The notes below the pieces were generated by a model that worked only from the letters and a program-made list of their open reading frames with translations, did no database searches and was not told the origin of the DNA. DNA of 64,000 bases. Origin: Leucobacter soli (GTDB taxonomy: Bacteria > Actinomycetota > Actinomycetes > Actinomycetales > Microbacteriaceae). Of the stretch, positions 1 through 64,000 are shown in pieces; positions within the stretch are counted from its first letter, which is position 1; the number at the start of each line of letters is the position of its first letter. Position numbers and translations under genes: made by a program. The stretch lies in contig NZ_CAJVAP010000014.1 of NCBI RefSeq assembly GCF_910593785.1, forward strand, positions 1 through 64,000. The letters are read 5' to 3'.

Positions 1-47
1 ATGCGGAGCGCACGCTGACGAAGTTCAGGGTCGTATTTGCTTGGCAT
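1..47 (-). CDS. IS3-family transposase OrfA, N-terminus only (runs off window)
   Basis: Reading leftwards from an ATG at 47 the frame gives MPSKYDPELRQRALR, the stereotyped N-terminus of IS3-type OrfA proteins, the small helix-turn-helix subunit that works with the OrfB DDE integrase. A GGATGGAAC stretch just upstream can act as ribosome binding site. Only 15 codons lie in the window, so intactness cannot be judged. The family is recognised from the short N-terminal motif alone; the call is likely but not certain. Confidence 0.6.
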   Translation of the reverse strand, partial: MPSKYDPELRQRALR

Positions 48-91
48 CGTAGTTCCATCCTTATATAAAGATCGGAACTGAAACCAGGCCA
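1..91 (-). mobile_element. Terminal part of an IS3-like insertion sequence
   Basis: The transposase start at 47 is preceded by an AT-richer leader. Read on the minus strand, the sequence ending near 91 begins TGGCCTGGTTTCAGTTCC, which has the TG start and general look of an IS3-family terminal repeat. The right end at about 91 is inferred, because the partner repeat lies outside the window. The element points away from the tRNA-Pro gene, about 300 bp away. Confidence 0.4.
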
Positions 92-351
92 ATTCAAACC
101 GCTTCCTCGCGAACTCAGCCAAACGGAAAGAGAGCGTCCAGCCCACAAGACCCCAGTTATAGCGATCAGAAACCCGATCCCTTGCTGCGAAGGGGATAGG
201 GGCATCGCCATGCCACCGGATTTGGCCCACTAGCGGCCACTAGATGGCCCACTAGAACCTTCACCAGCAGAATCGGCGAGAGCCGCCGGACTCTCGCTCA
301 CGCACCGCTCTGCACCGGCTGAAGCACGCCGGAGCCCACCAGAAACGAGAG
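92..351. other. Non-coding stretch between IS end and tRNA-Pro, with an 11-bp triplet repeat
   Basis: No convincing gene is present. The sequence is less GC-rich than the rest of the window. At 223-255 there are three tandem near-copies of an 11-bp unit, TGGCCCACTAG (223-233), CGGCCACTAG (234-243) and TGGCCCACTAG (245-255). This is the 3' side of the tRNA gene, a common position for integrated elements, but no integrase is visible. Confidence 0.4.
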
Positions 352-386
352 AAGCCCTGACGAGAAATAGCTTCTCATCAGGGCTT
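352..386 (-). terminator. Bidirectional hairpin terminator after tRNA-Pro
   Basis: Arms AAGCCCTGA (352-360) and TCAGGGCTT (378-386) enclose an inner stem GAGAA/TTCTC with loop ATAGC, giving 14 pairs with one interruption. It lies directly downstream of the minus-strand tRNA. A short T-run also follows on the plus strand. Confidence 0.7.
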
Positions 387-390
387 TTCG

Positions 391-464
391 TCGGGTTGAC
401 AGGATTTGAACCTGCGACCCCCTGACCCCCAGTCAGGTGCGCTACCAAGCTGCGCCACAACCCG
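391..464 (-). tRNA. tRNA-Pro (anticodon GGG)
   Basis: The minus strand folds into a canonical cloverleaf of 74 nt. The acceptor stem is CGGGTTG/CAACCCG, the D-arm contains GGCGCAGCTTGGTAGCGC, the anticodon stem CCTGA/TCAGG carries loop CTGGGGG, the T-arm contains GGTTCAAATCC, and the discriminator base is A. CCA is not encoded. The anticodon GGG reads CCC and CCU proline codons. A hairpin terminator follows at once, and a half-copy of the gene lies 38 bp upstream. Confidence 0.95.
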
Positions 465-501
465 TTGTTTAGTTATTTTGGGCCGACGAGAGGCTACTGC
501 A

Positions 502-545
<44 letters not shown>

Positions 546-683
546 CTGTCGTCGCGCCAGCGCGAGACAACCCCTCCATCTTAGTCACAAATTCTCGGCT
601 TCGATGACGTGCACCTGGCGGCCTCCGGAGGGCTGCGATCGGGGAGGCGCTCGCGTGGGGCTTGCGAAGCACCCCGTCCTTGC

Positions 684-710
684 TGTACAAAAGTACATGT
701 ACAAAAGTAC
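684..710 (+). promoter_or_regulatory. Tandem TetR-type operator
   Basis: Two head-to-tail copies of TGTACAAAAGTAC (684-696 and 698-710, period 14 bp) lie 33 bp before the TetR start. Each copy has GTAC arms around an AAAA spacer, a dyad typical of TetR-family operators. Autoregulation of the tetR-MFS pair is inferred from position. Confidence 0.65.
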
Positions 711-743
711 GGTAACTGTCGACTCGACTGAAAGGGGGTAGAA

Positions 744-1292
744 GTGGCCGATTCACTGCCCGCACCGCGCAAGCGCGACCCCGAGGGGCGCCGTCGAGCG
801 ATCCTGCAGGCGGCGACCGAGATCATCGTCACGCAGGGGACCGCCGCGCTCACGCATCGGGCGGTCGCCGCCGCCGCCGGGGTCGCGCTCGGCTCCACCA
901 CCCAGTACTTCGCCTCGATCGATGAACTCAGAGAGGCCGCCCTCACCGAGCTCGCCGACGAGATCGACCAGTCGGTCGCCGAGATGGAGGCGACGCTGGA
1001 TCTCGACCGCATCCCGGAGCAGCTCGCGAAGGAGGTGCACGCCTTCCTCTGCGATCCGCGCGCCGTGCGCGCCGACATCGCCCTCGCCGCGCACGGCACC
1101 ACCGAGCCGCGGCTGCGCGAGCTCTCGCTGAAGTGGAGCGACCGGCTCATCGAGATCCTCTCGGCGCACATCGGCGTCGAACGGGCGACCGCGGTCTCGA
1201 TCTTCCTCGACGGGGCGATGATCCACGCCGGCCTGCACGACACCCCGGTGAGCGAGGCGGCGCTCCGCGACGCACTCAGATCGCTCATCTGA
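744..1292 (+). CDS. TetR/AcrR-family transcriptional repressor
   Basis: A 182-residue protein starting at GTG 744 behind an AAAGGGGG ribosome binding site. Residues about 15-60 form the TetR helix-turn-helix (RRRAILQAATEIIV...LTHRAVAAAAGVALGSTTQYFASIDELREAAL). The C-terminal half is the variable ligand-binding and dimerisation domain. The duplicated GTAC-AAAA-GTAC operator directly upstream and a drug-type MFS exporter 110 bp downstream suggest that it represses itself and the exporter until an inducing compound binds. The ligand cannot be read from the sequence. Confidence 0.9.
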   Translation: MADSLPAPRKRDPEGRRRAILQAATEIIVTQGTAALTHRAVAAAAGVALGSTTQYFASIDELREAALTELADEIDQSVAEMEATLDLDRIPEQLAKEVHAFLCDPRAVRADIALAAHGTTEPRLRELSLKWSDRLIEILSAHIGVERATAVSIFLDGAMIHAGLHDTPVSEAALRDALRSLI

Positions 1293-1402
1293 CACCGCAG
1301 CCCGAAGCTGCCGCGCAGAAATCACTGCCCCGAAACCGCAGACCCCAAAACCGCAGACCCGCCGAGACGGCCCGCACTCCCGACCGAAGAAAAGACCCGA
1401 TC

Positions 1403-2974
1403 ATGCCACCCACCTCCCGCCCCAACGCGCAGCAGGCCGAGGCGCCGAGCCTCAACACCCGGAGCGTCAGCCAGGCACGGGCATGGGGCTCGCTCGTGAT
1501 CCTCCTCGCGAGCATGTTCGTCATCTCGATGGACATGACGATCCTAAACATCGCCCTGCCGAGCATGGCCGCCGAGCTGCAACCCACCTCGGACCAGCAG
1601 CTCTGGATCATCGACATCTACTCGCTCGTGCTCGCCGGCCTGCTCGTCTCCTTCGCCGCCATCGCGGATAGGTGGGGTCGCAAACGGATGCTGCTCCTCG
1701 GCTACCTGCTCTTCGGCGGCGCCTCGCTCCTGGTGCTCATCGCGAACAGTACCGAGGGCGTCATCCTGATCCGAGGGCTGCTCGGCGTCGGGGGAGCGAT
1801 GATCATGCCTACGACGATCTCGATGATCCGCGTCCTCTTCCCCGACCCCCGCCAGCGCGCGACCGCGCTCAGCATCTGGGCCGCGATCGCCAGCCTCGGC
1901 GCGGCGGCCGGACCGCTCGTCGGCGGAGTCCTGCTCGAACACTTCTCCTGGCACGCCGCTTTCCTCATCAACGTGCCGCTCATGCTCGCGGGCGTCATCG
2001 CCGGCGCCCTGGTGCTGCCCGAGTCCCGCGTATCGAACCCCGGGCGCTGGGATTTCGTCGCGGCCGTCCTCTCGCTCGCAGGCATGAGCCTGTTCATCTG
2101 GGCGATCAAGATCTTCGGCGCACGGGCGACCCTCGCCGCGCCCGATGCGCTCGTGGCATTCTCCCTCGGCATCGTGCTGCTCGTCTGGTTCGGGGTGCGC
2201 TGCGTACGCAGCGATGCGCCGCTCCTCGACCTCCGGCTCTTCCGCAGCCGGCCGTTCTCCGCAGGTATCATCGCGGCGCTCGGCTCCATGTTCGCCCTCG
2301 TCGCCGCACTGCTGCTGCTCGCGCAGTGGATGCAGCTGATCGACGGTGCCACCCCGGTCGAAGCGGGCGTGCGCCTCCTCCCGATCGCGGTCGCGGGGGC
2401 GATCGCCTCGCTCGCAGCGCCGCCGTTGGCCCGCCTCATCGGAGCGCGTGCGGTGCTCGGCGGGGGACTCGGCGTCGCAGGCATCGGGATGCTGCTCATC
2501 GGCATGCAGCCGGGGGAGCTTTCCAGCATGACCGTGATCGCTGCACTTGCCCTCATCGGCGCCGGCACCGGATCCCTCGCGATCGGCTCGGCGATGATCA
2601 TGCAGGCATCGCCCGAGGAGAAAGCCGGAAGCGCCGGCGCCCTTGAAGAGACGTCGTACGAGTTCGGCTCGGTGCTCGGTGTCGCGATCCTCGGGAGTAT
2701 CGCCGCGATGCTCTACCGGACCGGCCTGCGGGCCAGCGAAGCGACTCAGGGCCTGCCGACCGAACTGCAGCGGCAGGTCGAGGATTCCCTCGGCGCGGCC
2801 GACGCTATCGCCGGCGAGCTCGGGATGCCGGGGCTCGCTGAGCAGGCGGGAATCGCCTTCACCGAATCGATGCAGGTCACCGGCATCGTGGGAGGGATCA
2901 TGATGCTCGCCGTGGGGCTTCTCGTCTTCTTCCTGACACCGAAGGGAACGGATCTGGGCCGAGCGACCCACTGA
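1403..2974 (+). CDS. MFS drug exporter, DHA2-type (14 TM)
   Basis: A 523-residue integral membrane protein of the size and pattern of 14-helix DHA2 proton antiporters (EmrB/QacA group). The loop-2/3 motif ADRWGRKR and the antiporter motif C (GAAAGPLVGG) are present, and TM1 carries MDMTILNIALP, typical of the group. ATG 1403 is chosen because the hydrophobic core begins about 30 residues later and an AAGAAAAG site precedes it; the frame is open further upstream but that part is antisense-like. With the upstream TetR it forms an efflux-resistance unit of unknown substrate. Confidence 0.9.
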   Translation: MPPTSRPNAQQAEAPSLNTRSVSQARAWGSLVILLASMFVISMDMTILNIALPSMAAELQPTSDQQLWIIDIYSLVLAGLLVSFAAIADRWGRKRMLLLGYLLFGGASLLVLIANSTEGVILIRGLLGVGGAMIMPTTISMIRVLFPDPRQRATALSIWAAIASLGAAAGPLVGGVLLEHFSWHAAFLINVPLMLAGVIAGALVLPESRVSNPGRWDFVAAVLSLAGMSLFIWAIKIFGARATLAAPDALVAFSLGIVLLVWFGVRCVRSDAPLLDLRLFRSRPFSAGIIAALGSMFALVAALLLLAQWMQLIDGATPVEAGVRLLPIAVAGAIASLAAPPLARLIGARAVLGGGLGVAGIGMLLIGMQPGELSSMTVIAALALIGAGTGSLAIGSAMIMQASPEEKAGSAGALEETSYEFGSVLGVAILGSIAAMLYRTGLRASEATQGLPTELQRQVEDSLGAADAIAGELGMPGLAEQAGIAFTESMQVTGIVGGIMMLAVGLLVFFLTPKGTDLGRATH

Positions 2975-3158
2975 GGATCGGTTCGCGGGTCGGTTCGCCG
3001 AGCCGGTTCGTTCTCGAGCCGGATCGTTCTCGAGTGCGACGCGGATCGGTACCGTGGCACGACTTCCGCGGTACCGGAGGAGGATTCGCGGGACGATCCG
3101 CCGGTCGTAGCGTGGAGGCACGATGCGGGGTTCACCGCTCGACGGAAGGGAATCCATC

Positions 3159-3596
3159 ATGACGAACCACGACACCACGCCCCTGGCGACGCCGACCCCT
3201 GAGGCGCCGATCCTTGCAACATCGACGCTCGAGGCGCCGACACGTGAAGCGATCTCGACCGAGGCGCCGGCGATCGCGATGGCCTCACCAGCGACGTTCG
3301 GTCCCGGTCAGCCCGGGCCTGCACCGGCGCCTCAGGACGCCGGCGCCTCATTCGCCATCACCAGCTTCGTGCTCGGGATCGCGTCGATCGTCAGCAGCTG
3401 GACGTTCATCGCGCCGATCATCGGCCTCGTCTTCGGGGTACTGGCACTGCGTCGGCAGACGCGAGAGCGCACGCTCGCGCTCTGGGGAGTCTGGTTGAAC
3501 GGCGCGATGCTCGCGCTCACCGTGCTCGTGGTGCTCGGGATGATGCTGCTCGTCGGGCTCGGGATCCTCGCCGGGGCACCGTACTGGTCGGCCTGA
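3159..3596 (+). CDS. DUF4190-type small membrane protein
   Basis: A 145-residue protein. Residues 1-60 are a Pro/Thr/Ala-rich hydrophilic tail with repeated (E)APT-like units. Residues about 65-145 hold two membrane helices (FAITSFVLGIASIVSSW...IGLVFGVLALRR and AMLALTVLVVLGMMLLVGLGIL), the layout of DUF4190 proteins. ATG 3159 is preferred over an in-frame ATG at 3123 because GGAAGGG lies at the right distance. The function of the family is unknown. It stands alone between the MFS gene and a convergent NUDIX gene. Confidence 0.75.
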   Translation: MTNHDTTPLATPTPEAPILATSTLEAPTREAISTEAPAIAMASPATFGPGQPGPAPAPQDAGASFAITSFVLGIASIVSSWTFIAPIIGLVFGVLALRRQTRERTLALWGVWLNGAMLALTVLVVLGMMLLVGLGILAGAPYWSA

Positions 3597-3614
3597 TTCC
3601 GGGCTCGGGCCTGC

Positions 3615-4115
3615 TCATCTGGGTTGCGCGCGGGCGGGGCCGTCGCCTCTGCCGGCGAGCAGCGCCGGGAACACGTGCTCGGTGTTGAGCGGCGCCATGT
3701 CGTCGCGCACCACCGCGGGATCGACCCATTCGAGGAGCTCGATCTCGGCGTTCACTGCGACTCCTGCGACGTAGGGATGCTCGAACACGTGGGCCACGAC
3801 CTCGTGGTCCGGCTCGTTCGCGGCTGCGGCGCGGAAGCTCCCGACCGGTCGAAGCGCAACCGGGTCCAGCGCGATCCCGAGTTCCTCCCGGAACTCGCGG
3901 AGCGCCGTCTCGGCCGGCGCCTCTCCCGCCTCGGGCTTTCCGCCCGGCAGCATCAGCATCCGTGTGCCGCGCTTACGGACGTTCAAAACGTGCCCCTCGG
4001 CATCGCGCATCACCACCGCGCTGACGACGATATCTTTCACCGCGCCGGGCCCGGGTGTGACGGCGGGCCGGTGATGCCCGCCGTTCACGGGTCCAACCTC
4101 AGGGCGCACCGACAA
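3615..4115 (-). CDS. NUDIX hydrolase
   Basis: A 166-residue protein with a complete Nudix box at residues 58-80 (GGKPEAGEAPAETALREFREELG), which carries the metal-binding REFREE helix, within a beta-alpha-beta fold. NUDIX enzymes cleave nucleoside diphosphates linked to another moiety; the substrate here cannot be assigned. It starts 4 bp after the mscL stop on the same strand, so the two are probably co-transcribed. The first 25 residues are low in complexity, and a later start is possible. Confidence 0.85.
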   Translation of the reverse strand: MSVRPEVGPVNGGHHRPAVTPGPGAVKDIVVSAVVMRDAEGHVLNVRKRGTRMLMLPGGKPEAGEAPAETALREFREELGIALDPVALRPVGSFRAAAANEPDHEVVAHVFEHPYVAGVAVNAEIELLEWVDPAVVRDDMAPLNTEHVFPALLAGRGDGPARAQPR

Positions 4116-4119
4116 CGCC

Positions 4120-4530
4120 CTACTTGGCCGAAGGCCCGTTCTCGCGTGCGGCGAGCAGGTCGCGGATCTCGGCGAGCAGATCGGTCTCGGTCGGGTCGGC
4201 CTCGGCCTCGGACGGTGCGTGACCGTGCTTCTTCACGTAGGCCCGCTCGTTCAGCTTGTTCATCGGGGCGATGATGCAGAAGTAGATGACGATGGCGATG
4301 AGCAGGAAGTTGATGACGGCGCCGAGCACGGCACCGATGCCGAGCGTCACCGGACCGAGCTGCAGCACGGCCTTGTTGATCTCGTCGGCGTTGAAGATCG
4401 CCGCGATGATCGGGTTGAAGATGCCGTCGACGATGGCGTTGACGATCGCGGTGAACGCCGCGCCGATGATGACGGCGACCGCGAGCTCCACGACGTTACC
4501 GCGCATGATGAATTCCTTGAAGCCTTTCAC
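4120..4530 (-). CDS. mscL: Large-conductance mechanosensitive channel MscL
   Basis: A 136-residue protein with the MscL signature MKGFKEFIMRGNVVELAVAVIIGAAFTAIVNAIVDGIFNP: an N-terminal amphipathic helix and TM1 pore helix. TM2 is at about residues 65-90 and a charged C-terminal helix ends ADPTETDLLAEIRDLLAAR. The homopentamer opens under membrane tension to release solutes on hypo-osmotic shock. Length and motifs are normal. It is first in a probable two-gene unit with the NUDIX gene. Confidence 0.95.
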   Translation of the reverse strand: MKGFKEFIMRGNVVELAVAVIIGAAFTAIVNAIVDGIFNPIIAAIFNADEINKAVLQLGPVTLGIGAVLGAVINFLLIAIVIYFCIIAPMNKLNERAYVKKHGHAPSEAEADPTETDLLAEIRDLLAARENGPSAK

Positions 4531-4632
4531 AGCTGCTCCTTCTGGGATCGTTGGGGCCCGATCAGCGGCCGCCGGGCGAGGACGATCTCAAATCTAGCGC
4601 GTGCATGGCGATCGTGTCGCCCCGTCCAGAGG

Positions 4633-4638
4633 CAGAAT
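4633..4638 (+). promoter_or_regulatory. -10 hexamer of leaderless crcB transcript
   Basis: CAGAAT followed by 6 nt and the GTG at 4645; same arrangement as many other genes in the window. Confidence 0.55.
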
Positions 4639-4644
4639 GGAGAG

Positions 4645-5106
4645 GTGAGGGACCGGACGATGCGCGCGACGCGCGAATGGCTGCGCCCCAGCACGATCGC
4701 CTGGGTGCTGCTCGGCGGCTGCCTAGGGGGCGGCTCCCGCGAGGCGTTGACCGCGGTGATCGGCCCCGGCGCCCCGATCCCGGTAGCGATCCTCATCGCG
4801 AACCTCCTCGGCGCGTTCCTGCTCGGCCTCCTGCTTGACTCGGTGGCGCAGCGCAAGTCGGTCGGCGCCGCTCGGGCGCGACTGCTGCTCGGTACCGGAT
4901 TCCTCGGCGGATTCACCACCTACAGCTCGTTGGCACTCGCCGTCGCGGCGCTCGTGCGCGACGACGCCTACTGGATCGCGGCGGCCTACGGCCTGGGCAC
5001 CGTGCTCCTCGGCGGAGTGGCGACACTGCTCGGGATGCTGCTCGCGACTGCGATCTCCTCCGATGGTCCGCCCAAGCGTTCGGCGGAGAGTCGAGGCGGA
5101 CGATGA
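4645..5106 (+). CDS. crcB: Fluoride channel subunit CrcB/Fluc (first of pair)
   Basis: A four-helix membrane protein of 153 residues with the Fluc landmarks ANLLGAFLLG (pore Asn) and GFLGGFTTYSS (central sodium site and Phe box region). Fluc channels export fluoride passively as dual-topology dimers. GTG 4645 is chosen because CAGAAT sits exactly 6 nt before it, the leaderless pattern of this chromosome; ATG 4660 with a weak GAGG is the alternative. It overlaps the second crcB by 4 bp (ATGA), typical of heterodimeric Fluc pairs in Gram-positives. Confidence 0.9.
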   Translation: MRDRTMRATREWLRPSTIAWVLLGGCLGGGSREALTAVIGPGAPIPVAILIANLLGAFLLGLLLDSVAQRKSVGAARARLLLGTGFLGGFTTYSSLALAVAALVRDDAYWIAAAYGLGTVLLGGVATLLGMLLATAISSDGPPKRSAESRGGR

Positions 5107-5525
5107 ACGAACTGCTGCTGCACCTGCTCGCTGCGTTCGCCGCCGGGATCGGCGCCGTCTGCCGCTTCCTGCTCGACGGCGTCATCTCGGCGGCTGTCGC
5201 GAAGCGTGCGGCAGAGGGCGGTGGGCTGCCGTGGGGGACACTCGCCGTGAACCTCAGCGGTTCACTGGCGATCGGAGTGGTTGCCGGTCTGCTCGTCACC
5301 GGACCCATCTCCGGAGGTCTGCCGACGGTGGACTCCTGGCCGCTCGCCGGAGCACTCGGCCTGCTCGGCGGGTACACGACCTTCTCGACCGCCAGCTACC
5401 AGACCGTGCGACTGGTGCGGGAGCGCCGCTGGGTCGCTGCTGTGGCCAACGGGCTCGTGCAACTCGTCGTGACGGTGGCGCTGGTCGGACTCGGCTGGTG
5501 GCTGGCGGAGATGATCGCGGGGTGA
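5103..5525 (+). CDS. crcB: Fluoride channel subunit CrcB/Fluc (second of pair)
   Basis: A 140-residue Fluc homologue with four membrane helices. NLSGSLAIG and LGLLGGYTTFSTASYQT are the conserved pore and Phe-box motifs. It is translationally coupled to the first crcB by ATGA overlap. The two proteins differ clearly in sequence and probably form an obligate heterodimer with opposed subunit topology. No fluoride riboswitch was recognised upstream. Confidence 0.93.
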   Translation: MNELLLHLLAAFAAGIGAVCRFLLDGVISAAVAKRAAEGGGLPWGTLAVNLSGSLAIGVVAGLLVTGPISGGLPTVDSWPLAGALGLLGGYTTFSTASYQTVRLVRERRWVAAVANGLVQLVVTVALVGLGWWLAEMIAG

Positions 5526-5624
5526 GCGGCGTTCTTCCGGTGACCGCGGCGACCTCGTTGGCTACAGTAACCGCGGCGGCCCCGGCAGCCCCGGCAGACT
5601 CGGTGAGGATCGAGACGCGCCTCA

Positions 5625-6923
5625 TCAGCTGACCGCCTCGACCGCTGCGCGAAGGGTCCAGCTCGGCGGCTCCGCGACGAGCCGGGCGACCATGAGGCTG
5701 AGGGCGTGTTCGGCGTCGATCCCTTGGGACTCTGCCAGGACTCGTGAGGCGACGGAACTCATCCCTCGCATCCACCACGCCCAGGCGAGCAGGGCGAAGA
5801 GCCCCGGGCGGCGAGCACGGGGTGCATGGACGGTGGCATCGCCGAGTACTTCGATGAGCCGTCTCAGCCGGGTGGTATCGATCCGTTCTCGGGCCAGCAC
5901 CTGCAGGAGGGTGCGAATGCTCCAGTCGTGGTCGCCGCTGCCCGACTCTGCACCGGTGTCGATGGGCGCCCCGAGAAATCGGCGGGGAGCCGCTTGCTCG
6001 ACGAGGTCGACCACGAAGTCCGCCCGGCTGATGGAGGCGAGCAGCAGCACCAGCCAAGGATCGGTCTGCTCGGAGGCGCGGATCAGTCTTGCGACGAGCA
6101 GCGGCTCCGGCGCGCCCTCGCCGTCGAGGCAGGCATTCGCCACGCGAGCGAGCCCGCCGACCCAGATGGGAGTGCCGGAGGTCCCTCGGCCGGCGGTGGC
6201 ATTTGCATCGTCGCCACCTGCGGCGGCGCGTCGATCCAGCTCCGCCAGCCGAGCCGTCACGGCAGCGGCCCTGCGAGCGGACGGTTCCGGGAGACGCCCG
6301 AGCTCCTCGAAGGAGTCGCTCGACGCGCCGGCGGCCGTCGCTCGGGCGGTCATCGGACTCGCGTCGATCTCGGCGAGCGGACGCCCCCGCTGCGGCATCC
6401 GATCGGTGAGCAGCCCGGCCCACCCGTCGGGTGCGATCACGGCCAGATCGCGCAGAGGCCAGCCCTCCCGCCGGAAGCGGAGTCGGATCTGCCTCGCGAA
6501 GCGCCACCAGGGGGCGCCGGCGGCCTCGGAGAAGGTGCGGTTGGTGGTGATGACGATGGCCGGCCCGGCCGGCCCGGCACCGGTCCGGTGCAGGATCTCC
6601 ACGATGCAGTCGAGCATTGATCCGAAGGTCTCGGGCGCGTTCGGATCGGGCAGGTCGACGCGCATCGCGCTACCCGCGCGGCGGCCTGAGAAGAGCACGA
6701 TGACGAGGCTGTTCGTGGCGCGGAAACCGGTCAGGAAGGGCAGCGCAGCGAGGAAGTCCGCCGTACTGTTGCAGCGCAGAATCGTGCGGTGTGTTCCCGG
6801 GTCGACGGACGCTGAGGGCTGTGCCGAACTGCGGCGATCGGCACGGGCGGGAACGGGGCGGGGGAAGGCGAGTGTCATGCCTCCATGCTGGGCGGCACGG
6901 GAGGCGGAATCCGGGTTGTCCAC
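5625..6923 (-). CDS. DUF4192 domain protein
   Basis: A soluble protein of up to 432 residues. The DUF4192 hallmark follows an unstructured 50-residue N-terminus: TILRCNSTADFLAALPFLTGF, then NSLVIVLFSGRR. This family is common in Actinobacteria and has no established function. The C-terminal half is helical and Ala/Arg-rich (LLALLAWAWWMRGMSSVA...). The start is uncertain: GTG 6923 gives the full frame, and ATG 6878 (MTLAFPRP) is the likely alternative although its GGAGG lies only one base away. It is convergent with crcB and is not in an obvious operon. Confidence 0.75.
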   Translation of the reverse strand: MDNPDSASRAAQHGGMTLAFPRPVPARADRRSSAQPSASVDPGTHRTILRCNSTADFLAALPFLTGFRATNSLVIVLFSGRRAGSAMRVDLPDPNAPETFGSMLDCIVEILHRTGAGPAGPAIVITTNRTFSEAAGAPWWRFARQIRLRFRREGWPLRDLAVIAPDGWAGLLTDRMPQRGRPLAEIDASPMTARATAAGASSDSFEELGRLPEPSARRAAAVTARLAELDRRAAAGGDDANATAGRGTSGTPIWVGGLARVANACLDGEGAPEPLLVARLIRASEQTDPWLVLLLASISRADFVVDLVEQAAPRRFLGAPIDTGAESGSGDHDWSIRTLLQVLARERIDTTRLRRLIEVLGDATVHAPRARRPGLFALLAWAWWMRGMSSVASRVLAESQGIDAEHALSLMVARLVAEPPSWTLRAAVEAVS

Positions 6924-7042
6924 AGAAGTTCGTGGAACTCAGGAGACATTCAGCGGATGGGCCCGCTGGGAGCGCCGAACGGAACCCGTGCTCGGCTGCC
7001 CAACGCACGGCTGTCCAACGCCCTGCTGTTCAGCATTCTGCC

Positions 7043-7106
7043 GGGTCGGCATCGGCCGACCCGCGCTCAGCCGGTGAGAGCCCAGCCGGCCAACACTCGG
7101 CCGGCT
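7043..7106 (-). terminator. Pair of GC hairpins downstream of sufU
   Basis: Two neighbouring stems, GGGTCGG/CCGACCC (7043-7062) and AGCCGGCC/GGCCGGCT (7084-7106), follow the sufU stop on the minus strand. There is no clear U-tract, so the terminator role is inferred from position. Confidence 0.4.
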
Positions 7107-7117
7107 TGCACGGACTG

Positions 7118-7588
7118 CTACGGCCGCTGCGCCTCGACCTGATGCAGGTCGGCCTCGAGCGCGACCCAGCCGAGCATCGCGCACTTCACGCGCATCACGA
7201 ACTTCGAGACGCCCTGGAACGCGATCGCGTCGCCCAGTAGATCCTCGTCGGGCTCGCCCTCGCCGCGCGACTGGATCATCTCGCGGAAGGCGTCGATCCG
7301 CAGGCGGGCCTCGTCCATCGTCAGCCGTTCGTCTCGCACCAGCTGCGACAGCACGGAGGCCGACGCCATCGAGATAGAGCAGCCCTGGCCGTCCCAAGCG
7401 AGCTGTTCGATGCGGCCGGACTCCGGATCCACGGCGATGCTCAGCGTGAGCTCGTCCCCGCAGCTGGGGTTGAACTCGTGGTGCGAGGCCGAGAGCGCGC
7501 CCTCGGGTGCGACGAACTCGCCCTTGCCGATCGGTCGCTTCGAATGGTCGAGGATCAGTTCCTGGTACAGGCTGTCGAGCGCGCTCAT
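7118..7588 (-). CDS. sufU: Fe-S cluster assembly sulfurtransferase SufU
   Basis: A 156-residue zinc-dependent sulfur acceptor of the SUF system. The zinc ligands Cys43, Asp45, Cys70 and Cys136 are all visible in NPSCGDEL, GQGCSIS and VKCAMLGW. In Gram-positives SufU takes the persulfide from the desulfurase SufS and passes it on for Fe-S assembly. ATG 7588 overlaps the sufS stop by 4 bp, so translation is coupled. A longer in-frame extension is antisense-like and was discarded. SufBCD are not in this window. Confidence 0.93.
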   Translation of the reverse strand: MSALDSLYQELILDHSKRPIGKGEFVAPEGALSASHHEFNPSCGDELTLSIAVDPESGRIEQLAWDGQGCSISMASASVLSQLVRDERLTMDEARLRIDAFREMIQSRGEGEPDEDLLGDAIAFQGVSKFVMRVKCAMLGWVALEADLHQVEAQRP

Positions 7589-8898
7589 CGCGTCGCCTCC
7601 ACTCCGAAGTAGCGCTGCGCCCCGCGCAGCGCGTCGAGGAAGCGGTCGACCTCTTCCTCCGTGGTCGTCAGATGCACGCTCGCGCGGGTGCTCGAAGCCA
7701 TGCCCAGGGCGCGGTGGAGGGGCTGGGCGCAATGGTGCCCGACCCGCACCAGCACGCCCTGCTGGTCGAGGAACTGGCCCACGTCGTGCGCGTGCAGCCC
7801 GTCGACCGACACCGCGGCAAGGGCTACGCGGCCGTCGACGCCCTGCGGGCCGAGCAGTCGGATCCCCGGCGCGGCGAGGATCCCGTCGACCAGGCGCTCC
7901 ACCAGCTCGTGCTCTCTGGCGGCGGCCCGCTCCATCCCGACCTCGGTGCTGAACGCGACCGCCGCACCGAGGCCGACCACCTGAGAGACCGGCTGCGTGC
8001 CGGCCTCGAAACGCATCGGCGGGGGCAGGAACTCCGCATCTTCCATCGTCACCTTCGTGATGATGCTGCCTCCGGTGCGCGCGGGCGGCAGCGCTGCGAG
8101 CAGCTCGGGGCGCCCGTAGAGCACACCGATCCCGTTGGGCCCGAGCATCTTGTGCCCGGAGAACGCGGCGAAGTCGATGCCCAGCTCGCCGAAGTCGACC
8201 GGCAGATGCGGCACGGACTGGCAGGCGTCGAGCACGGTGATCGCGCCGACCGCTCGCGCGAGCGCGGTGAGCTCAGCGACGGGCGCCAGGTACCCGGTCA
8301 CGTTCGAGACATGGGCGAATGCGAATATGCGCGTACGGGAATTCATCGCCGCGCGGGCGTCGTCCAGCGACCACAGGCCGTGCTCGTCGACGGGAATGTA
8401 ACGGAGCGCAGCGCCCGTCTTCTTCGCCAGCCGCTGCCAGGGGATGAGGTTCGCGTGGTGCTCGGCCTCGGTGACGAGGATCTCGTCCCCCGCGCCGAGC
8501 GCGTAGCGTTCGCTGCCGTCGACACCGAGCCCGGTGCCCGCGTTCGCCTCGGCGATCCCGAGCGCGACCAGGTTCAGCGCATCGGTCGCGTTCTCGGCGA
8601 AGACGATCTGCTCGGGCGCGGCCGCGCCGACGAAGCCGGCCACCGCGGCGCGCGCACCCTCGAAGAGCTCGGTCGCCGTCCCCACAGCCTGGCTCGTTCC
8701 GCGGTGCACCGCCGCGTTCGCATGCTCGAGGAAGGACCGCTCCGCGTCGAGCACCCGCGCCGGTCGCTGCGAGGTCGCCGCGGCATCGAGATAGGCGACC
8801 GCGCGGCCGTCGACCTCGGGGGGCGTGGCGAAGTACGGGAAGGCCGCGCGCAGTTCGGCGACCTCCGCGCCGTTGAGGGCGGAGCTGAGAGCAGGCAT
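7585..8898 (-). CDS. sufS: Cysteine desulfurase SufS
   Basis: A 437-residue PLP enzyme that converts cysteine to alanine and passes the sulfur to SufU. Visible landmarks are the PLP lysine Lys250 in FSGHKMLGPNGIG and the persulfide Cys390 in RVGHHCAQPLH, preceded by AEHHANLIPW. The RVGHHC context is that of the SufS (group II) type. ATG 8898 is supported by AAGAAT exactly 6 nt upstream, a leaderless start; the frame upstream of it is not conserved-looking. It forms a two-gene operon with sufU. Confidence 0.95.
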   Translation of the reverse strand: MPALSSALNGAEVAELRAAFPYFATPPEVDGRAVAYLDAAATSQRPARVLDAERSFLEHANAAVHRGTSQAVGTATELFEGARAAVAGFVGAAAPEQIVFAENATDALNLVALGIAEANAGTGLGVDGSERYALGAGDEILVTEAEHHANLIPWQRLAKKTGAALRYIPVDEHGLWSLDDARAAMNSRTRIFAFAHVSNVTGYLAPVAELTALARAVGAITVLDACQSVPHLPVDFGELGIDFAAFSGHKMLGPNGIGVLYGRPELLAALPPARTGGSIITKVTMEDAEFLPPPMRFEAGTQPVSQVVGLGAAVAFSTEVGMERAAAREHELVERLVDGILAAPGIRLLGPQGVDGRVALAAVSVDGLHAHDVGQFLDQQGVLVRVGHHCAQPLHRALGMASSTRASVHLTTTEEEVDRFLDALRGAQRYFGVEATR

Positions 8899-8904
8899 GT
8901 CACC

Positions 8905-8910
8905 ATTCTT
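8905..8910 (-). promoter_or_regulatory. -10 hexamer of leaderless sufS transcript
   Basis: Minus-strand AAGAAT, 6 nt before ATG 8898. Confidence 0.45.
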
Positions 8911-8972
8911 CCACTCGAAGGGGTCATCGGCAGCAACGCGCGGAGCCGCGCGACTATTCCGGGGTGCGCCGG

Positions 8973-10205
8973 TCAGCGATCGCCGGCAGGCGGTGTCAGC
9001 CACCAGTTCGCGACTCCGGCCAGCATGACGATCACCGCGGCGACCAGCGGGAGCGCGAGCGCCGTCGCGGTGCCGGCATGGTCGGCGACGGCGCCGGTGA
9101 TCCAGGCCGCCGAGGACTGGCCGACCATGATGCCGGATCCCAGCATCGTCATGACGGTCGCCGAGCGCCCCGCCGGGCTGCGGTCGGCGCCGAGGCTGTA
9201 GAGGTTCACGAGGGTCGGGCCGACGCCGAAGCCCATGAGCGCGAGGCTCAGCACCATGCCGCCCACGTCGTCGATCAGCTGCAGGACGACGCAGCCGAGC
9301 AGGATCACGGCGGAGAAGGCGATCCAGCGCGCGCGCAGGCTGAATCGCTGGGGCATCCAGGCGACGCTCAGCGCGAGGATCGCGGATCCGACGCCCATGG
9401 CGCCGTAGAGGAGGCCGGCGCTCTCCGGATCGCCGCGATCCTGCATGAACGCCGTCAGCGACGTGAAGCTCGAGCCGAAGAAGAAGCCGACGCCGACGAT
9501 GCCGAGCACGGTCACGAGCAGAGCCGGGCGGAAGAGCTCGGATGCCGGAGCGAGCGTCGCCGCGCGCTCGGCCGGGGTGCGCGGCGGCCGGCTCGTGGGG
9601 TGCAGCGCGAAGGAGACCACGAAGATCAGGGTGAGGGCGGACGCGCCCACCACCGGGGCCCAGGCGCCGAGCGTCGTGGCCAGCAGCCCCACGATCACCG
9701 GCCCGAAGACGAAGACGACCTCTTCGATGGCCGACTCGTAGGCGAGCACGCCGTTCAGCAGCCGCGGGCGCTGCAGCACCGGCAGGTCATGGGCGATGAT
9801 CGTGACGAGGCGGGAGCGCGACATGGGCGAGATCTGCGGTGACGTGGCACCGATCAGGAAGGCGCAGAGCAGCATCACTCCATCGGGGAGCGGACTGAAT
9901 GCGATCCAGGCGAAGGCGGCGAGCAGTAGCCCGTTCGCCGTGCCCGCGCACAGCAGCACGGGGCGCTGCCCGAAGCGATCGGCCGCGGCGCCGAGCAGCG
10001 GCCCGATGCAGGCCACGCCGAGCCCTGCCATCGCCGAGTTGAGCCCGCCGAGCTGCACCGAGCCGCGTGCCGAGACGACGAGGGTGAGCAGCCCGATCAC
10101 CGTCATCGCGAACGGGAGGCGCGCGATGAACGCCAGCGGGAAGTAGCTCCTGCCGACGCGCTGCAGCAGCGCGCGGACCGGTGGCTCCTCCGCGGCCGCG
10201 CTCAC
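8973..10205 (-). CDS. MFS transporter (12 TM)
   Basis: A 410-residue membrane protein with twelve predicted helices and an MFS loop motif (GAAADRFGQRPVLL). The start is GTG 10205, which overlaps the TGA of the upstream thioredoxin-fold gene (GTGA), so the two are coupled. The frame is open for another 118 codons upstream but that part lies antisense-like within the other gene. The substrate is unknown. The family resembles sugar or drug efflux permeases of Actinobacteria. Confidence 0.85.
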   Translation of the reverse strand: MSAAAEEPPVRALLQRVGRSYFPLAFIARLPFAMTVIGLLTLVVSARGSVQLGGLNSAMAGLGVACIGPLLGAAADRFGQRPVLLCAGTANGLLLAAFAWIAFSPLPDGVMLLCAFLIGATSPQISPMSRSRLVTIIAHDLPVLQRPRLLNGVLAYESAIEEVVFVFGPVIVGLLATTLGAWAPVVGASALTLIFVVSFALHPTSRPPRTPAERAATLAPASELFRPALLVTVLGIVGVGFFFGSSFTSLTAFMQDRGDPESAGLLYGAMGVGSAILALSVAWMPQRFSLRARWIAFSAVILLGCVVLQLIDDVGGMVLSLALMGFGVGPTLVNLYSLGADRSPAGRSATVMTMLGSGIMVGQSSAAWITGAVADHAGTATALALPLVAAVIVMLAGVANWWLTPPAGDR

Positions 10206-11362
10206 CGGGTCTGCGCTTCGAAGAACGCTCGGAACGCCGCGCCGTCGGACGGCTCGCCGGCATAGGGAACCCCGTTCACGACCGCCATCGGCGTGCCGGA
10301 GACGCGAAGCTCGGCGTCGATCGCGTTCGGGACGGGGTTCGCGAAGACCCAGTCGTTCAGCGCCTGCACGAAGGGAACGAAGCGCTCGCTCGTGATGCAG
10401 TCGGCAACGGTTGGATCGAGCGGTGCGTCGGTGGCGTCCTCCGCCAGCTCGATCAGCTGCTCGTTGGTGGGGCCGGCACCGGACTGCGGCTGCACACTCG
10501 GATCGAGCAGTTCGGAGTGGAACTCCCAAGCACCCGCCACCCGGGCGTCGGCGAGGCATGCCATCGCCGACGCTGCGCGTGACGAGTAGTAGGATCCCTC
10601 GCTCGCTCGATCCAGGAAGACCAGCGGGACGACCTCGATCGTGGTGGTTCCGTCCTCAAGCGCGTCCTCCAGCAGATCCCCGTTCGCCTCCTCGAAGGAG
10701 GCGCAATGCGGGCAGCGGTAATCGACGTAGATGAGCACGTCGTTCTGCACGCCGTCGCGCTGCACCTCGGCCTGCTGCGGGGCGGTGCCGGGCTCGAGCG
10801 CATCGCTCGGGGCGATCGCGCCGTCGGCCCCGAAGATGATGCCGCCGGTCGCCATGTTCGCGGGCCACTCGATGGCGGATCCGCCGGCGTCATCGGGCGT
10901 ATCGGCGGGTGCGTCGTCGGCGTCGGGGCCCTGCGCGGTGCCGGTTCCGGATCCTCCCAGATCCGGCTGCAGAAGCGCGCCGACGGCGAGCGCGCCCACG
11001 CCGACCGCGATGAGGACGGCGATCGCGCCCGCACCGAGTCCCGTGATGCTGGCCCCCCGCAGTCGCTGCCCGCGGACGAGCGCCACGATGCCGAGCGCGA
11101 TCGCGGCCACGCCGAAGGCGGCTCCTAGTACGGCGAACACGCTGAAGTAGACGGCCGAGACCGCGACAGTGAGCAGCGCGACGAGGCCGAGCGCCATCGC
11201 CGTGATCGCGAGGCCCCGCCCCGTCGAGGCTCCGCCCTGCGCGGTGTACGGATTCGGCGGCGGCACCGGGATCCACTGCGGGTCGGGCTGCGGGTCGGCC
11301 GACTGATCGGCCTGCGGATCCTCAGCCGCGGGTCGACTCGGCTCGTGCTCGTGCTCGCTCAT
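10202..11362 (-). CDS. Membrane-anchored DsbA-like thioredoxin-fold protein
   Basis: A 386-residue protein in three parts. Residues 1-45 are a Pro/Asp/Gln-rich cytoplasmic tail. Residues about 50-140 hold DUF4190-like membrane helices (GLAITAMALGLVALLTVAVS..., GVAAIALGIVALVRGQ, GAIAVLIAVGVGALAVG). The rest is an exported DsbA/thioredoxin-4 domain with the redox pair CPHC in DVLIYVDYRCPHCASF and the cis-proline region VSGTPMAVVNG. It probably forms or isomerises disulfides in exported proteins. ATG 11362 has CAGAAT 6 nt upstream. It is coupled to the downstream MFS gene, an unusual partner. Confidence 0.88.
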   Translation of the reverse strand: MSEHEHEPSRPAAEDPQADQSADPQPDPQWIPVPPPNPYTAQGGASTGRGLAITAMALGLVALLTVAVSAVYFSVFAVLGAAFGVAAIALGIVALVRGQRLRGASITGLGAGAIAVLIAVGVGALAVGALLQPDLGGSGTGTAQGPDADDAPADTPDDAGGSAIEWPANMATGGIIFGADGAIAPSDALEPGTAPQQAEVQRDGVQNDVLIYVDYRCPHCASFEEANGDLLEDALEDGTTTIEVVPLVFLDRASEGSYYSSRAASAMACLADARVAGAWEFHSELLDPSVQPQSGAGPTNEQLIELAEDATDAPLDPTVADCITSERFVPFVQALNDWVFANPVPNAIDAELRVSGTPMAVVNGVPYAGEPSDGAAFRAFFEAQTR

Positions 11363-11368
11363 GCCCCC

Positions 11369-11374
11369 ATTCTG
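11369..11374 (-). promoter_or_regulatory. -10 hexamer of leaderless dsbA-like transcript
   Basis: Minus-strand CAGAAT, 6 nt before ATG 11362; divergent from the rsmI promoter. Confidence 0.5.
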
Positions 11375-11431
11375 GCAGGGCTCGACCCTCGCACGCTGAT
11401 GGGAGCATCGGTCGCGCACAGCGCCGCCGCC

Positions 11432-11437
11432 TACGAT
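11432..11437 (+). promoter_or_regulatory. -10 hexamer of leaderless rsmI transcript
   Basis: TACGAT, 7 nt before ATG 11445. This decides against the in-frame ATG at 11436, which lies inside the hexamer. Confidence 0.55.
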
Positions 11438-11444
11438 GGAGGGC

Positions 11445-12260
11445 ATGCTCATCCTCGCCGCGACCCCGATCGGCAATCTCGGGGACGCCTCGCCGCGCCT
11501 GCGCGAGGCGCTCGCCGGCGCTGCCGTGATCGCCGCAGAGGACACCCGCCATACCCGCCAGCTGCTCTCGCTGCTCGAGGTCGAGACCCGGGCCGAGCTG
11601 GTCGCGCTCCACGACCACAACGAACGCGATCGCGCCGCGTCCCTCGTCGACCGCGCCGAACGCGACGACGTGCTGCTCGTCAGCGATGCGGGGACGCCGA
11701 CCGTGTCGGATCCGGGGTTCCGTGTCGTGCAGCTCGCCGCCGAGCGCGGTGTCGGGGTCAGCGCCATCCCCGGGCCGAGCGCGGTGACCACGGCACTCGC
11801 GGTCGCCGGCCTGCCCACGGATCGCTTCGCCTTCGAGGGCTTCCTGCCGCGCAAGGCGGGGGAGCGCTCGCGCACCCTTGCCGCACTCGCCGCCGAATCG
11901 CGCACGCTCGTCTTCTTCGAGGCGCCGTCCCGCCTCGCCGAGGCGCTGACCGCGCTCGCCGAGGCGTTCGGGCCGGAGCGGCCGGCGGCGGTCTGCAGGG
12001 AGCTCACGAAGCTGCACGAAGAGGTGAGGCGCGGCGGTCTCGCCGAGCTTGCCGAGTGGGCTGCCGGCGGGGTGCGCGGCGAGATCGTGCTCGTGGTCGG
12101 CGGTGCGCCCGCAGCGACGGTGTCGCCCGAGGCGGCGCTCGCGGAGGTGCAGGATCGGGTGGCGCGCGGGGACCGCCTCAAGGACGCGACGCGAGAGGTC
12201 GCCGCCGCGACGGGTCTCTCCGCCCGCGAACTGTACGCGGCTGCGCTCGCCGCGCGATGA
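11445..12260 (+). CDS. rsmI: 16S rRNA (cytidine1402-2'-O)-methyltransferase RsmI
   Basis: A 271-residue SAM-dependent methyltransferase of the tetrapyrrole-methylase fold. The N-terminal signature LILAATPIGNLGD, the motif EDTRHTRQLLS, DAGTPTVSDPG and the SAM-binding IPGPSAVTTALAVAGLPTDRFAFEGFLPRK are all intact. It methylates the ribose of C1402 in the 30S decoding centre. The length is normal. It is divergent from the dsbA-like gene with 82 bp between starts, each start fixed by its own -10 hexamer. Confidence 0.95.
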   Translation: MLILAATPIGNLGDASPRLREALAGAAVIAAEDTRHTRQLLSLLEVETRAELVALHDHNERDRAASLVDRAERDDVLLVSDAGTPTVSDPGFRVVQLAAERGVGVSAIPGPSAVTTALAVAGLPTDRFAFEGFLPRKAGERSRTLAALAAESRTLVFFEAPSRLAEALTALAEAFGPERPAAVCRELTKLHEEVRRGGLAELAEWAAGGVRGEIVLVVGGAPAATVSPEAALAEVQDRVARGDRLKDATREVAAATGLSARELYAAALAAR

Positions 12261-12302
12261 CGGCGATCGACCCGACGGGCGGCGACTATGGAGGAGACCA
12301 GG

Positions 12303-12773
12303 ATGAACGGGAGACTCTCGACCGAGCTGTGGCGATTGGTGCTGCCGGTGCTCTGGTTCGGGATGGTGGCGGCGATCGGATTCATCGAGGCGCCGCTGAA
12401 GTTCCAGGCGCCCGGCATCACGATTCCGCTCGGTCTCGGCATCGGGCGGCTCGTCTTCGCCGCGCTGAACGCTGTCGAGGGCCTGCTGCTCGTCGCCCTG
12501 ATCCTCGTGAGCCTCTGGCCGCGCGCCGCGCGCCTCGCGAGAGCGCGCCTCGCGTGGCTTGCCGGCCTCGCCGCGCTCTTCGTCGTGAAGATCGCGCTGG
12601 TGCGCCCCCCGCTCAACGCCCGCACCGACCTGGTGCTCGCCGGCGCCGATCCCGGCCAGTCGCCCTGGCACTATGTCTACATCGCGTGCGACCTTCTGAC
12701 GCTCGCGCTGCTCGTCGTGCTGGCGATGCAGGCGGCCCGCTCGATCCGCCGCCTCGCGAACGGCGGATCCTGA
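12303..12773 (+). CDS. Conserved four-helix membrane protein of unknown function
   Basis: A 156-residue hydrophobic protein with four likely membrane helices (WRLVLPVLWFGMVAAIGFIEAPLKF, IGRLVFAALNAVEGLLLVALILV, LAWLAGLAALFVVKIALV and YIACDLLTLALLVVLAM). The motif EAPLKFQAPGITIPLGLGIGRLVF recurs in a conserved hypothetical family. ATG 12303 is chosen over ATG 12288 because GGAGGAG lies 8 nt before it. It follows rsmI by 42 bp and ends 25 bp before the convergent plsC-like gene. No function can be given. Confidence 0.75.
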   Translation: MNGRLSTELWRLVLPVLWFGMVAAIGFIEAPLKFQAPGITIPLGLGIGRLVFAALNAVEGLLLVALILVSLWPRAARLARARLAWLAGLAALFVVKIALVRPPLNARTDLVLAGADPGQSPWHYVYIACDLLTLALLVVLAMQAARSIRRLANGGS

Positions 12774-12798
12774 ACCACGACGCTGGGGGAGCGAAGGA

Positions 12799-13479
12799 TC
12801 AGGCGCCCCGACCCCCATCGGCGTAGCCGTCCGAGAGCTCCTGCCCGGTGAGCTCCTGGATCGCGGCCATGATCCGGTCCGTCGCCTCGCGCCGGGCGCG
12901 GCCTCCGGGCATCCCGTCCAGGTCGTCGAGCCGCACAGGGGGCCCGAAGCGTATCTCGACGCGCGGGGCGCGTCCGGTCGCCGGATCCTTCAGTTCGCGA
13001 TTCGTCCCGATGAGCCCGACCGGCACGACGCGCGCACCCGTCTCGAGCGCCAGGAACGCCGCGCCGCCGCGGCCGCGATGGAGGCGCCCGTCGCGCGAGC
13101 GGCTGCCCTCGGGGAACACGGCGAAGACCTGGCCCGAGGCCAGGACCTCGCGGCCGGCGTCGAGCGCGCCCTGCGCGGCGGATCCGGCCTCGCGCAGCAC
13201 CGGGACGGCGCCGATCCGGCGGAAGAACCAGCCACCGAGCCGAGTCTCGAACAGCGAGGCTTTGGCGAGGAACTGCACCTGCCGCGTCGAGAACGAGGGG
13301 ATGAGGATCGTGTCGAGCGCGGAGAGATGATTGCTCGCGAGCAGCACGGGCCCGGTCGGCGGGATGTGCGCGCGACCGGTGACGCGCGGGCGGAAGCGCA
13401 GGCGCAGCAGCGGCCTGAGGATCGCGCGGCCGATGAAGAAGACTGGGCCGGGCCGCGCAGCCGGCGGGGTGGCGGTCAT
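12799..13479 (-). CDS. 1-acyl-glycerol-3-phosphate acyltransferase family (PlsC-like)
   Basis: A 226-residue membrane-associated acyltransferase. The catalytic HX4D block is ASNHLSALDT (about residue 54), the substrate-binding block is FPEGSRSRDGRL and the third block is GARVVPVGLIGT. It should transfer an acyl chain to lysophosphatidate in phospholipid synthesis, although actinobacterial paralogues vary in acceptor. ATG 13479 is fixed by TATTCT exactly 6 nt upstream. A longer open frame upstream is spurious. Confidence 0.88.
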   Translation of the reverse strand: MTATPPAARPGPVFFIGRAILRPLLRLRFRPRVTGRAHIPPTGPVLLASNHLSALDTILIPSFSTRQVQFLAKASLFETRLGGWFFRRIGAVPVLREAGSAAQGALDAGREVLASGQVFAVFPEGSRSRDGRLHRGRGGAAFLALETGARVVPVGLIGTNRELKDPATGRAPRVEIRFGPPVRLDDLDGMPGGRARREATDRIMAAIQELTGQELSDGYADGGRGA

Positions 13480-13485
13480 GGCACG

Positions 13486-13491
13486 AGAATA
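13486..13491 (-). promoter_or_regulatory. -10 hexamer of leaderless plsC-like transcript
   Basis: Minus-strand TATTCT, 6 nt before ATG 13479. Confidence 0.6.
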
Positions 13492-13584
13492 CCCGCGCGA
13501 TCGTCGACCGGTGACGCGGTCGCCCCGTGGCACGGTCGCACGGCAGCGCGGCCGCCGGCGGCATGGCGGCATGGCGGCGCAGTC

Positions 13585-13648
13585 GACGAGCGGCCCCTTT
13601 CGCGACGAGTGGCCGGCTTGCGCGCAGGGGACAACGGGGCCGCTCGTC
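13585..13648. repeat. 13-bp perfect inverted repeat
   Basis: Arms GACGAGCGGCCCC (13585-13597) and GGGGCCGCTCGTC (13636-13648) with a 38-nt loop that contains a further CGACGAGTGGCC near-copy of the left arm. It could fold as RNA or be a remnant of a palindromic repeat element. Confidence 0.6.
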
Positions 13649-13666
13649 AGGAAGGATGCTGCTCGT

Positions 13667-13741
13667 GGCGAGGCGGGCTGTTCCCGGCGGACGCGCTGTT
13701 CGCGGCAAGGTGGGCTGTTCGCGGCGAAGCGGGCCCTTCGT
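13667..13741 (+). repeat. Four tandem copies of a 19-bp unit
   Basis: Units GGCGAGGCGGGCTGTTCCC (13667-13685), GGCGGACGCGCTGTTCGC (13686-13703, 18 bp), GGCAAGGTGGGCTGTTCGC (13704-13722) and GGCGAAGCGGGCCCTTCGT (13723-13741). They are non-coding and imperfect, with CTGTTC as the most constant core. Confidence 0.75.
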
Positions 13742-13846
13742 GGCGCCGGCGCGTGCCCACAGCTTCGGCATAGATTCGGGTGCCATACTCGTCGAGTTGC
13801 GCGTTCGCGCACCCGATGACTTTCCGACGACAACGAAGAGGCCTCC

Positions 13847-14851
13847 GTGAAGCGCACCCGTGCCCTGCTGACCACTGCCCTCCCCGCTGCCCTCGTGGCG
13901 GCGCTCGCCCTGACCGGATGCTCCGGCGGGAACGACTTCGGCGACGAGACCGACGGCGGGACCTCCGCGCAGGAGTGCACCCCGTCGGGTGCCGCCAGCG
14001 ATGCGGTCCAGCTGAGCGGCGACTTCGGCGAAGACGTGAAGCTCGACTCCAAGACGCCCGTCGTCGCGGAGACCCTCGAGCGGACCGTCGCGATCGCCGG
14101 CGAAGGTGAGGCGCTGGCGACGGGTGCCACGGCGAGCGTCAACCTCACCTTCATCAACGGCAAGACGGGCGAGGAGCTCTCACCGACCTCTGCCCAGCGC
14201 GTGGTGAACGACCCCGAGCAGATCCTGCCCTGGGCCCTGCAGGCGCTCTCCTGCTCGAACATCGGCGATCGGATCGTCACGGTGGCTCCGGCCTCCGAAA
14301 TGTTCGGCGAGGGCGGCGGCGCCCAGGCGGACATGGAGGATGCTGATGCGGTCATCACCGTGATCGACCTCCTCGGGCTCGCGAAGACTCGTGCCGAGGG
14401 CAAAGCCGTGGACGCCCCGGCCGGGTTCCCGACGGTCACGCTCGCCGAGGACGGCGCGCCGACCGTGACCATGCCGACCGATGTCGAGGCTCCGACGAAG
14501 CTGCAGATCGCCACCCTCATCGAGGGCGACGGCGAAGTGGTGAAGGACGGCGACTCGGTGACCTCCCACTACATCGGCGCGATCTGGCGCACCGGCGAGG
14601 TGTTCAACTCCAGTTGGGAGATGGGCAGCCCCGCGACCTTCACCGCCGCCTACCCGGGTGGCGTCATCGAGGGCTTCTACGAGGCGCTCGTCGGTCAGAA
14701 GGTCGGTTCGCAGGTGATCGCCATCGTCCCCGCCTCGGCCGGCTACGGCGACGACACCGCGAGTCAGCTGAGCGGCACCGGCGTCGACGTGAAGAACGAC
14801 GACGTGCTCGTCTTCGTCGTCGACATCCTCGACACCGCGCACGCCGGCTAG
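13847..14851 (+). CDS. FKBP-type peptidyl-prolyl isomerase lipoprotein
   Basis: A 334-residue exported lipoprotein. The signal peptide [18 protein letters not shown] ends in the lipobox LALTGC, so Cys24-25 is lipidated. The C-terminal domain (about 225-330) is an FKBP fold: [27 protein letters not shown]..., [29 protein letters not shown]. The middle region (about 80-190) looks like a second, diverged FKBP-like repeat. It should assist folding of secreted proteins at the membrane surface. GTG 13847 has GAGGCC upstream. Confidence 0.88.
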
Positions 14852-14855
14852 CGCA

Positions 14856-14873
14856 GCCCGGCCCGAGCCGGGC
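14856..14873 (+). terminator. GC hairpin after the FKBP gene
   Basis: GCCCGGC-CCGA-GCCGGGC, 7 bp, starting 4 nt after the stop codon. No U-tract; the terminator role is inferred. Confidence 0.45.
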
Positions 14874-14938
14874 GCAGGGGCTCGACCCCTCCCGGAGCAC
14901 GACTGGTCGCCCTGGCCTCGCCGGATGCGCGACTGCGG

Positions 14939-14944
14939 CAGAAT
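14939..14944 (+). promoter_or_regulatory. -10 hexamer of leaderless dxr transcript
   Basis: CAGAAT, 7 nt before ATG 14952. Confidence 0.5.
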
Positions 14945-14951
14945 GGATGCC

Positions 14952-16043
14952 ATGAGACGCGTCGTCATCCTGGGCTCCACCGGTTCGATCGGCGAGCAGG
15001 CGCTCGACGTGATCCGGGCGAACCCGGCCAGGTTCGAGATCGTCGGCCTCGCCGCGGGCACGCAGGCCGCGCGGGTCGCCGAGCAGGCGGCGGAGTTCGA
15101 CGTCGAGCACACCGCGCTCGGCGCGGAGGAGGCTGCGGCGCTCGTGCGGGACGTCGAAGCCGACGTCGTGCTGAACGGCATCACCGGCTCGATCGGCCTC
15201 GGCCCGACGCTCGCCGCGCTGCAGGCCGGACGCACGCTCGCCCTCGCCAACAAGGAATCGCTGATCGTCGGCGGTGCGCTCGTGACCAGGATCGCGAAGC
15301 CCGGGCAGATCGTGCCCGTCGACAGCGAGCACTCGGCGATCGCCCAGGCGCTGCGATCCGGCACCGCGGGCGAAGTGCGGCGCCTCGTGCTGACGGCGAG
15401 CGGGGGTCCGTTCCGGGGACGCTCGCGGGAGGAACTGCGCGTCGTCACGCCGGCGCAGGCGCTCGCGCACCCGACGTGGGACATGGGGCGTGTCGTCACG
15501 ACGAACTCGGCGACGCTCGTGAACAAGGGGCTCGAGGTGATCGAAGCGCATCTGCTCTTCGACGTGCCCTACGCCGACATCGAGGTGGTCGTCCACCCGC
15601 AGTCGGTCGTCCACTCCATGGTCGAGTTCACCGATGGATCCACCATCGCCCAGGCCTCGCCACCGGACATGCGGTTGCCGATCTCGCTCGGTCTCGACTG
15701 GCCGAACCGGGTGGCCGGGGTCGGCGCTCCGCTCGACTGGACGCGCGCGACGAGCTGGGAGTTCGAGCCGCTCGACGCCGAGGCGTTCCCGGCCGTCGAG
15801 CTCGCGAAGCAGGTCGGCCGCGCCGGCCGCACCTACCCGGCGGTGTTCAACGCCGCGAACGAAGAAGCGGTCGACGCGTTCCACGACGGGCGGATCGGCT
15901 TCCTCGACATCGTCGACACCGTCCGCGAGACCGTCGAGGCGCACGAGGCGCCCGATGAGCTGACGCTCGAGTTGCTGGCCGCGGCCGAGACGTGGGCCCG
16001 CGAAGCGGCCGGCCGGATCATCGAGGCGCGCTCGGACCGGTAG
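14952..16043 (+). CDS. dxr: 1-deoxy-D-xylulose-5-phosphate reductoisomerase Dxr/IspC
   Basis: A 363-residue NADPH-dependent enzyme that makes MEP, the committed step of the non-mevalonate isoprenoid pathway. It shows the Rossmann motif [28 protein letters not shown], the catalytic [24 protein letters not shown], and HPTWDMG with [19 protein letters not shown] 14952 is chosen over two upstream in-frame ATGs because CAGAAT lies 7 nt before it. It overlaps the convergent GntR gene by 26 bp. Its usual neighbours rseP and ispG lie about 19 kb away. Confidence 0.96.
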
Positions 16044-16758
16044 CGAGGAAGCCGCGCAGCAGCGCCTCGGTGCCCGCGATGTGCTCGGCCATCGCCTCCG
16101 CCGCGGCATCCGGGCGCCCGCTCAGGATCGCGCGAGCGATGGCCTCGTGCTGCTCCCGCGAGTTCGAGAGGTTGGGCGGCAGCATCGGGATGCAGTCGAG
16201 CGCCGCATTGACCCGCGTGCGCAGATCGGCGACGGCCTGCACGAGGCTCGGCGACCCCGAGAGCTCGGCGAAGGTCAGATGCAGGCGCGAGTCGAGCCGG
16301 CGGAAGCCGGCCTCATCCGCCGCTGCGCACTCGTGGAGCGCGGTGACGAGGCCGGCGCGCTCGCCCGCGGTCAGATCCTGCCCCGCGGCCTCGCGCACAG
16401 CCCCGACCTCGAGCACCCGCCGCAGCGTCGAGATGTCATCGAGCTCGCGCGCGGTGAGCGGCGCAGAGGAGGGCGCGCCGGGGGCCGCTTGTGGCAGTTC
16501 GCTGGCGACGAAGGTGCCGCCGCTGCGGCCGCGCCGTGTCGAGACGTAGCCCGCCTCGGCGAGCGTCGACAGCGCCTCGCGCACCGTCGCCCGGCTGACG
16601 CCGAGCATGGAGGCGAGGTCGCGCTCGGCGGGCAGCCGTTCGCCGGGGCCGATCAGCCCGAGGTGCACGGTCTGCAGCAGCCGCTGCACCGTCTGCTCGT
16701 ACGGGTTGGCGGATCGCACGGTGCGCGTGAGGAACGCGACGCTCTCGTCAGACGGCAT
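16018..16758 (-). CDS. FadR-type GntR-family regulator
   Basis: A 246-residue protein with an N-terminal winged helix-turn-helix (residues about 15-75: [50 protein letters not shown]) and an all-helical FCD ligand-binding domain ([15 protein letters not shown]...[14 protein letters not shown]...). ATG 16758 is preceded by GGAGGAAGG. It is last in the minus-strand set SDR-ALDH-PuuD-GS and probably regulates it. A perfect 20-bp palindrome lies 28 bp upstream. Its 3' end overlaps dxr, which suggests a tight junction at this edge of the island. Confidence 0.88.
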
Positions 16759-16786
16759 TGAAGTCCTTCCTCCTCTGCGATTGAAT

Positions 16787-16806
16787 ACTCGCATCCTGAT
16801 GCGAGT
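16787..16806. promoter_or_regulatory. Perfect 20-bp palindrome between SDR and GntR genes
   Basis: ACTCGCATCCTGATGCGAGT has 9-bp arms around CT. The lack of a U-tract and the position just upstream of a GntR gene favour an operator, probably for autoregulation. A short transcription stop after the SDR gene is the alternative. Confidence 0.6.
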
Positions 16807-16810
16807 GCGC

Positions 16811-16834
16811 GGACGCTTCGACAAGCTCAGCGAC
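16811..16834. repeat. REP-like motif with GCTTCGACAAGCTCAGC
   Basis: A single copy of GCTTCGACAAGCTCAGCGACC, a partial palindrome that resembles intergenic palindromic repeats common in Micrococcales genomes. No second copy was noticed in the window. Confidence 0.4.
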
Positions 16835-16851
16835 CGCACGCGGCCCGCGGG

Positions 16852-17643
16852 TCAGAGCGGCGTGACGTACGCGCTCGAGAGGCCACCGTCGACGAGGAAC
16901 GTCGACGCGGTGATGAAGGAAGCGTCGTCGCTCGCGAGGAACGCGACCGCTGCCGCCAGCTCCTCCGGCCGGGCAAAGCGGCCGACCGGCACGTGCACGA
17001 GCCGCCGCGCTGCGCGCTCCGGATCCTTCGCGAAGAGCTCCTGCAGCAGGGGCGTGTTCACCGGCCCCGGGCAGAGGGCGTTGACGCGGATGCCCTGGCG
17101 GGCGAACTGCACGCCGAGCTCGCGAGTCATGGCGAGTACGCCGCCCTTCGAGGCAGTGTACGAGATCTGCGAGGTGGCCGAGCCCATTACCGCGACGAAC
17201 GAGGCCGTGTTGATGATGGATCCGCTGCCCTGCTTCGTCATGTGGCGCAGTGCCGCGCGCGAGCACAGGTAGACGCTCTTCAAATTGACATCTTGCACCT
17301 TCTGCCAGGCCGGCAGCTCGGTCGTCTCGATGGAGTCGTCGTCGTCGGGGGAGATGCCGGCGTTGTTGAACGCGATGTCGACCGAGCCGAATTCGCGAGC
17401 CGCCGTGTCGAAGAGGTGATTCACCTGGTCTTCGTCGGTGACGTTCACCTGCACGAACAGGCCGCCGACCTCGGCTGCCGCGGCTTCGCCGGCTTCGGGG
17501 TTCATATCGCCGATCACGATTCTCGCGCCCTCGGCGCGCATGCGCTTCGCGGTAGCGAGGCCGATGCCGCTGGCGCCGCCGGTGATGACGGCGACCTTGC
17601 CGGCGAGGCGCTGGGTCAGATCGATGGGGGTGATGTCTGTCAT
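16852..17643 (-). CDS. Short-chain dehydrogenase/reductase
   Basis: A 263-residue NAD(P)-dependent classical SDR. The cofactor motif is TGGASGIGLA (about 18-27), with NNAG, an active-site Ser, and YTASK (Tyr/Lys). An acidic residue after the second strand (VIGDMN) favours NAD+. It probably oxidises an alcohol intermediate before the aldehyde dehydrogenase encoded directly upstream (gap 12 bp). ATG 17643 is chosen because AAGGA lies 8 nt before it, whereas ATG 17652 has no room for a binding site. The substrate is inferred from context only. Confidence 0.88.
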   Translation of the reverse strand: MTDITPIDLTQRLAGKVAVITGGASGIGLATAKRMRAEGARIVIGDMNPEAGEAAAAEVGGLFVQVNVTDEDQVNHLFDTAAREFGSVDIAFNNAGISPDDDDSIETTELPAWQKVQDVNLKSVYLCSRAALRHMTKQGSGSIINTASFVAVMGSATSQISYTASKGGVLAMTRELGVQFARQGIRVNALCPGPVNTPLLQELFAKDPERAARRLVHVPVGRFARPEELAAAVAFLASDDASFITASTFLVDGGLSSAYVTPL

Positions 17644-17655
17644 TGTCTGCATTCC

Positions 17656-19011
17656 TTACTCGTGAGAAAAAAAGACGTTCTTGGTCTCGGTGAAGTGCTC
17701 GGCTGCGTCGGGGCCCAGCTCGCGGCCGAGGCCCGACTGCTTGAAGCCGCCAAAGGGGGTCGAGTAGCGCACTGAGGAGTGCGAGTTCACCGAGAGGTTG
17801 CCGCCCTCGACTGCACGGGCGACGCGGATGCCGCGGCCGAGGTCGCGGGTCCAGATCGAGCCGCTCAGGCCGTACTCGGTGTCGTTCGCGAGCCGGATCG
17901 CGTCGGCCTCGTCGTCGAACGGCAGCACGGCGACGACCGGCCCGAAGATCTCCTCGGTGGCGAGCCGCGAGCCGCGCTCGGGTGTCACGACGGTCGGTGC
18001 GAACCAGGCTCCGGGGCCGTCGGGGCAGCTGCCCCGGAACGCCACGGGTGTCGATTCGTCGAAAAACGATGCGACGCTCTCACGGTGGGCGAGGGTGACG
18101 AGCGGGCCGACCTCGGTGTCTTCGCGCGTCGGATCGCCCACCCTCACGTTCTTGACGGCCTGCTCGAAGCTCTCCATGAAGCGGTCGTACGCACTGCGTT
18201 GCACGAGCAGGCGGCTGCGCGCGCAGCAGTCCTGCCCGGCGTTGTCGAAGACCGAGTAGGGTGCCGTGGCCGCGGCCTTTTCGATGTCGGCATCGGCGAA
18301 GACAACGTTGGCGCTCTTGCCGCCGAGCTCGAGGGTGACACGCTTCACCTGTTCGGCGCAGCCAGCCATGATCCGCTTGCCGACCACTGTCGAGCCGGTG
18401 AACACGACCTTGCGCACCAGGGGGTTCGTCACGAAGCGCTCGCCGACCACCGAACCGCGGCCGGGTAGTACCTGGAAGAGGCCTTCCGGCAGGCCGGCCT
18501 CGAGTGCGAGTTCGCCGAGGCGGATGCTGGTGAGCGGCGTCCACTCGGCCGGCTTCAGCACGACCGCGTTGCCCGCGGCCAGCGCGGGGGCGAAGCCCCA
18601 CGAGGCGATGGTCATGGGGAAGTTCCACGGTGTGATCACGCCGACGACGCCGAGCGGTTCGTGGAAGGTCACGTCCATGCCGCCGGCGACCGGGATCTGC
18701 TGCCCGATCAGTCGCTCGGGTGAGGCCGAGTAGTACTCGAGCACGTCGCGTACGTGCCCCGCCTCCCAGCGCGACTGCGTGATCGGATGCCCGGAGTTCG
18801 CGGTCTCGAGTGCGGCCAGGCGCTCGACGTCGCCGTCGACGGCCGCCGCGAAGCGGCGCAGCGCACGGGCGCGGTCGGCGGGGGCGAAGGTCGCCCATTC
18901 GCCCTGGGCCTTCGCAGCCACGGCGATCGCCGCGTCGGTCGCGCCCGCATCGAGGTGCGCGACCTCTTCGACGACGCTCTCGTCGGCCGGGTTGACGACG
19001 GTGTAGTTCAT
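17656..19011 (-). CDS. NAD-dependent aldehyde dehydrogenase (PuuC-like context)
   Basis: A 451-residue ALDH. VVGVITPWNFPMTIASW is the cofactor-binding segment, ELGGKSANVVFADAD carries the general-base Glu, and NAGQDCCARSRL holds the catalytic Cys with an adjacent Cys. EEIFGPVVAV and GGFKQSGLGRELG close the domain. It is slightly shorter than the usual 475-490 residues at the N-terminus. It overlaps the PuuD-like gene by 4 bp. In this operon it should oxidise a gamma-glutamylated aldehyde to the acid, as PuuC does in putrescine degradation. That assignment is inference. Confidence 0.9.
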   Translation of the reverse strand: MNYTVVNPADESVVEEVAHLDAGATDAAIAVAAKAQGEWATFAPADRARALRRFAAAVDGDVERLAALETANSGHPITQSRWEAGHVRDVLEYYSASPERLIGQQIPVAGGMDVTFHEPLGVVGVITPWNFPMTIASWGFAPALAAGNAVVLKPAEWTPLTSIRLGELALEAGLPEGLFQVLPGRGSVVGERFVTNPLVRKVVFTGSTVVGKRIMAGCAEQVKRVTLELGGKSANVVFADADIEKAAATAPYSVFDNAGQDCCARSRLLVQRSAYDRFMESFEQAVKNVRVGDPTREDTEVGPLVTLAHRESVASFFDESTPVAFRGSCPDGPGAWFAPTVVTPERGSRLATEEIFGPVVAVLPFDDEADAIRLANDTEYGLSGSIWTRDLGRGIRVARAVEGGNLSVNSHSSVRYSTPFGGFKQSGLGRELGPDAAEHFTETKNVFFSHE

Positions 19012-19781
19012 GCTTCTTCCTTCTTCCGATCTCTGGCGGCCTTGGCAGCCTCGACCAGGCCGGCGAACAGCCGCCGATCCTGCGCATGCTCCTCCGGGTG
19101 CCACTGCACCGCCACACCGAACGGCACGTTGCCGTAGTGAGCAGGATCGAGCTCGAGCGATTCGATGACGCCGTCGGCTGTGCGGCTGGTCACGGTGAGG
19201 CCGTCGGCGACCTCGCCGATGGCCTGGTGATGGTAGAGATGGGCCGTGGCGCGGCGCTCGTCGCCCAGCACCTCGGCGATCCGGCTGCCCTCGTCGACCT
19301 CGACCTCGATCGGGTTGAAGACGCCGCCGCCGAGCTGGTAGCGCTCGTCGCCGACGACGTCGGGCAGATGCTGGATCAGCGTGCCGCCGAGGGCGACGTT
19401 CAGCAGCTGCGCGCCCCGGCAGATGCCGAGGAACGGCAGCTCGGCGTCGATCGCCGCGCGCAGCAGCGCGTCTTCGAAGGCGTCGCGATCCTCTCGCGGG
19501 GTGGCCGTCTTCTCGTGCGCCGTCTCGCCGTAGCGGCGCGGATCGATATCGGCCCCGCCCGAGAGGATCAGGCCGTCGAGTGATGCGGCGATGCGGCGCG
19601 CGACGATGTCGTCGGCCGGTTGGGGCGGCAGTACGATCACGATGCCGCCGGCGTCGGTCACCGCGTCGAGGTACACCTTCGGCAGGAAGGACGCACGCAC
19701 GTCCCACACTCCCGTCTGCGCCTGCTCGAGGTAGCTGGTGATGCCGATGAGGGGCGCGCCGCTGTTCTCAGAGCCGTTCAA
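19008..19781 (-). CDS. Class I glutamine amidotransferase-like hydrolase (PuuD family)
   Basis: A peptidase C26 protein of about 257 residues. The nucleophile elbow is FLGICRGAQLLNVALGG, and the His-Glu of the triad are in VQWHPEEH. It opens with PLIGITSYLEQ as PuuD-type gamma-glutamyl-GABA hydrolases do. It should release glutamate from a gamma-glutamylated acid. No ATG or GTG fits, so TTG 19781 is proposed, overlapping the glutamine-synthetase-like gene by 14 bp; an upstream start inside that gene cannot be ruled out. Confidence 0.85.
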   Translation of the reverse strand: MNGSENSGAPLIGITSYLEQAQTGVWDVRASFLPKVYLDAVTDAGGIVIVLPPQPADDIVARRIAASLDGLILSGGADIDPRRYGETAHEKTATPREDRDAFEDALLRAAIDAELPFLGICRGAQLLNVALGGTLIQHLPDVVGDERYQLGGGVFNPIEVEVDEGSRIAEVLGDERRATAHLYHHQAIGEVADGLTVTSRTADGVIESLELDPAHYGNVPFGVAVQWHPEEHAQDRRLFAGLVEAAKAARDRKKEEA

Positions 19782-21138
19782 AGCCGCGCACCCGCTCCCA
19801 GTCGGTGACCACCGCGTCGAAGGCCCGCACCTCGGTACGGGCTGCGTGCACATAGTGCTCGACGACCTCGTCGCCGAAGACCTCGTGCGCCAGAGCCGAT
19901 CCCTCGAAGAGATCGGCCGCGTCGCGCAGCGTGGTGGGCACCCGCTCGACGTCGCTCTCGTAGGCGTTGCCGTTGAGCGGTTCGCCGAGCTCGAGCTCGT
20001 GCTCGATGCCGTGCAGGCCCGACGCCAGCATGCCCGCGACGGCGAGGTACTGGTTCACGTCGCCGCCGGGTACCCGGTTCTCGACGCGCATGCCGTGGCC
20101 GCGGCCGACCACGCGCAGTGCGCAACTGCGGTTGTCGTGCCCCCAGGCCACGGCCGTCGGTGCGAAGCTGCCGTCGACGAAGCGCTTGTACGAGTTGATG
20201 TTCGGTGCGTAGAGCAGCGTGAACTCGCGCATCGCGGCGAGCTGCCCGGCGAGGTAGTGGCGGAACACCTTCGACATTCCGTCAGGGGCGGAGGAGTCGG
20301 CGAACACCGGGTCGCCGGCGCTGTTGCGCAGGCTCGAGTGCACATGGCAGCTGTTGCCCTCGCGCTCGTTGAATTTCGCCATGAAGGTGAGGCTCTTGCC
20401 ATGCGCCTCGGCGATCTCCTTCGACCCGCTCTTATAGATCGAGTGATTGTCACAAGTCGGAATCGCATGCGCATAGCGGAACGCAATCTCTTGCTGGCCG
20501 AGATTGCACTCACCCTTGACGCCTTCGCAGTACATGCCGGCGCCGTCCATGCTGTTGCGAATGTCGCGCAGTAGCGGTTCCAGTCGCGTCGATCCCTGCA
20601 GGGCGTAGTCGGTGTTGTAGTCGCTGGCCGGGGTGAGGTTGCGGTAGCCGCTGCGCCACGCGCTGCGGTAGTCATCGTCGAAGACGATGAACTCGAGCTC
20701 GGTGCCAACGTAGGGGATGAGATCGTGCTCGGCGAGGCGGTCGACCTGGTGCTGCAAAATCGCCCGGGGCGACACGGGGATCGGCGTGTGATCGGCGGCG
20801 GTCGTGAGGTCGGCGATGACGAGCGCGGTGCCGGGCAGCCAGGGCGTGCGGCGCAGGGTGCCGAGATCCGGGATCATCGCCATGTCTCCGTAGCCGCGCT
20901 CCCAGCTGGTGAGGGCGTAGCCGGGCACCGTGTTGAGCTCGACGTCGACGGCGAGCAGGTAGTTGCAGCATTCCGCGCCGTGTTCCATGACGTCTTCGAC
21001 GAAGAGTCTCGCCGAGACTCGCTTGCCGGCAAGGCGCCCCTGCATGTCGGTGAAGGCGACGATCACCGTGTCGATCTCGCCCGCGGCTACGGCACTGCGC
21101 AGGTCTTCCGGTGTCAGGTTTCCGCTGCTTGGCTTCAT
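19768..21138 (-). CDS. Glutamine-synthetase-like gamma-glutamyl-amine ligase (PuuA/GlnA3/GlnA4/IpuC type)
   Basis: A 456-residue GS-fold enzyme. The N-terminal beta-grasp carries TVIVAFTDMQGRLAGKRV. The metal and substrate segment is GTELEFIVFDDDY, CEGVKGECNLGQQEIAFRYA follows, and the phosphate-binding region is FNEREGNSCHVHSSL and RVVGRGHGMRVENRVPGGDVNQYLAVAGML. It lacks the typical adenylylation-site region of GlnA1. Its operon partners place it among ligases that glutamylate amines rather than ammonia. ATG 21138 has GAGGAGGATC upstream. Candidate acceptors are polyamines, ethanolamine or alkylamines; the sequence does not decide. Confidence 0.88.
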   Translation of the reverse strand: MKPSSGNLTPEDLRSAVAAGEIDTVIVAFTDMQGRLAGKRVSARLFVEDVMEHGAECCNYLLAVDVELNTVPGYALTSWERGYGDMAMIPDLGTLRRTPWLPGTALVIADLTTAADHTPIPVSPRAILQHQVDRLAEHDLIPYVGTELEFIVFDDDYRSAWRSGYRNLTPASDYNTDYALQGSTRLEPLLRDIRNSMDGAGMYCEGVKGECNLGQQEIAFRYAHAIPTCDNHSIYKSGSKEIAEAHGKSLTFMAKFNEREGNSCHVHSSLRNSAGDPVFADSSAPDGMSKVFRHYLAGQLAAMREFTLLYAPNINSYKRFVDGSFAPTAVAWGHDNRSCALRVVGRGHGMRVENRVPGGDVNQYLAVAGMLASGLHGIEHELELGEPLNGNAYESDVERVPTTLRDAADLFEGSALAHEVFGDEVVEHYVHAARTEVRAFDAVVTDWERVRGFERL

Positions 21139-21422
21139 GATCCTCCTCGGCGTTGAGGCCTCGATGTGCACTGTGACTAATGGTCTGGTTGTAGACCTTA
21201 TCGGAAGATCTGTCGAAGATGAAGCCGCAGGGGGTTTCTGAATTGATTTTGCAGAAACTTCAAATGAGAGACTCAAAAAGGTCTGTTTCAAAACCATTAC
21301 GCGGTCTCGATGTGCACTCTGGGAGCTCTCTGGACGAGAGCGCAGAGGTGTGTTGACAGGAGTTCTGCACCTCAGTATGCTTCGACTTACTGCAAAATTC
21401 AGTGAAGAATGAGGTGTATTCA
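21139..21422. promoter_or_regulatory. AT-richer divergent control region of the catabolic island
   Basis: The stretch has a 12-bp direct repeat TCGATGTGCACT at 21161-21172 and 21307-21318. It also has a distant 9-bp inverted pair ATTTTGCAG (21246-21254) and CTGCAAAAT (21390-21398), and TTCAGTGAAG twice around 21398-21428. It drives the gamma-glutamyl genes leftwards and the monooxygenase-ABC genes rightwards, so these repeats are likely binding sites for the two island regulators. Confidence 0.6.
21353..21381 (+). promoter_or_regulatory. Consensus sigma70-type promoter of the plus-strand island operon
   Basis: TTGACA (21353-21358), a 17-nt spacer and TATGCT (21376-21381), about 40 bp before the monooxygenase start. 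This is the best -35/-10 pair seen in the window. Confidence 0.75.
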
Positions 21423-22553
21423 GTGAAGCACGTTGAAATCGCCGGTGCAGGCCTTGCAGGCTTGACCGCCGCATCCGCGTTTGCCAAGGCAGGGTGGAGC
21501 GTACGAGTTCACGAAAAGGGCTCGGAGCTTCGGGAGATCGGCGCCGGCATCTTCCTCTGGGAGAACGGGTTGCGCGCGCTCGAGGAGATCGGCGCCTACG
21601 ACAAGGTCGTCGAGACCGGCGAGTGGGTCGAAGAGCCGTTCCTGCGGGATCACCGCGGCCAGACCCTCCAGGAGGAATGGATGCGGAATGAGCGGCTGGT
21701 CACCGTCGCCCGGAGGCACCTGCACCGTGCGCTGGTCGAGAATGCTCAAGATCTCGGAGTGGAGATTCTCACCGACTCGCCCATCATTCGGGCGCTGCCC
21801 AACGGCACGTTGATCGGTGCGGACGGCACCTACTACAAGGCTGATCTTGCGATCGGCGCCGACGGCGTGTTCTCGAAGGTGCGCGATTCGCTCGGGCTGC
21901 GCGTGTCTCTGCGTGATCTGCGCGACGGCGGTGGCAGGCACATGATCGCCCGCACGGTCGACGACCCCGTGAATTCGACCATCGAGCAGTGGAACGGCGG
22001 CCGTCGCATCGGCATCGTTCCCTGCGCGCCCGATCAGACCTACATCTTCCTCTGCTGCCCGGCAGACGATGAGGCCGGCCGCAATCAGACCCCGTTCAGG
22101 CCGGACAGCTGGCTCGAATCGTTCCCCGAGTTCCGCTCGCAGCTCGAGCGCATCTCGCCCGAGACGGAGGGGCGTTGGGCACCGTTCTACGACGTCACCG
22201 TGAAGTCATGGCGCTCAGGCCGCACCGTGGTGATCGGGGACGCCGCGCACGGCATGTCGCCGAACCTCGGGCAGGCCGCCTGCGTCGCGATGACGAATGC
22301 CGTGCAGCTCGCGATCTCCGCGACTCGCACGCGAAACCTCGATTTCGCGCTGCGCAGTTGGGAGGGGAAGATGCGGCCGATCAGCGATCGCATGCAGAAG
22401 TACTCGCGGGTCTACGGTCGCGTCGGTACGCACTGGCCGTCGCCGTTGCTCGACGTGCGTTCGTCGCTCGTGAAGCGCTTCACCAAGTCTCGGCGCGTGC
22501 AGGGCGCGATCAACTTCGCCGCCGAGAACTACCCGGGTGGTCATCTCGCGTAG
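21423..22553 (+). CDS. FAD-dependent monooxygenase (salicylate-hydroxylase/UbiH-like)
   Basis: A 376-residue single-component flavoprotein hydroxylase. The FAD-binding Rossmann motif is VEIAGAGLAGLTAASAFAKAGW with a following acidic end (VHEKGSELREIGAG). The DG motif is ADLAIGADGVFSKVR and the ribityl-binding GD motif is VVIGDAAHGMSPNLGQAACVAM. It should hydroxylate or oxidise a small, probably ring-containing substrate with NAD(P)H and O2. GTG 21423 is chosen because GAGGTG lies 6-8 nt before it; GTG 21402 lacks a site. It is first in the plus-strand operon. Confidence 0.87.
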   Translation: MKHVEIAGAGLAGLTAASAFAKAGWSVRVHEKGSELREIGAGIFLWENGLRALEEIGAYDKVVETGEWVEEPFLRDHRGQTLQEEWMRNERLVTVARRHLHRALVENAQDLGVEILTDSPIIRALPNGTLIGADGTYYKADLAIGADGVFSKVRDSLGLRVSLRDLRDGGGRHMIARTVDDPVNSTIEQWNGGRRIGIVPCAPDQTYIFLCCPADDEAGRNQTPFRPDSWLESFPEFRSQLERISPETEGRWAPFYDVTVKSWRSGRTVVIGDAAHGMSPNLGQAACVAMTNAVQLAISATRTRNLDFALRSWEGKMRPISDRMQKYSRVYGRVGTHWPSPLLDVRSSLVKRFTKSRRVQGAINFAAENYPGGHLA

Positions 22554-22611
22554 CGTCAGGCCCGATTAGACAATGAAGTCACCATCACCTTTCAGAGAAG
22601 AGAGAGCCAGT

Positions 22612-23775
22612 ATGAAGAACATCATCAAGGCACTGGGGCTTACCGCCGCAGTGCTGCTGACCGTGAGCGCCTGCTCGGGCGGGTCCGAGCAGGTCACCGA
22701 AGACGTCGACCCGAAGGCGGACGGTGCGGCCTGGACCATTCCGGCGCTGTTCACCGATTGCACGGCGTCGGATGTCGACCCGGCCGGCTGCGTCGGCCCC
22801 GCCGAGGAGCTCGACTACACGAGCCTCTCCCGCGATGAGGTGACGAAGGCGTGGGCCCTGTGCGCCGCACTGCCGCATCTCAAGGATTCGATCTGGATCG
22901 CCAGCAACTACGGGCTGGTCTCGCAGGCCGAACGACTCGATGTGAACCTGTCGGTTGTCGAGGCAGGCGGCTACGAGAATCTGGCCGAACAGGTCTCGCA
23001 GATCGAGGACTGCGTGAGCTCCGGTGCCGACGCCATTCTCGTCGGCGCAGTGAGCTACGACTCGATCAACCCGGCGCTCGAGCAGGCCCGGGCGCAGGGG
23101 GTCAAGGTGATCGACTACGGCAACGGTGTCTCGACCCCCGATGTCGACGGCCGCGTTGTGGTCGACTACCGCGACATGGGGACCATGATCGGGCAGCATC
23201 TCGCCGGGCTCGGCGAAGATCTCACGGTCGCTGTGTTCCCCGGCCCTGCTGGCGTCGGCTGGTCGGAGCGTTCGCTGTCGGGCTTCGAGGATGCCGTTGC
23301 GGGTAGCGGTGTCGAGGTCGCTGATGTGAAGTACGGCGACACCGGACGCGAGGTGCAGTTGAAGCTGGTCGAGGATGCGCTTGCAGCGAACCCCGATCTC
23401 GATGCGCTGGTCGGCAATGCGCCGATGCTCGAGGCCGCCGCATCGGTGCTCGCCGAGCAGGGCAAGTCCGACCAGGTGCGCCTCTACGGCACCTACACCA
23501 CCCCCGAGACCATGGCACTGATCGAGGCCGGCCGCGCCGGCTGCGGCTCGGTCGAGCCGACGGTGCTCAGCGGTCAGTTCGGCGTCGACATGGCCGTTCG
23601 CGTGCTCGAGGGCAAGAATTCCCCGCAGGCCGATGCGCGAATCTCGCCGGTTCCGCTCGTGCTCTGCGGCCCGGCAGAGGGAGATTCGAACAATCTCGAT
23701 GGATTCGACAAGCAGACGACCTTCGCGCCTGACGGTTGGCAGCCCGAATCGGTCGTGAAGTCGACGAGGTCGTGA
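22612..23775 (+). CDS. TorT-like periplasmic-binding lipoprotein of an ABC importer
   Basis: A 387-residue type I periplasmic-binding-fold protein. The lipobox at LTVSAC anchors it to the outer face of the membrane. The core reads ALCAALPHLKDSIWIASNYGLVSQAERL...VVEAGGYENLAEQVSQIEDCVSSGADAILVGAVS, which is much closer to TorT (the TMAO sensor partner of TorS) than to ribose-binding proteins. No TorS kinase is present. Adjacent RbsA- and RbsC-type genes indicate that here it feeds a transporter. The ligand is unknown. ATG 22612 follows a GAGAGAG stretch. Confidence 0.83.
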   Translation: MKNIIKALGLTAAVLLTVSACSGGSEQVTEDVDPKADGAAWTIPALFTDCTASDVDPAGCVGPAEELDYTSLSRDEVTKAWALCAALPHLKDSIWIASNYGLVSQAERLDVNLSVVEAGGYENLAEQVSQIEDCVSSGADAILVGAVSYDSINPALEQARAQGVKVIDYGNGVSTPDVDGRVVVDYRDMGTMIGQHLAGLGEDLTVAVFPGPAGVGWSERSLSGFEDAVAGSGVEVADVKYGDTGREVQLKLVEDALAANPDLDALVGNAPMLEAAASVLAEQGKSDQVRLYGTYTTPETMALIEAGRAGCGSVEPTVLSGQFGVDMAVRVLEGKNSPQADARISPVPLVLCGPAEGDSNNLDGFDKQTTFAPDGWQPESVVKSTRS

Positions 23776-23777
23776 CC

Positions 23778-25415
23778 ATGAGCCGCTCCGAGTTCGTCCT
23801 TCGAGGGAATATCAGCACCCAAGCCTCATACGGGATGGTGCAAGCTGTTCATGTGCGCGATGGCAGGATCGTCGAGCTAGGGAACCAGCGGCTGGCAGAC
23901 GAACTGATCGGGGGCGGGATCGAAGCGATCTCCGTCCCCGATCGGGGCGTCGCGCTTCCGGCGCTCATCGACGCCCACGTGCACCTGAGCCACTACGCCG
24001 TCGGCTCCGACCGCGGGGTGGATTGCCGGGTGCCGATCTGCACGGGCATCTCAGATGTGATCGATCGGCTGCGCGAGCGGGCATCGATCACGCCTCCCGG
24101 GGAGTGGGTCATCGGCTACGGCAACCTCTTCCTCGATCAGAAGCTGGCTGAGCGCAGATACCCGACCCGCCAAGAGCTCGATCGCGCCTCGAGCGAGCAT
24201 CCCATCGTGCTTCACGGCGGCGGTCATGTCTCGCTGCTCAATACGAAAGCGCTCGAGCTCATCGATGTGAAGCGGTTCATGGGCCCCGGCCAGGGGCTCT
24301 GGGGTGCCCCGATCGTCGAACTCGACGAGCACGGCGAGCCGACTGGCTACGTCGCCGAGATCGATGCGCATCTCTCGATTCCCGAGCCGTCGGTCGCGCA
24401 GATCGCCGAAAGCGTCACGGGGCGATTCCGCTCCGAGATGCTCAGTCGCGGTGTCGTGACCGTCGGCGAGATGCTCGAGAAGGAAGACCAGTTGCAGGCG
24501 CTCGAGCGCGTCGCCGCCGACGACGGCTATGGCGGTCGCATCGCCATGTACGTGATGAGCCCCAGTTTCCGCTCGCTCGAGCAGAGCTTCGAGTGGATCG
24601 GAGGCTATGCGGGCCGGGACGATCTCCTCTGGGCGCAGGGTGTCAAGCTCTTCGCCGACGGCGGCTATTCCGCGCGAAACGCTGCGAGCTTGCAGGAGTA
24701 CGCGCCCGAGCAGGTCGGCCGCACGCATTACCGCGGCATCCTGAACAAGAGTCGGGCTGAACTCATGCGCGCCTTCGAGCTCTCCGATGAGCACGGCGTG
24801 CAACTCGCGATTCATACGAACGGAACCCGAGCTCAGGCAGAGGTGCTGCAGGCGCTGATCGCGTTCGGCAAGAAGCTCGACGTGCGCATCGAGCACCTCG
24901 GCAACGTGCTCGAGGATCCGAGCTTCCTCGACCAGTGGAAGCGTGCTGGCGTCACCCCGGTGATGCAGCCGGGATTCCTCGGCAACTTCATCGGCGACTA
25001 CGTGCCGATGCTGTTTCCTGGCCACGGCATGCAGGGCAGAATGCCGATGCGCACGATTCTCGACGCGGCGATCTCGCCTGTCATCTGCTCGGACATCGGC
25101 CTGGGCGCCGACGTCGGCTCGACGAACCCGTGGCACACGATCGCCGCGGCGGTGAACCGGAAGAGCTTCTGGGGTCTGCACGTCGAACCGCACGAGGCGA
25201 TCAGCGTCGAGGAGGCCGTGCTCGCGCACACCGCGACGGCAGCGGCATCGATCGGTCGAGGCCATGACCTCGGCACGCTCGAGCCCGGCAAGATCGCCGA
25301 TATCGCAGTGCTCGAGACCGACCCGTTCAGCGTAGACACGGCGAAGCTGCCTGAGGTGCGGGCCGAGCGCGTGTTTCGCGGCGGTGAAGTGGTGTTCGAG
25401 CAGGGGCGGTCATGA
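23778..25415 (+). CDS. Amidohydrolase, YtcJ/NfdA-type (Amidohydro_3)
   Basis: A 545-residue metal-dependent hydrolase. The metal motif HxH is in LIDAHVHLSHYA. Later ligands are suggested by GVKLFADGGYSARNA, LAIHTNGTRAQ, RIEHLGN and the catalytic Asp in ISPVICSDIGLGADVG, followed by GKIADIAVL. The family includes N-substituted formamide deformylase. It probably hydrolyses an amide or formamide after uptake. ATG 23778 starts 2 bp after the binding-protein stop, and the gene overlaps the ABC ATPase by 4 bp, so it belongs to the import operon. Confidence 0.87.
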   Translation: MSRSEFVLRGNISTQASYGMVQAVHVRDGRIVELGNQRLADELIGGGIEAISVPDRGVALPALIDAHVHLSHYAVGSDRGVDCRVPICTGISDVIDRLRERASITPPGEWVIGYGNLFLDQKLAERRYPTRQELDRASSEHPIVLHGGGHVSLLNTKALELIDVKRFMGPGQGLWGAPIVELDEHGEPTGYVAEIDAHLSIPEPSVAQIAESVTGRFRSEMLSRGVVTVGEMLEKEDQLQALERVAADDGYGGRIAMYVMSPSFRSLEQSFEWIGGYAGRDDLLWAQGVKLFADGGYSARNAASLQEYAPEQVGRTHYRGILNKSRAELMRAFELSDEHGVQLAIHTNGTRAQAEVLQALIAFGKKLDVRIEHLGNVLEDPSFLDQWKRAGVTPVMQPGFLGNFIGDYVPMLFPGHGMQGRMPMRTILDAAISPVICSDIGLGADVGSTNPWHTIAAAVNRKSFWGLHVEPHEAISVEEAVLAHTATAAASIGRGHDLGTLEPGKIADIAVLETDPFSVDTAKLPEVRAERVFRGGEVVFEQGRS

Positions 25416-26893
25416 CCCTGCTCGAGGTGCGGAACCTCTCGAAGCAGTTCGGGTCGATCACCGCGCTCGCCGATGTCTCGCTTTCGGTGGAGGCGGGCCA
25501 GGTGCACGCCGTCATGGGGGAGAACGGCGCGGGCAAGTCGACGCTGATCAAGGCGCTCAGCGGCATTCAGCCCGCGTCGAGCGGTAGCGTCAGCATGCGC
25601 GGCGAGGTGATCGCCATCGAGAGCCTCGCCGATGCCGCTGCTCACGGCATTCGAACGGTCTTCCAAGAGCTCCACATCGTGCCGCAGCTCAGTGTCGCGG
25701 AGAACATCCTGCTCGGTGCGCTGCCGAGGCGCCGGGGGTTGATCGACCGCTCCGAGCGCGATCGGGTGGCGGTCGAGGTGCTCGCCCAACTCGGTGTCGA
25801 TCTCGACCCCGGCCGGCCGGCGGGTAAGCTCTCCCGATCCGAGCAGCAGATCATCGAGATCTGCCGGGCGTTGCTCGGCCGGGTCGATCTGCTGATCCTC
25901 GACGAGCCGACGGCGTCGCTGGGCGAGCCAGAGACGCGGCAACTGCTCGATATCGTGAGGCGGCTCACCGAACGCGGGGTCGGTGTGATCTATGTGAGTC
26001 ACCGGATGAACGAGGTGCTCGAGATCGCAGACAAGATCACGGTGCTCCGCGACGGCAATTACATCGCCACGCACGATGCTCCCGTGTCTGCCGACCGCCT
26101 GGTGCACGACATGATCGGCCGCGCGCCGGGCGAACTGTACCTGCATGAGCCGGTCGAGCCAGGAGAGGTGCTGCTCGATGTGAAGCACCTGTCGAACTCG
26201 AGCGTGCACGACGCGACGTTCAACGTTCGAGCCGGTGAGATCGTCGGCGTCACGGGGCTGATCGGTTCGGGGAAGTCAGAGATCGCGCGCGCGATCTACG
26301 GGCTCGACCCGGTCGAATCCGGAGAGGTGCGAATCGGCGGAGCGAACTGCCTCGGTTGGTCGCCCGCCCGGATGTTGAAACAGGGGCTCATGTACTACCC
26401 CTCTGATCGCAAGCGCGAGGGGCTGGCGCTGAACCGGCCGCTCCGCGAGTCGATCACGCTCGGCGCACTGAAACGGGGCGGGTTTCTCGCCGGTGGCCTG
26501 ATCCGCGCCAAGCAGGAGGCCGCCGAGACCGAGCAGCTCGCTGAGCGACTCTCGCTGCGACCGAGCACCACTGCGGCCCCGGCAGGCAACTACTCCGGTG
26601 GCAACCAGCAGAAGGCACTCATCGCCCGCGGTATGATCCACCGTGCCGACGTGCACGTCTTCGACGAGCCGACCGTCGGCATCGACGTCGGCGCCAAGGC
26701 AGACGTCTACGCGCAGATCGATGCGTATGCGCGGGCCGGCGCCGGGGTGCTCCTCGTCTCATCGGATCTCACTGAGGTCATCGGTGTGAGCGACCGCGTG
26801 TACGTCGTGGCCGAGGGGCGCATTCAAGCCGAGCTGATCGGCGACGACATCAACGAGGCGGCCATCGCCTCCCACTTTTTCACCGAATCCTGA
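25412..26893 (+). CDS. Sugar-type ABC importer ATPase (RbsA/MglA family, two ATPase domains)
   Basis: A 493-residue fused ABC protein. Domain 1 has Walker A GENGAGKSTL (about 36), a degenerate signature LSRSEQQ and Walker B LLILDEPTASL. Domain 2 has a variant P-loop GLIGSGKSEI, a canonical-like signature YSGGNQQK and VFDEPTVGIDVGAK. The asymmetry is usual in this family. It energises uptake by the permease and TorT-like binding protein encoded alongside. It overlaps the amidohydrolase by ATGA and the next gene starts shortly after. Confidence 0.93.
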   Translation: MTLLEVRNLSKQFGSITALADVSLSVEAGQVHAVMGENGAGKSTLIKALSGIQPASSGSVSMRGEVIAIESLADAAAHGIRTVFQELHIVPQLSVAENILLGALPRRRGLIDRSERDRVAVEVLAQLGVDLDPGRPAGKLSRSEQQIIEICRALLGRVDLLILDEPTASLGEPETRQLLDIVRRLTERGVGVIYVSHRMNEVLEIADKITVLRDGNYIATHDAPVSADRLVHDMIGRAPGELYLHEPVEPGEVLLDVKHLSNSSVHDATFNVRAGEIVGVTGLIGSGKSEIARAIYGLDPVESGEVRIGGANCLGWSPARMLKQGLMYYPSDRKREGLALNRPLRESITLGALKRGGFLAGGLIRAKQEAAETEQLAERLSLRPSTTAAPAGNYSGGNQQKALIARGMIHRADVHVFDEPTVGIDVGAKADVYAQIDAYARAGAGVLLVSSDLTEVIGVSDRVYVVAEGRIQAELIGDDINEAAIASHFFTES

Positions 26894-26910
26894 TGACACG
26901 GAGATCTGAC

Positions 26911-27897
26911 ATGTCGCTGACGACACGCCCGTTGACCATTCCACGGAGCACGCGCCGGTTCCTGGCCGCACTGACGACCTACCTGCTGCCGATCCTCTTC
27001 GTCGGGCTCGTGGTCACCTTCGCCATCCTCGAACCGAGATTTCTCGACCCGACCAACCTCACCAACGTCTCGCGGCAGTCGGTGTTCCTGCTGCTCATCG
27101 CGCTCGGTCAGATGATCGTGCTGATCAACGCTCAGCTCGATCTCTCGGTGGGTGCGACGGTCGCGTTCACGAGTGTGATCGTGGCCACCTTCACTTCCTC
27201 GGTGGGTGAGGGCGGTTGGTCCATCGTGATCGGCGTGCTCGTCGCGCTCGCCGCGGGCCTCGTGATCGGCCTCGTGAACGGAGCGATCGTTTCGTTCTGG
27301 AAGGTACCGTCGTTCATGGCCACCTTGGGCACGACGTCGATCCTGACCGGTTCGGCGCTGCTGATCACCAAGGGGGCACCCGTGACCGGCGTGCCTTTCT
27401 CGTTCCGAGATGTGTTCGGCACCGGCAATGTGTTCGGCATCCCCACCCCCGTCATCGTCGGCATCGGGGTGCTGCTGCTCGTCATGTTGTTCATGAATCG
27501 TGTGCCGACGGGCCGGAACATGTATGCGATCGGCGGCAATGCCGAGGCGGCCCGGGTCGCGGGCATCAACGTGCGTCGCACGGTGATCGTCGCATTCGTG
27601 CTCTGCTCGGTGTTCGCGGCGCTTGCGGGGATGCTCCTCACCGCTCGCCTGGGTTCGGGCGAGGCGTCGCTCGGCGGCAGCTACGTGATGCTCTCCATCG
27701 CGGCCGCGGTGCTCGGTGGTACTTCGCTTTTCGGCGGCGAAGGCGTCGCCTGGCGCGTGCTGCTCGGCGTGCTCTTCATGGGGGTCCTCGGCAATGGCAT
27801 GAACCTGTTGCACATATCGAGTTACGTGCAAGAGATCGTGATAGGTTGTGTGCTGGTGATGGCCGTCGGCTTGGAGCGGCTTCGCGAGAAATTGTGA
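26911..27897 (+). CDS. Sugar-type ABC importer permease (RbsC family)
   Basis: A 328-residue permease with about 8-10 membrane helices. The family motifs ALGQMIVLINAQLDLSVGATVAF, KVPSFMATLGTTSILTGSALLI, GRNMYAIGGNAEAARVAGINV and AAAVLGGTSLFGGEG match RbsC/XylH-type proteins. It has a single permease gene, so it probably acts as a homodimer. ATG 26911 is chosen over ATG 26893 because GGAG lies 8 nt before it and the alternative overlaps the previous stop without a site. Confidence 0.92.
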   Translation: MSLTTRPLTIPRSTRRFLAALTTYLLPILFVGLVVTFAILEPRFLDPTNLTNVSRQSVFLLLIALGQMIVLINAQLDLSVGATVAFTSVIVATFTSSVGEGGWSIVIGVLVALAAGLVIGLVNGAIVSFWKVPSFMATLGTTSILTGSALLITKGAPVTGVPFSFRDVFGTGNVFGIPTPVIVGIGVLLLVMLFMNRVPTGRNMYAIGGNAEAARVAGINVRRTVIVAFVLCSVFAALAGMLLTARLGSGEASLGGSYVMLSIAAAVLGGTSLFGGEGVAWRVLLGVLFMGVLGNGMNLLHISSYVQEIVIGCVLVMAVGLERLREKL

Positions 27898-27954
27898 GGT
27901 TTCCGACCCGATGTTCGTACGTCGGCTGATGCGGAAGCGACTCCGGGAAGAGAT

Positions 27955-28485
27955 ATGAAGGTAGACGGCAGCCGGATCCGCGAATTGCGGCAGAAATCCG
28001 GGCGCACTCTGCAAGTGCTCTCCGAAGACGCAGCGATCTCTCCGAGCTTCCTGTCGCAGGTCGAGCGGGGGCTCTCGGAGCCGTCGCTCGACTCGGCGTT
28101 CCGCATCGCCGGCTCATTGAACGTGCCGGTGAAGGCGATCGCGCTCGATGAAGACGAGCGCGATCGGGATCAGCCGGTGAGCTACGGCGGCATGTATCGG
28201 GATCGCTTTGTGACCCCGGACACCGCGGAGACGTTGCAGGTGCTCGAATCGGTGCTCGAACCGGGCCCGCAGGTGCGCATGCACGCCTATGCGCACCCTG
28301 AGAACGAGGAGTTCATCTTCGTGATCGACGGCGTGCTCGAGATCACGGTCGGGGAGCAGGTGCATCGGATCCGCGCGGGCGACTCGCTGCTCATCGACCC
28401 GAGAATCCGCCACTCCTACGCGAACCCGGGCAGCACGCCCGTGCGATGGCTGTGGGTGTCGGCGAAGTCGCCTCGCGTGGGCTAG
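27955..28485 (+). CDS. XRE-family regulator with cupin domain (PuuR-like)
   Basis: A 176-residue protein with an N-terminal XRE helix-turn-helix (IRELRQKSGRTLQVLSEDAAISPSFLSQVERGLSEPSLDSAFRIA) and a C-terminal cupin_2 barrel (MHAYAHPENEEFIFVIDGVLEITVGEQVHRIRAGDSLLIDPRIRHSYANPG). PuuR, the repressor of E. coli putrescine utilisation, has the same layout. As the last gene of the import operon it is the natural candidate for control of the divergent promoters at 21.1-21.4 kb. Its TAG stop is part of the TAGACT hexamer that probably starts the glycine riboswitch transcript. Confidence 0.9.
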   Translation: MKVDGSRIRELRQKSGRTLQVLSEDAAISPSFLSQVERGLSEPSLDSAFRIAGSLNVPVKAIALDEDERDRDQPVSYGGMYRDRFVTPDTAETLQVLESVLEPGPQVRMHAYAHPENEEFIFVIDGVLEITVGEQVHRIRAGDSLLIDPRIRHSYANPGSTPVRWLWVSAKSPRVG

Positions 28486-28488
28486 ACT
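28483..28488 (+). promoter_or_regulatory. -10 hexamer of the gcv operon
   Basis: TAGACT, just before the riboswitch; its first three bases are the stop codon of the XRE gene. Confidence 0.55.
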
Positions 28489-28514
28489 GACGCACAACAC
28501 AACTGAACAAGCCC

Positions 28515-28728
28515 CCTCACCCTTGCGGGAGAGACCGCGCGCCGCATCGCGGCGGCAGCCGGCGCCGTAGGAGCAAACCCTCCCCGGGAAACTCTCAGGC
28601 ACACGTACCGCAACGGCCGCACCCACCCGGGTGCAGGGCGACTCTGGAAAGCAGCGGGCTCGCCCGCTCACCGAAGGTGCAAGGGCATACGCCGCCCGAA
28701 TCTCTCAGGTCACGTACAGAGCGGGGAG
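28515..28728 (+). promoter_or_regulatory. Tandem glycine riboswitch
   Basis: Two aptamers in series. Aptamer 1 has GCGGGAGAGACCGCGC (from 28525), CGCCGTAGGAGCAAACC, GGGAAACTCTCAGGCACA. Aptamer 2 has ACTCTGGAAAGC, CACCGAAGGTGCAAGG, AATCTCTCAGGTCACGTACAGAG. CTCTG and CAGAG close the last P1 helix. These are the conserved cores of the gcvT-class tandem glycine riboswitch. It lies 48 nt before gcvP and should turn on glycine cleavage when glycine is plentiful. Confidence 0.92.
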
Positions 28729-28774
28729 GATCCTCTCAATCGGTCGTTCGCGACCACGACACCGGAGATCCTCC
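28725..28774 (+). promoter_or_regulatory. Probable translational expression platform of the riboswitch
   Basis: GGAGGATC (28725-28732), right after aptamer 2, is fully complementary to GATCCTCC (28767-28774). The latter runs from the ribosome binding site (GGAG 28764-28767) to the base before the TTG start. Pairing would hide the start region, and glycine binding could release it. No U-tract is seen, which argues for control of translation rather than termination. Confidence 0.55.
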
Positions 28775-28775
28775 T

Positions 28776-31763
28776 TTGACCGCAACGGCATCGTCGTCAC
28801 TCCCGGCGCACTCCTCGGCGCCCGTCTCTGCGCAGACCCCGCCCTTCGCCTCACGGCACATCGGCATCGCATCCCCCGCGGATCAGCGCGAGATGCTCGA
28901 CGCCCTCGGCTACGCGTCCCTCGACGAGCTCGTCGACACGGCGGTTCCCGCCGGGATCCGCAGCTCCGCGGGGCTGGACCTTCCGCCGGCGCGCAGCGAG
29001 GAGCAGATCCTCGCCGATCTGCGCGAGCTCGCCGGCCGCAACGTGCTCAAGACCCAGCTGATCGGGCAGGGATTCTCGGGCACGCACACTCCGCCGGTGA
29101 TCCTCCGCAACGTGCTCGAGAGCCCGGCCTGGTACACGGCGTACACCCCGTACCAGCCCGAGATCTCCCAGGGGCGGCTGGAAGCGCTGCTCAACTTCCA
29201 GACGATGGTCGCCGACCTCACCGGCCTGCCGGTCGCGAACGCCTCGATGCTCGACGAGAGCTCGGCCGCGGCGGAGGCCGTGCTCCTGATGCGCCGTGCG
29301 AACCGGGCGGGCGCCGACGCGAGGACGGTGATCGACGCCAACCTGTTCCCGCAGACGATCGCCGTGATCCGGGGCCGCGCCGACGCGCTCGGCTTCGAGG
29401 TCGAGGTGGCCGACCTCTCGACCGGTCTGCCCGAGGGAGCGATCTCGGGCATCGTGCTGCAGCAGCCCGGCGACGACGGCGCGGTGCAGGATCACTCCAC
29501 GGTGATCGCCGAGGCGAAGGATCGCGGGGCCATGGTCACCGTGATCGCCGACCTGCTCTCGCTCACGCTGATCGTGCCCCCCGGCGAGCAGGGCGCCGAC
29601 ATCGCCGTCGGCAACACGCAGCGCTTCGGCGTCCCGCTCTTCTACGGCGGGCCGCACGCCGCCTACCTCGCCGTGCGCGAGGGACTCGAGCGCTCGCTGC
29701 CCGGCCGACTGGTCGGCGTCTCCAAGGATCAGCAGGGCCGCCCCGCCTACCGGCTGGCGCTGCAGACCCGAGAGCAGCACATCCGGCGGGAGAAGGCGAC
29801 GAGCAACATCTGCACCGCGCAGGCGCTCCTCGCGATCACGGCTTCGATGTACGCCGTCTACCACGGGCCGGAGGGCCTGCGCGGGATCGCCGAACGCACG
29901 CACGCGCACGCGCGCGCGCTGGCCGGCGCACTCGAGAAGGCGGGGGTCGAGCTCGTGCGACACGCCTACTTCGATACGATCCGGGTTCGCGTGCCCGGCC
30001 GCGCGGCCGCGGTCGTCGCCGCCGCTGCCACAGCCGGCTTCAATCTGCGCCACGTCGACCCCGATACCGTGAGCGTCTCGTTCGACGAGACGACGACCGA
30101 CGAGATCGTCACCGCGGTCGCGGCGGTGTTCGGGGGAACCATCGATTCCACCGCTTCGTCATCCTGCGCGCAGTCGCAGAATCCGATCACCGGCGGCGTA
30201 GATTCTGCGACTGACGCGCAGAATGACGGGGTCGCCGGATCCTACGCCTTCGATCCCGCCCTGGTGCGCACCAGCGCCTACCTCACGCATCCGATCTTCC
30301 ACTCGGTGCGCTCCGAGACGCAGATGCTGCGGTACCTGCGACGCCTCGCCGACCGCGATCTCGCGCTGGATCGCACCATGATCCCGCTCGGCTCCTGCAC
30401 GATGAAGCTGAATTCGACAGCCGAGATGGCAGCCATCTCCTGGCCGGAGTTCGCAGGCATCCACCCCTACGCACCCGCAGACCAGACCGCGGGCTGGCGC
30501 GAGCTGATCCGCCGGCTCGAGGACTGGCTCATCGAGATCACCGGCTACGACGGCATCTCGCTGCAGCCGAACGCCGGATCGCAGGGGGAGTACGCCGGTC
30601 TGCTCGCGATCCGCCGATACCATCTCGCGAACGGGCACGCCGAGCGCGACATCTGCCTCATCCCCGCCTCGGCGCACGGCACCAACGCCGCCTCCGCGGT
30701 GCTCGCGGGCCTGCGGGTGGTCGTCGTGAAGAACACGCCCGACGGGCACATCGACATGGCCGACCTCGAGGCGAAGATCGCCGAGCACGCGGGCGACCTC
30801 GCGGCAATCATGATCACCTATCCGTCGACCTACGGCGTCTACGACGTCGACGTGCGGGAGGTGTGCGACAAGGTGCACGCCGCGGGCGGCCAGGTGTATA
30901 TCGACGGCGCCAACATGAACGCGCTCGTGGGGCTCGCGAAGCCCGGCGAGTTCGGCGGAGACGTCTCGCACCTGAACCTGCACAAGACCTTCGCGATCCC
31001 GCACGGCGGCGGCGGTCCGGGCGTCGGCCCGGTCGCCGTCGCCGAGCACCTGGTGCCCTACCTGCCGGGCGATCCGGTGGCCGGCGGGGCTTCGGGGACG
31101 TCGATCAGCGCGTCCGAGGGCGGCGTTCCCGTCGTCGCGACGCTCTTCGGATCGGCCGGCGTGCTGCCGATCTCGTACGCCTACGTCGCCATGATGGGCG
31201 CCGACGGCCTCACCCGGGCGACCGAGTCGGCGCTGCTCAGCGCGAACTACGTCGCAGCCCGGCTGAGGGATCACTTCCCCGTGCTCTTCACGGGCAACCG
31301 CGGGCTCGTCGCCCACGAGTGCATCCTCGACCTCCGCGAGCTCACCGCGGCATCCGGCGTGACGGCCGAGGACGTGGCGAAGCGCCTCATCGACTTCGGC
31401 TTCCACGCGCCGACCCTCGCATTCCCGGTCGCCGGCACGCTCATGGTCGAGCCGACCGAATCGGAGGATCTCGCGGAGATCGAGCGCTTCATCGAGGCGA
31501 TGATCGCGATCCGGGCAGAGATCGACGACATCGTGGCGGGGATCCACGCCCTCGAGGACTCGCCGCTGCGGAACGCGCCGCATCCGGCAGCCGTCGTGGT
31601 CTCCGACGACTGGGATCGGCCGTACACGCGCGAGCAGGGCGCGTTCCCCGTCGAGCGGCTGCGCGTCGACAAGTACTTCCCGCCCGTCTCGCGGATCGAC
31701 GGCGCCTTCGGCGACCGCAACCTGGTCTGCGCCTGCCCGCCGCCCGAAGCGTTCGAAGGATAG
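28776..31763 (+). CDS. gcvP: Glycine dehydrogenase (decarboxylating), P-protein
   Basis: A 995-residue single-chain P-protein, the PLP decarboxylase of the glycine cleavage system, which passes the aminomethyl group to lipoyl-GcvH. The PLP lysine is about Lys737 in [17 protein letters not shown], with [14 protein letters not shown] and [12 protein letters not shown] in the C-half. TTG 28776 is chosen because GGAG lies 8 nt upstream and conserved sequence (FASRHIG) begins soon after. Residues about 461-485 ([10 protein letters not shown]...[10 protein letters not shown]) are encoded by an inverted repeat element inserted in frame between the two halves. Three genes follow with short gaps. Confidence 0.95.
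30157..30228. repeat. Palindromic repeat element inserted in frame within gcvP
   Basis: The left arm (30157-30183) begins CGTCATCCTGCGCGCAGTCG and the right arm (30201-30228) is its reverse complement with one mismatch and one extra base, around a 17-nt loop. The look is that of a mobile intergenic palindrome (REP/MITE-like), yet the gcvP frame reads through without a stop. Confidence 0.8.
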
Positions 31764-31766
31764 ACC

Positions 31767-32966
31767 ATGACGAAGCACACCGCACTGCACGCCCGGCATC
31801 GGGAGCTCGGCGCATCCTTCACCGACTTCGGCGGCTGGGACATGCCGCTCAAATACGGCAGCGAGCTCGCCGAGCATCGGGCCGTGCGCGAGGCGGCGGG
31901 CCTCTTCGACCTCTCGCACATGGGCGAGGTCTGGGTGTCCGGGCCCGACGCGGCCGCCTTCCTCAACACCGCGCTCGTCGGCAACCTCGCGGTCGTCCGG
32001 GTCGGCAAGGCGAAGTACTCCCTCATCTGCGACGAGCGCGGCGGCATCATCGACGACCTCATCGTGTACCGGATCGCTGGTGGCGAGGAGACGGATGAGG
32101 CTCCGGGAGCAGAGTCCCGCTACCTCGTCGTCCCGAACGCCGGCAATGCACCGGTCGTCGCCGCAGCGCTCGCCGAGCGCGCCGTCGGCTTCGACGTCGA
32201 GATCGTCGACGCCTCGGCCGAGACCAGTCTGATCGCGGTCCAGGGACCCGCGGCCGAGGGGATCCTGCACGGGCTCGTCGCCGACGGCGCGCACGGCGAT
32301 GCGTCGCGGACCGCCGTCACCGAGCTGCCCTACTACGCCTGGGCGGCGATCACGGTCCCGGGTGCGGGTGCGGGCGGCCAGGCGGAGGACGCCATCGACA
32401 TCCTCCTGGCACGGACCGGGTACACGGGAGAGGACGGCTTCGAGCTGTTCCTGCCGAACGACCGAGCCGCCGAAGTCTGGGATCGCCTGCTCGAGATCGG
32501 CGGGCCGGCCGGGCTGATCCCGTGCGGACTCGCCGCCCGCGACTCGCTGCGCTTGGAGGCGGGCATGCCGCTCTACGGCAACGAGCTGAGCCTCGACACC
32601 GATCCGTTCCAGGCCGGCCTGGGGCCGGTCGTCTCCCTCAAGAAGTCCGAGCAGTTCATCGGCCGTGCCGCGCTCGAGGCGGTCAAGGAGGCCGGGCCCT
32701 CACGGGTGCTCGTCGGGCTGAAGGGACTCGCCCGTCGGGCCGGCCGGGGCGGGTACCCGGTCCACGCGCAGGCGGCAGATGGATCCGGTCGTGAGATCGG
32801 GCGGATCACGAGCGGCCAGCCGAGCCCGACGCTCGGATACCCGGTCGCGCTCGCCTACGTCGAGCCGGCCTTCTCGGAGATCGGCACCCGGGTCTCGGTC
32901 GACCTGCGGGGGAAGCCGGAGCCCTTCGAAGTAGTCGCTCTCCCGTTCTACCGGCGAACGACGTGA
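31767..32966 (+). CDS. gcvT: Aminomethyltransferase, glycine cleavage T-protein
   Basis: A 399-residue folate enzyme that takes the aminomethyl group from GcvH, releases ammonia and makes 5,10-methylene-THF. The N-terminal GASFTDFGGWDMPLKYG and LFDLSHMGEVWVSG are typical, as are GYTGEDGFELFLP and GLAARDSLRLEAGMPLYGNEL. The C-terminal barrel ends GYPVALAYVEPAF. ATG 31767 lies 3 nt after the gcvP stop with GAAGGA before it. The length is slightly above the usual 365-375 because of an Ala/Gly-rich insert near residues 105-115 and 195-205. Confidence 0.95.
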   Translation: MTKHTALHARHRELGASFTDFGGWDMPLKYGSELAEHRAVREAAGLFDLSHMGEVWVSGPDAAAFLNTALVGNLAVVRVGKAKYSLICDERGGIIDDLIVYRIAGGEETDEAPGAESRYLVVPNAGNAPVVAAALAERAVGFDVEIVDASAETSLIAVQGPAAEGILHGLVADGAHGDASRTAVTELPYYAWAAITVPGAGAGGQAEDAIDILLARTGYTGEDGFELFLPNDRAAEVWDRLLEIGGPAGLIPCGLAARDSLRLEAGMPLYGNELSLDTDPFQAGLGPVVSLKKSEQFIGRAALEAVKEAGPSRVLVGLKGLARRAGRGGYPVHAQAADGSGREIGRITSGQPSPTLGYPVALAYVEPAFSEIGTRVSVDLRGKPEPFEVVALPFYRRTT

Positions 32967-33119
32967 GCGCAGCGCGCACCCGCCTCGCCGAGACCGATTG
33001 AAACCGGTCGCGCGATGGACGAGGATCGCAGCAGAGGCTCCGACGATCCGAAGCATCCCGGCAACCCCGAACCGACCGCATTGCGCCGCAACGCGACACC
33101 AGCACCAGAAGGAGACATC

Positions 33120-33500
33120 ATGAGCACAGTACGAGCGGGACTCCGCTACTCGGCCGAGCACGAGTGGATCGCCGACGGCAGTCCGACCGTTGTCGGCGTG
33201 AGCGAGGTCGCAGCCGACGCGCTCGGCGAAGTCGTCTACATCGAGCTGCCCGAAGTCGGCGCGCGCGTCACCGCGGGCGAGGTCTGCGGTGAGATCGAGT
33301 CGACCAAGTCCGTGTCCGAACTGTTCTCGCCGGTGACCGGCGAGGTGGTCGAGGTGAACGAGGCGCTCGCCGACGACCCGGCTCTCGTCAACAGCGACCC
33401 GTACGGGGCGGCCTGGCTGTTCCGCGTGGCGGTCGAGGCCGAGGGGCCGCTGCTCTCCGCCGAGGAGTACGCGGCGGCCAACGACGCCACGGTGGAATAG
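33120..33500 (+). CDS. gcvH: Glycine cleavage H-protein
   Basis: A 126-residue lipoyl carrier that shuttles the aminomethyl group between P-, T- and L-proteins. The lipoylation site is Lys63 in [23 protein letters not shown], preceded by the conserved [14 protein letters not shown] 33120 has an AGAAGGAG site; the frame is open for 35 codons upstream but that part is not conserved. The 153-bp gap after gcvT may hold a secondary promoter. No lipoamide dehydrogenase gene is nearby. Confidence 0.96.
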
Positions 33501-33586
33501 GCGCAGCGGAATAGGCGCCGTGGAGTAGGCTCCGACGCGCGGCGACCGTCGCCTCGATACGGTCGCGCGACACCGCCGCTTCCGGA

Positions 33587-33649
33587 GCGCAGGTGCTCAG
33601 TAATCCGGGGTCGAGCGGCTGCATACCCACGACTACTGAGCACCTGCGC
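33587..33649. repeat. 16-bp perfect inverted repeat between gcvH and sdaA
   Basis: Arms GCGCAGGTGCTCAGTA (33587-33602) and TACTGAGCACCTGCGC (33634-33649) around 31 nt. There is no U-tract, so it may be a mobile palindrome or an RNA-stability hairpin rather than a simple terminator. Confidence 0.75.
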
Positions 33650-33704
33650 GGCGCGCGAGCGCGAGCGCGAACACGAACACGATCAGTCGGCAAGGGGGCC
33701 ATTC

Positions 33705-35117
<1,413 letters not shown>

Positions 35118-35202
35118 ACCGAGCCCTTCTGCAGCGCCGTTCCCGCAGCGCTCTCCCAGTCGGCGCCTCGCCGGCTCACAGCCGCACCGGAAGGCGCGCG
35201 GG

Positions 35203-35208
35203 TAACCT
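35203..35208 (+). promoter_or_regulatory. -10 hexamer of leaderless rseP transcript
   Basis: TAACCT, 6 nt before GTG 35215. Confidence 0.55.
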
Positions 35209-35214
35209 GAACCG

Positions 35215-36720
35215 GTGACTGACGTGCTGCTGTACCTGCTCGGCATCCTGATCATCGTGCTCGGGCTGGCCTTGTCGATCGGGCTGCACGAGATCGGGCA
35301 CCTTCTGCCCGCCAAGCTCTTCGGCGTGAAGGTCACCCAGTACATGATCGGCTTCGGCCGGACGCTGTGGTCCAAGCGCAAGGGGGAGACGGAGTACGGG
35401 GTCAAGCTGATCCCGCTCGGCGGCTACGTCGCCATGACCGGGATGTATCCGCCCGCGAAGCCGGGCGAGACGCCGCGAGCCTCGACGACCGGGTTCCTGA
35501 ACACCGTGATGCAGGAGGGTGCGGCGGTGCCGCACGCGCAGGGGGGCCCGGATGCGACGGAGAACCGGGGGACGGGAACCGCGCTCGTGGTCGAGGCCGC
35601 GACCGAGCCCGGGCCTGAGGCCGCGACCGGGCCCGATACCGAATCGCCGCGCGGCCTCGCCGGGATGGTCCACGAGGCGAGGCAGGCGAGCGCAGAGACG
35701 ATCGGGGCGGGGGAGGACGCCCGCACCTTCTACCGCCTCGCGGTCTGGAAGAAGATCGTCATCATGCTCGGCGGCCCGTTCATGAACCTCGTGCTCGCCG
35801 TCGTGTTCTTCGGCATCGTCCTCGTGGGCTTCGGGATCCCCCAGTACTCGACGACCCTCTCGCAGGTCAGCGAATGCCTGATCCCCGCCTCGAGCGACGC
35901 GACCGCGTGCACCGACGATGCGACGCCGGCGCCCGGCGCCGCGGCCGGCCTTCTCCCGGGCGATCGGATCACGGCGATCGACGGCACGAGGATCACCGAC
36001 TGGGAGCAGATCCGTGACATCGTCAGCGCAGCCCCCGGCGAGCAGCTCGCCGTGACGATCGAACGGCACGGCTCGGACGGAGCGGTCTCCGTGCAGACCC
36101 TCGCCATCACGCCGGCCGAGAATCAGCGTGCGGTGACCGACGAGAACGGCGTCATCGTGCGGGGCGACGACGGGGAGCCCGAGATCGAGACCGTCGGCAT
36201 GATCGGAGTCTCGCCGGGCAGCGAGGTCGTCCAGCAGCCGGTCACCGCAGTACCGGCGTTCGTCGGTGAGAACGTGCAGCAGGTGGCGGGCGTGATCATC
36301 GGTCTGCCGCAGCGCATGGTCGACGTGTGGAACGCCGCGTTCGGGGCCGAGGAGCGCGACCCGAACGGACCCATGAGCGTGGTCGGCGTCGGGCGGATGG
36401 CCGGCGAGATCGTCAGCATGGATCAGGCCCCCGTTGCGGCGAAGGCGCAGACCATGTTCGGGCTGCTGGGCTCCCTCAACGTGGCGCTCTTCGTGTTCAA
36501 CCTCGTGCCGCTCATGCCGCTCGACGGCGGGCACATCGCCGGCGCGATCTACGAGGGGGCGAAGCGCGGCTGGGCCAGGATCCGGCGCAAGCCCGACCCC
36601 GGCCCCATCGACACGGCGAAGATGGTGCCCGTCACCTTCGTCGTCGTGATCGTGCTGGGTGCCATGAGTCTGCTGCTCATGTACGCGGACATCGTGAAGC
36701 CGATCGACCTGTTCGGCTGA
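35215..36720 (+). CDS. rseP: Site-2 intramembrane metalloprotease (RseP/Rip1 family)
   Basis: A 501-residue membrane protease. The zinc motif HEIGH sits in TM1 (SIGLHEIGHLLPAKLFGVKV) and the third ligand in NLVPLMPLDGGHI of the last core helix. A PDZ domain (GLLPGDRITAIDGTRITDWEQIRDIV) lies between. A long acidic, Ala/Pro-rich insert (about residues 95-165) precedes the second helix, a known feature of actinobacterial members. It cleaves anti-sigma factors after a first cut. GTG 35215 is 6 nt after TAACCT. It is normally flanked by dxr upstream, but here dxr is 19 kb away. Confidence 0.93.
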   Translation: MTDVLLYLLGILIIVLGLALSIGLHEIGHLLPAKLFGVKVTQYMIGFGRTLWSKRKGETEYGVKLIPLGGYVAMTGMYPPAKPGETPRASTTGFLNTVMQEGAAVPHAQGGPDATENRGTGTALVVEAATEPGPEAATGPDTESPRGLAGMVHEARQASAETIGAGEDARTFYRLAVWKKIVIMLGGPFMNLVLAVVFFGIVLVGFGIPQYSTTLSQVSECLIPASSDATACTDDATPAPGAAAGLLPGDRITAIDGTRITDWEQIRDIVSAAPGEQLAVTIERHGSDGAVSVQTLAITPAENQRAVTDENGVIVRGDDGEPEIETVGMIGVSPGSEVVQQPVTAVPAFVGENVQQVAGVIIGLPQRMVDVWNAAFGAEERDPNGPMSVVGVGRMAGEIVSMDQAPVAAKAQTMFGLLGSLNVALFVFNLVPLMPLDGGHIAGAIYEGAKRGWARIRRKPDPGPIDTAKMVPVTFVVVIVLGAMSLLLMYADIVKPIDLFG

Positions 36721-36735
36721 CCGCGGGCGCCGGCG

Positions 36736-37575
36736 TCAGTAGGTCGGCGCGGGATCGAGCCCGAAGAACTCCTCGAGCGTCTCGACGCCCTGCTCGTGCA
36801 TCAGGCCGGCGACCTCCTTGCCGACGTAGCGCAGGTGGTAGGGCTCGTAGATGTAGCCGGTCGTCTCCTGCTGACCCTCCGGGTAGCGCACGATGAAGCC
36901 GTAGCGGTTCGCGTTCTCGCGGATCCACGCGCCCGCGGCCGTCGCGCCGAAGCAGAACTCGAACGCGCAGCCCGAGCCGTCGTCGACATCGGCGACGAGC
37001 CCGGTCTGATGCTCGGAATGGCCGGGTCGGGCCGAGTAGGTCTCAGCGGCTTCCACCCCGTCGCGATTCACATAGGACTGGAACAGATCGACCTGCATGT
37101 CGTACGGACGGTAGGCGCTGGCGATCACGAATGGCGCTCCGTCGGCGCTCGCCGCCGCATGCATCTTCTCGATGGCACGGGCGGCCGGCTTCCGCATCGG
37201 CTGACCGTTGTTGTTCGGGACGTCGGGCATCACCAGGTCGTCGGGCGCCCAGCCCTCGGGGGTCAGCGGGCGCTGCTTGTTCACCACGACGGTGATCGAA
37301 TCGGGGCTGTCGATGTCCCACTGCGGCTCGGGATCAGGCTCCGGTTCCGGTTCAGGTGCAGGATCCGGGGCCGGCGAGGGGTCGGTCTCGGGCGTCGGCG
37401 GTGCCTCGCTCGCGGCGGTGGAACCCGTGTTCGCGCTCTGCTGCGCGGCGATGAACGCCCAGAGGCCGGCGCCGCTCAGCAGCACGAGCGCCGCGGCGAG
37501 CACGGTGGCGAGGACGACCCGGCGTCTGCGGGGCCGGGTGCGGTCGGGCTGCGGACCTTCGGGCGTGTTGCTCAT
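36736..37575 (-). CDS. VanY-type D-alanyl-D-alanine carboxypeptidase
   Basis: A 279-residue exported peptidase. A membrane anchor (VVLATVLAAALVLLSGAGLWAFIAA, about 20-45) is followed by a wall-spanning Pro/Glu/Asp tract (PAPDPAPEPEPEPDPEP). The M15B/VanY domain carries FVIASAYRPYDMQ, the zinc motif SARPGHSEHQTGLVADVDD and EPYHLRYVG. It should trim the terminal D-Ala of peptidoglycan stems. ATG 37575 is most likely, with an in-frame ATG 9 nt earlier as alternative. It is convergent with rseP, 15 bp apart, and sits where rseP and ispG would normally be adjacent. Confidence 0.88.
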   Translation of the reverse strand: MSNTPEGPQPDRTRPRRRRVVLATVLAAALVLLSGAGLWAFIAAQQSANTGSTAASEAPPTPETDPSPAPDPAPEPEPEPDPEPQWDIDSPDSITVVVNKQRPLTPEGWAPDDLVMPDVPNNNGQPMRKPAARAIEKMHAAASADGAPFVIASAYRPYDMQVDLFQSYVNRDGVEAAETYSARPGHSEHQTGLVADVDDGSGCAFEFCFGATAAGAWIRENANRYGFIVRYPEGQQETTGYIYEPYHLRYVGKEVAGLMHEQGVETLEEFFGLDPAPTY

Positions 37576-37666
37576 CCCCTCCATCTTTGCAGTTCCCGGT
37601 CGCCCGGTCAGGTCGCCGCGTCGGCACCGCATCGCCGTCTCCGTGTCGGTCGCCTTCGCCAGGAAT

Positions 37667-37731
37667 GCATCGATCTGCAATTTCGCACCTGCGAAACCCG
37701 CGTCACGCGGTGCGAAATTGCAGATCGATGC
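37667..37731. repeat. 23-bp perfect inverted repeat between vanY-like gene and ispG
   Basis: The left arm (37667-37689) begins GCATCGATCTGCAATTTCGC, and its exact reverse complement is at 37709-37731, with a 19-nt loop. The arms are AT-richer than the surroundings. It lies 36 bp upstream of the ispG -10 hexamer and could affect both divergent genes. Confidence 0.8.
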
Positions 37732-37767
37732 GATTCTGCAGCACCGCGAGCCCTCAGGGGCCGGCGG

Positions 37768-37773
37768 TAGACT
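37768..37773 (+). promoter_or_regulatory. -10 hexamer of leaderless ispG transcript
   Basis: TAGACT, 6 nt before GTG 37780. Confidence 0.6.
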
Positions 37774-37779
37774 CGTCGC

Positions 37780-38928
37780 GTGGCAGCAATCAACCTCGGA
37801 ATGCCGAAGATCCCCGAAGTTCTGGCCCCGCGACGCGTTTCGCGCCAGATCAAGGTCGGCTCGGTGCTCGTCGGCGGCAACGCCCCGGTGAGTGTGCAGT
37901 CGATGACCACGACACCGACGACCGACATCAACGCGACCCTGCAGCAGATCGCCGAGCTCACGGCGTCCGGTTGCGACATCGTGCGCGTCGCCTGCCCGAG
38001 CCGCGACGACGCCGAGGCGCTGCCGATCATCGCGATGAAGAGCCAGATCCCGGTGATCGCCGACATCCACTTCCAGCCGAACTACGTCTACGCGGCGATC
38101 GACGCCGGTTGCGCCGCCGTGCGCGTGAACCCGGGCAACATCCGCAAGTTCGACGACCAGGTCGGCGAGATCGCGAGACGCGCCAAGGCCGCGGGCGTCT
38201 CGCTCCGCATCGGCGTGAACGCCGGGTCGCTCGATCCGCGCCTGCTGCAGAAGTACGGCAAGGCCACCCCGGAGGCGCTCGTGGAGAGCGCGGTATGGGA
38301 AGCGTCGCTCTTCGAGGAGCACGACTTCCACGACTTCAAGATCTCGGTGAAGCACAACGACCCGATCGTGATGGTCAAAGCGTACCGCCAACTGGCCGAG
38401 CGCGGCGACTGGCCGCTGCACCTGGGAGTCACCGAGGCCGGCCCCGCCTTCCAGGGCACGATCAAGAGCGCGACCGCCTTCGGGATCCTGCTCTCCGAGG
38501 GCATCGGCGACACGATCCGCGTCTCGCTCTCGGCGCCCCCCGTCGAAGAGGTCAAGGTGGGCCTGCAGATCCTGCAATCCCTGAACCTGCGCGAGCGCAA
38601 GCTCGAGATCGTCTCCTGCCCCTCGTGCGGGCGCGCCCAGGTGGATGTCTACACGCTCGCCGACGAGGTGACCAAGGGACTGGAGGGCATGACCGTCCCG
38701 CTGCGCGTGGCCGTGATGGGCTGCGTGGTGAACGGACCCGGCGAGGCGCGCGAGGCCGATCTCGGCGTTGCGAGCGGCAACGGCAAGGGGCAGATCTTCG
38801 TGAAGGGCGAGGTCATCAAGACCGTGCCCGAGAGCGAGATCGTCGAGACGCTGATCGCCGAGGCGAACCGGATCGCTGCCGAGATGCCCGCCGGCGAGAT
38901 CGGGGCGCCCGAGGTCGTCACCGCGTAG
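37780..38928 (+). CDS. ispG: 4-hydroxy-3-methylbut-2-enyl diphosphate synthase IspG/GcpE
   Basis: A 382-residue [4Fe-4S] enzyme of the MEP pathway that reduces MEcPP to HMBPP. The TIM-barrel part shows [19 protein letters not shown] and RVNPGNI. The cluster cysteines are in [15 protein letters not shown] and [21 protein letters not shown] 37780 is fixed by TAGACT 6 nt upstream. It is monocistronic here: the next gene is convergent. It acts in the same pathway as Dxr encoded at 15 kb. Confidence 0.96.
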
Positions 38929-38988
38929 GGAGCGGGTGCCGCGGCTCCGCGGTCGCGCCCGGTTCCGCCGTCGCCCCTGGCCCCGCTG

Positions 38989-40503
38989 TCAGACCGGGGC
39001 GAGCTCGATCGCTCCGGTCGCCACATCCGCGTGCACCATCCGAGTGCGTATGACGGTGCCGGCCAAGCGTCCCTCGCGCGCATCGTCGGTGTCGTCGGTG
39101 CCGTCCATGCCGCCGGCGTCGTCGTGGTCCGTATCGACCCCGCCCGTGACCGGGCACAGCGCGGTCACGGGCGGATCCGCGATCTGGACTCGTGCCTGCC
39201 CGCCGCGGACCTCCAGCACCACCGCGTCGAAGATCTCTCCCGCGCGATCGCGCAGCAGCGCGGCCTCGACCCGATCGAGAGCCGCCGCGCCCAGCTGGCC
39301 GGCACGTGCCGAGGAGGATCGCATGAGGGCGGGCACCTCGGCGAGGCTCTCCCGCGCCCAGCCCGGAACTTCCGCGTCGCGGCAGAGCGCCTCGCACACG
39401 ACGAGACCCCAGCGGTCGACCAGGCGGCGCAGCGGCGCGGTGACGTGCGCATACGGTGCGGCGATCGCGGCCTGCTCCGGGGCCTCCGGGGCCGCGCCGT
39501 CGAACGCGGCGTAGTCTGCGCCGCGGAAGAGCGACGCGGCCGCTCGCAGCACGGCGGCCGTTCGCGCGGTTGCCGGGTCGAGCGTGCGCAGGTAGTCCCC
39601 GTAGCCGAGCCCGCTCGGCCAGGGCGTCCCGAGCGCGGCCACGCGCGCGCGGAAGCCGTCGAGCGCCTCGGGTGCGGGCGGCGGCATGGTGCGCAGGATC
39701 CCGATCCGTGCGTCGAGCATCATCCGACCGGCGATCATGCCGGTGAGGAGCGAGAGCTGGGCGTTCCATTCCTCGACCGGCAGCGGCGTGCGCCGTTCGA
39801 TGCGGTAGCCGTGCTCGTCCCGGAGGATCTCCTCCTCCGGGAGGTTGAGGCTCGCGCCGCCGCGCGCATGCTCCTGCGCGATCCGCAGCCGGCCCACCTC
39901 CGGCAGCAGGGCGAGCGGTCCCGCGGCCGCACCGAGATCGATCGCGGCCTGGGCGGAGGGGTAGTCGAGCTGGGCGCGGGAGCGGATCAGCGCGCGCTCC
40001 ACCCGGGCATCGACGACCGAGCCATCGCTGTCGAGCGCGACCGTCCACACGTAGGCGCTCCGATCCGCGTCCGGCAGGAGCGAGGCGCGACCTTCGCTTA
40101 GAACAGGAGGGTGCAGCGGCACCGCGCCGTCCGGCAGATAGAGGGTCTGTCCGCGCGTGCGCGCCTCCGCATCGAGGGCGCCGCCCGGTGCGACGAACCC
40201 CGGCACGTCGGCGATCGCGTAGTGGAGCGTGAAGCCCCGAGCGGCGGCCCGGGTGGCGGCGCGCGCGGTCCGTTCCAGATGGAAGGCCTGATCGAGGTCG
40301 CGGGATCCCACCGGATCGAGCGTGACGAACGGCAGGTCGCGCAGATCGATCGCCGGCTCCGGCGGGGCTGCGGAGCGGGCTTCCGCGAGCGCGGCAGCGG
40401 GGAATCCCTCGGGAACGCCGAACTCCTCGCGGAGTGCCGTGAGCGCGGCGGCGAGCTGGCCGTGGGAGCTCTGCGGAGTGATGCGCGTGCGCCGGCTTGG
40501 CAT
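38989..40503 (-). CDS. RNB-domain exoribonuclease (RNase II/R family)
   Basis: A 504-residue protein centred on an RNB domain. The catalytic Asp cluster is in FVTLDPVGSRDLDQAFHLE, and LHYAIADVPGFVAPGGALDAEARTRGQTLYLPDGAVPLHPPVLSEGRASLLP is the conserved continuation. APYAHVTAPLRRLVDRWG is the late signature. No N-terminal cold-shock domains are seen. The C-terminal part, in place of a clear S1 domain, has an Asp-rich insert (DTDHDDAGGMDGTDDTDDAREG). It degrades RNA 3' to 5'. ATG 40503 has TAGTCT 6 nt upstream. Confidence 0.88.
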   Translation of the reverse strand: MPSRRTRITPQSSHGQLAAALTALREEFGVPEGFPAAALAEARSAAPPEPAIDLRDLPFVTLDPVGSRDLDQAFHLERTARAATRAAARGFTLHYAIADVPGFVAPGGALDAEARTRGQTLYLPDGAVPLHPPVLSEGRASLLPDADRSAYVWTVALDSDGSVVDARVERALIRSRAQLDYPSAQAAIDLGAAAGPLALLPEVGRLRIAQEHARGGASLNLPEEEILRDEHGYRIERRTPLPVEEWNAQLSLLTGMIAGRMMLDARIGILRTMPPPAPEALDGFRARVAALGTPWPSGLGYGDYLRTLDPATARTAAVLRAAASLFRGADYAAFDGAAPEAPEQAAIAAPYAHVTAPLRRLVDRWGLVVCEALCRDAEVPGWARESLAEVPALMRSSSARAGQLGAAALDRVEAALLRDRAGEIFDAVVLEVRGGQARVQIADPPVTALCPVTGGVDTDHDDAGGMDGTDDTDDAREGRLAGTVIRTRMVHADVATGAIELAPV

Positions 40504-40509
40504 AGGCCC

Positions 40510-40515
40510 AGACTA
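40510..40515 (-). promoter_or_regulatory. -10 hexamer of leaderless RNB transcript
   Basis: Minus-strand TAGTCT, 6 nt before ATG 40503; divergent from the LOG gene promoter. Confidence 0.6.
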
Positions 40516-40523
40516 TCGCCAGG

Positions 40524-40556
40524 CCGGTGCGGCACCGGTCCGCGGCGCCGCACCGG
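40524..40556. repeat. 10-bp inverted repeat between divergent RNB and LOG promoters
   Basis: CCGGTGCGGC (40524-40533) and GCCGCACCGG (40547-40556), loop 13 nt. It lies where a shared regulator could bind. Not found between the other divergent leaderless pairs. Confidence 0.5.
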
Positions 40557-40579
40557 GGCTCCGTGTCGTAGCGGCACCG

Positions 40580-40585
40580 TAGACT
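40580..40585 (+). promoter_or_regulatory. -10 hexamer of leaderless LOG-protein transcript
   Basis: TAGACT, 6 nt before ATG 40592. Confidence 0.6.
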
Positions 40586-40591
40586 GGGGCG

Positions 40592-41644
40592 ATGCAGGGG
40601 AATCCGGAAGACGAGGCGCTGACCGCCGCGTTGGACGAGCTGATGGAGCGCGCGGGCGTGGCCTCGCAGCGCGGCCTGGTCCGGCGCATCCTCACCACCG
40701 GGCTCGGGCTCGGACAGGACGGCACGGGGAGGCTGAACCTCAAGATCACCGCGGCCGCGCTCGAGGAGATGCGGGCGGCGTTCCGCCTGTTCGAGCCGTT
40801 CGCAGGCATCCCCAAGGCGACCATCTTCGGGTCCGCAAGGACGCGGAGCCACGATCCGCTCTGGCGCGAGGCGGAACAGGTCTCGCGCCGGCTCGCCGAG
40901 CAGGGGTGGATGGTCGTGACCGGGGCCGGACCTGGCATCATGGAGGCCGCCGCAACCGGGGCCGGGCCCGAGCAGTCGCTCGGCGTCTCGATCCGCCTAC
41001 CGTTCGAGCAGGTGCCGGAGCATCTGCACGCCAACGGGGATCGACTGGTCTCGATGAAGTACTTCTTCACGCGAAAGCTGATGCTCGTGAAGGAGTCCCG
41101 CGGCTTCATCTGCCTGCCGGGCGGCTTCGGCACGATGGACGAGACCTTCGAGCTGCTCACGCTGCAGCAGACCGGCAAGATGGAGCCCGTGCCGATCGTG
41201 CTGCTCGACGAGCCGGGCGGTACCTTCTGGAAGGGATTCGAGGAGTTCGTCGTCGGACATCTGGAGCGGACCGGCGTCATCTCACCCGGCGATCTCGACC
41301 GGGTGCTGATCACCGATTCGGTCGAGGCGGCCGTCGACGCGGTCTCCGGGTTCTGGGGCAACTACGATTCGCTGCGGTGGGTCGATGAGCGGCTGGTTCT
41401 GCGTCTGCGCGCCGCGCCGACCCCGTCGGAGATCGCCGAACTGAACGAGCAGTTCGCGCATCTGCTCGAGCAGGGGCGGTTCGAGGCCGCCGAGCCGCTG
41501 CCGGCGGAGCGGGCCGACCGCGACAAACTCGAGCTGCCGCGGATCGCGTTCGTGCCGAAGCATCGGGCGGCCGGAGAGCTGCACCGGCTGATCCGGGCAC
41601 TGAACCGACTGCCGTCGGCACCGCGATCGGCTACTTCTTCTTGA
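40592..41644 (+). CDS. LOG-family protein (TIGR00730-like nucleotide phosphoribohydrolase)
   Basis: A 350-residue Rossmann-like protein with the lysine-decarboxylase-like motif GFICLPGGFGTMDETFELLTLQQTGK (PGGxGTxxE) and the nucleotide-binding VVTGAGPGIMEAA. Members release the base from nucleoside 5'-monophosphates; some activate cytokinins. It is longer than the typical 190-residue LOG, with N-terminal (about 75) and C-terminal (about 80) extensions seen in an actinobacterial subgroup. Its 3' end overlaps the convergent subtilase gene by 14 bp. The exact substrate is unknown. Confidence 0.88.
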   Translation: MQGNPEDEALTAALDELMERAGVASQRGLVRRILTTGLGLGQDGTGRLNLKITAAALEEMRAAFRLFEPFAGIPKATIFGSARTRSHDPLWREAEQVSRRLAEQGWMVVTGAGPGIMEAAATGAGPEQSLGVSIRLPFEQVPEHLHANGDRLVSMKYFFTRKLMLVKESRGFICLPGGFGTMDETFELLTLQQTGKMEPVPIVLLDEPGGTFWKGFEEFVVGHLERTGVISPGDLDRVLITDSVEAAVDAVSGFWGNYDSLRWVDERLVLRLRAAPTPSEIAELNEQFAHLLEQGRFEAAEPLPAERADRDKLELPRIAFVPKHRAAGELHRLIRALNRLPSAPRSATSS

Positions 41645-43739
41645 TCTTCGAAGTCTTGGCCGAGGCGGCCGACACCGTCTTGTACGTGGATTTGCTCGCT
41701 GTCGCCTTCACGCTGATGCGCTTGCCACGGTCGGCCGTGCGCAGTTTGTAGGTCTTCGACGTGGCGCCCTTGATCTTCTTACCGTTGCGCAGCCACTGGT
41801 ACTTCACCTTGACGCCGCTCTCGCTCCACTTGGGGGCGATGATCTTGAGCTTCTTGCCGACCCGCTTGGTGCCCGAGACCTTCGGCTTCTTGGTGTTGAT
41901 CAGCGGCATCCGGATCTCGCCGGAACCGTAGACGTTATCGGTGCCCTTGGCGCCGCGGTCGCGGTTCGCAGTCGAGCGCAGGTACTTGCCGAGCGTGGCC
42001 GGTTTCCACTTCGGGTTCTTCTGCAGGATCAACGCGGCGACGCCCGAGACGACGGGCGCCCCCGCGCTCGTACCGGTGAAGCGGAAGTCGCTGGCGCTCA
42101 CCGATGTGAACTCCGAGGCGGCCGAGACATCGGGCTTCTTCCGGCCGTCGTTCAGCGGCCCGCGCGAACTGTATTCGGCGATGACGCCGGTCGAGACGTT
42201 CACCGCGCCGACGGAGATGCCGCCCGCGTTCTTCGAGTCGGCGTAGGGCTGGCCGGCGGATCCGGCGTTGGAGACATAGTCCCACATGAGGCCGTTCACC
42301 ATCAGCTCGAGGGTGTCGTTCGCGGTGCCGTTGCCGTCGTGGTGCTTCCAGATCGCGAACCTGATCTCCTCGTTTCCGGAGCAGGTGAGGTTCGCCGGGA
42401 TCTCGATGGGGGAGACCTCGGGGCCGCTCTGCTGCCGGTTGGCGGACGACCCGACCGCTTGCCAGCTGCCACTGCGCCAGGCGTAGACGTACAGATCGTA
42501 GTCGGTGCGGTTCGTCCCCCAGTCGTTCCAGCGGAGGCCCTGTATCCAGGCGTTGCAGTAGCTCGTCATCATCTCGCTGGGGAGGACGTTGCCCCGGGGA
42601 TCCGAGAACTCCATCCAGCCGTCCTCGTCCTGATCCGTCCATGTGCCGCGCCAGTAGCCGCCGTAGTAGACCGTACGACCGGCCGAGGAGACGTATGTAT
42701 TGCGCACCCCGTGGTTGCCCGCCGAGTTGACCCAGAGCATGCCCTTCTTCACGGCGTAGTTCAGCAGGTCGACCGAGGGGCCGGAGCTCCCGTCGCCGGG
42801 ACCGTCGAACTGCGCGGCGAGCGAGCGGGAGACGATCTTCACACCCTTGCTCGCGAAGTAGTCGATCGCCCGGCGAAGGTCCTCGGTCGTGCTGACGGTG
42901 GCGAGGTACAGTTTCGCGCCGGGGGCGACATCGTGGATCGCTTCGGCGACCGAGACGCCGTGCGAGCCCTGGTTCCAGAAGACGCTATCGGTGCAGGTCG
43001 TACCGTTGAAACTGCAGAAGACGCCCGTGGGGCGCTTGGGCAGATCCTTGTAACTGTAGGCGTAGTCCCAGTGGACGCCGCTGAAGTAGTCGACGATCCC
43101 GATCTTGACGCCCTTTCCCGTGTACTTGGCCTTGTGCCAACCCGCGGTGCGCACCCGTTTCAGGATGTCGTCGCCGTAGTAGCCGATCTCCGCCGGCCCG
43201 GGTGCGAGGCGCTGCGGCGATGGCTCGGCCGGCACGCCCGGGAGGCGCCCGGGATCATCGGGCAGCACACCTACCCCGGGATCGACCGGTGGGGCGACGA
43301 GCACGGGCAGACGCAGGTAGCCGATGCCGGGGAGCAGCTCCGCATCCGGCAGCGAGGCGACGGCGACGGTGGCGACGCTGAGCTCGTCGGTCAGCGTGAC
43401 GATGTCCGTCGCGCCGACGGAGGCGAGCGCCGCGCCGATATCGGTGACGCCCGGGTCGTGGACCACTTCGACGCGGATCGCATCGTCCACCACATCGGGC
43501 AGATCCGTCTCTCCCGCGAGCCAGTCAGCGTGGATCTGACGGAGCCCCGAGTCTGCCAGCGCGCCGTCCTCGGCTTCCGGCTCGACCGAGACCGGCGGCG
43601 GTGCGCCGTCCGGGCCCGTGGTCGGTCCTTCGGTGCCGGGTTCGTCACCGAGCGCCGGCGACGTCGTCAGCGAGGCGACGAGAGCGACGAAGGCCGCGGT
43701 AGCGAGCACCCTTCTCGCAACAGCAGAAGTCTTGGACAT
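41631..43739 (-). CDS. Secreted subtilisin-like serine protease (S8)
   Basis: A 702-residue exported protease. The signal peptide MSKTSAVARRVLATAAFVALVASLTTSPALG is followed by a roughly 170-residue propeptide-like region. The triad is Asp217 (VKIGIVDYFSG), His260 (NQGSHGVSVAEAI) and Ser558 (GTSAGAPVVSGVAALIL), with the oxyanion Asn in MLWVNSAGNHG. An insert rich in Trp/Tyr/Asp between Asn and Ser looks like an inserted beta domain. The last 80 residues (VKVKYQWLRNGKKIKGATSKTYKLR...) are an Ig-like wall-binding repeat with a Lys-rich tail. GGGGGATC precedes ATG 43739. The substrate is unknown. Confidence 0.9.
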   Translation of the reverse strand: MSKTSAVARRVLATAAFVALVASLTTSPALGDEPGTEGPTTGPDGAPPPVSVEPEAEDGALADSGLRQIHADWLAGETDLPDVVDDAIRVEVVHDPGVTDIGAALASVGATDIVTLTDELSVATVAVASLPDAELLPGIGYLRLPVLVAPPVDPGVGVLPDDPGRLPGVPAEPSPQRLAPGPAEIGYYGDDILKRVRTAGWHKAKYTGKGVKIGIVDYFSGVHWDYAYSYKDLPKRPTGVFCSFNGTTCTDSVFWNQGSHGVSVAEAIHDVAPGAKLYLATVSTTEDLRRAIDYFASKGVKIVSRSLAAQFDGPGDGSSGPSVDLLNYAVKKGMLWVNSAGNHGVRNTYVSSAGRTVYYGGYWRGTWTDQDEDGWMEFSDPRGNVLPSEMMTSYCNAWIQGLRWNDWGTNRTDYDLYVYAWRSGSWQAVGSSANRQQSGPEVSPIEIPANLTCSGNEEIRFAIWKHHDGNGTANDTLELMVNGLMWDYVSNAGSAGQPYADSKNAGGISVGAVNVSTGVIAEYSSRGPLNDGRKKPDVSAASEFTSVSASDFRFTGTSAGAPVVSGVAALILQKNPKWKPATLGKYLRSTANRDRGAKGTDNVYGSGEIRMPLINTKKPKVSGTKRVGKKLKIIAPKWSESGVKVKYQWLRNGKKIKGATSKTYKLRTADRGKRISVKATASKSTYKTVSAASAKTSKIKKK

Positions 43740-43928
43740 GATAGATCCCCCGCTCCCGCGACGATGCCCTGCTTGCGTTCCCCCGGGCTCGACGCGACAC
43801 ACGAACTTGAAGCGATCATAGATGACGCCCTGGGATTTGGCACGACATTTCTTGCCTGGTCTCACGGCGTCGAGGCCTGGTCGAAGCTCGATCGAGGAGG
43901 GATCGCCGAGGTCCCGGTCGGCCGCGCG

Positions 43929-46322
43929 TCAGGGTGCGACGTACTCCGCGAGGTGCTGACCGGTCAGCGTCGAACCGTCGGCGATGAGCTCGCCCGGGGT
44001 GCCCTCGAAGACGATCCGGCCGCCCTGCTGCCCGGCTCCGGGCCCGATGTCGATGATCCGGTCGGCGTGCGCCATGACGGCCTGGTGGTGCTCGACCACG
44101 ATCACGCTCTTGCCCGCGTCGACGAGGCGATCGAGCAGTGCGAGCAGCTGCTCCACGTCTGCGAGATGCAGGCCCGTGGTCGGCTCGTCGAGCACGTAGA
44201 TCTCGGCATCCTCGAGCATATGGATGGCGAGCTTCAGCCGTTGCCGTTCCCCGCCGGAGAGCGTCGAGAGCGGCTGCCCCAGCGTGAGGTAGCCGAGCCC
44301 CACATCGACGAGGCGTTCGAGGATCTTCGCCGCCTTCGGCACTTTGGGCTCGGAACCCGCTTCGGAGGCACCGGAGAAGAACTCGCGCGCCTCGGACATC
44401 GACAGATCGAGCACCTCGGCGATGTTCTTCCCGCCGAGCGTGTATTCGAGCACGGCGGCATCGAAGCGCTTGCCGTCGCACACCTCGCAGACGCTCTCCA
44501 TCGTCGCCATCATGCCGAGATCGGTGTAAATGATGCCGGCGCCCTTGCACTCGGGGCAGGCCCCCTCGGAGTTCGCGCTGAAGAGTGCGGGCTTCACACC
44601 GTTCGCCTTGGCGAACGCGGTGCGCACCGGGTCGAGCAGACCGGTGTAGGTCGCGGGGTTGGATCGGCGCGAGCCCTTGATCGCCCCCTGATCCACCGCG
44701 ACCACGCCGTCCCGCTTCGAGACGTAGCCGTGGATCAGCGAGCTCTTGCCCGAACCGGCGACACCCGTGATCACGCAGAGCACACCGAGCGGCACATCGA
44801 CATCGAGACCGTGCCCGTCGGCGCCGCGCAGGTTGTGCAGATCCGCGCCGCGCACTTCGATCGCGCCGTTCGGCGTGCGCGTCGACTCCTTGAGCCGGGC
44901 CCGGTCGTCGAGGTGCCTGCCGGTGAGCGTACCCGAGGCGCGCAGTCCGTCGACCGTGCCCTCGAAGCAGATCTCGCCGCCGTTCACGCCGGCGCCGGGC
45001 CCCAGATCGACCACGTGATCGGCGATCGCGATCATCTCGGGCTTGTGCTCGACCACGAGCACGGTGTTGCCCTTGTCCCGCAGCTTCACGAGCAACTGGT
45101 TCATGCGTTGGATGTCGTGCGGGTGCAGCCCGATCGAGGGCTCGTCGAAGACGTAGGTGGCGTCGGTGATGGGTGAGCCCAGATGGCGGATCATCTTGGT
45201 GCGCTGCGACTCGCCGCCCGAGAGCGTGCCCGTCGGCCGTTCGAGGGAGAGGTAGCCGAGTCCGATCTGCACGAAGGAGTCGAGCGTGTCCGAGAGCTTC
45301 TCGATGAGGGGCGCCAGGCCGGGGTCGTCGATCGAACGCACCCATTCCGCGACGTCGGAGATCTGCATCGCGCAGACGTCCGCGATCGAGAGCTCGCCGA
45401 TCTTCGACGAGCGGGCGGTGTCGTTGAGCCGGGTGCCGTCGCACTCCGGACAGGTGCGAAACACGATCGCGCGGTCCACGAATGCGCGGATGTGGGGCTG
45501 CATGGCCTCTCGATCCTTCGACAGCATCGACTTCTGGATGCGCGGGATCATGCCCTCGTAGGTGAGATTGGTGCCGTCGACCTTGATCTTGGTCGGCTCC
45601 TTGTAGAGCAGATCGTTCAGCTGGCGCGTGCTGAATTCGCGGATCGGGGTGTCCATCGGCAGCACCGCGGAGAAGAGGCGCCCGTACCAGCCATCCATGC
45701 TGTAGCCCGGGACCTTGAGCGCGCCGCCCGAGAGCGTCTCGTCCGCGTCGTACAGCTCGTCGAGGTCGAAGTCGCTGACCGAGCCGCGTCCCTCGCACGT
45801 GGGGCACATGCCGCCCAGGATCTCGAAGCTGCGGCGCTCCTTGACCGTGCGTCCGCCTTTCTCGAGCGTCACGGCGCCGGCGCCGCTGACCGAGGCGACG
45901 TTGAAGGAGAAGGCGTTGGGCGAGCCGATGCGCGGCTGCCCGAGGCGGGAGAAAACGATGCGGAGCATCGTGTTCACGTCGGTCGCCGTGCCGACGGTGG
46001 AACGCGGATTCGCTCCCATCCGCTCCTGATCGACAGTGATGGCCGTGGTGAGACCCTCGAGGACGTCGACGTCCGGGCGGGACTGCGACGGCATGAATCC
46101 CTGCACGAATGCGCTGTAGGTCTCGTTGATGAGCCGCTGCGACTCGGCCGCGATCGTGCCGAAGACGAGGGAGCTCTTGCCCGAGCCCGAGACTCCGGTG
46201 AAGGCGGTGAGGCGGCGCTTCGGCAGCTCCACGTTCACATCCTTGAGATTGTGCTCGCGCGCACCGGAGACGCGAATGCGGTCGTGGGCGTCGGCGGGGT
46301 GGGGTGAAGCATCCGTGCTCAT
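43929..46322 (-). CDS. UvrA-like ABC ATPase (class II UvrA, UvrA2/DrrC type)
   Basis: A 797-residue tandem ABC protein, shorter than housekeeping UvrA (about 950). Walker A boxes are FTGVSGSGKSSL and ITGVAGSGKSSL, signatures TLSGGESQRTK and TLSGGERQRLK, with CxxC zinc motifs MCPTCEGRG, TCPECDGTR and ACPECKGAG. The spacing suggests that the UvrB-binding part is reduced, as in class II proteins linked to drug tolerance or alternative DNA-damage binding. ATG 46322 is fixed by TAGCCT 6 nt upstream. It is not in an operon. Confidence 0.9.
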   Translation of the reverse strand: MSTDASPHPADAHDRIRVSGAREHNLKDVNVELPKRRLTAFTGVSGSGKSSLVFGTIAAESQRLINETYSAFVQGFMPSQSRPDVDVLEGLTTAITVDQERMGANPRSTVGTATDVNTMLRIVFSRLGQPRIGSPNAFSFNVASVSGAGAVTLEKGGRTVKERRSFEILGGMCPTCEGRGSVSDFDLDELYDADETLSGGALKVPGYSMDGWYGRLFSAVLPMDTPIREFSTRQLNDLLYKEPTKIKVDGTNLTYEGMIPRIQKSMLSKDREAMQPHIRAFVDRAIVFRTCPECDGTRLNDTARSSKIGELSIADVCAMQISDVAEWVRSIDDPGLAPLIEKLSDTLDSFVQIGLGYLSLERPTGTLSGGESQRTKMIRHLGSPITDATYVFDEPSIGLHPHDIQRMNQLLVKLRDKGNTVLVVEHKPEMIAIADHVVDLGPGAGVNGGEICFEGTVDGLRASGTLTGRHLDDRARLKESTRTPNGAIEVRGADLHNLRGADGHGLDVDVPLGVLCVITGVAGSGKSSLIHGYVSKRDGVVAVDQGAIKGSRRSNPATYTGLLDPVRTAFAKANGVKPALFSANSEGACPECKGAGIIYTDLGMMATMESVCEVCDGKRFDAAVLEYTLGGKNIAEVLDLSMSEAREFFSGASEAGSEPKVPKAAKILERLVDVGLGYLTLGQPLSTLSGGERQRLKLAIHMLEDAEIYVLDEPTTGLHLADVEQLLALLDRLVDAGKSVIVVEHHQAVMAHADRIIDIGPGAGQQGGRIVFEGTPGELIADGSTLTGQHLAEYVAP

Positions 46323-46328
46323 GGAACC

Positions 46329-46334
46329 AGGCTA
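46329..46334 (-). promoter_or_regulatory. -10 hexamer of leaderless uvrA2 transcript
   Basis: Minus-strand TAGCCT, 6 nt before ATG 46322; divergent from the CPBP promoter. Confidence 0.6.
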
Positions 46335-46395
46335 GTGCCGGGCTCCGACATCCGGCTTCTCCGATCCTGATCGTCCTCGTGGCGGTCGCCATCGG

Positions 46396-46401
46396 TAGCC
46401 T
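46396..46401 (+). promoter_or_regulatory. -10 hexamer of leaderless CPBP-like transcript
   Basis: TAGCCT, 6 nt before GTG 46408. Confidence 0.6.
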
Positions 46402-46407
46402 GGTCGC

Positions 46408-47349
46408 GTGCACCTCGAACCGACCGCGAGACTCCGCGTGCGACCGATCCACACGGTCGCCGCGGCGTTCACGGTGCTCGCCGCTCCCGCCTTCTTCGTC
46501 GTGGAGCTGCCGGCGCTCGGCCTCGCACTGCTCGTGGCCGGTCTCCTGCTCGCCTGGTTCGCGGATCATGCCGAGGGCGGCTTCTCCGCCCGCCCGTCGC
46601 TGCTGCGCGACCTCTCGCTCATCGCGATCGGACTCGGGATCGTACGACTGATCCCGCTCGCGGCGGAGCTCGACGACCGGGCGATGATCCGTTTCACGCT
46701 CGCGCTCGGCGGCGCGGTCGCAGTGCCGTACCTGATCTCGCGCTTCGTCTACAGGGATCGTGCGACGGGGTTCCCCTGGCGCGGGCGTCACGCGGTGGGG
46801 CACGGCACCGAGGCTTCCCGGAGCGAGGCACGCGGCGGCGCACGCGGCGGCGGTCCGCGGAGCCAAGCTACGGGCGACGGCACGAGGTGGGGGCGCCTGC
46901 ACTGGACCTGGCTCGCTGCGGTATTGGTGCTGGGCTGGGCCATCCTGCCCTTCTACTTCATCAGCTCGGGCGTGTATCGGAACTGGCCCGTCGTGGACTC
47001 GCCCGACCTGATCCTGCGCCTCTTCATCGGGGTCGGCGCCGTCGGTATCTGGGACGAGCTCTTCTTCATCTGCACGGTGTTCGCCGTGCTGCTGCGGCAC
47101 TTCCCGTACTGGCTCGCGAACCTGTTGCAGGCCGTCGTGTTCGTGTCGTTCCTGTGGGAGCTCGGCTACCGCGCCTGGGGGCCGCTGCTCACGGTCCCGT
47201 TCGCGCTCATGCAGGGCTGGATCTTCCTGCGCACGCGTTCGCTCGGCTACGTGGTGACCGTGCACCTGCTCTTCGACGCGATCGTGTTCGCGGTGCTCGT
47301 GCACGCGCACAACCCAGCGCTCTTCGATGTCTTCCCGACGGCGCCGTGA
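46408..47349 (+). CDS. CPBP/CAAX-protease-like membrane protein
   Basis: A 313-residue protein with about eight membrane helices and a 45-residue Gly/Arg-rich cytoplasmic loop in the middle (about 125-170). The C-terminal part resembles the CPBP (Abi) fold: VGIWDELFFICTVFAVLL stands where the EExxxR motif should be, then VVFVSFLWELGY and VTVHLLFDAIVFAVLV. The first Glu is Asp and the Arg is missing, so protease activity is doubtful. GTG 46408 is 6 nt after TAGCCT. The role is unknown. Confidence 0.7.
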   Translation: MHLEPTARLRVRPIHTVAAAFTVLAAPAFFVVELPALGLALLVAGLLLAWFADHAEGGFSARPSLLRDLSLIAIGLGIVRLIPLAAELDDRAMIRFTLALGGAVAVPYLISRFVYRDRATGFPWRGRHAVGHGTEASRSEARGGARGGGPRSQATGDGTRWGRLHWTWLAAVLVLGWAILPFYFISSGVYRNWPVVDSPDLILRLFIGVGAVGIWDELFFICTVFAVLLRHFPYWLANLLQAVVFVSFLWELGYRAWGPLLTVPFALMQGWIFLRTRSLGYVVTVHLLFDAIVFAVLVHAHNPALFDVFPTAP

Positions 47350-47530
47350 CGACGATCCGCTCGGCGTACTGAGGTGCGCGCCCGCCGACGGCATTCATCT
47401 GTCAGCGCGATGCATTCGGCCGCGAAATAGCGCTTCAAAGCGCCGAACGAGTGAGGCGGAGGGGTGGGCGAGGCGATAGGGACCGAGGCTGCCGGGCCGG
47501 GTATCGCGTTGCGAGACGGTGACGCGGGAT

Positions 47531-47968
47531 CTACGCGAGCAGCGCCGCCAGCCTGCGTACCGCGAACTCGTAGCCCTGGATGCCGGCGCCCGCGATCACG
47601 AACTCGGCGATCGGCGAGATGTAGGAGTGGTGGCGGAACTCCTCGCGCGCGTGCACGTTGCTGAGGTGCACCTCGGCGACAGGTAGCGCGACTCCGCTCA
47701 ACGCGTCGCGCAGCGCGATCGAGGTGTGGGTGAACGCCCCCGGGTTGATGACGATCGCCGCGCACTCGGTGCGCGCCTCGTGGATCGCGTCGATCAGCAC
47801 GCCCTCGTGATTGCTCTGCACCGCGCGCAGTTCGAACCCGAGCCCCCGAGCAGTCTCGCTCGCGAGCGCGACGACGTCGTCGAGGGTGTCGCTGCCGTAG
47901 ACACCGGGCTCGCGCACGCCGAGCAGGTTGAGATTGGGGCCGTTCACGAGGAGGATCCGACGCGTCAT
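47531..47968 (-). CDS. aroQ: 3-dehydroquinate dehydratase, type II
   Basis: A 145-residue dodecameric type II dehydroquinase of the shikimate pathway. All active-site blocks are present: [20 protein letters not shown] (catalytic Tyr), [27 protein letters not shown] and [19 protein letters not shown]. Length is standard. ATG 47968 is fixed by TAGGAT exactly 6 nt upstream. It stands alone, away from other aro genes, and is divergent from trmB with about 200 bp between. Confidence 0.96.
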
Positions 47969-47974
47969 GCCCCG

Positions 47975-47980
47975 ATCCTA
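47975..47980 (-). promoter_or_regulatory. -10 hexamer of leaderless aroQ transcript
   Basis: Minus-strand TAGGAT, 6 nt before ATG 47968. Confidence 0.6.
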
Positions 47981-48156
47981 CCCGGCGGTCGTCGCGTGCC
48001 GTCGTTGCTCAGACGGTACGCCTTCGTCGGCGCTGCATGCGATCGTGCATCGAAACCGTACCGCGCCGACGATCTCGTACAGTGCGAGGATCCGACCGGC
48101 GTGCGCCCACGAACGTCGGTGCTCGGGCCGGGCCGGGCCGGGCGCGGGATCGCGGC

Positions 48157-48162
48157 TAGGCT
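48157..48162 (+). promoter_or_regulatory. -10 hexamer of leaderless trmB transcript
   Basis: TAGGCT, 6 nt before GTG 48169. Confidence 0.6.
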
Positions 48163-48168
48163 GTCGGG

Positions 48169-49020
48169 GTGACACGCACCGACCGCACCGACCCGAGCAA
48201 CCGCACCGACCCGACCGAGCCCGCCGAGCCGAGCCGCAGCGAGCAGCGAGACCAGCAGGACCCGCGCGATCAGCCGGATCAGCGTCAGACGCTGCCGTAC
48301 AAGAGCTTCGACCCGCGCACCTTCCGCGACAAGCCGGTTTCGTTCGTGCGCCGCAGCGGGCGCATGACCCCGTCTCAGGAGCGGGCGTGGGAGGACCTCG
48401 GCCCGCGCTACCTGCACGAGCTGCCGCGGGGCCACGCGGCGACGAGCGTGGCGGATCATGCCAGCCTCGAGCCCGCCGAGGTCTTCGGCCGGGTCGCGCC
48501 GCTCGTCGTCGAGGTCGGATCCGGCCAGGGGCACGCCATCGTGCATGCCGCGTCCGAGCTCCGCGACTGGGATTTCATCGCGGTCGAGGTGTTCCGCGCG
48601 GGGCTCGCGCGCACCATGATCCGGGCAGAGTGGGCGGATCTCGCCAATCTGCGCCTCGTCGAGGCTAATGCGCCCGAGGTGCTGGAACGCGCCCTGCCGG
48701 AGCACTCGGTCGACGAGATCTGGGTGTTCTTCCCCGACCCCTGGGCCAAGGAACGGCACAAGAAGCGCCGCCTCGTCTCGCCTGATTTCGCACGCATCGC
48801 CGCTCGAGCGCTGAAGCCCGGGGGCTTGCTGCGCCTCGCCACCGACTGGGAGGACTACGCCGAGCACATGCGCGAGACGATGGACGCGGCGCCCGGCTTC
48901 GCCCGCGACTTCGCCGGGGAGTGGGCGCCCCGCTTCGAGGGCCGCGTGCTGACCGCCTTCGAGCAGAAGGGCATCGACAAGGGGCGCGTGATCCGCGATC
49001 TCGCGTATCGCTCGGCGTGA
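48169..49020 (+). CDS. trmB: tRNA (guanine46-N7)-methyltransferase TrmB
   Basis: A 283-residue SAM-dependent tRNA methyltransferase. The SAM motif is LVVEVGSGQGHAIVHAA, with the family signature IWVFFPDPWAKERHKKRRLVSPDFARIAARALKPGG and late FEQKG. The first 45 residues are a hydrophilic low-complexity extension built from RTDP/EP-like repeats, absent from most TrmB. GTG 48169 is supported by TAGGCT 6 nt upstream, so the extension appears real rather than a wrong start. Confidence 0.94.
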   Translation: MTRTDRTDPSNRTDPTEPAEPSRSEQRDQQDPRDQPDQRQTLPYKSFDPRTFRDKPVSFVRRSGRMTPSQERAWEDLGPRYLHELPRGHAATSVADHASLEPAEVFGRVAPLVVEVGSGQGHAIVHAASELRDWDFIAVEVFRAGLARTMIRAEWADLANLRLVEANAPEVLERALPEHSVDEIWVFFPDPWAKERHKKRRLVSPDFARIAARALKPGGLLRLATDWEDYAEHMRETMDAAPGFARDFAGEWAPRFEGRVLTAFEQKGIDKGRVIRDLAYRSA

Positions 49021-49039
49021 GCCGCCGACAGAGGAGGCT

Positions 49040-49576
49040 TCAGCGCAGCGCACACTCGTGCTCGAGCAGGCGGCGCTTGATGTCGGTGCCGAAGAGGTAG
49101 CCGCCGAGCCCGCCGTCGGTGCGCACGATGCGGTGGCACGGCACGATGAGCGCCACCAGGTTGTTGGCGCAACCCGACGCCGCGGCGCGCACCGCCGTGG
49201 GGCGCCCGGCGCGCGCCGCGAGCTCCGTGTAGGTGACCGCCTCTCCCGCGGGAACCCGACGCAGCGCACGCCAGACCTCGCCGCGGAAGGGCGTCTCCGG
49301 CTGGGCGACGGGGAGGTCGTCGAGCGCTGTGAACTCGCCGGCGGCGTAGGATCGCAGCGCCTCGGCGATCGGACCGGAGCCGGTCGGTGCCTCCTCGACT
49401 CCACGGACCGCGAGAGAGGGATCGAGCCGGGCCAGCCGTTCCTCGAGGCTGCGGGCGGCAGGATCCTCGGCGGTCGCGAAGCCCGCCGCACGGATCGCGC
49501 CGTCCTCGGGCGTGACGAGCGCGTGGAACGGCGCGTCGATGATGCCGACGACGATGCGGGTGAGCGGAGCGTTCAT
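49040..49576 (-). CDS. ogt: Methylated-DNA-protein-cysteine methyltransferase (Ogt type)
   Basis: A 178-residue suicide enzyme that removes O6-alkyl groups from guanine. The acceptor is Cys147 in LIVPCHRIVRTDGGLGGYLFG, with VPAGEAVTYTELAARAGRPTAVRAAASGCANN as the DNA-binding helix-turn-helix. It overlaps the upstream Ada-AlkA gene by 4 bp (ATGA), so both arms of alkylation repair are made together. Confidence 0.95.
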   Translation of the reverse strand: MNAPLTRIVVGIIDAPFHALVTPEDGAIRAAGFATAEDPAARSLEERLARLDPSLAVRGVEEAPTGSGPIAEALRSYAAGEFTALDDLPVAQPETPFRGEVWRALRRVPAGEAVTYTELAARAGRPTAVRAAASGCANNLVALIVPCHRIVRTDGGLGGYLFGTDIKRRLLEHECALR

Positions 49577-51378
49577 GACGGATCCTTCGTGTCGGGCGCA
49601 ATGGCGGTGGCGTGGCCGGTGGTAGCGGTGCCGGAGCGAGTGGCGGTGCCGGTGCCGGCGGTGGCGGTTGTGCCGGCGGTCTCGGTGGCTGTAGCGGTGG
49701 GCGTGCCGCCCGCCGCCTTCGCGGCGATGCCGACCGAGGCTCGGGCGGCGAGGAAGTCGGCCCAGAGGTGCTGCGTGGCGTAGCCGCGGAACGGACGCCA
49801 GGGTTCCGCGATCCCGCGGGTTTCGCGGTCGGTGCGGGCGCCGAGCGCGCGGCGCAGGATCAGGTCTCCGGCGGGGAAGGCGTCCGGGTCGCCGAGCGCC
49901 CGCATCGCGATCAGCTCCACCGACCAGGGGCCGATGCCGCGCAGCGCGGCGAGTGCGGCGCGTGCCGAGGCGCGGTCGGCGCCCGGGCCGAGGTCCAGCC
50001 CCGCGTCGAGCGCGACGGCGACCGCGTGCAGCGTTTCCGCGCGCGCCCCGTTCAGGCCGAGCGTCCGGAGCTCATCGACCGGAGTCGCGGCGATGCGCGC
50101 TACGTCCGGGGCGCCGAAGAAACCGGGCGCGGCCGCATCTGGCGTAGCCGGATCCTTCGCGAACCGAGCAGCGAGGCGCCCCTGCAGCGTGCGCGCCGCG
50201 GCGAGCGAGACCTGCTGGCCGAGCACGGTGCCGAGGGCGAATTCGTGCGGGTTGCGGGCGCCCGGCAGTCGGAGCCCCGGGCGCCGCGCGAGGAGCGGCC
50301 CGAGCAGCGGATCGGCGCCGAGGGCGTCGGCGATCTGTGCCGGATCCGCGTCGAGATCCAGCAGACGACGCACCGCGGCGATCGCGGGCATCGCATCGGC
50401 GAGCCCGGGCAGCGAGAGCGTCACCGGGATCGCTGCGAGACCGGATCCGATGCTGCCTCCGATGCCGGTGCTGCGGACCTCCGCCCAGTCGATCCGGACG
50501 ACGGCCGTGCCGCCCGGCACGTCGAGTGCGTGCGCCGTCTCCGCGCCATCGATCTCATCGCGCCCCGGGATGGCGTGCGCCACGAGGAACGCATGCGTGC
50601 CGGTGGCGTCGTACGGTGCCCGGGTGCGCAGGCGGAGGACGAGGCGCGGTCGTTCGTCGGAAGCGGGATCGGTTCCCGCAGAGCCCGCACGCCCCGCCCG
50701 CACCGACCCCGCCCGCAGCGACCCCGCCCGTCGGGACGCCGACGCCTCGGCGCTCCGCGTGCGCGGCAGCTTCGAGGGTGGCACGCCGAACTCCTCGCGC
50801 ATGGTGTCGCCGAACTGGCGCAGGCTGCCGAAACCGGCCGCGAACGCGATGTCCCCGAGCGGGAGATCCGTCTGCTCGATCAGCGCGCGTGCGGCGTGCG
50901 CCCGTCGGGTGCGCGCCAGCTGGAGGGGGCTCGCCCCGACTTCGTCGATGAGGACCCGGCGCAGGTGCCGCTCGCTCACGGCCAGCTCGCGGGCCAGCCC
51001 CGAAACACCGTGCGCATCGACCGCGCCATCGCGGATGCGGCGCACAGCGCGGGCCGCGAGATCGCCGCGCACGTCCCAGTCCCGACTGCCTGGCAGCGCG
51101 TCCGGGCGGCAGCGCCGGCACGCGCGGAAGCCGGCGGCGACGCACGCCGCCGCGCTCGCGAAGAAGCGACAGTTCTCGCGCCGCGGTTTGCGCGCCGGGC
51201 AGGACGGCCGGCAGTAGATCCCCGTGCTCGCGACGCCGAGGTAGATGCGGCCGTCCCAGCGCGCATCGCGACCGGAGATCGCCCGGTAGCACGCGTCGAA
51301 GTCGTACGCGTGCGGGTCCGACGCGGATCGGTGCGGCGCGGATCGGTCCGGCGCGAGCGGAACCTCTGGAGGAGTCAC
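49573..51378 (-). CDS. Bifunctional Ada-type regulator / 3-methyladenine DNA glycosylase (Ada-AlkA fusion)
   Basis: A 601-residue fusion. The Ada zinc domain (about 20-90) has the phosphotriester-accepting cysteines in STGIYCRPSCPARKPR and FRACRRCRPD. An AraC-type HTH follows (VSGLARELAVSERHLRRVL...GDIAFAAGFGSLRQFGDTMREEFG), then an AlkA N-domain and the HhH-GPD glycosylase with LRGIGPWSVELIAMRAL and the catalytic Asp in PAGDLILRRALG. The C-terminus is a 45-residue Thr/Ala/Gly tail encoded by hexamer-like repeats. GTG 51378 has CAGAAT 6 nt upstream. Methylated Ada should activate this operon, which includes ogt. Confidence 0.93.
   Translation of the reverse strand: MTPPEVPLAPDRSAPHRSASDPHAYDFDACYRAISGRDARWDGRIYLGVASTGIYCRPSCPARKPRRENCRFFASAAACVAAGFRACRRCRPDALPGSRDWDVRGDLAARAVRRIRDGAVDAHGVSGLARELAVSERHLRRVLIDEVGASPLQLARTRRAHAARALIEQTDLPLGDIAFAAGFGSLRQFGDTMREEFGVPPSKLPRTRSAEASASRRAGSLRAGSVRAGRAGSAGTDPASDERPRLVLRLRTRAPYDATGTHAFLVAHAIPGRDEIDGAETAHALDVPGGTAVVRIDWAEVRSTGIGGSIGSGLAAIPVTLSLPGLADAMPAIAAVRRLLDLDADPAQIADALGADPLLGPLLARRPGLRLPGARNPHEFALGTVLGQQVSLAAARTLQGRLAARFAKDPATPDAAAPGFFGAPDVARIAATPVDELRTLGLNGARAETLHAVAVALDAGLDLGPGADRASARAALAALRGIGPWSVELIAMRALGDPDAFPAGDLILRRALGARTDRETRGIAEPWRPFRGYATQHLWADFLAARASVGIAAKAAGGTPTATATETAGTTATAGTGTATRSGTATTGHATAIAPDTKDPS
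49600..49700 (-). repeat. GGTGCC/GGTAGC hexamer-like repeat coding for the Ada-AlkA tail
   Basis: The plus strand reads as a run of near-copies of GGTGCC, GGTGGC and GGTAGC; the minus strand codes for (T/A/G)-rich residues after the last glycosylase helix. Length polymorphism between strains would be expected. Confidence 0.6.
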
Positions 51379-51384
51379 GGTCCC

Positions 51385-51390
51385 ATTCTG
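51385..51390 (-). promoter_or_regulatory. -10 hexamer of leaderless Ada-AlkA transcript
   Basis: Minus-strand CAGAAT, 6 nt before GTG 51378. Confidence 0.5.
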
Positions 51391-51477
51391 GCCGTGCCGA
51401 CTGCGCTGTGCACGCGGTTTTCGGACATCGCGCTGCCGGCGGACTCGCTGGCCGGATCCTGCAGGAGACGCGGACGG

Positions 51478-52323
51478 TCAGAGGGTCGCGTACGCCGCCT
51501 CGATCTCTGCCTGCAGTTCACCGACCGAGCCGGGTGCTGCGGCGATGAGCATCGGTTCGCCGGGCGCGTCGTGGCCGCGCCCGAGAAGCGCGGCACCGGC
51601 CTCGTGGGCGATCAGGGCGCCGGCCGCATAGTCCCAGGGCTGCAGGCCGCGCTCATAGTAGGCGTCAATCCGGCCTGCCGCGAGGAAGCAGAGGTCGGCT
51701 GCCGCTGAACCGATGCGTCGGATGTCGCGCACGCGCGGGATCAGCCGCTGCACGACCGCAGCCTGCTCGGTGCGGCGCTCGACCGTGTAGCCGAAGCCCG
51801 TCGCGACGAGCGCGGACCCGAGCGGGGTCTCGGCCGGGCCGTCGAGCGGGACGCCGTTCAGCTGCGCGCCGCCGCCCTGCCAGGCGGTGAACAGCTCGTC
51901 CGTCACCGGGAGGTACACCGCGCCGACCACCGCGCGGCGCCCGTCGGCCATCGTGCCGGCGGCGCCGTCCGAGACCGTCGCAGCGACGCTCACCGCGTAC
52001 ACGGGAAGGTTGTAGAGATAGTTGACGGTGCCGTCGATCGGGTCGACGACCCAGGTGATGCCGGTCGATCCCTCGATGCTCGCACCCTCCTCGCCGAGGA
52101 TGCCGTCGTCGGGCCGCAGCTCACGCAGGCCCGCGGTGAGCAGCTTCTCTGCCCGGCGGTCGGCTGCGGTGACGACGTCGTTGATGCTCGTCTTGGTGGC
52201 GGCGACGTCCACGCCGGTCTCGCGCAGGGAGCGGATCGTATCGCCCACGCTGCGGGCGAGCGTCGCGGCGATGTCCGCGAGCGAGGCGAGTGCGTCGGGG
52301 GAGCGGTGCGGGGCTTCGACCAT
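51478..52323 (-). CDS. Inositol monophosphatase family protein
   Basis: A 281-residue Mg2+-dependent sugar-phosphate phosphatase. Metal ligands are in ILGEEGAS and WVVDPIDGTVNYLYNLP, and the late motif is LQPWDYAAGALIAHEAGA. The family covers myo-inositol-1-phosphatase, histidinol phosphatase and PAP phosphatase; the DPIDGTVNY context suits inositol or fructose-bisphosphate-like substrates. ATG 52323 is fixed by TACGCT 6 nt upstream; a much longer upstream frame is antisense to amtB and was rejected. Confidence 0.92.
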   Translation of the reverse strand: MVEAPHRSPDALASLADIAATLARSVGDTIRSLRETGVDVAATKTSINDVVTAADRRAEKLLTAGLRELRPDDGILGEEGASIEGSTGITWVVDPIDGTVNYLYNLPVYAVSVAATVSDGAAGTMADGRRAVVGAVYLPVTDELFTAWQGGGAQLNGVPLDGPAETPLGSALVATGFGYTVERRTEQAAVVQRLIPRVRDIRRIGSAAADLCFLAAGRIDAYYERGLQPWDYAAGALIAHEAGAALLGRGHDAPGEPMLIAAAPGSVGELQAEIEAAYATL

Positions 52324-52329
52324 GCCCCC

Positions 52330-52335
52330 AGCGTA
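52330..52335 (-). promoter_or_regulatory. -10 hexamer of leaderless inositol-monophosphatase transcript
   Basis: Minus-strand TACGCT, 6 nt before ATG 52323. Confidence 0.6.
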
Positions 52336-52455
52336 GTCCCGCGGCCGTCGTCGGGCCGGCGCAACTCGACGCCCGCGCCCCGGCGCATGCCGCCGTGCTT
52401 CGGTGCCCAGTGCCCCAGCGCACCGGCCGCCCGGTGGATCCGGGCAGGAAAGTGC

Positions 52456-52491
52456 GGGGCGAGCTCGAGCGTCATTACTCGAGCTCGCCCC
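52456..52491 (-). terminator. Strong 14-bp hairpin after amtB
   Basis: GGGGCGAGCTCGAG (52456-52469) and CTCGAGCTCGCCCC (52478-52491) with an 8-nt loop, 20 bp beyond the amtB stop. No long U-tract on the minus strand, but position and stability favour a terminator. Confidence 0.7.
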
Positions 52492-52511
52492 GGTCTCAGG
52501 GGAGGGCGCGG

Positions 52512-53729
52512 CTACCTCGTGCCGGCGAGCTCCGTCTCGTCGAGGGCGTACGCCTCCTCGCCGTGGGCGATCGCGTCGATGCCCGCCTCCTCGACCTCGC
52601 TCGGCACGCGCAGGCCGGTGACGGCCTTGACCGCGAAGGCGATCGCGAGGGAGACGATGAACGAGTAGGCCAGGACGCTGAAGGAGGCGATCGCCTGCAC
52701 GAGCAGCAGGCCGCCGTCGCCACCGGTGAACAGTCCGTCGTCGAAGGCGAAGAACCCGAGGTAGAGGGAGCCGATCAGTCCGGCGACCAGGTGCAGCCCG
52801 ACCACGTCGAGCGAGTCGTCGTACCCGAGGCGGTACTTGAGGTCGATGGACCAGGCGCAGACGGCGCCGGCGATCAGGCCGAGCAGCAGCGCCCACAGCG
52901 GCGCGAGATTGAGCGCCGAGGGAGTGATGGCCACGAGGCCCGCGATCGCGCCGGAGGCGGCGCCGATCACGCCCGGCTTCTTGCCGCGGATCACGTCGAC
53001 GACGAGCCAGCCGATGATGGCCGCCGCGGGGGCGCCGATCGTGTTGACGAGGATCAGGCCGGCGTCCGCGACCTCGGTCGCGAGGCCGCCGTTGAAGCCG
53101 ATCCAACCGAACCAGAGGAGCGCAGCACCGATCGTGACCAGCGGAACGCTGTGGGGCTTGTGCGATCCCGGGCCGAAGTCGCGGCGCTTACCTGCGACGA
53201 GCGCCAGAGCCAGTGCCGCGGCGCCCGCGTTGATGTGGATCGCGGTGCCCCCGGCGAGGTCGATCACATCCGGGGCGCCGAGCATCGAGCCGAGCTGCAT
53301 GATCCAGCCGTTGCCCCAGACCCAGGCCGCGACCGGGAAGTAGACGAGCGTCGCCCAGACGCCCGAGAAGAGCACCCAGGAGCCGAGGCCGACGCGGTCG
53401 GCGATCGCGCCCGAGATCAGCGCGGTCGTGATCATGGCGAACACGGCGCCGAAGCCGACGCCGATGAAGCCCGCCGGATCGCTGCCGAGCAGGCCGAAGT
53501 CCTTGAACGGGCTGCCGGCGAATCCGCTCTCTCCGTCGGCGAAGTAGCTCATGCTGTAGCCGAAGACGATCCACAGCATGCCGACCACCCCCATGGCGCT
53601 CACGCTGAAGAGCATCATGTTGACGACGGAGCGCACGCGCACCAGGCCGCCGTAGAAGAGGGCGAGCCCGGGGGTCATGATGAGAACGAGCGCACTGCTC
53701 GTGAGTGTCCAGACGTCCGTGGCTTCCAT
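52512..53729 (-). CDS. amtB: Ammonium transporter AmtB
   Basis: A 405-residue trimeric channel with eleven helices. The N-terminal WTLTSSALVLIMTPGLALFYGGLVR, the phenylalanine-gate/Trp region GIMPTALISGAIADRV-like segment (AMITTALISGAIADRVGLGSWV), the twin-histidine regions (GGTAIHINAGAAALALA and VVGLHLVAGLIG) and FGWIGFNGG are all present. It moves ammonium for assimilation. It is not followed by glnK or glnD, unlike most actinobacterial amtB genes. A phased GlnR-like box lies about 100 bp upstream. ATG 53729 follows GGATGG. Confidence 0.95.
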   Translation of the reverse strand: MEATDVWTLTSSALVLIMTPGLALFYGGLVRVRSVVNMMLFSVSAMGVVGMLWIVFGYSMSYFADGESGFAGSPFKDFGLLGSDPAGFIGVGFGAVFAMITTALISGAIADRVGLGSWVLFSGVWATLVYFPVAAWVWGNGWIMQLGSMLGAPDVIDLAGGTAIHINAGAAALALALVAGKRRDFGPGSHKPHSVPLVTIGAALLWFGWIGFNGGLATEVADAGLILVNTIGAPAAAIIGWLVVDVIRGKKPGVIGAASGAIAGLVAITPSALNLAPLWALLLGLIAGAVCAWSIDLKYRLGYDDSLDVVGLHLVAGLIGSLYLGFFAFDDGLFTGGDGGLLLVQAIASFSVLAYSFIVSLAIAFAVKAVTGLRVPSEVEEAGIDAIAHGEEAYALDETELAGTR

Positions 53730-53829
53730 GTGACGCCATCCTTTCTCTCGGTGATGCCCGTCGCCGGGCGATCCGCTCGGCTCAGCGCGGGCTGCGAGAA
53801 CGAGCGTGCACACAGTCTGCGTTGAAGCT

Positions 53830-53878
53830 GTTTCCGGCTCATTTCGCGCCTGTGAAGCGACGATCACAAGTCCGTTTC
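53830..53878 (-). promoter_or_regulatory. GlnR-like nitrogen-control box upstream of amtB
   Basis: On the minus strand five 5-mers follow at exactly 11-bp steps: GAAAC, GTGAT, TTCAC, GAAAT, GAAAC (53878 to 53830). The published GlnR consensus is GTNAC-N6-GAAAC repeated. Each block has at most one or two mismatches. Control by nitrogen status is inferred. Confidence 0.6.
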
Positions 53879-53979
53879 CTCGCGATGTCGCAGCGTGAGT
53901 CGGGTCTCGGGCCGAGAGAACGGCTCGAGAGGTCGGGCCCGGATCGAGCGGCAGGGGACACGAGCGGCGGAGAGGATGC

Positions 53980-53985
53980 TAGACT
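53980..53985 (+). promoter_or_regulatory. -10 hexamer of rpsO
   Basis: TAGACT, giving an 80-nt 5' leader before rpsO with a GGTTGCCGTCGAACGGCC hairpin. S15 commonly represses its own translation through such leaders. Confidence 0.5.
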
Positions 53986-54071
53986 ATGAAGGTTGCCGTC
54001 GAACGGCCGCGGATAGAGAGAGCCCCAGCATCCCGCTGGCGGCGCCGCGCAGCAACAGGAAGGGGATCCCT

Positions 54072-54341
54072 ATGGCACTGGAAGCAGAAGTCAAGAAGGC
54101 GATCATCGAAGAGTACGCGACCACCCCCGGTGACACCGGTTCCCCCGAGGTTCAGGTCGCGCTGCTCACGCAGCGGATCAAGGATCTGACCGAGCACCTG
54201 AAGCAGCACAAGCACGACCACCACTCGCGTCGCGGCCTGCTGCTGCTCGTCGGTCAGCGTCGCCGCCTGCTCGGCTACCTGCAGGATGTTGACATCACCC
54301 GCTACCGCTCGCTGATCGAGCGGCTCGGCCTTCGTCGCTGA
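54072..54341 (+). CDS. rpsO: 30S ribosomal protein S15
   Basis: An 89-residue primary rRNA-binding protein of the small subunit. The whole sequence is canonical: [67 protein letters not shown] 54072 has AGGGG. The gene normally precedes pnp (polynucleotide phosphorylase), but here it is followed by a terminator and a 490-bp gene-free stretch. Confidence 0.98.
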
Positions 54342-54402
54342 GGCTGCGGACGCCGACAGCCCAGGCTCGGAGCCGTCAGAATCGACGGTCGTCGCAGACT
54401 TC

Positions 54403-54434
54403 GAGGCGCTCTCTCCTCCGGGAGGGGGCGCCTC
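54403..54434 (+). terminator. rpsO terminator
   Basis: GAGGCGC...GCGCCTC with inner CTCC/GGAG and TCCG loop, followed by TTCTGCTTCC. Confidence 0.75.
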
Positions 54435-54539
54435 TTCTGCTTCCCCCGCGCGTCGTTCACGGCAGAAACCAAGCACCGTTTGATATCGTCGTCAGCGTGG
54501 GTACGGTATTGCCGCACCGTGTTCCGCGCCGAGAGGCCG

Positions 54540-54790
54540 GAGAAAAAGCGGCGGGGCTCCCCGTAACAGGGAACCCCGCTCACACAGCGATCACCGTGAA
54601 TGTTGAGCTCGAAAGCTCCCGTAAATACCCCCCCTACGGTCCGGTGGTTGCTATACAGGGCCCGTCGTCTTCCCCCGAAGCGGCGGGCCCGACCCCCCTG
54701 TTTTCGACCCTGAGGTCTGCCTGAGAGATTAGCGGGTTCTCCGCGGGTTCTTCTCGCGATTCCGCGTTCCTTCCCCCGAATCTTCCCCTT
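54540..54790 (-). ncRNA. Candidate structured small RNA (minus strand)
   Basis: Read on the minus strand the stretch contains GAACCCGC twice, a nested stem GGGCCCG...CTTC-GGGG-GAAG...CGGGCCC, a CCGTA/TACGG stem, GAGCTTTCGAGCTC, and ends in a terminator with T-run. There is no good reading frame. It matches no RNA family I can name. It contains AATCTCTCAGGCA, a glycine-riboswitch-like string, but not the rest of that aptamer. Confidence 0.25.
54544..54579 (-). terminator. Rho-independent terminator on the minus strand
   Basis: Minus strand GCGGGG-T-TCCC-TGTTACG-GGGA-G-CCCCGC, then CGCTTTTTC. It ends a transcript running leftwards from about 54790, where no gene is seen. Confidence 0.65.
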
Positions 54791-54862
54791 TTCGCGCGTC
54801 GCGTCGTCGGCTTTCTGCACGCGGGGCCTTCTGCCCGTGGGCGGCACCTGCCCGTGAACGCG

Positions 54863-54901
54863 GATCAGCCCGCCCGCGCACTCGGCGCGGACGGGCTGAT
54901 C
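54863..54901 (-). terminator. Terminator after the aminotransferase gene
   Basis: GATCAGCCCG (54863-54872) and CGGGCTGATC (54892-54901) with an inner CGCGC/GCGCG stem, 28 bp beyond the stop; works on either strand. Confidence 0.65.
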
Positions 54902-54928
54902 ACGGATTCTGCCTCGTGAGGACGGGGC

Positions 54929-56323
54929 TCAGATCTTCGAGGAGGCGTCCTTCAGCACGCTGCGGAGGATCCCGCCGATCTCGGCGAACTCGGCCGGACC
55001 GATGGTCAGCGGCGGAGCGAGCTGGATCACGGGGTCGCCGCGGTCGTCGGCGCGGCAGTAGAGGCCGGCCTCCCACAGCGCGGGCGAGAGGTAGTCGCGC
55101 AGGAGCCGGTCCGACTCCTCCTCGTTGAAGGTCTCCTTCGTCGCCTTGTCCTTGACGAGCTCGATGCCGAAGAAGTAGCCCTCGCCTCGCACGTCACCGA
55201 CGATGTCGATGTCGAGGAGCTTCTCGAGCTCGGCGCGGAACAGCGGGCTGTTCTCGCGCACGCGGCCGTTCAGATCCTCCTCCTCGAAGATGTCGAGGTT
55301 CGCGAGCGCCGCCGCCGCCGCCGCCGGATGGCCGGCGAAGGTGAAGCCGTGGTAGAAGGTGTTCTCGACCGAGTTGAAGGGCTCCGACACCTTGTCCGAG
55401 ACGATCATCGCACCGAGGGGCACGTAGCCCGAGGTGATGCCCTTGGCCGAGGTGATGATGTCGGGCTCGTAGCCGAGCGCCTTCGATGCGAAGAAATCGC
55501 CGATGCGGCCGTAGGCGCAGATGACCTCGTCCGAGACGAGCAGTACGTCGTACTCGTCGCAGATCTCGCGGACGCGCTTGAAGTAGCCGGGGGGCGGCGG
55601 GAAGCAGCCGCCCGAGTTCTGCACCGGCTCGAGGAACACGGCCGCGACGGTGTCGGGACCCTCGAAGAGGATCGCCTCCTCGATGCGGTTCGCCGCCCAC
55701 TGGCCGAAGGCCTCGAGGTCGTCGCTGGGAGCGCCCATCTCCTCGGCGCGGTAGAAGTTGGTGTTCGGCACGCGGTGGCCGCCCGGGGTCAGGGGCTCGT
55801 AGAACTTCTTCATGTCGGGGATGCCGGTGATGGCCAGCGCGCCCTGCGGGGTGCCGTGGTAGGCGACCGAGCGCGAGATGACCTTGTGCTTCATCGGCTT
55901 GCCCTGGATCTTCCAGAAGTGCTTCGCCAGCTTGAAGGCCGACTCGACGGCCTCGCCGCCGCCGGTGGTGAAGAACACCTTGTTCATCTCACCGGGAGCG
56001 TACGAGGAGAGGCGCTCGGAGAGCTCGATCGCCGCCGGGTGGGCGTACGACCAGAGCGGCATGAAGTCGAGCTGCTGCATCTGCTTGGCGGCGGCCTCGA
56101 CGATGCGCTGGCGGCCGTGGCCCGCGTTCACGACGAAGAGGCCGGCGAGGCCGTCGATGTACCCCTTGCCCGCAGCATCGTAGATGTGGTGACCCTCGGC
56201 GCGCGTGATGACGGGGATGCCGTCGTCGAGCACCTTGCGGTTCGTGAAGTGCGGCCACATGTGGCGCTTGGCCGAGGCCTGAAGGGCGGTGGTGTCGACC
56301 GCCGCGGTCGGATCGAAAGACAT
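54929..56323 (-). CDS. Class III aminotransferase (putrescine/polyamine:pyruvate type, SpuC-like)
   Basis: A 464-residue PLP enzyme. Visible blocks are GKGYIDGLAGLFVVNAGHG, FFTTGGGEAVESAFKLAKHFW, AYHGTPQGALAIT, the PLP-ring Asp in LLVSDEVICAYGRIG, and the Schiff-base Lys in IITSAKGITSGYVPLGA. The pattern fits omega-amino acid or putrescine:pyruvate transaminases. It lies 2 bp after the Lrp-type gene on the same strand and is divergent from a polyamine transporter, which supports a diamine substrate; beta-alanine or GABA are alternatives. Confidence 0.9.
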   Translation of the reverse strand: MSFDPTAAVDTTALQASAKRHMWPHFTNRKVLDDGIPVITRAEGHHIYDAAGKGYIDGLAGLFVVNAGHGRQRIVEAAAKQMQQLDFMPLWSYAHPAAIELSERLSSYAPGEMNKVFFTTGGGEAVESAFKLAKHFWKIQGKPMKHKVISRSVAYHGTPQGALAITGIPDMKKFYEPLTPGGHRVPNTNFYRAEEMGAPSDDLEAFGQWAANRIEEAILFEGPDTVAAVFLEPVQNSGGCFPPPPGYFKRVREICDEYDVLLVSDEVICAYGRIGDFFASKALGYEPDIITSAKGITSGYVPLGAMIVSDKVSEPFNSVENTFYHGFTFAGHPAAAAAALANLDIFEEEDLNGRVRENSPLFRAELEKLLDIDIVGDVRGEGYFFGIELVKDKATKETFNEEESDRLLRDYLSPALWEAGLYCRADDRGDPVIQLAPPLTIGPAEFAEIGGILRSVLKDASSKI

Positions 56324-56325
56324 GG

Positions 56326-56793
56326 TTATCTTGTTCCCCAGTCGTACTTTTGCTTTTTCAATTGCAGATACAGGAATGTCTCCGTCGACAAGACGCCGTC
56401 GATCTCCCGAATCGTCTGATTCAGGAGCTCGATGAGCGCGTCGTCGTCCTCGCAGACGATCTCGGCGAGAATGTCGAAGGACCCGGCGCTGAGCACGACG
56501 TAGTCGACTTCTGGAATCTCGACGAGTTTGTCGGCGACGACCCTGGTGTCGCCGGAGACGCGGATGCCGAGCATGGCCTGTCGGCTGAAGCCGAGGCGCA
56601 TCGGGTCGGTCACTGCAACGATCTGCAGGACCCCGGCATCGGTGAGCTTCTGCACACGCTGACGGACGGCGGCCTCGCTGAGGCCGACGGCCTTGCCGAT
56701 CTCGGCGTACGAACGGCGGCCGTCGAGCTGCAATTGCTCGATGATCGCCTTCGACGTCGCATCGAGCGTCGGCGTGATTCGGATGGTGCTCAC
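56326..56793 (-). CDS. Lrp/AsnC-family transcriptional regulator
   Basis: A 155-residue feast/famine regulator. The N-terminal HTH is ATSKAIIEQLQLDGRRSYAEIGKAVGLSEAAVRQRVQKLTDAGVL and the C-terminal RAM ligand domain ends DGVLSTETFLYLQLKKQKYDWG. GTG 56793 is chosen: CAGTAT lies 7 nt upstream in the leaderless arrangement. It is the first gene of an operon with the transaminase and probably senses an amine or amino acid to control both this operon and the divergent pot genes. Confidence 0.9.
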   Translation of the reverse strand: MSTIRITPTLDATSKAIIEQLQLDGRRSYAEIGKAVGLSEAAVRQRVQKLTDAGVLQIVAVTDPMRLGFSRQAMLGIRVSGDTRVVADKLVEIPEVDYVVLSAGSFDILAEIVCEDDDALIELLNQTIREIDGVLSTETFLYLQLKKQKYDWGTR

Positions 56794-57197
56794 GTTACTG
56801 ATACTGACACTCAAACCGGGAAAAAGCAAAGGATTCCGTTGAAATTCACGGTTGAAGTTGACGATATTCCCTGTTTTTGTGCGGTCTGGGTTTACCCGAC
56901 GAGGGTCAAAGGGCGGCGCCTTCTACGGTGCGAGTGTCGATTCCCGCCATGTTTTCACAATCGTGATGAATGCGAAACACCGCATAAAAGGCCGAAGGAA
57001 CAGCGCATTTCGTCGTTTCTATTGCAGATGCATAACTGTTTCTTGTAATTCTTGGGAGATTTGCTCCGACCCAGGTGGCGAGCGCTGTTCGTCTGCGCCA
57101 TACTCAAAGACATCGGCCCCAGGCGACGAAGCCCACCCGCCCTTCGCTCGGTGCTGCAACGTTCATCACAACTCGTAGAGCTAGCAAGGAGTCCCTC
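56794..57197. promoter_or_regulatory. AT-rich divergent control region between lrp and pot operons
   Basis: About 400 bp with distinctly lower GC than the neighbouring genes and no credible gene. A/T tracts (GGGAAAAAGCAAAGG, CCTGTTTTTGTGCGG, GGTTTACC, CGCATAAAAGG, TTCTTGTAATTCTTGG) suit Lrp-type binding. CAGTAT at 56801-56806 is the lrp -10; AAGGAG before 57198 is the potD ribosome binding site. Confidence 0.55.
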
Positions 57198-58421
57198 GTG
57201 CGTCGCTTTCCTGAAGATCCCATCGTTCGCGACATCGTCTCGCTGCTGCGCCGGCAGCAGTTCGACCGACGCCAGCTGCTCCGCGGTGCGGGTATCGCCG
57301 GCGCCGGTGCCGGAGCCATGGCACTCGCCTCCTGCAGCACCGGTGGCGGCGGCACCGGAGGCGGTGGCACCGGCGGCGACAGCGGTGGCGGCATCATCTG
57401 GGGCAACTGGACCTACTACCTGGACTTCGACGAGGCCACCAGCTCGAACCCGACGCTCGACGCATTCATCGAGCAGGCCGGCTTCGACGTCAAGTACTCC
57501 GAGAACATCGACGACAACAACACGTTCTACGGCACGATCAAGGATGCGCTCGAGCTCGGCCAGTTCACCGGCTACGACGTCATCACGATGACGGACTGGA
57601 TGAACGCCCGCATCATCAGCGCCGGCCAGGTGCAGGAGTTCGACTACGGCAATCTCGCCAATGTCGAGGCGAATCTGCTCGAGTCCGAGTGGGAGGCGCT
57701 CGCAGAGGATCCGGGCCGCAAGCACTCCATCCCGTGGCAGCTGCCGACGACCGGCTGGGCCTGGAACAAGGAGATGCTGCCCGGCGGCCTGCACACGCTC
57801 GACGACCTGCTGAAGCCCGAGCTCAAGGGCAAGGTGCAGGTGCTCAGCGAGATGCGCGACACGATCGGCCTGATCATGTCCGGTCAGGGCGTCGACCCGA
57901 GCAGCGACTGGGGCGACACCGAGTTCGACAACGCGATGGCGTGGCTGCAGGATGCGCTCGACAGCGGCCAGATCAACAACGTCAAGGGCAACGACTACAC
58001 GCAGGATCTCGAGACCGGCACCATGGCGGCCGGCTTCGTCTGGACCGGCGACGTCGTGATGATGAACGTCGAACTCGGCGATCAGTGGGGCGTCGAACTG
58101 CCCGAGGCCGGCGGCATGGTCGCGCGCGACTCGTTCACCGTGCCGAACGGCACCTCCGCCGAGAACAAGGCGAAGGTCGAGGAGCTCATCGACTACTACT
58201 ACCAGCCCGAGATCGCCGCGGAGGTCGCCGCTTATGTGGCGTACGTGACCCCGGTGCAGGGCGCGCAGGAGGCGATGGAGCAGATCGATCCGGATCAGGT
58301 GAACAACCCGGCGATCTTCCCGACCGAGTCCGATTGGCAGCGACTGAAGCAGTTCCGCATCCTCACCGCCGAAGAGGACAACCGCTACTCGACCGCCTAC
58401 CAGAAGCTGCTGGGGCTGTAA
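57198..58421 (+). CDS. potD: Polyamine ABC transporter substrate-binding lipoprotein (PotD-like, Tat-exported)
   Basis: A 407-residue binding protein. The N-terminus has a twin-arginine motif (FDRRQLLRGAGIAGAG) and a lipobox (ALASC), so it should be exported folded and lipidated, and then a Gly/Thr linker. The core matches PotD/PotF proteins: IIWGNWTYYLDFDEA, GQFTGYDVITMTDWMNARII, DTIGLIMSGQGVDPSS, ETGTMAAGFVWTGDVVMMN and EQIDPDQVNNPAIFPTE. GTG 57198 has AAGGAG upstream. It starts the potD-A-B-C operon. Confidence 0.9.
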   Translation: MRRFPEDPIVRDIVSLLRRQQFDRRQLLRGAGIAGAGAGAMALASCSTGGGGTGGGGTGGDSGGGIIWGNWTYYLDFDEATSSNPTLDAFIEQAGFDVKYSENIDDNNTFYGTIKDALELGQFTGYDVITMTDWMNARIISAGQVQEFDYGNLANVEANLLESEWEALAEDPGRKHSIPWQLPTTGWAWNKEMLPGGLHTLDDLLKPELKGKVQVLSEMRDTIGLIMSGQGVDPSSDWGDTEFDNAMAWLQDALDSGQINNVKGNDYTQDLETGTMAAGFVWTGDVVMMNVELGDQWGVELPEAGGMVARDSFTVPNGTSAENKAKVEELIDYYYQPEIAAEVAAYVAYVTPVQGAQEAMEQIDPDQVNNPAIFPTESDWQRLKQFRILTAEEDNRYSTAYQKLLGL

Positions 58422-58425
58422 GCGC

Positions 58426-59610
58426 ATGGTCGATACGCGTTCCTTCGCGGAGGCCGGTGCCGATCTCGAGCTGGTCGGCATCCAGAAGCGCTTCCCCGGT
58501 TTCACCGCGATCGAGAACCTCGATCTCAAGATCCCGGCCGGTTCGTTCTTCGCCCTGCTCGGGCCCTCGGGCTGCGGAAAGACGACCACGCTGCGACTGG
58601 TCGCGGGGCTCGAGGACCCGTCCGTCGGGCGGATCCTCATCGGCGGTCAGGATGTCACTGCGCTGAAGCCGCACCAGCGGCCGGTGAACACGGTATTCCA
58701 GTCGTATGCGCTGTTCCCGCACATGTCGATCCTCGAGAACGTCGCCTTCGGGCTCAAGCGCCGCAGGATCGCCGATCCGATCGGCAAGGCCCACGAGGCG
58801 CTGCAGCTGGTGGAACTGGACCACGTCGCGGACCGGAAGCCCGCACAGCTCTCGGGCGGGCAGCAGCAGCGCGTCGCGCTCGCGCGCGCGGTCGTGAACC
58901 GGCCGGCGCTGCTCCTGCTCGACGAGCCTTTGGGCGCGCTCGACCTGAAGCTGCGTCGGCAGATGCAGCAGGAGCTGAAGCAGATCCAGCAGGAGGTCGG
59001 ACTGACCTTCCTGCACGTCACGCACGATCAGGAGGAGGCCATGACCATGGCCGACACCGTCGCGGTGATGAACAAGGGCCGGATCGAGCAGATGGGCGCC
59101 CCCGAGGATCTGTACGAACTGCCTCGGACGGTGTTCGTGGCGAACTTCCTCGGCAAATCGAACCTGTTCGCGGTGCAGGTGTCCGGTGGCACGGATCAGA
59201 TGATCCAGACGGCACTGCCGAACGGCGCCGCGATCTCGCTGCCGAGATCACGCAGCGAGCGCGACTCCGGCACCATCACGATCGGCGTGCGGCCGGAGAA
59301 GCTGCGCCTGCATCGCGAGGCACCGACCGACACGGCCGGCCGCAACCTGCTCGGCCCGGGCCGGATCGTCGACGTCTCCTTCATCGGCGTGAGCACCGAG
59401 TACACGGTCGAGGTGCCCGGAGCCGGCCAGGTCGAGGTCTTCTCGCAGAATGTCGAGGCCGGCCCGGCGGCCCAGCTCGGCGACGAGGTGTGGCTGAGCT
59501 GGCATGTCGAGCACACCTTCGGCCTCGCTGACGACCGGCTGGAGACGGGTGCATTGACGGCCGACTTCTCCACGCAGGCCATCGCCGCGCAGGCGGAACT
59601 CGCGGAGTAA
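58426..59610 (+). CDS. potA: Polyamine ABC transporter ATPase (PotA-like)
   Basis: A 394-residue ATPase with Walker A GPSGCGKTTTLRLVAG, signature LSGGQQQRVALARA, Walker B LLLLDEPLGALDLKLRRQMQ and the H-loop HVTHDQEEAMTMAD. A C-terminal TOBE domain (about 290-385) is typical of the CUT1/PotA group. It starts 4 bp after potD and precedes the two permease genes. Confidence 0.92.
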   Translation: MVDTRSFAEAGADLELVGIQKRFPGFTAIENLDLKIPAGSFFALLGPSGCGKTTTLRLVAGLEDPSVGRILIGGQDVTALKPHQRPVNTVFQSYALFPHMSILENVAFGLKRRRIADPIGKAHEALQLVELDHVADRKPAQLSGGQQQRVALARAVVNRPALLLLDEPLGALDLKLRRQMQQELKQIQQEVGLTFLHVTHDQEEAMTMADTVAVMNKGRIEQMGAPEDLYELPRTVFVANFLGKSNLFAVQVSGGTDQMIQTALPNGAAISLPRSRSERDSGTITIGVRPEKLRLHREAPTDTAGRNLLGPGRIVDVSFIGVSTEYTVEVPGAGQVEVFSQNVEAGPAAQLGDEVWLSWHVEHTFGLADDRLETGALTADFSTQAIAAQAELAE

Positions 59611-59619
59611 GGGCGCACC

Positions 59620-60480
59620 ATGGCATTCACCGCGTTCTCGGCCAACACCAAGGCCGTCGAACAGGCGCCGCGGAAGGGGAGCTGGGTCGCTCTGGTGCTG
59701 CTCGCACCGGGCATCCTCTACCTGCTGCTCTTCTTCGTCACCCCGTTCATCCAGCTCGCGATCACCTCGCTCCAGGCACCGGCAGAGGGTCAGGGCATCG
59801 GCCAGTACGTCGCCGCGCTCCAGTTCTCGAACTACTGGGTCGCGCTGCAGGAGTACTGGCCGCACATCCTGCGATCCTTCGTCTACGCGATCATCGGCAC
59901 GGTGGTCGGCCTGCTCATCAGCTACCCGCTGGCCTACATGATCGGTGTGCGAGCCCGTTCGCGGCCGATGCTGCAGGGCATCCTGCTGATCCTCGTCATC
60001 GCGCCGTTCTTCATCAGCTTCCTGCTGCGCACGCTGGCGTGGAAGCAGATCCTGCCGACGGAGTTCATCGGCACCGACGCCTCGGTGGTCTTCGGTCTGA
60101 TCTACAACTTCATCCCGTTCATGGTGCTGCCGATCTTCGCCTCGCTGCAGGCGCTCGACCTGCGACTGCTCGAGGCCGGCGGCGATCTCTACGCCTCGCC
60201 GGTGACGGTGTTCCGCAAGGTCACGCTGCCGCTGTCGATGCCGGGCGTCGTCTCGGGGACGCTGCTCAGCTTCATCCCGATGTCGGGCGACTACGTGAAC
60301 GCCTCCCGGCAGTTCCTCGGCAGCATCGACACGGCGATGGTCGGCAACGTCATCGAGTCGAACTTCCTGCAGACTCAGAACTATCCGCTGGCGGCATCGC
60401 TCTCGATCGTGCTGATGGTGGTCATCCTGGTGCTGATCATCGCCTATGTGCGCAGGAGCGGAACGGAGGACCTGCTGTGA
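59620..60480 (+). CDS. potB: Polyamine ABC transporter permease (PotB-like)
   Basis: A 286-residue permease with six membrane helices. The EAA loop reads LEAGGDLYASPVTVFRKVTLPLSMPGVVSGTLLSFIPMSGDYVN, with IAPFFISFLLRTLAWK as the preceding conserved helix. ATG 59620 lies 9 bp after potA; its TGA overlaps the GTG start of potC. Confidence 0.92.
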   Translation: MAFTAFSANTKAVEQAPRKGSWVALVLLAPGILYLLLFFVTPFIQLAITSLQAPAEGQGIGQYVAALQFSNYWVALQEYWPHILRSFVYAIIGTVVGLLISYPLAYMIGVRARSRPMLQGILLILVIAPFFISFLLRTLAWKQILPTEFIGTDASVVFGLIYNFIPFMVLPIFASLQALDLRLLEAGGDLYASPVTVFRKVTLPLSMPGVVSGTLLSFIPMSGDYVNASRQFLGSIDTAMVGNVIESNFLQTQNYPLAASLSIVLMVVILVLIIAYVRRSGTEDLL

Positions 60481-61280
60481 ACAAGTTCAGCCTGGGCAAG
60501 GCCTTCGTTCCCGTCGTCAGCGTCATCGTACTGATCTACCTGCTGCTGCCGATCGCGAACGTGATCCTGTTCTCCTTCAACGAGAAGCGGGGCCGCAACA
60601 ACATCAAGTGGAACGGCTTCACGCTCGACAACTGGAAGAACATCTGCGGTGCGCCCGATGTGTGCACGGCGTTCGGCAACAGCATCATGGTCGGCGTGGT
60701 CGCGACCGTCGTCGCGACCACGCTGGGCACGCTCATCGCGATCGCCCTCGTGCGTTATCGCTTCAAGTTCCGCAGCACGATCTCGCTGCTGCTCTTCACC
60801 CCGATGGCGACCCCGGAGGTCGTCCTGGGCGCCGGCCTCGCCTACCAGCTCCTCACCATGGGCGTTGAGAAGGGCATCGGCACGATCATGGTGGCGCACA
60901 TCCTGTTCTGCATCTCGTACGTCGTGGTCGCGGTGAAGGCTCGCGTCGCCTCGCTGAACCCCGCGATCGAGGAGGCGGGACGCGATCTCTACGCGTCACC
61001 GGGTCAGGTGTTCTTCAGGATCACGCTGCCGATGCTCGCCCCCGGCATCATCGGCGCGGCGCTGCTGAGCTTCGCACTTTCGTTCGACGACTTCATCGTC
61101 ACGAACTTCAACTCGGGCGCCGTGAGCACCTTCCCGAAGTTCATCTACACGGCTGCGGCCAAGGGCGTACCGGCGCAGGCGAACGTGCTCGCGTCGATCG
61201 TGTTCATCGGAGCGCTGCTGCTGGTGATCATCGTGCAGCTGGTGAACATCAACCGGCAGAAGAGGCTGGCGCGGGCCTGA
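60477..61280 (+). CDS. potC: Polyamine ABC transporter permease (PotC-like)
   Basis: A 267-residue permease with six helices and the EAA loop IEEAGRDLYASPGQVFFRITLPMLAPGIIGAALLSFALSFDDFIVTNF, typical of PotC/PotI. GTG 60477 overlaps the potB stop (GTGA), so translation is coupled. A longer in-frame extension into potB is not real. It completes the transporter. Confidence 0.92.
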   Translation: MNKFSLGKAFVPVVSVIVLIYLLLPIANVILFSFNEKRGRNNIKWNGFTLDNWKNICGAPDVCTAFGNSIMVGVVATVVATTLGTLIAIALVRYRFKFRSTISLLLFTPMATPEVVLGAGLAYQLLTMGVEKGIGTIMVAHILFCISYVVVAVKARVASLNPAIEEAGRDLYASPGQVFFRITLPMLAPGIIGAALLSFALSFDDFIVTNFNSGAVSTFPKFIYTAAAKGVPAQANVLASIVFIGALLLVIIVQLVNINRQKRLARA

Positions 61281-61285
61281 CCGGA

Positions 61286-61304
61286 CGAGAAGCATCGCTT
61301 TTCG
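61286..61304 (+). terminator. Possible weak hairpin after potC
   Basis: CGAGAAGC-ATC-GCTTTTCG, 8 pairs including one G-U, 6 bp after the stop; no clear U-tract. Confidence 0.35.
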
Positions 61305-61337
61305 CTCAGGCCCGCGCTGCGGGTGCGGCCGCACGGG

Positions 61338-61343
61338 TAGAAT
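61338..61343 (+). promoter_or_regulatory. -10 hexamer of prfB
   Basis: TAGAAT, 10 nt before ATG 61354, so the leader would be only about 3 nt. Confidence 0.5.
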
Positions 61344-61353
61344 CGATCTCATT

Positions 61354-62460
61354 ATGCTCGATCTCGATCTCGGCGCCCGCATCAAGGCCGTACGCGCCAC
61401 CTTCACGGACATCGCCACCGTCATGGACCTCCCGGGGCTCGAGGGCCGGATCGCGGACCTCGAGGAGCAGGCCGCCGCTCCGGGGCTCTGGGACGACCCG
61501 GAGGCCGCCCAGAAGGTCACGAGCAGCCTGAGCCACAGCAAGTCGCGCTACAACAAGCTCACGGCGGTGCAGCGGCGACTCGACGATCTCGACGTGCTCA
61601 TCGAGCTCGCGCAGGAGATGGACGACGAGGATTCCGCGGAGGAGGCGAAGACCGAGCTCGCCGCGCTCGAGGCGCTGATCGCGGAGCTCGAGGTGCAGAC
61701 GATGCTCTCGGGCGAGTACGACGCGCATGCGGCCGTCATCACGATCCGCTCGGGCGCCGGCGGCGACGACGCGACCGACTTCGCCGAGATGCTGCTGCGC
61801 ATGTACCTGCGCTGGGCCGAGCACCACGGCCACCCGACGAAGGTGCTCGACACCTCGTACGCCGAGGGCGCCGGCATCAAATCGGCGACGTTCGAGGTCG
61901 ACGCGCCCTACGCGTTCGGCACGCTCTCGGTCGAGGCCGGCACGCATCGCCTCGCACGGATCAGCCCCTTCGGCTCCGCGGACAAGCGGCAGACGAGCTT
62001 CGCCGGCGTCGAAGTGATCCCGCTGCTCGAGGAGGCGACCGAGGTCGAGATCCCCGAGAACGACATCCGCGTCGACGTCTTCCGCTCGAGCGGCCCCGGC
62101 GGCCAGTCGGTGAACACGACCGACTCGGCCGTGCGCATCACGCATCTGCCGACGGGCATCGTGATCTCGATGCAGAACGAGAAGAGCCAGATCCAGAACC
62201 GTGCCGCCGCCATGCGCCTGCTGCAGACGCGCCTCCTGCTGCTGCAGCGCGAGGAGGAGGCGGCGAAGAAGAAGGAGCTCGCCGGGAGCGTGACCGCGAG
62301 CTGGGGCGACCAGATCCGCTCCTACTTCCTGTACGGGCAGCAGCTGGTCAAGGATCTGCGCACCGGGCACGAGTCCTCGCAGCCCGACGCGGTCTTCGAC
62401 GGCGACCTCGACGGCTTCATCGCCGCGGGGATCCGCTGGCGCTCGCTCAAGAAGGACTGA
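61354..62460 (+). CDS. prfB: Peptide chain release factor 2
   Basis: A 368-residue class I release factor for UGA and UAA. The stop-codon-reading tripeptide SPF is in RISPFGSADKRQTSF and the catalytic GGQ in SSGPGGQSVNTTDSAVRITHLPTGI. There is no in-frame UGA near codon 25, so the autoregulatory frameshift found in many bacteria is absent, as is usual in Actinobacteria. It is followed by ftsE-ftsX, a common actinobacterial order that usually continues with smpB. Confidence 0.96.
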   Translation: MLDLDLGARIKAVRATFTDIATVMDLPGLEGRIADLEEQAAAPGLWDDPEAAQKVTSSLSHSKSRYNKLTAVQRRLDDLDVLIELAQEMDDEDSAEEAKTELAALEALIAELEVQTMLSGEYDAHAAVITIRSGAGGDDATDFAEMLLRMYLRWAEHHGHPTKVLDTSYAEGAGIKSATFEVDAPYAFGTLSVEAGTHRLARISPFGSADKRQTSFAGVEVIPLLEEATEVEIPENDIRVDVFRSSGPGGQSVNTTDSAVRITHLPTGIVISMQNEKSQIQNRAAAMRLLQTRLLLLQREEEAAKKKELAGSVTASWGDQIRSYFLYGQQLVKDLRTGHESSQPDAVFDGDLDGFIAAGIRWRSLKKD

Positions 62461-62538
62461 ATACCAGTCATCCTGAGAACCCGCGACACAGTGCGCATCG
62501 CGGCGGCGCGCCGCCGCAGCACCTTGCGATCCGGCGCG

Positions 62539-62544
62539 TAGGGT
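62539..62544 (+). promoter_or_regulatory. Possible -10 hexamer of ftsE
   Basis: TAGGGT, 10 nt before ATG 62555, the same spacing as at prfB. Confidence 0.4.
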
Positions 62545-62554
62545 CGTTCCCGTC

Positions 62555-63670
62555 ATGATCCTCTTCGAGAACGTCACCAAGAAGTACCGCGGCACGCAGC
62601 GCCCGGCCCTCGACGGCGTCAGCCTGAACATCGAGCGGGGCGAGTTCGTGTTCATCGTCGGCGCCTCGGGCTCCGGCAAATCCTCCTGCATCCGTCTGAT
62701 CCTGCGAGAAGACGTGCCGAGCAGCGGCAGCATCCACGTGATCGGGCAGGATCTGGGCCGCATCTCGAACCGCAAGGTGCCCTACTTCCGGCGCAACCTC
62801 GGCGTCGTGTTCCAGGACTTCCGCCTCCTCACCAACAAGACGGTCTACGACAACGTCGCCTTCTCGCTGCAGGTGATCGGCAAGTCGCGCGGCTTCATCC
62901 AGGAGGCGGTGCCCGACACGCTGCGCATGGTCGGCCTTGAGGGCAAGGCGAAGCGCTTCCCGCACGAGCTCTCCGGCGGCGAGCAGCAACGGGTCGCGAT
63001 CGCGCGCGCGATCGTCAACAAGCCCGCGATCCTGCTCGCCGACGAGCCGACCGGCAATCTCGATCCGGCCACGAGCCTCGGCATCATGCAACTGCTGCGC
63101 GCGATCAACGCGGCCGGCACGACGGTCGTGATGGCGACGCACGAGGCGACCTTCGTCGACATCATGCAGCAGCGCGTGATCGAGCTCTCCCAGGGCGTCG
63201 TCGTGCGCGACGAGCAGCGCGGCGGCTACGGCGAGACGGCCTCGATCCCCGTCGCCGATCTCACCCACGCGGGCGCGCAGGCGCTCCGCACGAGCGAGGA
63301 CGTGGTGCGCGCGACGCTGACGCAGGAGCTCGGCGCCGCCGACATCGCTCCGACCGACAATGCTCCGACCGACACCGCTCCGGACGACGGCGCGGTGGAG
63401 GCTGCCGCGGATGCCGCCGCGGTGGATCGGCCGCCCGCTGCGACGAGCCCTCCTCCCGCCGCGGTGGAACGCGACCCGCATACGGACCCCGAACTCGACG
63501 ACACGGTGCGCGCGGACCCGCAGGCGCGCATCCCGGGATTCCTGCGCGCCGCCGACGGGGCCGTGCAGGTCGACCCGGTCGAGATCGCCGCTGCGGACGG
63601 CAGCATCGCCGAGCGGCTCGGTCTCGGTGCGACGGATGACGAGCAGACGGATGTGGGGCCGGTGCGATGA
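62555..63670 (+). CDS. ftsE: Cell-division ATPase FtsE with long C-terminal tail
   Basis: A 371-residue ABC ATPase. Walker A is VGASGSGKSSCIRLILR, signature LSGGEQQRVAIARAIVNKP, Walker B ILLADEPTGNLD and the H-loop ATHEATF. The ATPase core ends near residue 225, the usual full length. The remaining 145 residues are an Ala/Pro/Asp-rich, probably disordered tail with a conserved-looking end (IPGFLRAADGAVQVDPVEIAAADGSIAERLGLG). FtsEX couples ATP hydrolysis to peptidoglycan hydrolases at the septum. It overlaps ftsX by ATGA. Confidence 0.92.
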   Translation: MILFENVTKKYRGTQRPALDGVSLNIERGEFVFIVGASGSGKSSCIRLILREDVPSSGSIHVIGQDLGRISNRKVPYFRRNLGVVFQDFRLLTNKTVYDNVAFSLQVIGKSRGFIQEAVPDTLRMVGLEGKAKRFPHELSGGEQQRVAIARAIVNKPAILLADEPTGNLDPATSLGIMQLLRAINAAGTTVVMATHEATFVDIMQQRVIELSQGVVVRDEQRGGYGETASIPVADLTHAGAQALRTSEDVVRATLTQELGAADIAPTDNAPTDTAPDDGAVEAAADAAAVDRPPAATSPPPAAVERDPHTDPELDDTVRADPQARIPGFLRAADGAVQVDPVEIAAADGSIAERLGLGATDDEQTDVGPVR

Positions 63671-64000
63671 GGTTCGGTCTGGTGCTCGGCGAGGTCTGGA
63701 ACGGCCTGCGCCGCAATCTGTCGGTCGTGATCTCGGTGATCCTCGTGACCTTCGTGTCGCTCACCTTCGTCGGCGCCGCGATCCTGATGCAGCTGCAGGT
63801 GCAGCAGATGAAGACGTTCTGGTACGACCGGGCGCAGGTGGCGATCTACCTCTGCACCGACTTCGACCAGAGCGCGACCTGCTCGGGCGAGGACGCGACG
63901 GAGGAGCAGATCGCCGCCGTCGAGGAGGCCCTGCGATCGGAGACCCTCGCGCCATACATCGACGACTTCTTCTTCGTCGATCACGAGCAGGCGTTCGAGG
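63667..64000 (+). CDS. ftsX: Cell-division protein FtsX, N-terminal part (runs off window)
   Basis: The first 111 codons of the FtsE partner. ATG 63667 overlaps the ftsE TGA. MRFGLVLGEVWNGLRRNLSVVISVILVTFVSLTFVGAAILMQLQ is the cytoplasmic start and first membrane helix, and the extracellular domain begins with KTFWYDRAQVAIYLCTDFDQSATCSGEDATEEQ, where two Cys residues may form a disulfide. FtsX passes the signal to extracellular hydrolases. The gene continues beyond the window. Confidence 0.93.
   Translation, partial: MRFGLVLGEVWNGLRRNLSVVISVILVTFVSLTFVGAAILMQLQVQQMKTFWYDRAQVAIYLCTDFDQSATCSGEDATEEQIAAVEEALRSETLAPYIDDFFFVDHEQAFE

Follow-up and report, generated by a model that had tools for sequence, protein, structure and literature searches.

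A putative GlnA4-type ethanolamine module and a candidate N-heteroaromatic degradation cassette on either side of one spacer in Leucobacter soli

A 64,000-nucleotide stretch of the Leucobacter soli genome (the window) carries two divergent sets of catabolic genes, and the question they raise is whether they form one pathway or two. A preliminary description had read them as a single new island for amine or amide catabolism. The eleven genes that it named are all present and intact, in the order described and with no internal stop in any frame, and form two divergent arms:

16018-21138, minus strand: left arm (GS-like ligase, PuuD-type hydrolase, ALDH, SDR, GntR)
16018-16758, minus strand: GntR/FCD regulator, at the end of the left arm (PF07729 FCD 76 bits, PF00392 GntR 67 bits)
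16852-17652, minus strand: SDR (NF004713, PRK06057, 497.9 bits, cut-off 404)
17656 to about 19011, minus strand: ALDH (PF00171 513 bits; start codon approximate)
19008 to about 19781, minus strand: class-I glutamine amidotransferase/Peptidase_C26 protein, PuuD-type (PF07722 202 bits; TTG start by eye)
19768-21138, minus strand: putative GlnA4-type gamma-glutamyl-amine ligase, GS-like (PF00120 336 bits)
21178-21201, no strand: operator-like site 1 (palindrome), the one nearer to GS in the spacer (29.5 bits)
21202-28480, no strand: extra segment compared with the relative G002 (flanks align up to 21201 and again from 28481)
21276-21299, no strand: operator-like site 2 (palindrome), the one nearer to the right arm (30.6 bits, the best in the window)
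21353-21381, plus strand: sigma-70-like promoter sequence ahead of the right arm (TTGACA, 17 bp, TATGCT; by eye)
21423-28485, plus strand: right arm, six genes from FMO to XRE-cupin
21423-22553, plus strand: MHPCO-like FAD monooxygenase (FMO; nearest solved structures MHPCO, E 2e-61)
22573-23775, plus strand: TorT-like CUT2 substrate-binding lipoprotein (NF008185 270 bits, cut-off 200)
23778-25415, plus strand: Amidohydro_3 (YtcJ/NfdA-type) hydrolase, amidohydrolase superfamily (PF07969 203 bits)
25412-26893, plus strand: CUT2 ABC importer ATPase (RbsA/AraG-type models; AraG 484 bits, below the cut-off of 689)
26893-27897, plus strand: CUT2 ABC importer permease (PF02653 117.5 bits)
27955-28485, plus strand: XRE-cupin regulator, closing the right arm (PF01381, PF07883)
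28516-28729, plus strand: tandem glycine riboswitch, a neighbour outside both arms (RF00504 twice, 53.5 and 55.5 bits)

None of the eleven genes encodes a PuuB-type gamma-glutamyl-amine oxidase, in whose place an SDR is found. Taken together, the locus probably joins an ethanolamine-to-glycine module of known type to an apparently undescribed cassette for N-heteroaromatic import and ring opening across one spacer, and this juxtaposition is apparently new.

The left arm and the glnA4 ethanolamine cluster

As published (Krysenko 2019, PMC6529630), the glnA4 ethanolamine cluster of Streptomyces comprises SDR, ALDH, glnA4, regulator, permease and GATase genes, already has the SDR where Puu has PuuB, and is predicted to yield glycine and glutamate, with a repressor gene adjacent. 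Since the left arm has the same gene content, the combination held to be undescribed was, for this arm, already on record, and the same arrangement supports the earlier suggestion of an amino-alcohol substrate with the SDR standing in for PuuB. Both systems have a GS-like ligase with Phe for Glu327, an SDR, an ALDH, a glutamine amidotransferase and a regulator, whereas the window differs in its gene order (GS-GATase-ALDH-SDR-GntR), in having no permease and in adjoining a glycine-riboswitch-led gcvP-T-H-sdaA operon. The regulator in the window is of the GntR/FCD type; the passages on the Streptomyces repressor name no family (PMC6529630).

At the flap, the GS-like ligase reads GSFAP, with Phe at the Glu327 position, like GlnA4, where F331 occupies the E327 position of ammonia-using GS (PMC6529630, in the portion on the enzyme). 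The two other GS of the genome (L001, L002) read GYEAP and GDEAP and keep the flap Glu, and in this comparison (eleven rows, of which L060, being mistranslated, was disregarded) GSFAP was also found in the GS of L042, G674, Embleya and Arthrobacter U41. Together with the glnA4-like gene set, the flap residue supports the gamma-glutamylation proposed earlier; on the same residue, an enzyme using ammonia only is disfavoured. The ligase shares 65% identity with its homologue in Embleya, encoded there in the same set of six genes (permease included) with a divergent gene for a GntR-like regulator; the Embleya enzyme served as the sequence stand-in for S. coelicolor GlnA4, SCO1611-1615 being likened by gene content and published residue. 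All five left-arm genes were present in 25 of the 26 other loci of the genus, the exception being a 4.5-kb contig, the GntR gene being kept together with the arm and the SDR being 89-97% identical across 17 loci.

By analogy with the sections of PMC6529630 that treat this cluster, we propose that the SDR may be a gamma-glutamyl-ethanolamide alcohol dehydrogenase (counterpart of SCO1611), the ALDH a gamma-glutamyl-aminoacetaldehyde dehydrogenase (SCO1612) and the Peptidase_C26 protein a gamma-glutamyl-glycine hydrolase (SCO1615). The GlnA4-type ligase would cap ethanolamine with glutamate, SDR and ALDH would oxidise the capped alcohol to gamma-glutamyl-glycine, and the PuuD-type hydrolase would free glutamate and glycine, the latter feeding the neighbouring operon for glycine cleavage and serine dehydratase with its leading riboswitch. 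Glycine as the product fits the gcvP-T-H-sdaA operon next door; gcvP lay on the same stretch as the left arm in 18 of the 26 other genus loci and was not seen in 8.

The E. coli Puu pathway for putrescine likewise caps its amine with a glutamyl group, oxidises it and then hydrolyses the product, but a Puu-type pathway was rejected because the window has no PuuB-type oxidase and the putrescine-ligase, PuuC and PuuD models fell far below their cut-offs (PuuD 98 bits on the GATase, cut-off 266). No NCBIfam model exceeded its cut-off among the best 25 of 42 matches listed for the ALDH, nor among the best 25 of 31 for the GntR regulator. The Eut (EutBC) pathway was likewise rejected, since EutB (ethanolamine ammonia-lyase) was not found in the window's own genome by a search whose control was positive in E. 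coli.

The left-arm GS was present in 27 of 54 genus genomes and an ethanolamine-type permease in 23, that is, in 23 of the 27 GS-bearing and 0 of the 27 GS-less genomes at the thresholds used (Fisher p 3e-11, treating genomes as independent of kinship), and the two genes lay no more than 400 bp apart in 19 of the 23. The best model for this permease, TIGR00908, scored 327.5 bits, below its cut-off of 381.75. The permease is absent from the window's own genome at E 1e-100, which counts against the ethanolamine reading; it is not essential to a GlnA4-type cluster, since S. coelicolor (SCO1611-1615) is also described without it (PMC6529630). Four genus genomes have the left-arm GS without the permease.

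The left arm might instead handle a different amine, either a short alkylamine or an amino alcohol other than ethanolamine: GS-like ligases are generally promiscuous, and each of the four NCBIfam models that matched the window's enzyme describes a ligase of ammonia or putrescine and scored under its cut-off. We consider this improbable, given that the GS co-occurs with and adjoins the ethanolamine-type permease in the genus, that glycine cleavage is adjacent and that the gene set is that of the glnA4 cluster. With ethanolamine as its substrate, the left arm would carry the GlnA4 route into another actinobacterial genus and add a well-defined operator-like site, a partner permease and a direct genomic tie to glycine cleavage.

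The right arm as a separate cassette

The six right-arm genes were found in the same order, apart from the left arm, in Microbacterium and on plasmids of Rhodococcus and Arthrobacter. This order is kept in L036, L091, L092, L096 and L102, and in L075, where the first and last genes are cut at contig ends; in Sinorhizobium NGR234 the FMO, hydrolase and CUT2 genes are together but rearranged, while in G886 the CUT2 genes accompany an FMO that is less closely related and an amidohydrolase of a different kind. The conserved-neighbourhood comparison suggested in the preliminary description, once run, found that the arms occur independently, each without the other, so that a single conserved ten-gene island was rejected and the view of both arms as one pathway was not supported.

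Matches to the amidohydrolase at E 1e-60 were present in 2 of 54 genus genomes; the match in G008 was 43-44% identical and had a different context (L064). When up to four candidates were scored per genome, the binding protein was found at E 1e-70 in at least 3 of 398 family genomes (the window's own, G674 with the cassette, and G807), and the FMO in at least 1 of 396 order genomes at E 1e-80 and at least 3 of 396 phylum genomes at E 1e-60, the other two being about 40% identical. The 20-kb stretch of G807 held a transporter and an aldehyde dehydrogenase, and no FMO or amidohydrolase match. No phage record matched the Root53 FMO at E 1e-20, and no description of the cassette was recognised in the openly licensed literature, judged mostly from listings.

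MHPCO is the nearest solved relative of the FMO, its E-value lying 40 orders of magnitude below that of the next structure, the flavoprotein monooxygenase 3rp6 (E 4.5e-21). The FMO is 80% identical to that of Root53 and 67-71% identical to the copies on plasmids of Rhodococcus and Arthrobacter; its structure predicted from one sequence (mean pLDDT 36.7) was set aside. The importer is complete, its binding protein being accompanied by a double ATPase and a BPD_transp_2 permease; the binding protein has a solved relative, 4yhs (E 7e-70), and scored under the cut-off of a second TorT model (201 of 310). All six right-arm hydrolases compared keep the HxH, Lys, His, His and Asp motifs, which we take to be the amidohydrolase metal ligands, and the XRE-cupin protein is 59% identical in Root53.

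As judged from these relationships, the right arm probably serves N-heteroaromatic import and ring opening. The CUT2 importer with its TorT-like binding protein would take up a polar N-heteroaromatic, the MHPCO-like flavoprotein would hydroxylate or open its ring, the amidohydrolase would hydrolyse the amide or enamide so formed, and the XRE-cupin protein would be the arm's own regulator. The FMO may not open the ring, since KnmB1, a relative 45% identical to MHPCO and without the MHPCO catalytic residues, hydroxylates a pyridine, according to the part of PMC9838390 that deals with it. The amidohydrolase is more likely a partner of this flavoprotein than a liberator of the left arm's amine, the role that had been suggested for it. 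In three Rhodococcus plasmids the next gene after the cassette is SSADH-like, and there the ring-cleavage product might pass to a succinate-semialdehyde-type dehydrogenase; for the one such gene tested, the SSADH model was the best, yet under cut-off. In the window's genome no SSADH gene comes after the cassette. Compact, made up of six genes and plasmid-borne in Rhodococcus, where the plasmids that carry it trace to sewage, coking wastewater, soil and sediment, the cassette probably degrades an N-heteroaromatic.

Vitamin B6 or a B6-like 3-hydroxypyridine might be the direct substrate, the FMO being nearest to MHPCO of vitamin B6 degradation pathway I (MHPCO and E-2AMS hydrolase, Mesorhizobium loti), and the positions aligned by eye count to MHPCO R211 and Y223, which we take to be substrate-binding residues, being invariant in all 9 FMOs. 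In common with that pathway, the window's hydrolase could act on an amide, but it belongs to the amidohydrolase superfamily, whereas the hydrolase of the B6 pathway is of the alpha/beta type; a second likeness is the succinate-semialdehyde-type dehydrogenase beside the Rhodococcus copies, and further differences are the CUT2 importer and the XRE-cupin regulator of the right arm. Moreover, no upstream or other B6 gene was recognised in the cassette, the SDR-type pyridoxal 4-dehydrogenase exceeded its cut-off in 0 of 3 genomes (the window's, G674 and Root53), and the ABC ATPase scored 325 bits against the 670 required by the B6 transporter model, which makes direct action on B6 rather unlikely.

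A further likeness is to the pathway by which Arthrobacter sp. 68b reportedly degrades unsubstituted pyridine, combining flavin-dependent ring cleavage, an amidohydrolase and a succinate semialdehyde dehydrogenase; unlike the right arm, it is said to use a two-component monooxygenase. The kpi cluster for 4-hydroxypyridine in Arthrobacter sp. IN13 (PMC7356986) also pairs a group A flavin monooxygenase with an amidohydrolase-superfamily enzyme; there, however, KpiA has a quinolone 3-hydroxylase as its closest relative, unlike the right-arm FMO, KpiC is an Amidohydro_1 ring-cleaving dioxygenase, and an ABC transporter is absent from the text.

The shared spacer and the extra segment

The proposal of a single control region for both arms was borne out: the two operator-like palindromes in the GS-FMO spacer (30.6 and 29.5 bits) are the two best matches in the 64 kb, where the next best scored 5.6. 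The matrix was built from 31 sites at 26 other loci, the window excluded, with a seed consensus read off an alignment that included the window; none of 5000 random spacer-like sequences reached the score of site 2. The GntR regulator probably binds both sites and would repress the left arm through a TAATGGTC-N8-GACCATTA-like site. Sites 1 and 2 are spaced 98 bp apart, and the permease-side site of four relatives lies at 96-97 bp; only one site above 5 bits was seen in 8 of the 14 permease-bearing relatives scanned.

The duplication of the left arm's site, with one copy facing the right arm, is what a fused pathway could explain, in which the right arm would import an amide or heteroaromatic precursor and release an amino alcohol for the left arm. 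Right-arm relatives have no operator-like site upstream of the FMO (best 4.1 bits, 5 loci), and in G070 and G072, which have the GS and no permease, another catabolic module (an LLM monooxygenase, an SDR, an aldolase and a gene that by eye resembles a binding protein) lies directly upstream of the GS. Nevertheless, fusion is unlikely: in Root53, where its neighbours are an ammonium transporter gene and a type III GS, and in Rhodococcus, where it adjoins the SSADH-like gene, the right arm has no left arm beside it, the arms of G674 are on different contigs, the left with a permease, and site 2, which is 53 bp upstream of the right arm's promoter-like sequence, may be a relic. A more specific form, in which the left arm is a general amino-alcohol back end that takes different front ends and the cassette replaced the permease and came under the ethanolamine repressor by way of the second operator, still in place, converting an N-heteroaromatic to glycine and pyruvate, has in our estimate a small chance of being right; if true, this would be one new composite pathway, its released amino alcohol finished to glycine by the glutamylation enzymes.

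With two separate systems as the preferred reading, we infer that the right arm was inserted at the position where relatives carry the ethanolamine-type permease, the second operator-like site staying upstream. The right-arm segment measures 7.3 kb, and at this place the relative G002 has 43 bp. Among the 20 direct families and 25 inverted pairs of repeats listed for 21100-28900, none formed clear mobile-element ends. In the extra segment we see a clear example of the capture of a cassette beside an existing control region, although the direction of evolution is our reading. Its GC content is 0.63-0.67 in 1-kb windows, against 0.66-0.73 on the left and 0.68-0.72 on the right, and the Root53 FMO gene is preceded by a similar promoter-like sequence, TTGACA-N18-TATCTT.

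The left arm and its described counterpart

All eleven genes claimed in the preliminary description of the window (part of contig 14 in an assembly of 2.87 Mb and 67 contigs) were present without internal stops, the families guessed were those given by family models, and the observation of genes and their places was borne out. They precede a third gene group:

16018-21138, minus strand: left arm, with GS-like ligase, PuuD-type GATase, ALDH, SDR and GntR genes
21423-28485, plus strand: right arm, with MHPCO-like FMO, TorT-like binding protein, Amidohydro_3 hydrolase, CUT2 ATPase, CUT2 permease and XRE-cupin genes
28516-35117: gcvP-gcvT-gcvH-sdaA operon with its leader

The GS-like protein fell below the cut-off of all four NCBIfam models that it matched: type III GS (232 bits, cut-off 470), GlnA (229, cut-off 429), gamma-glutamyl-putrescine synthetase (198, cut-off 650) and PRK09469 (103, cut-off 845). 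Its flap motif is GSFAP, whereas the corresponding motifs in two further GS that this genome encodes are GYEAP and GDEAP. According to the Streptomyces coelicolor GlnA4 report (Krysenko et al. 2019, PMC6529630), F331 stands in a model of GlnA4 where E327 would be, the enzyme forms gamma-glutamyl-ethanolamide in vitro and is required for growth on ethanolamine, and its repressor EpuRI is encoded upstream in the opposite orientation. Since the glnA4 cluster as listed there comprises SDR, ALDH, regulator, permease and glutamine amidotransferase genes, the gene set of the left arm is the described one, including the SDR, which had previously been held unusual. The left arm thus belongs to a known kind of system. 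In Embleya (Streptomycetaceae), one strand carries the homologues GATase-permease-GntR and the opposite strand GS-ALDH-SDR, a content equal to that of the published Streptomyces cluster, with the regulator gene divergent in Embleya.

The left arm (GS, GATase, ALDH and SDR) was also seen on an Arthrobacter sp. U41 plasmid typed as conjugative, preceded by an amidase and an inositol-monophosphatase-like gene and with a choline-kinase-like gene nearby.

Permease and glycine operon in the genus

Among 54 genus genomes, the left-arm GS was found in 27 (E 1e-180) and an ethanolamine-type permease in 23 (E 1e-100), all 23 also carrying the GS (Fisher p 3e-11, uncorrected for kinship); G000, G002, G070 and G072 had the GS without permease. 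The permease of these relatives is likely, though not certainly, an ethanolamine permease, because its best NCBIfam model, TIGR00908, scored 327.5 bits, below the cut-off of 381.75. The complete five-gene left arm was present in 25 of the 26 other genus loci, the exception being a 4.5-kb contig. In both G070 and G072, genes for an LLM-class flavin monooxygenase, an SDR and a class II aldolase lie upstream of GS on the same strand, with a fourth gene whose product had no NCBIfam match and looks by eye like a substrate-binding protein; this module is possibly another front end for the glutamylation arm.

Glycine and glutamate are the end products proposed for the glnA4 pathway (PMC6529630; repeated in the review PMC9397018). 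In the window, the right arm is followed by gcvP and sdaA (named from model scores over cut-off) and gcvT and gcvH (named by inspection of the sequence), headed by two tandem glycine riboswitch aptamers. Glycine riboswitches were found in five of seven loci scanned (L042, L043, L044, L046 and L088) and not in L104 and L084, and gcvP shared a stretch with the left arm in 18 of the 26 other genus loci, the eight in which it was not seen including some short contigs. Glycine as the left-arm product agrees with the adjoining riboswitch-led operon, from which we infer a functional link. The operon itself constitutes a glycine-to-pyruvate route directly adjoining a pathway that probably yields glycine.

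The right arm as a conserved cassette

The same six right-arm genes, in unchanged order, were found in Microbacterium sp. Root53 and on plasmids of Rhodococcus pyridinivorans P23, R. rhodochrous BAA870, Rhodococcus sp. PD04 and Arthrobacter crystallopoietes DSM 20117. G674 keeps the order, its first and last genes being cut by contig ends; Sinorhizobium NGR234 has five of the genes in changed order, and another R. rhodochrous plasmid matches in FMO, binding protein and amidohydrolase (protein matches only). The right arm is therefore a conserved cassette, of which literature searches (open-licence papers) returned no description. A gene annotated as succinate-semialdehyde dehydrogenase comes next on the three Rhodococcus plasmids fetched; for the P23 protein the SSADH model was the best match (531 bits, cut-off 646). 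Next to the Root53 cassette lie an ammonium transporter gene (named from sequence) and a gene for a GS that scores over the type III cut-off.

The closest solved structures to the FMO were MHPCO entries (E 2e-61), followed by flavoprotein monooxygenase 3rp6 (4.5e-21). Two positions, which we take to be substrate-binding in MHPCO, were kept in nine of nine aligned FMO relatives, and the amidohydrolase motifs, presumably metal ligands, in six of six right-arm copies. MHPCO is described as opening the pyridine ring in vitamin B6 degradation; the same source calls for caution in reading the FMO, as it describes KnmB1, 45% identical to MHPCO, as a hydroxylase without the MHPCO catalytic residues (PMC9838390).

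Related arrangements were noted elsewhere. G000 (contig 11, 88534-89562) encodes a further TorT-like binding protein that shares 44% identity with that of the right arm and lies about 1.6 kb from an aminobutyraldehyde-type dehydrogenase; G807 has a similar pair with CUT2-like ABC genes. A diverged arrangement in G886 (1437-10343) combines an MHPCO-like monooxygenase (39% identical) with genes resembling fumarylacetoacetase and, by eye, GntR, as well as a different amidohydrolase type and CUT2-like ABC genes.

Junction and control region

The preliminary description had joined both arms in a single pathway and proposed a neighbourhood comparison. When this was run, the left arm was absent from all seven right-arm stretches scanned with its proteins (Root53, G674, three Rhodococcus, Arthrobacter and NGR234), the matches there being a 28% identical GS (Root53), a 27% identical SDR (NGR234) and SSADH-like genes; conversely, the cassette was absent from all 26 other genus loci bearing the left arm. 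A single pathway is accordingly unlikely: the arms occur independently. G674 carries both arms on separate contigs, the left arm together with a permease. Among the left-arm loci, L057 and L110 carry only ABC and permease genes, 34–40% identical. Left arm and riboswitch leader are separated by 43 bp in G002, compared with 7,279 bp in the window (21202-28480), a segment with GC somewhat below that of its flanks. The cassette was probably inserted at the permease position or replaced the permease.

A 24-bp palindrome (consensus beginning TAATGGTC) was built from 31 sites in 26 of the 27 loci offered, the window excluded. It had two strong matches in the 64 kb, at 21178 (29.5 bits) and 21276 (30.6 bits), the next best reaching 5.6, although the search consensus, picked by eye from an alignment including the window, somewhat favours these sites; maxima were 12.5 bits in ten random 64-kb sequences and 21.4 bits in 5000 spacer-like ones. 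Two strong sites were present in four of 14 permease-bearing loci scanned (L042, L043, L107 and L108), a weaker second site in two and a single site above 5 bits in eight. The second operator-like site most likely belongs to the left-arm system, because the 98-bp spacing in the window resembles the 96–97 bp of those four loci, whose second site is near the permease, and no match above 4.1 bits was found upstream of FMO in five right-arm relatives. From its end to the right arm's own promoter-like sequence there are 53 bp. A 13-bp direct repeat, CTCGATGTGCACT, adjoins both operator-like sites in the spacer, at 21160-21172 and 21306-21318, its two copies in the window on this strand.
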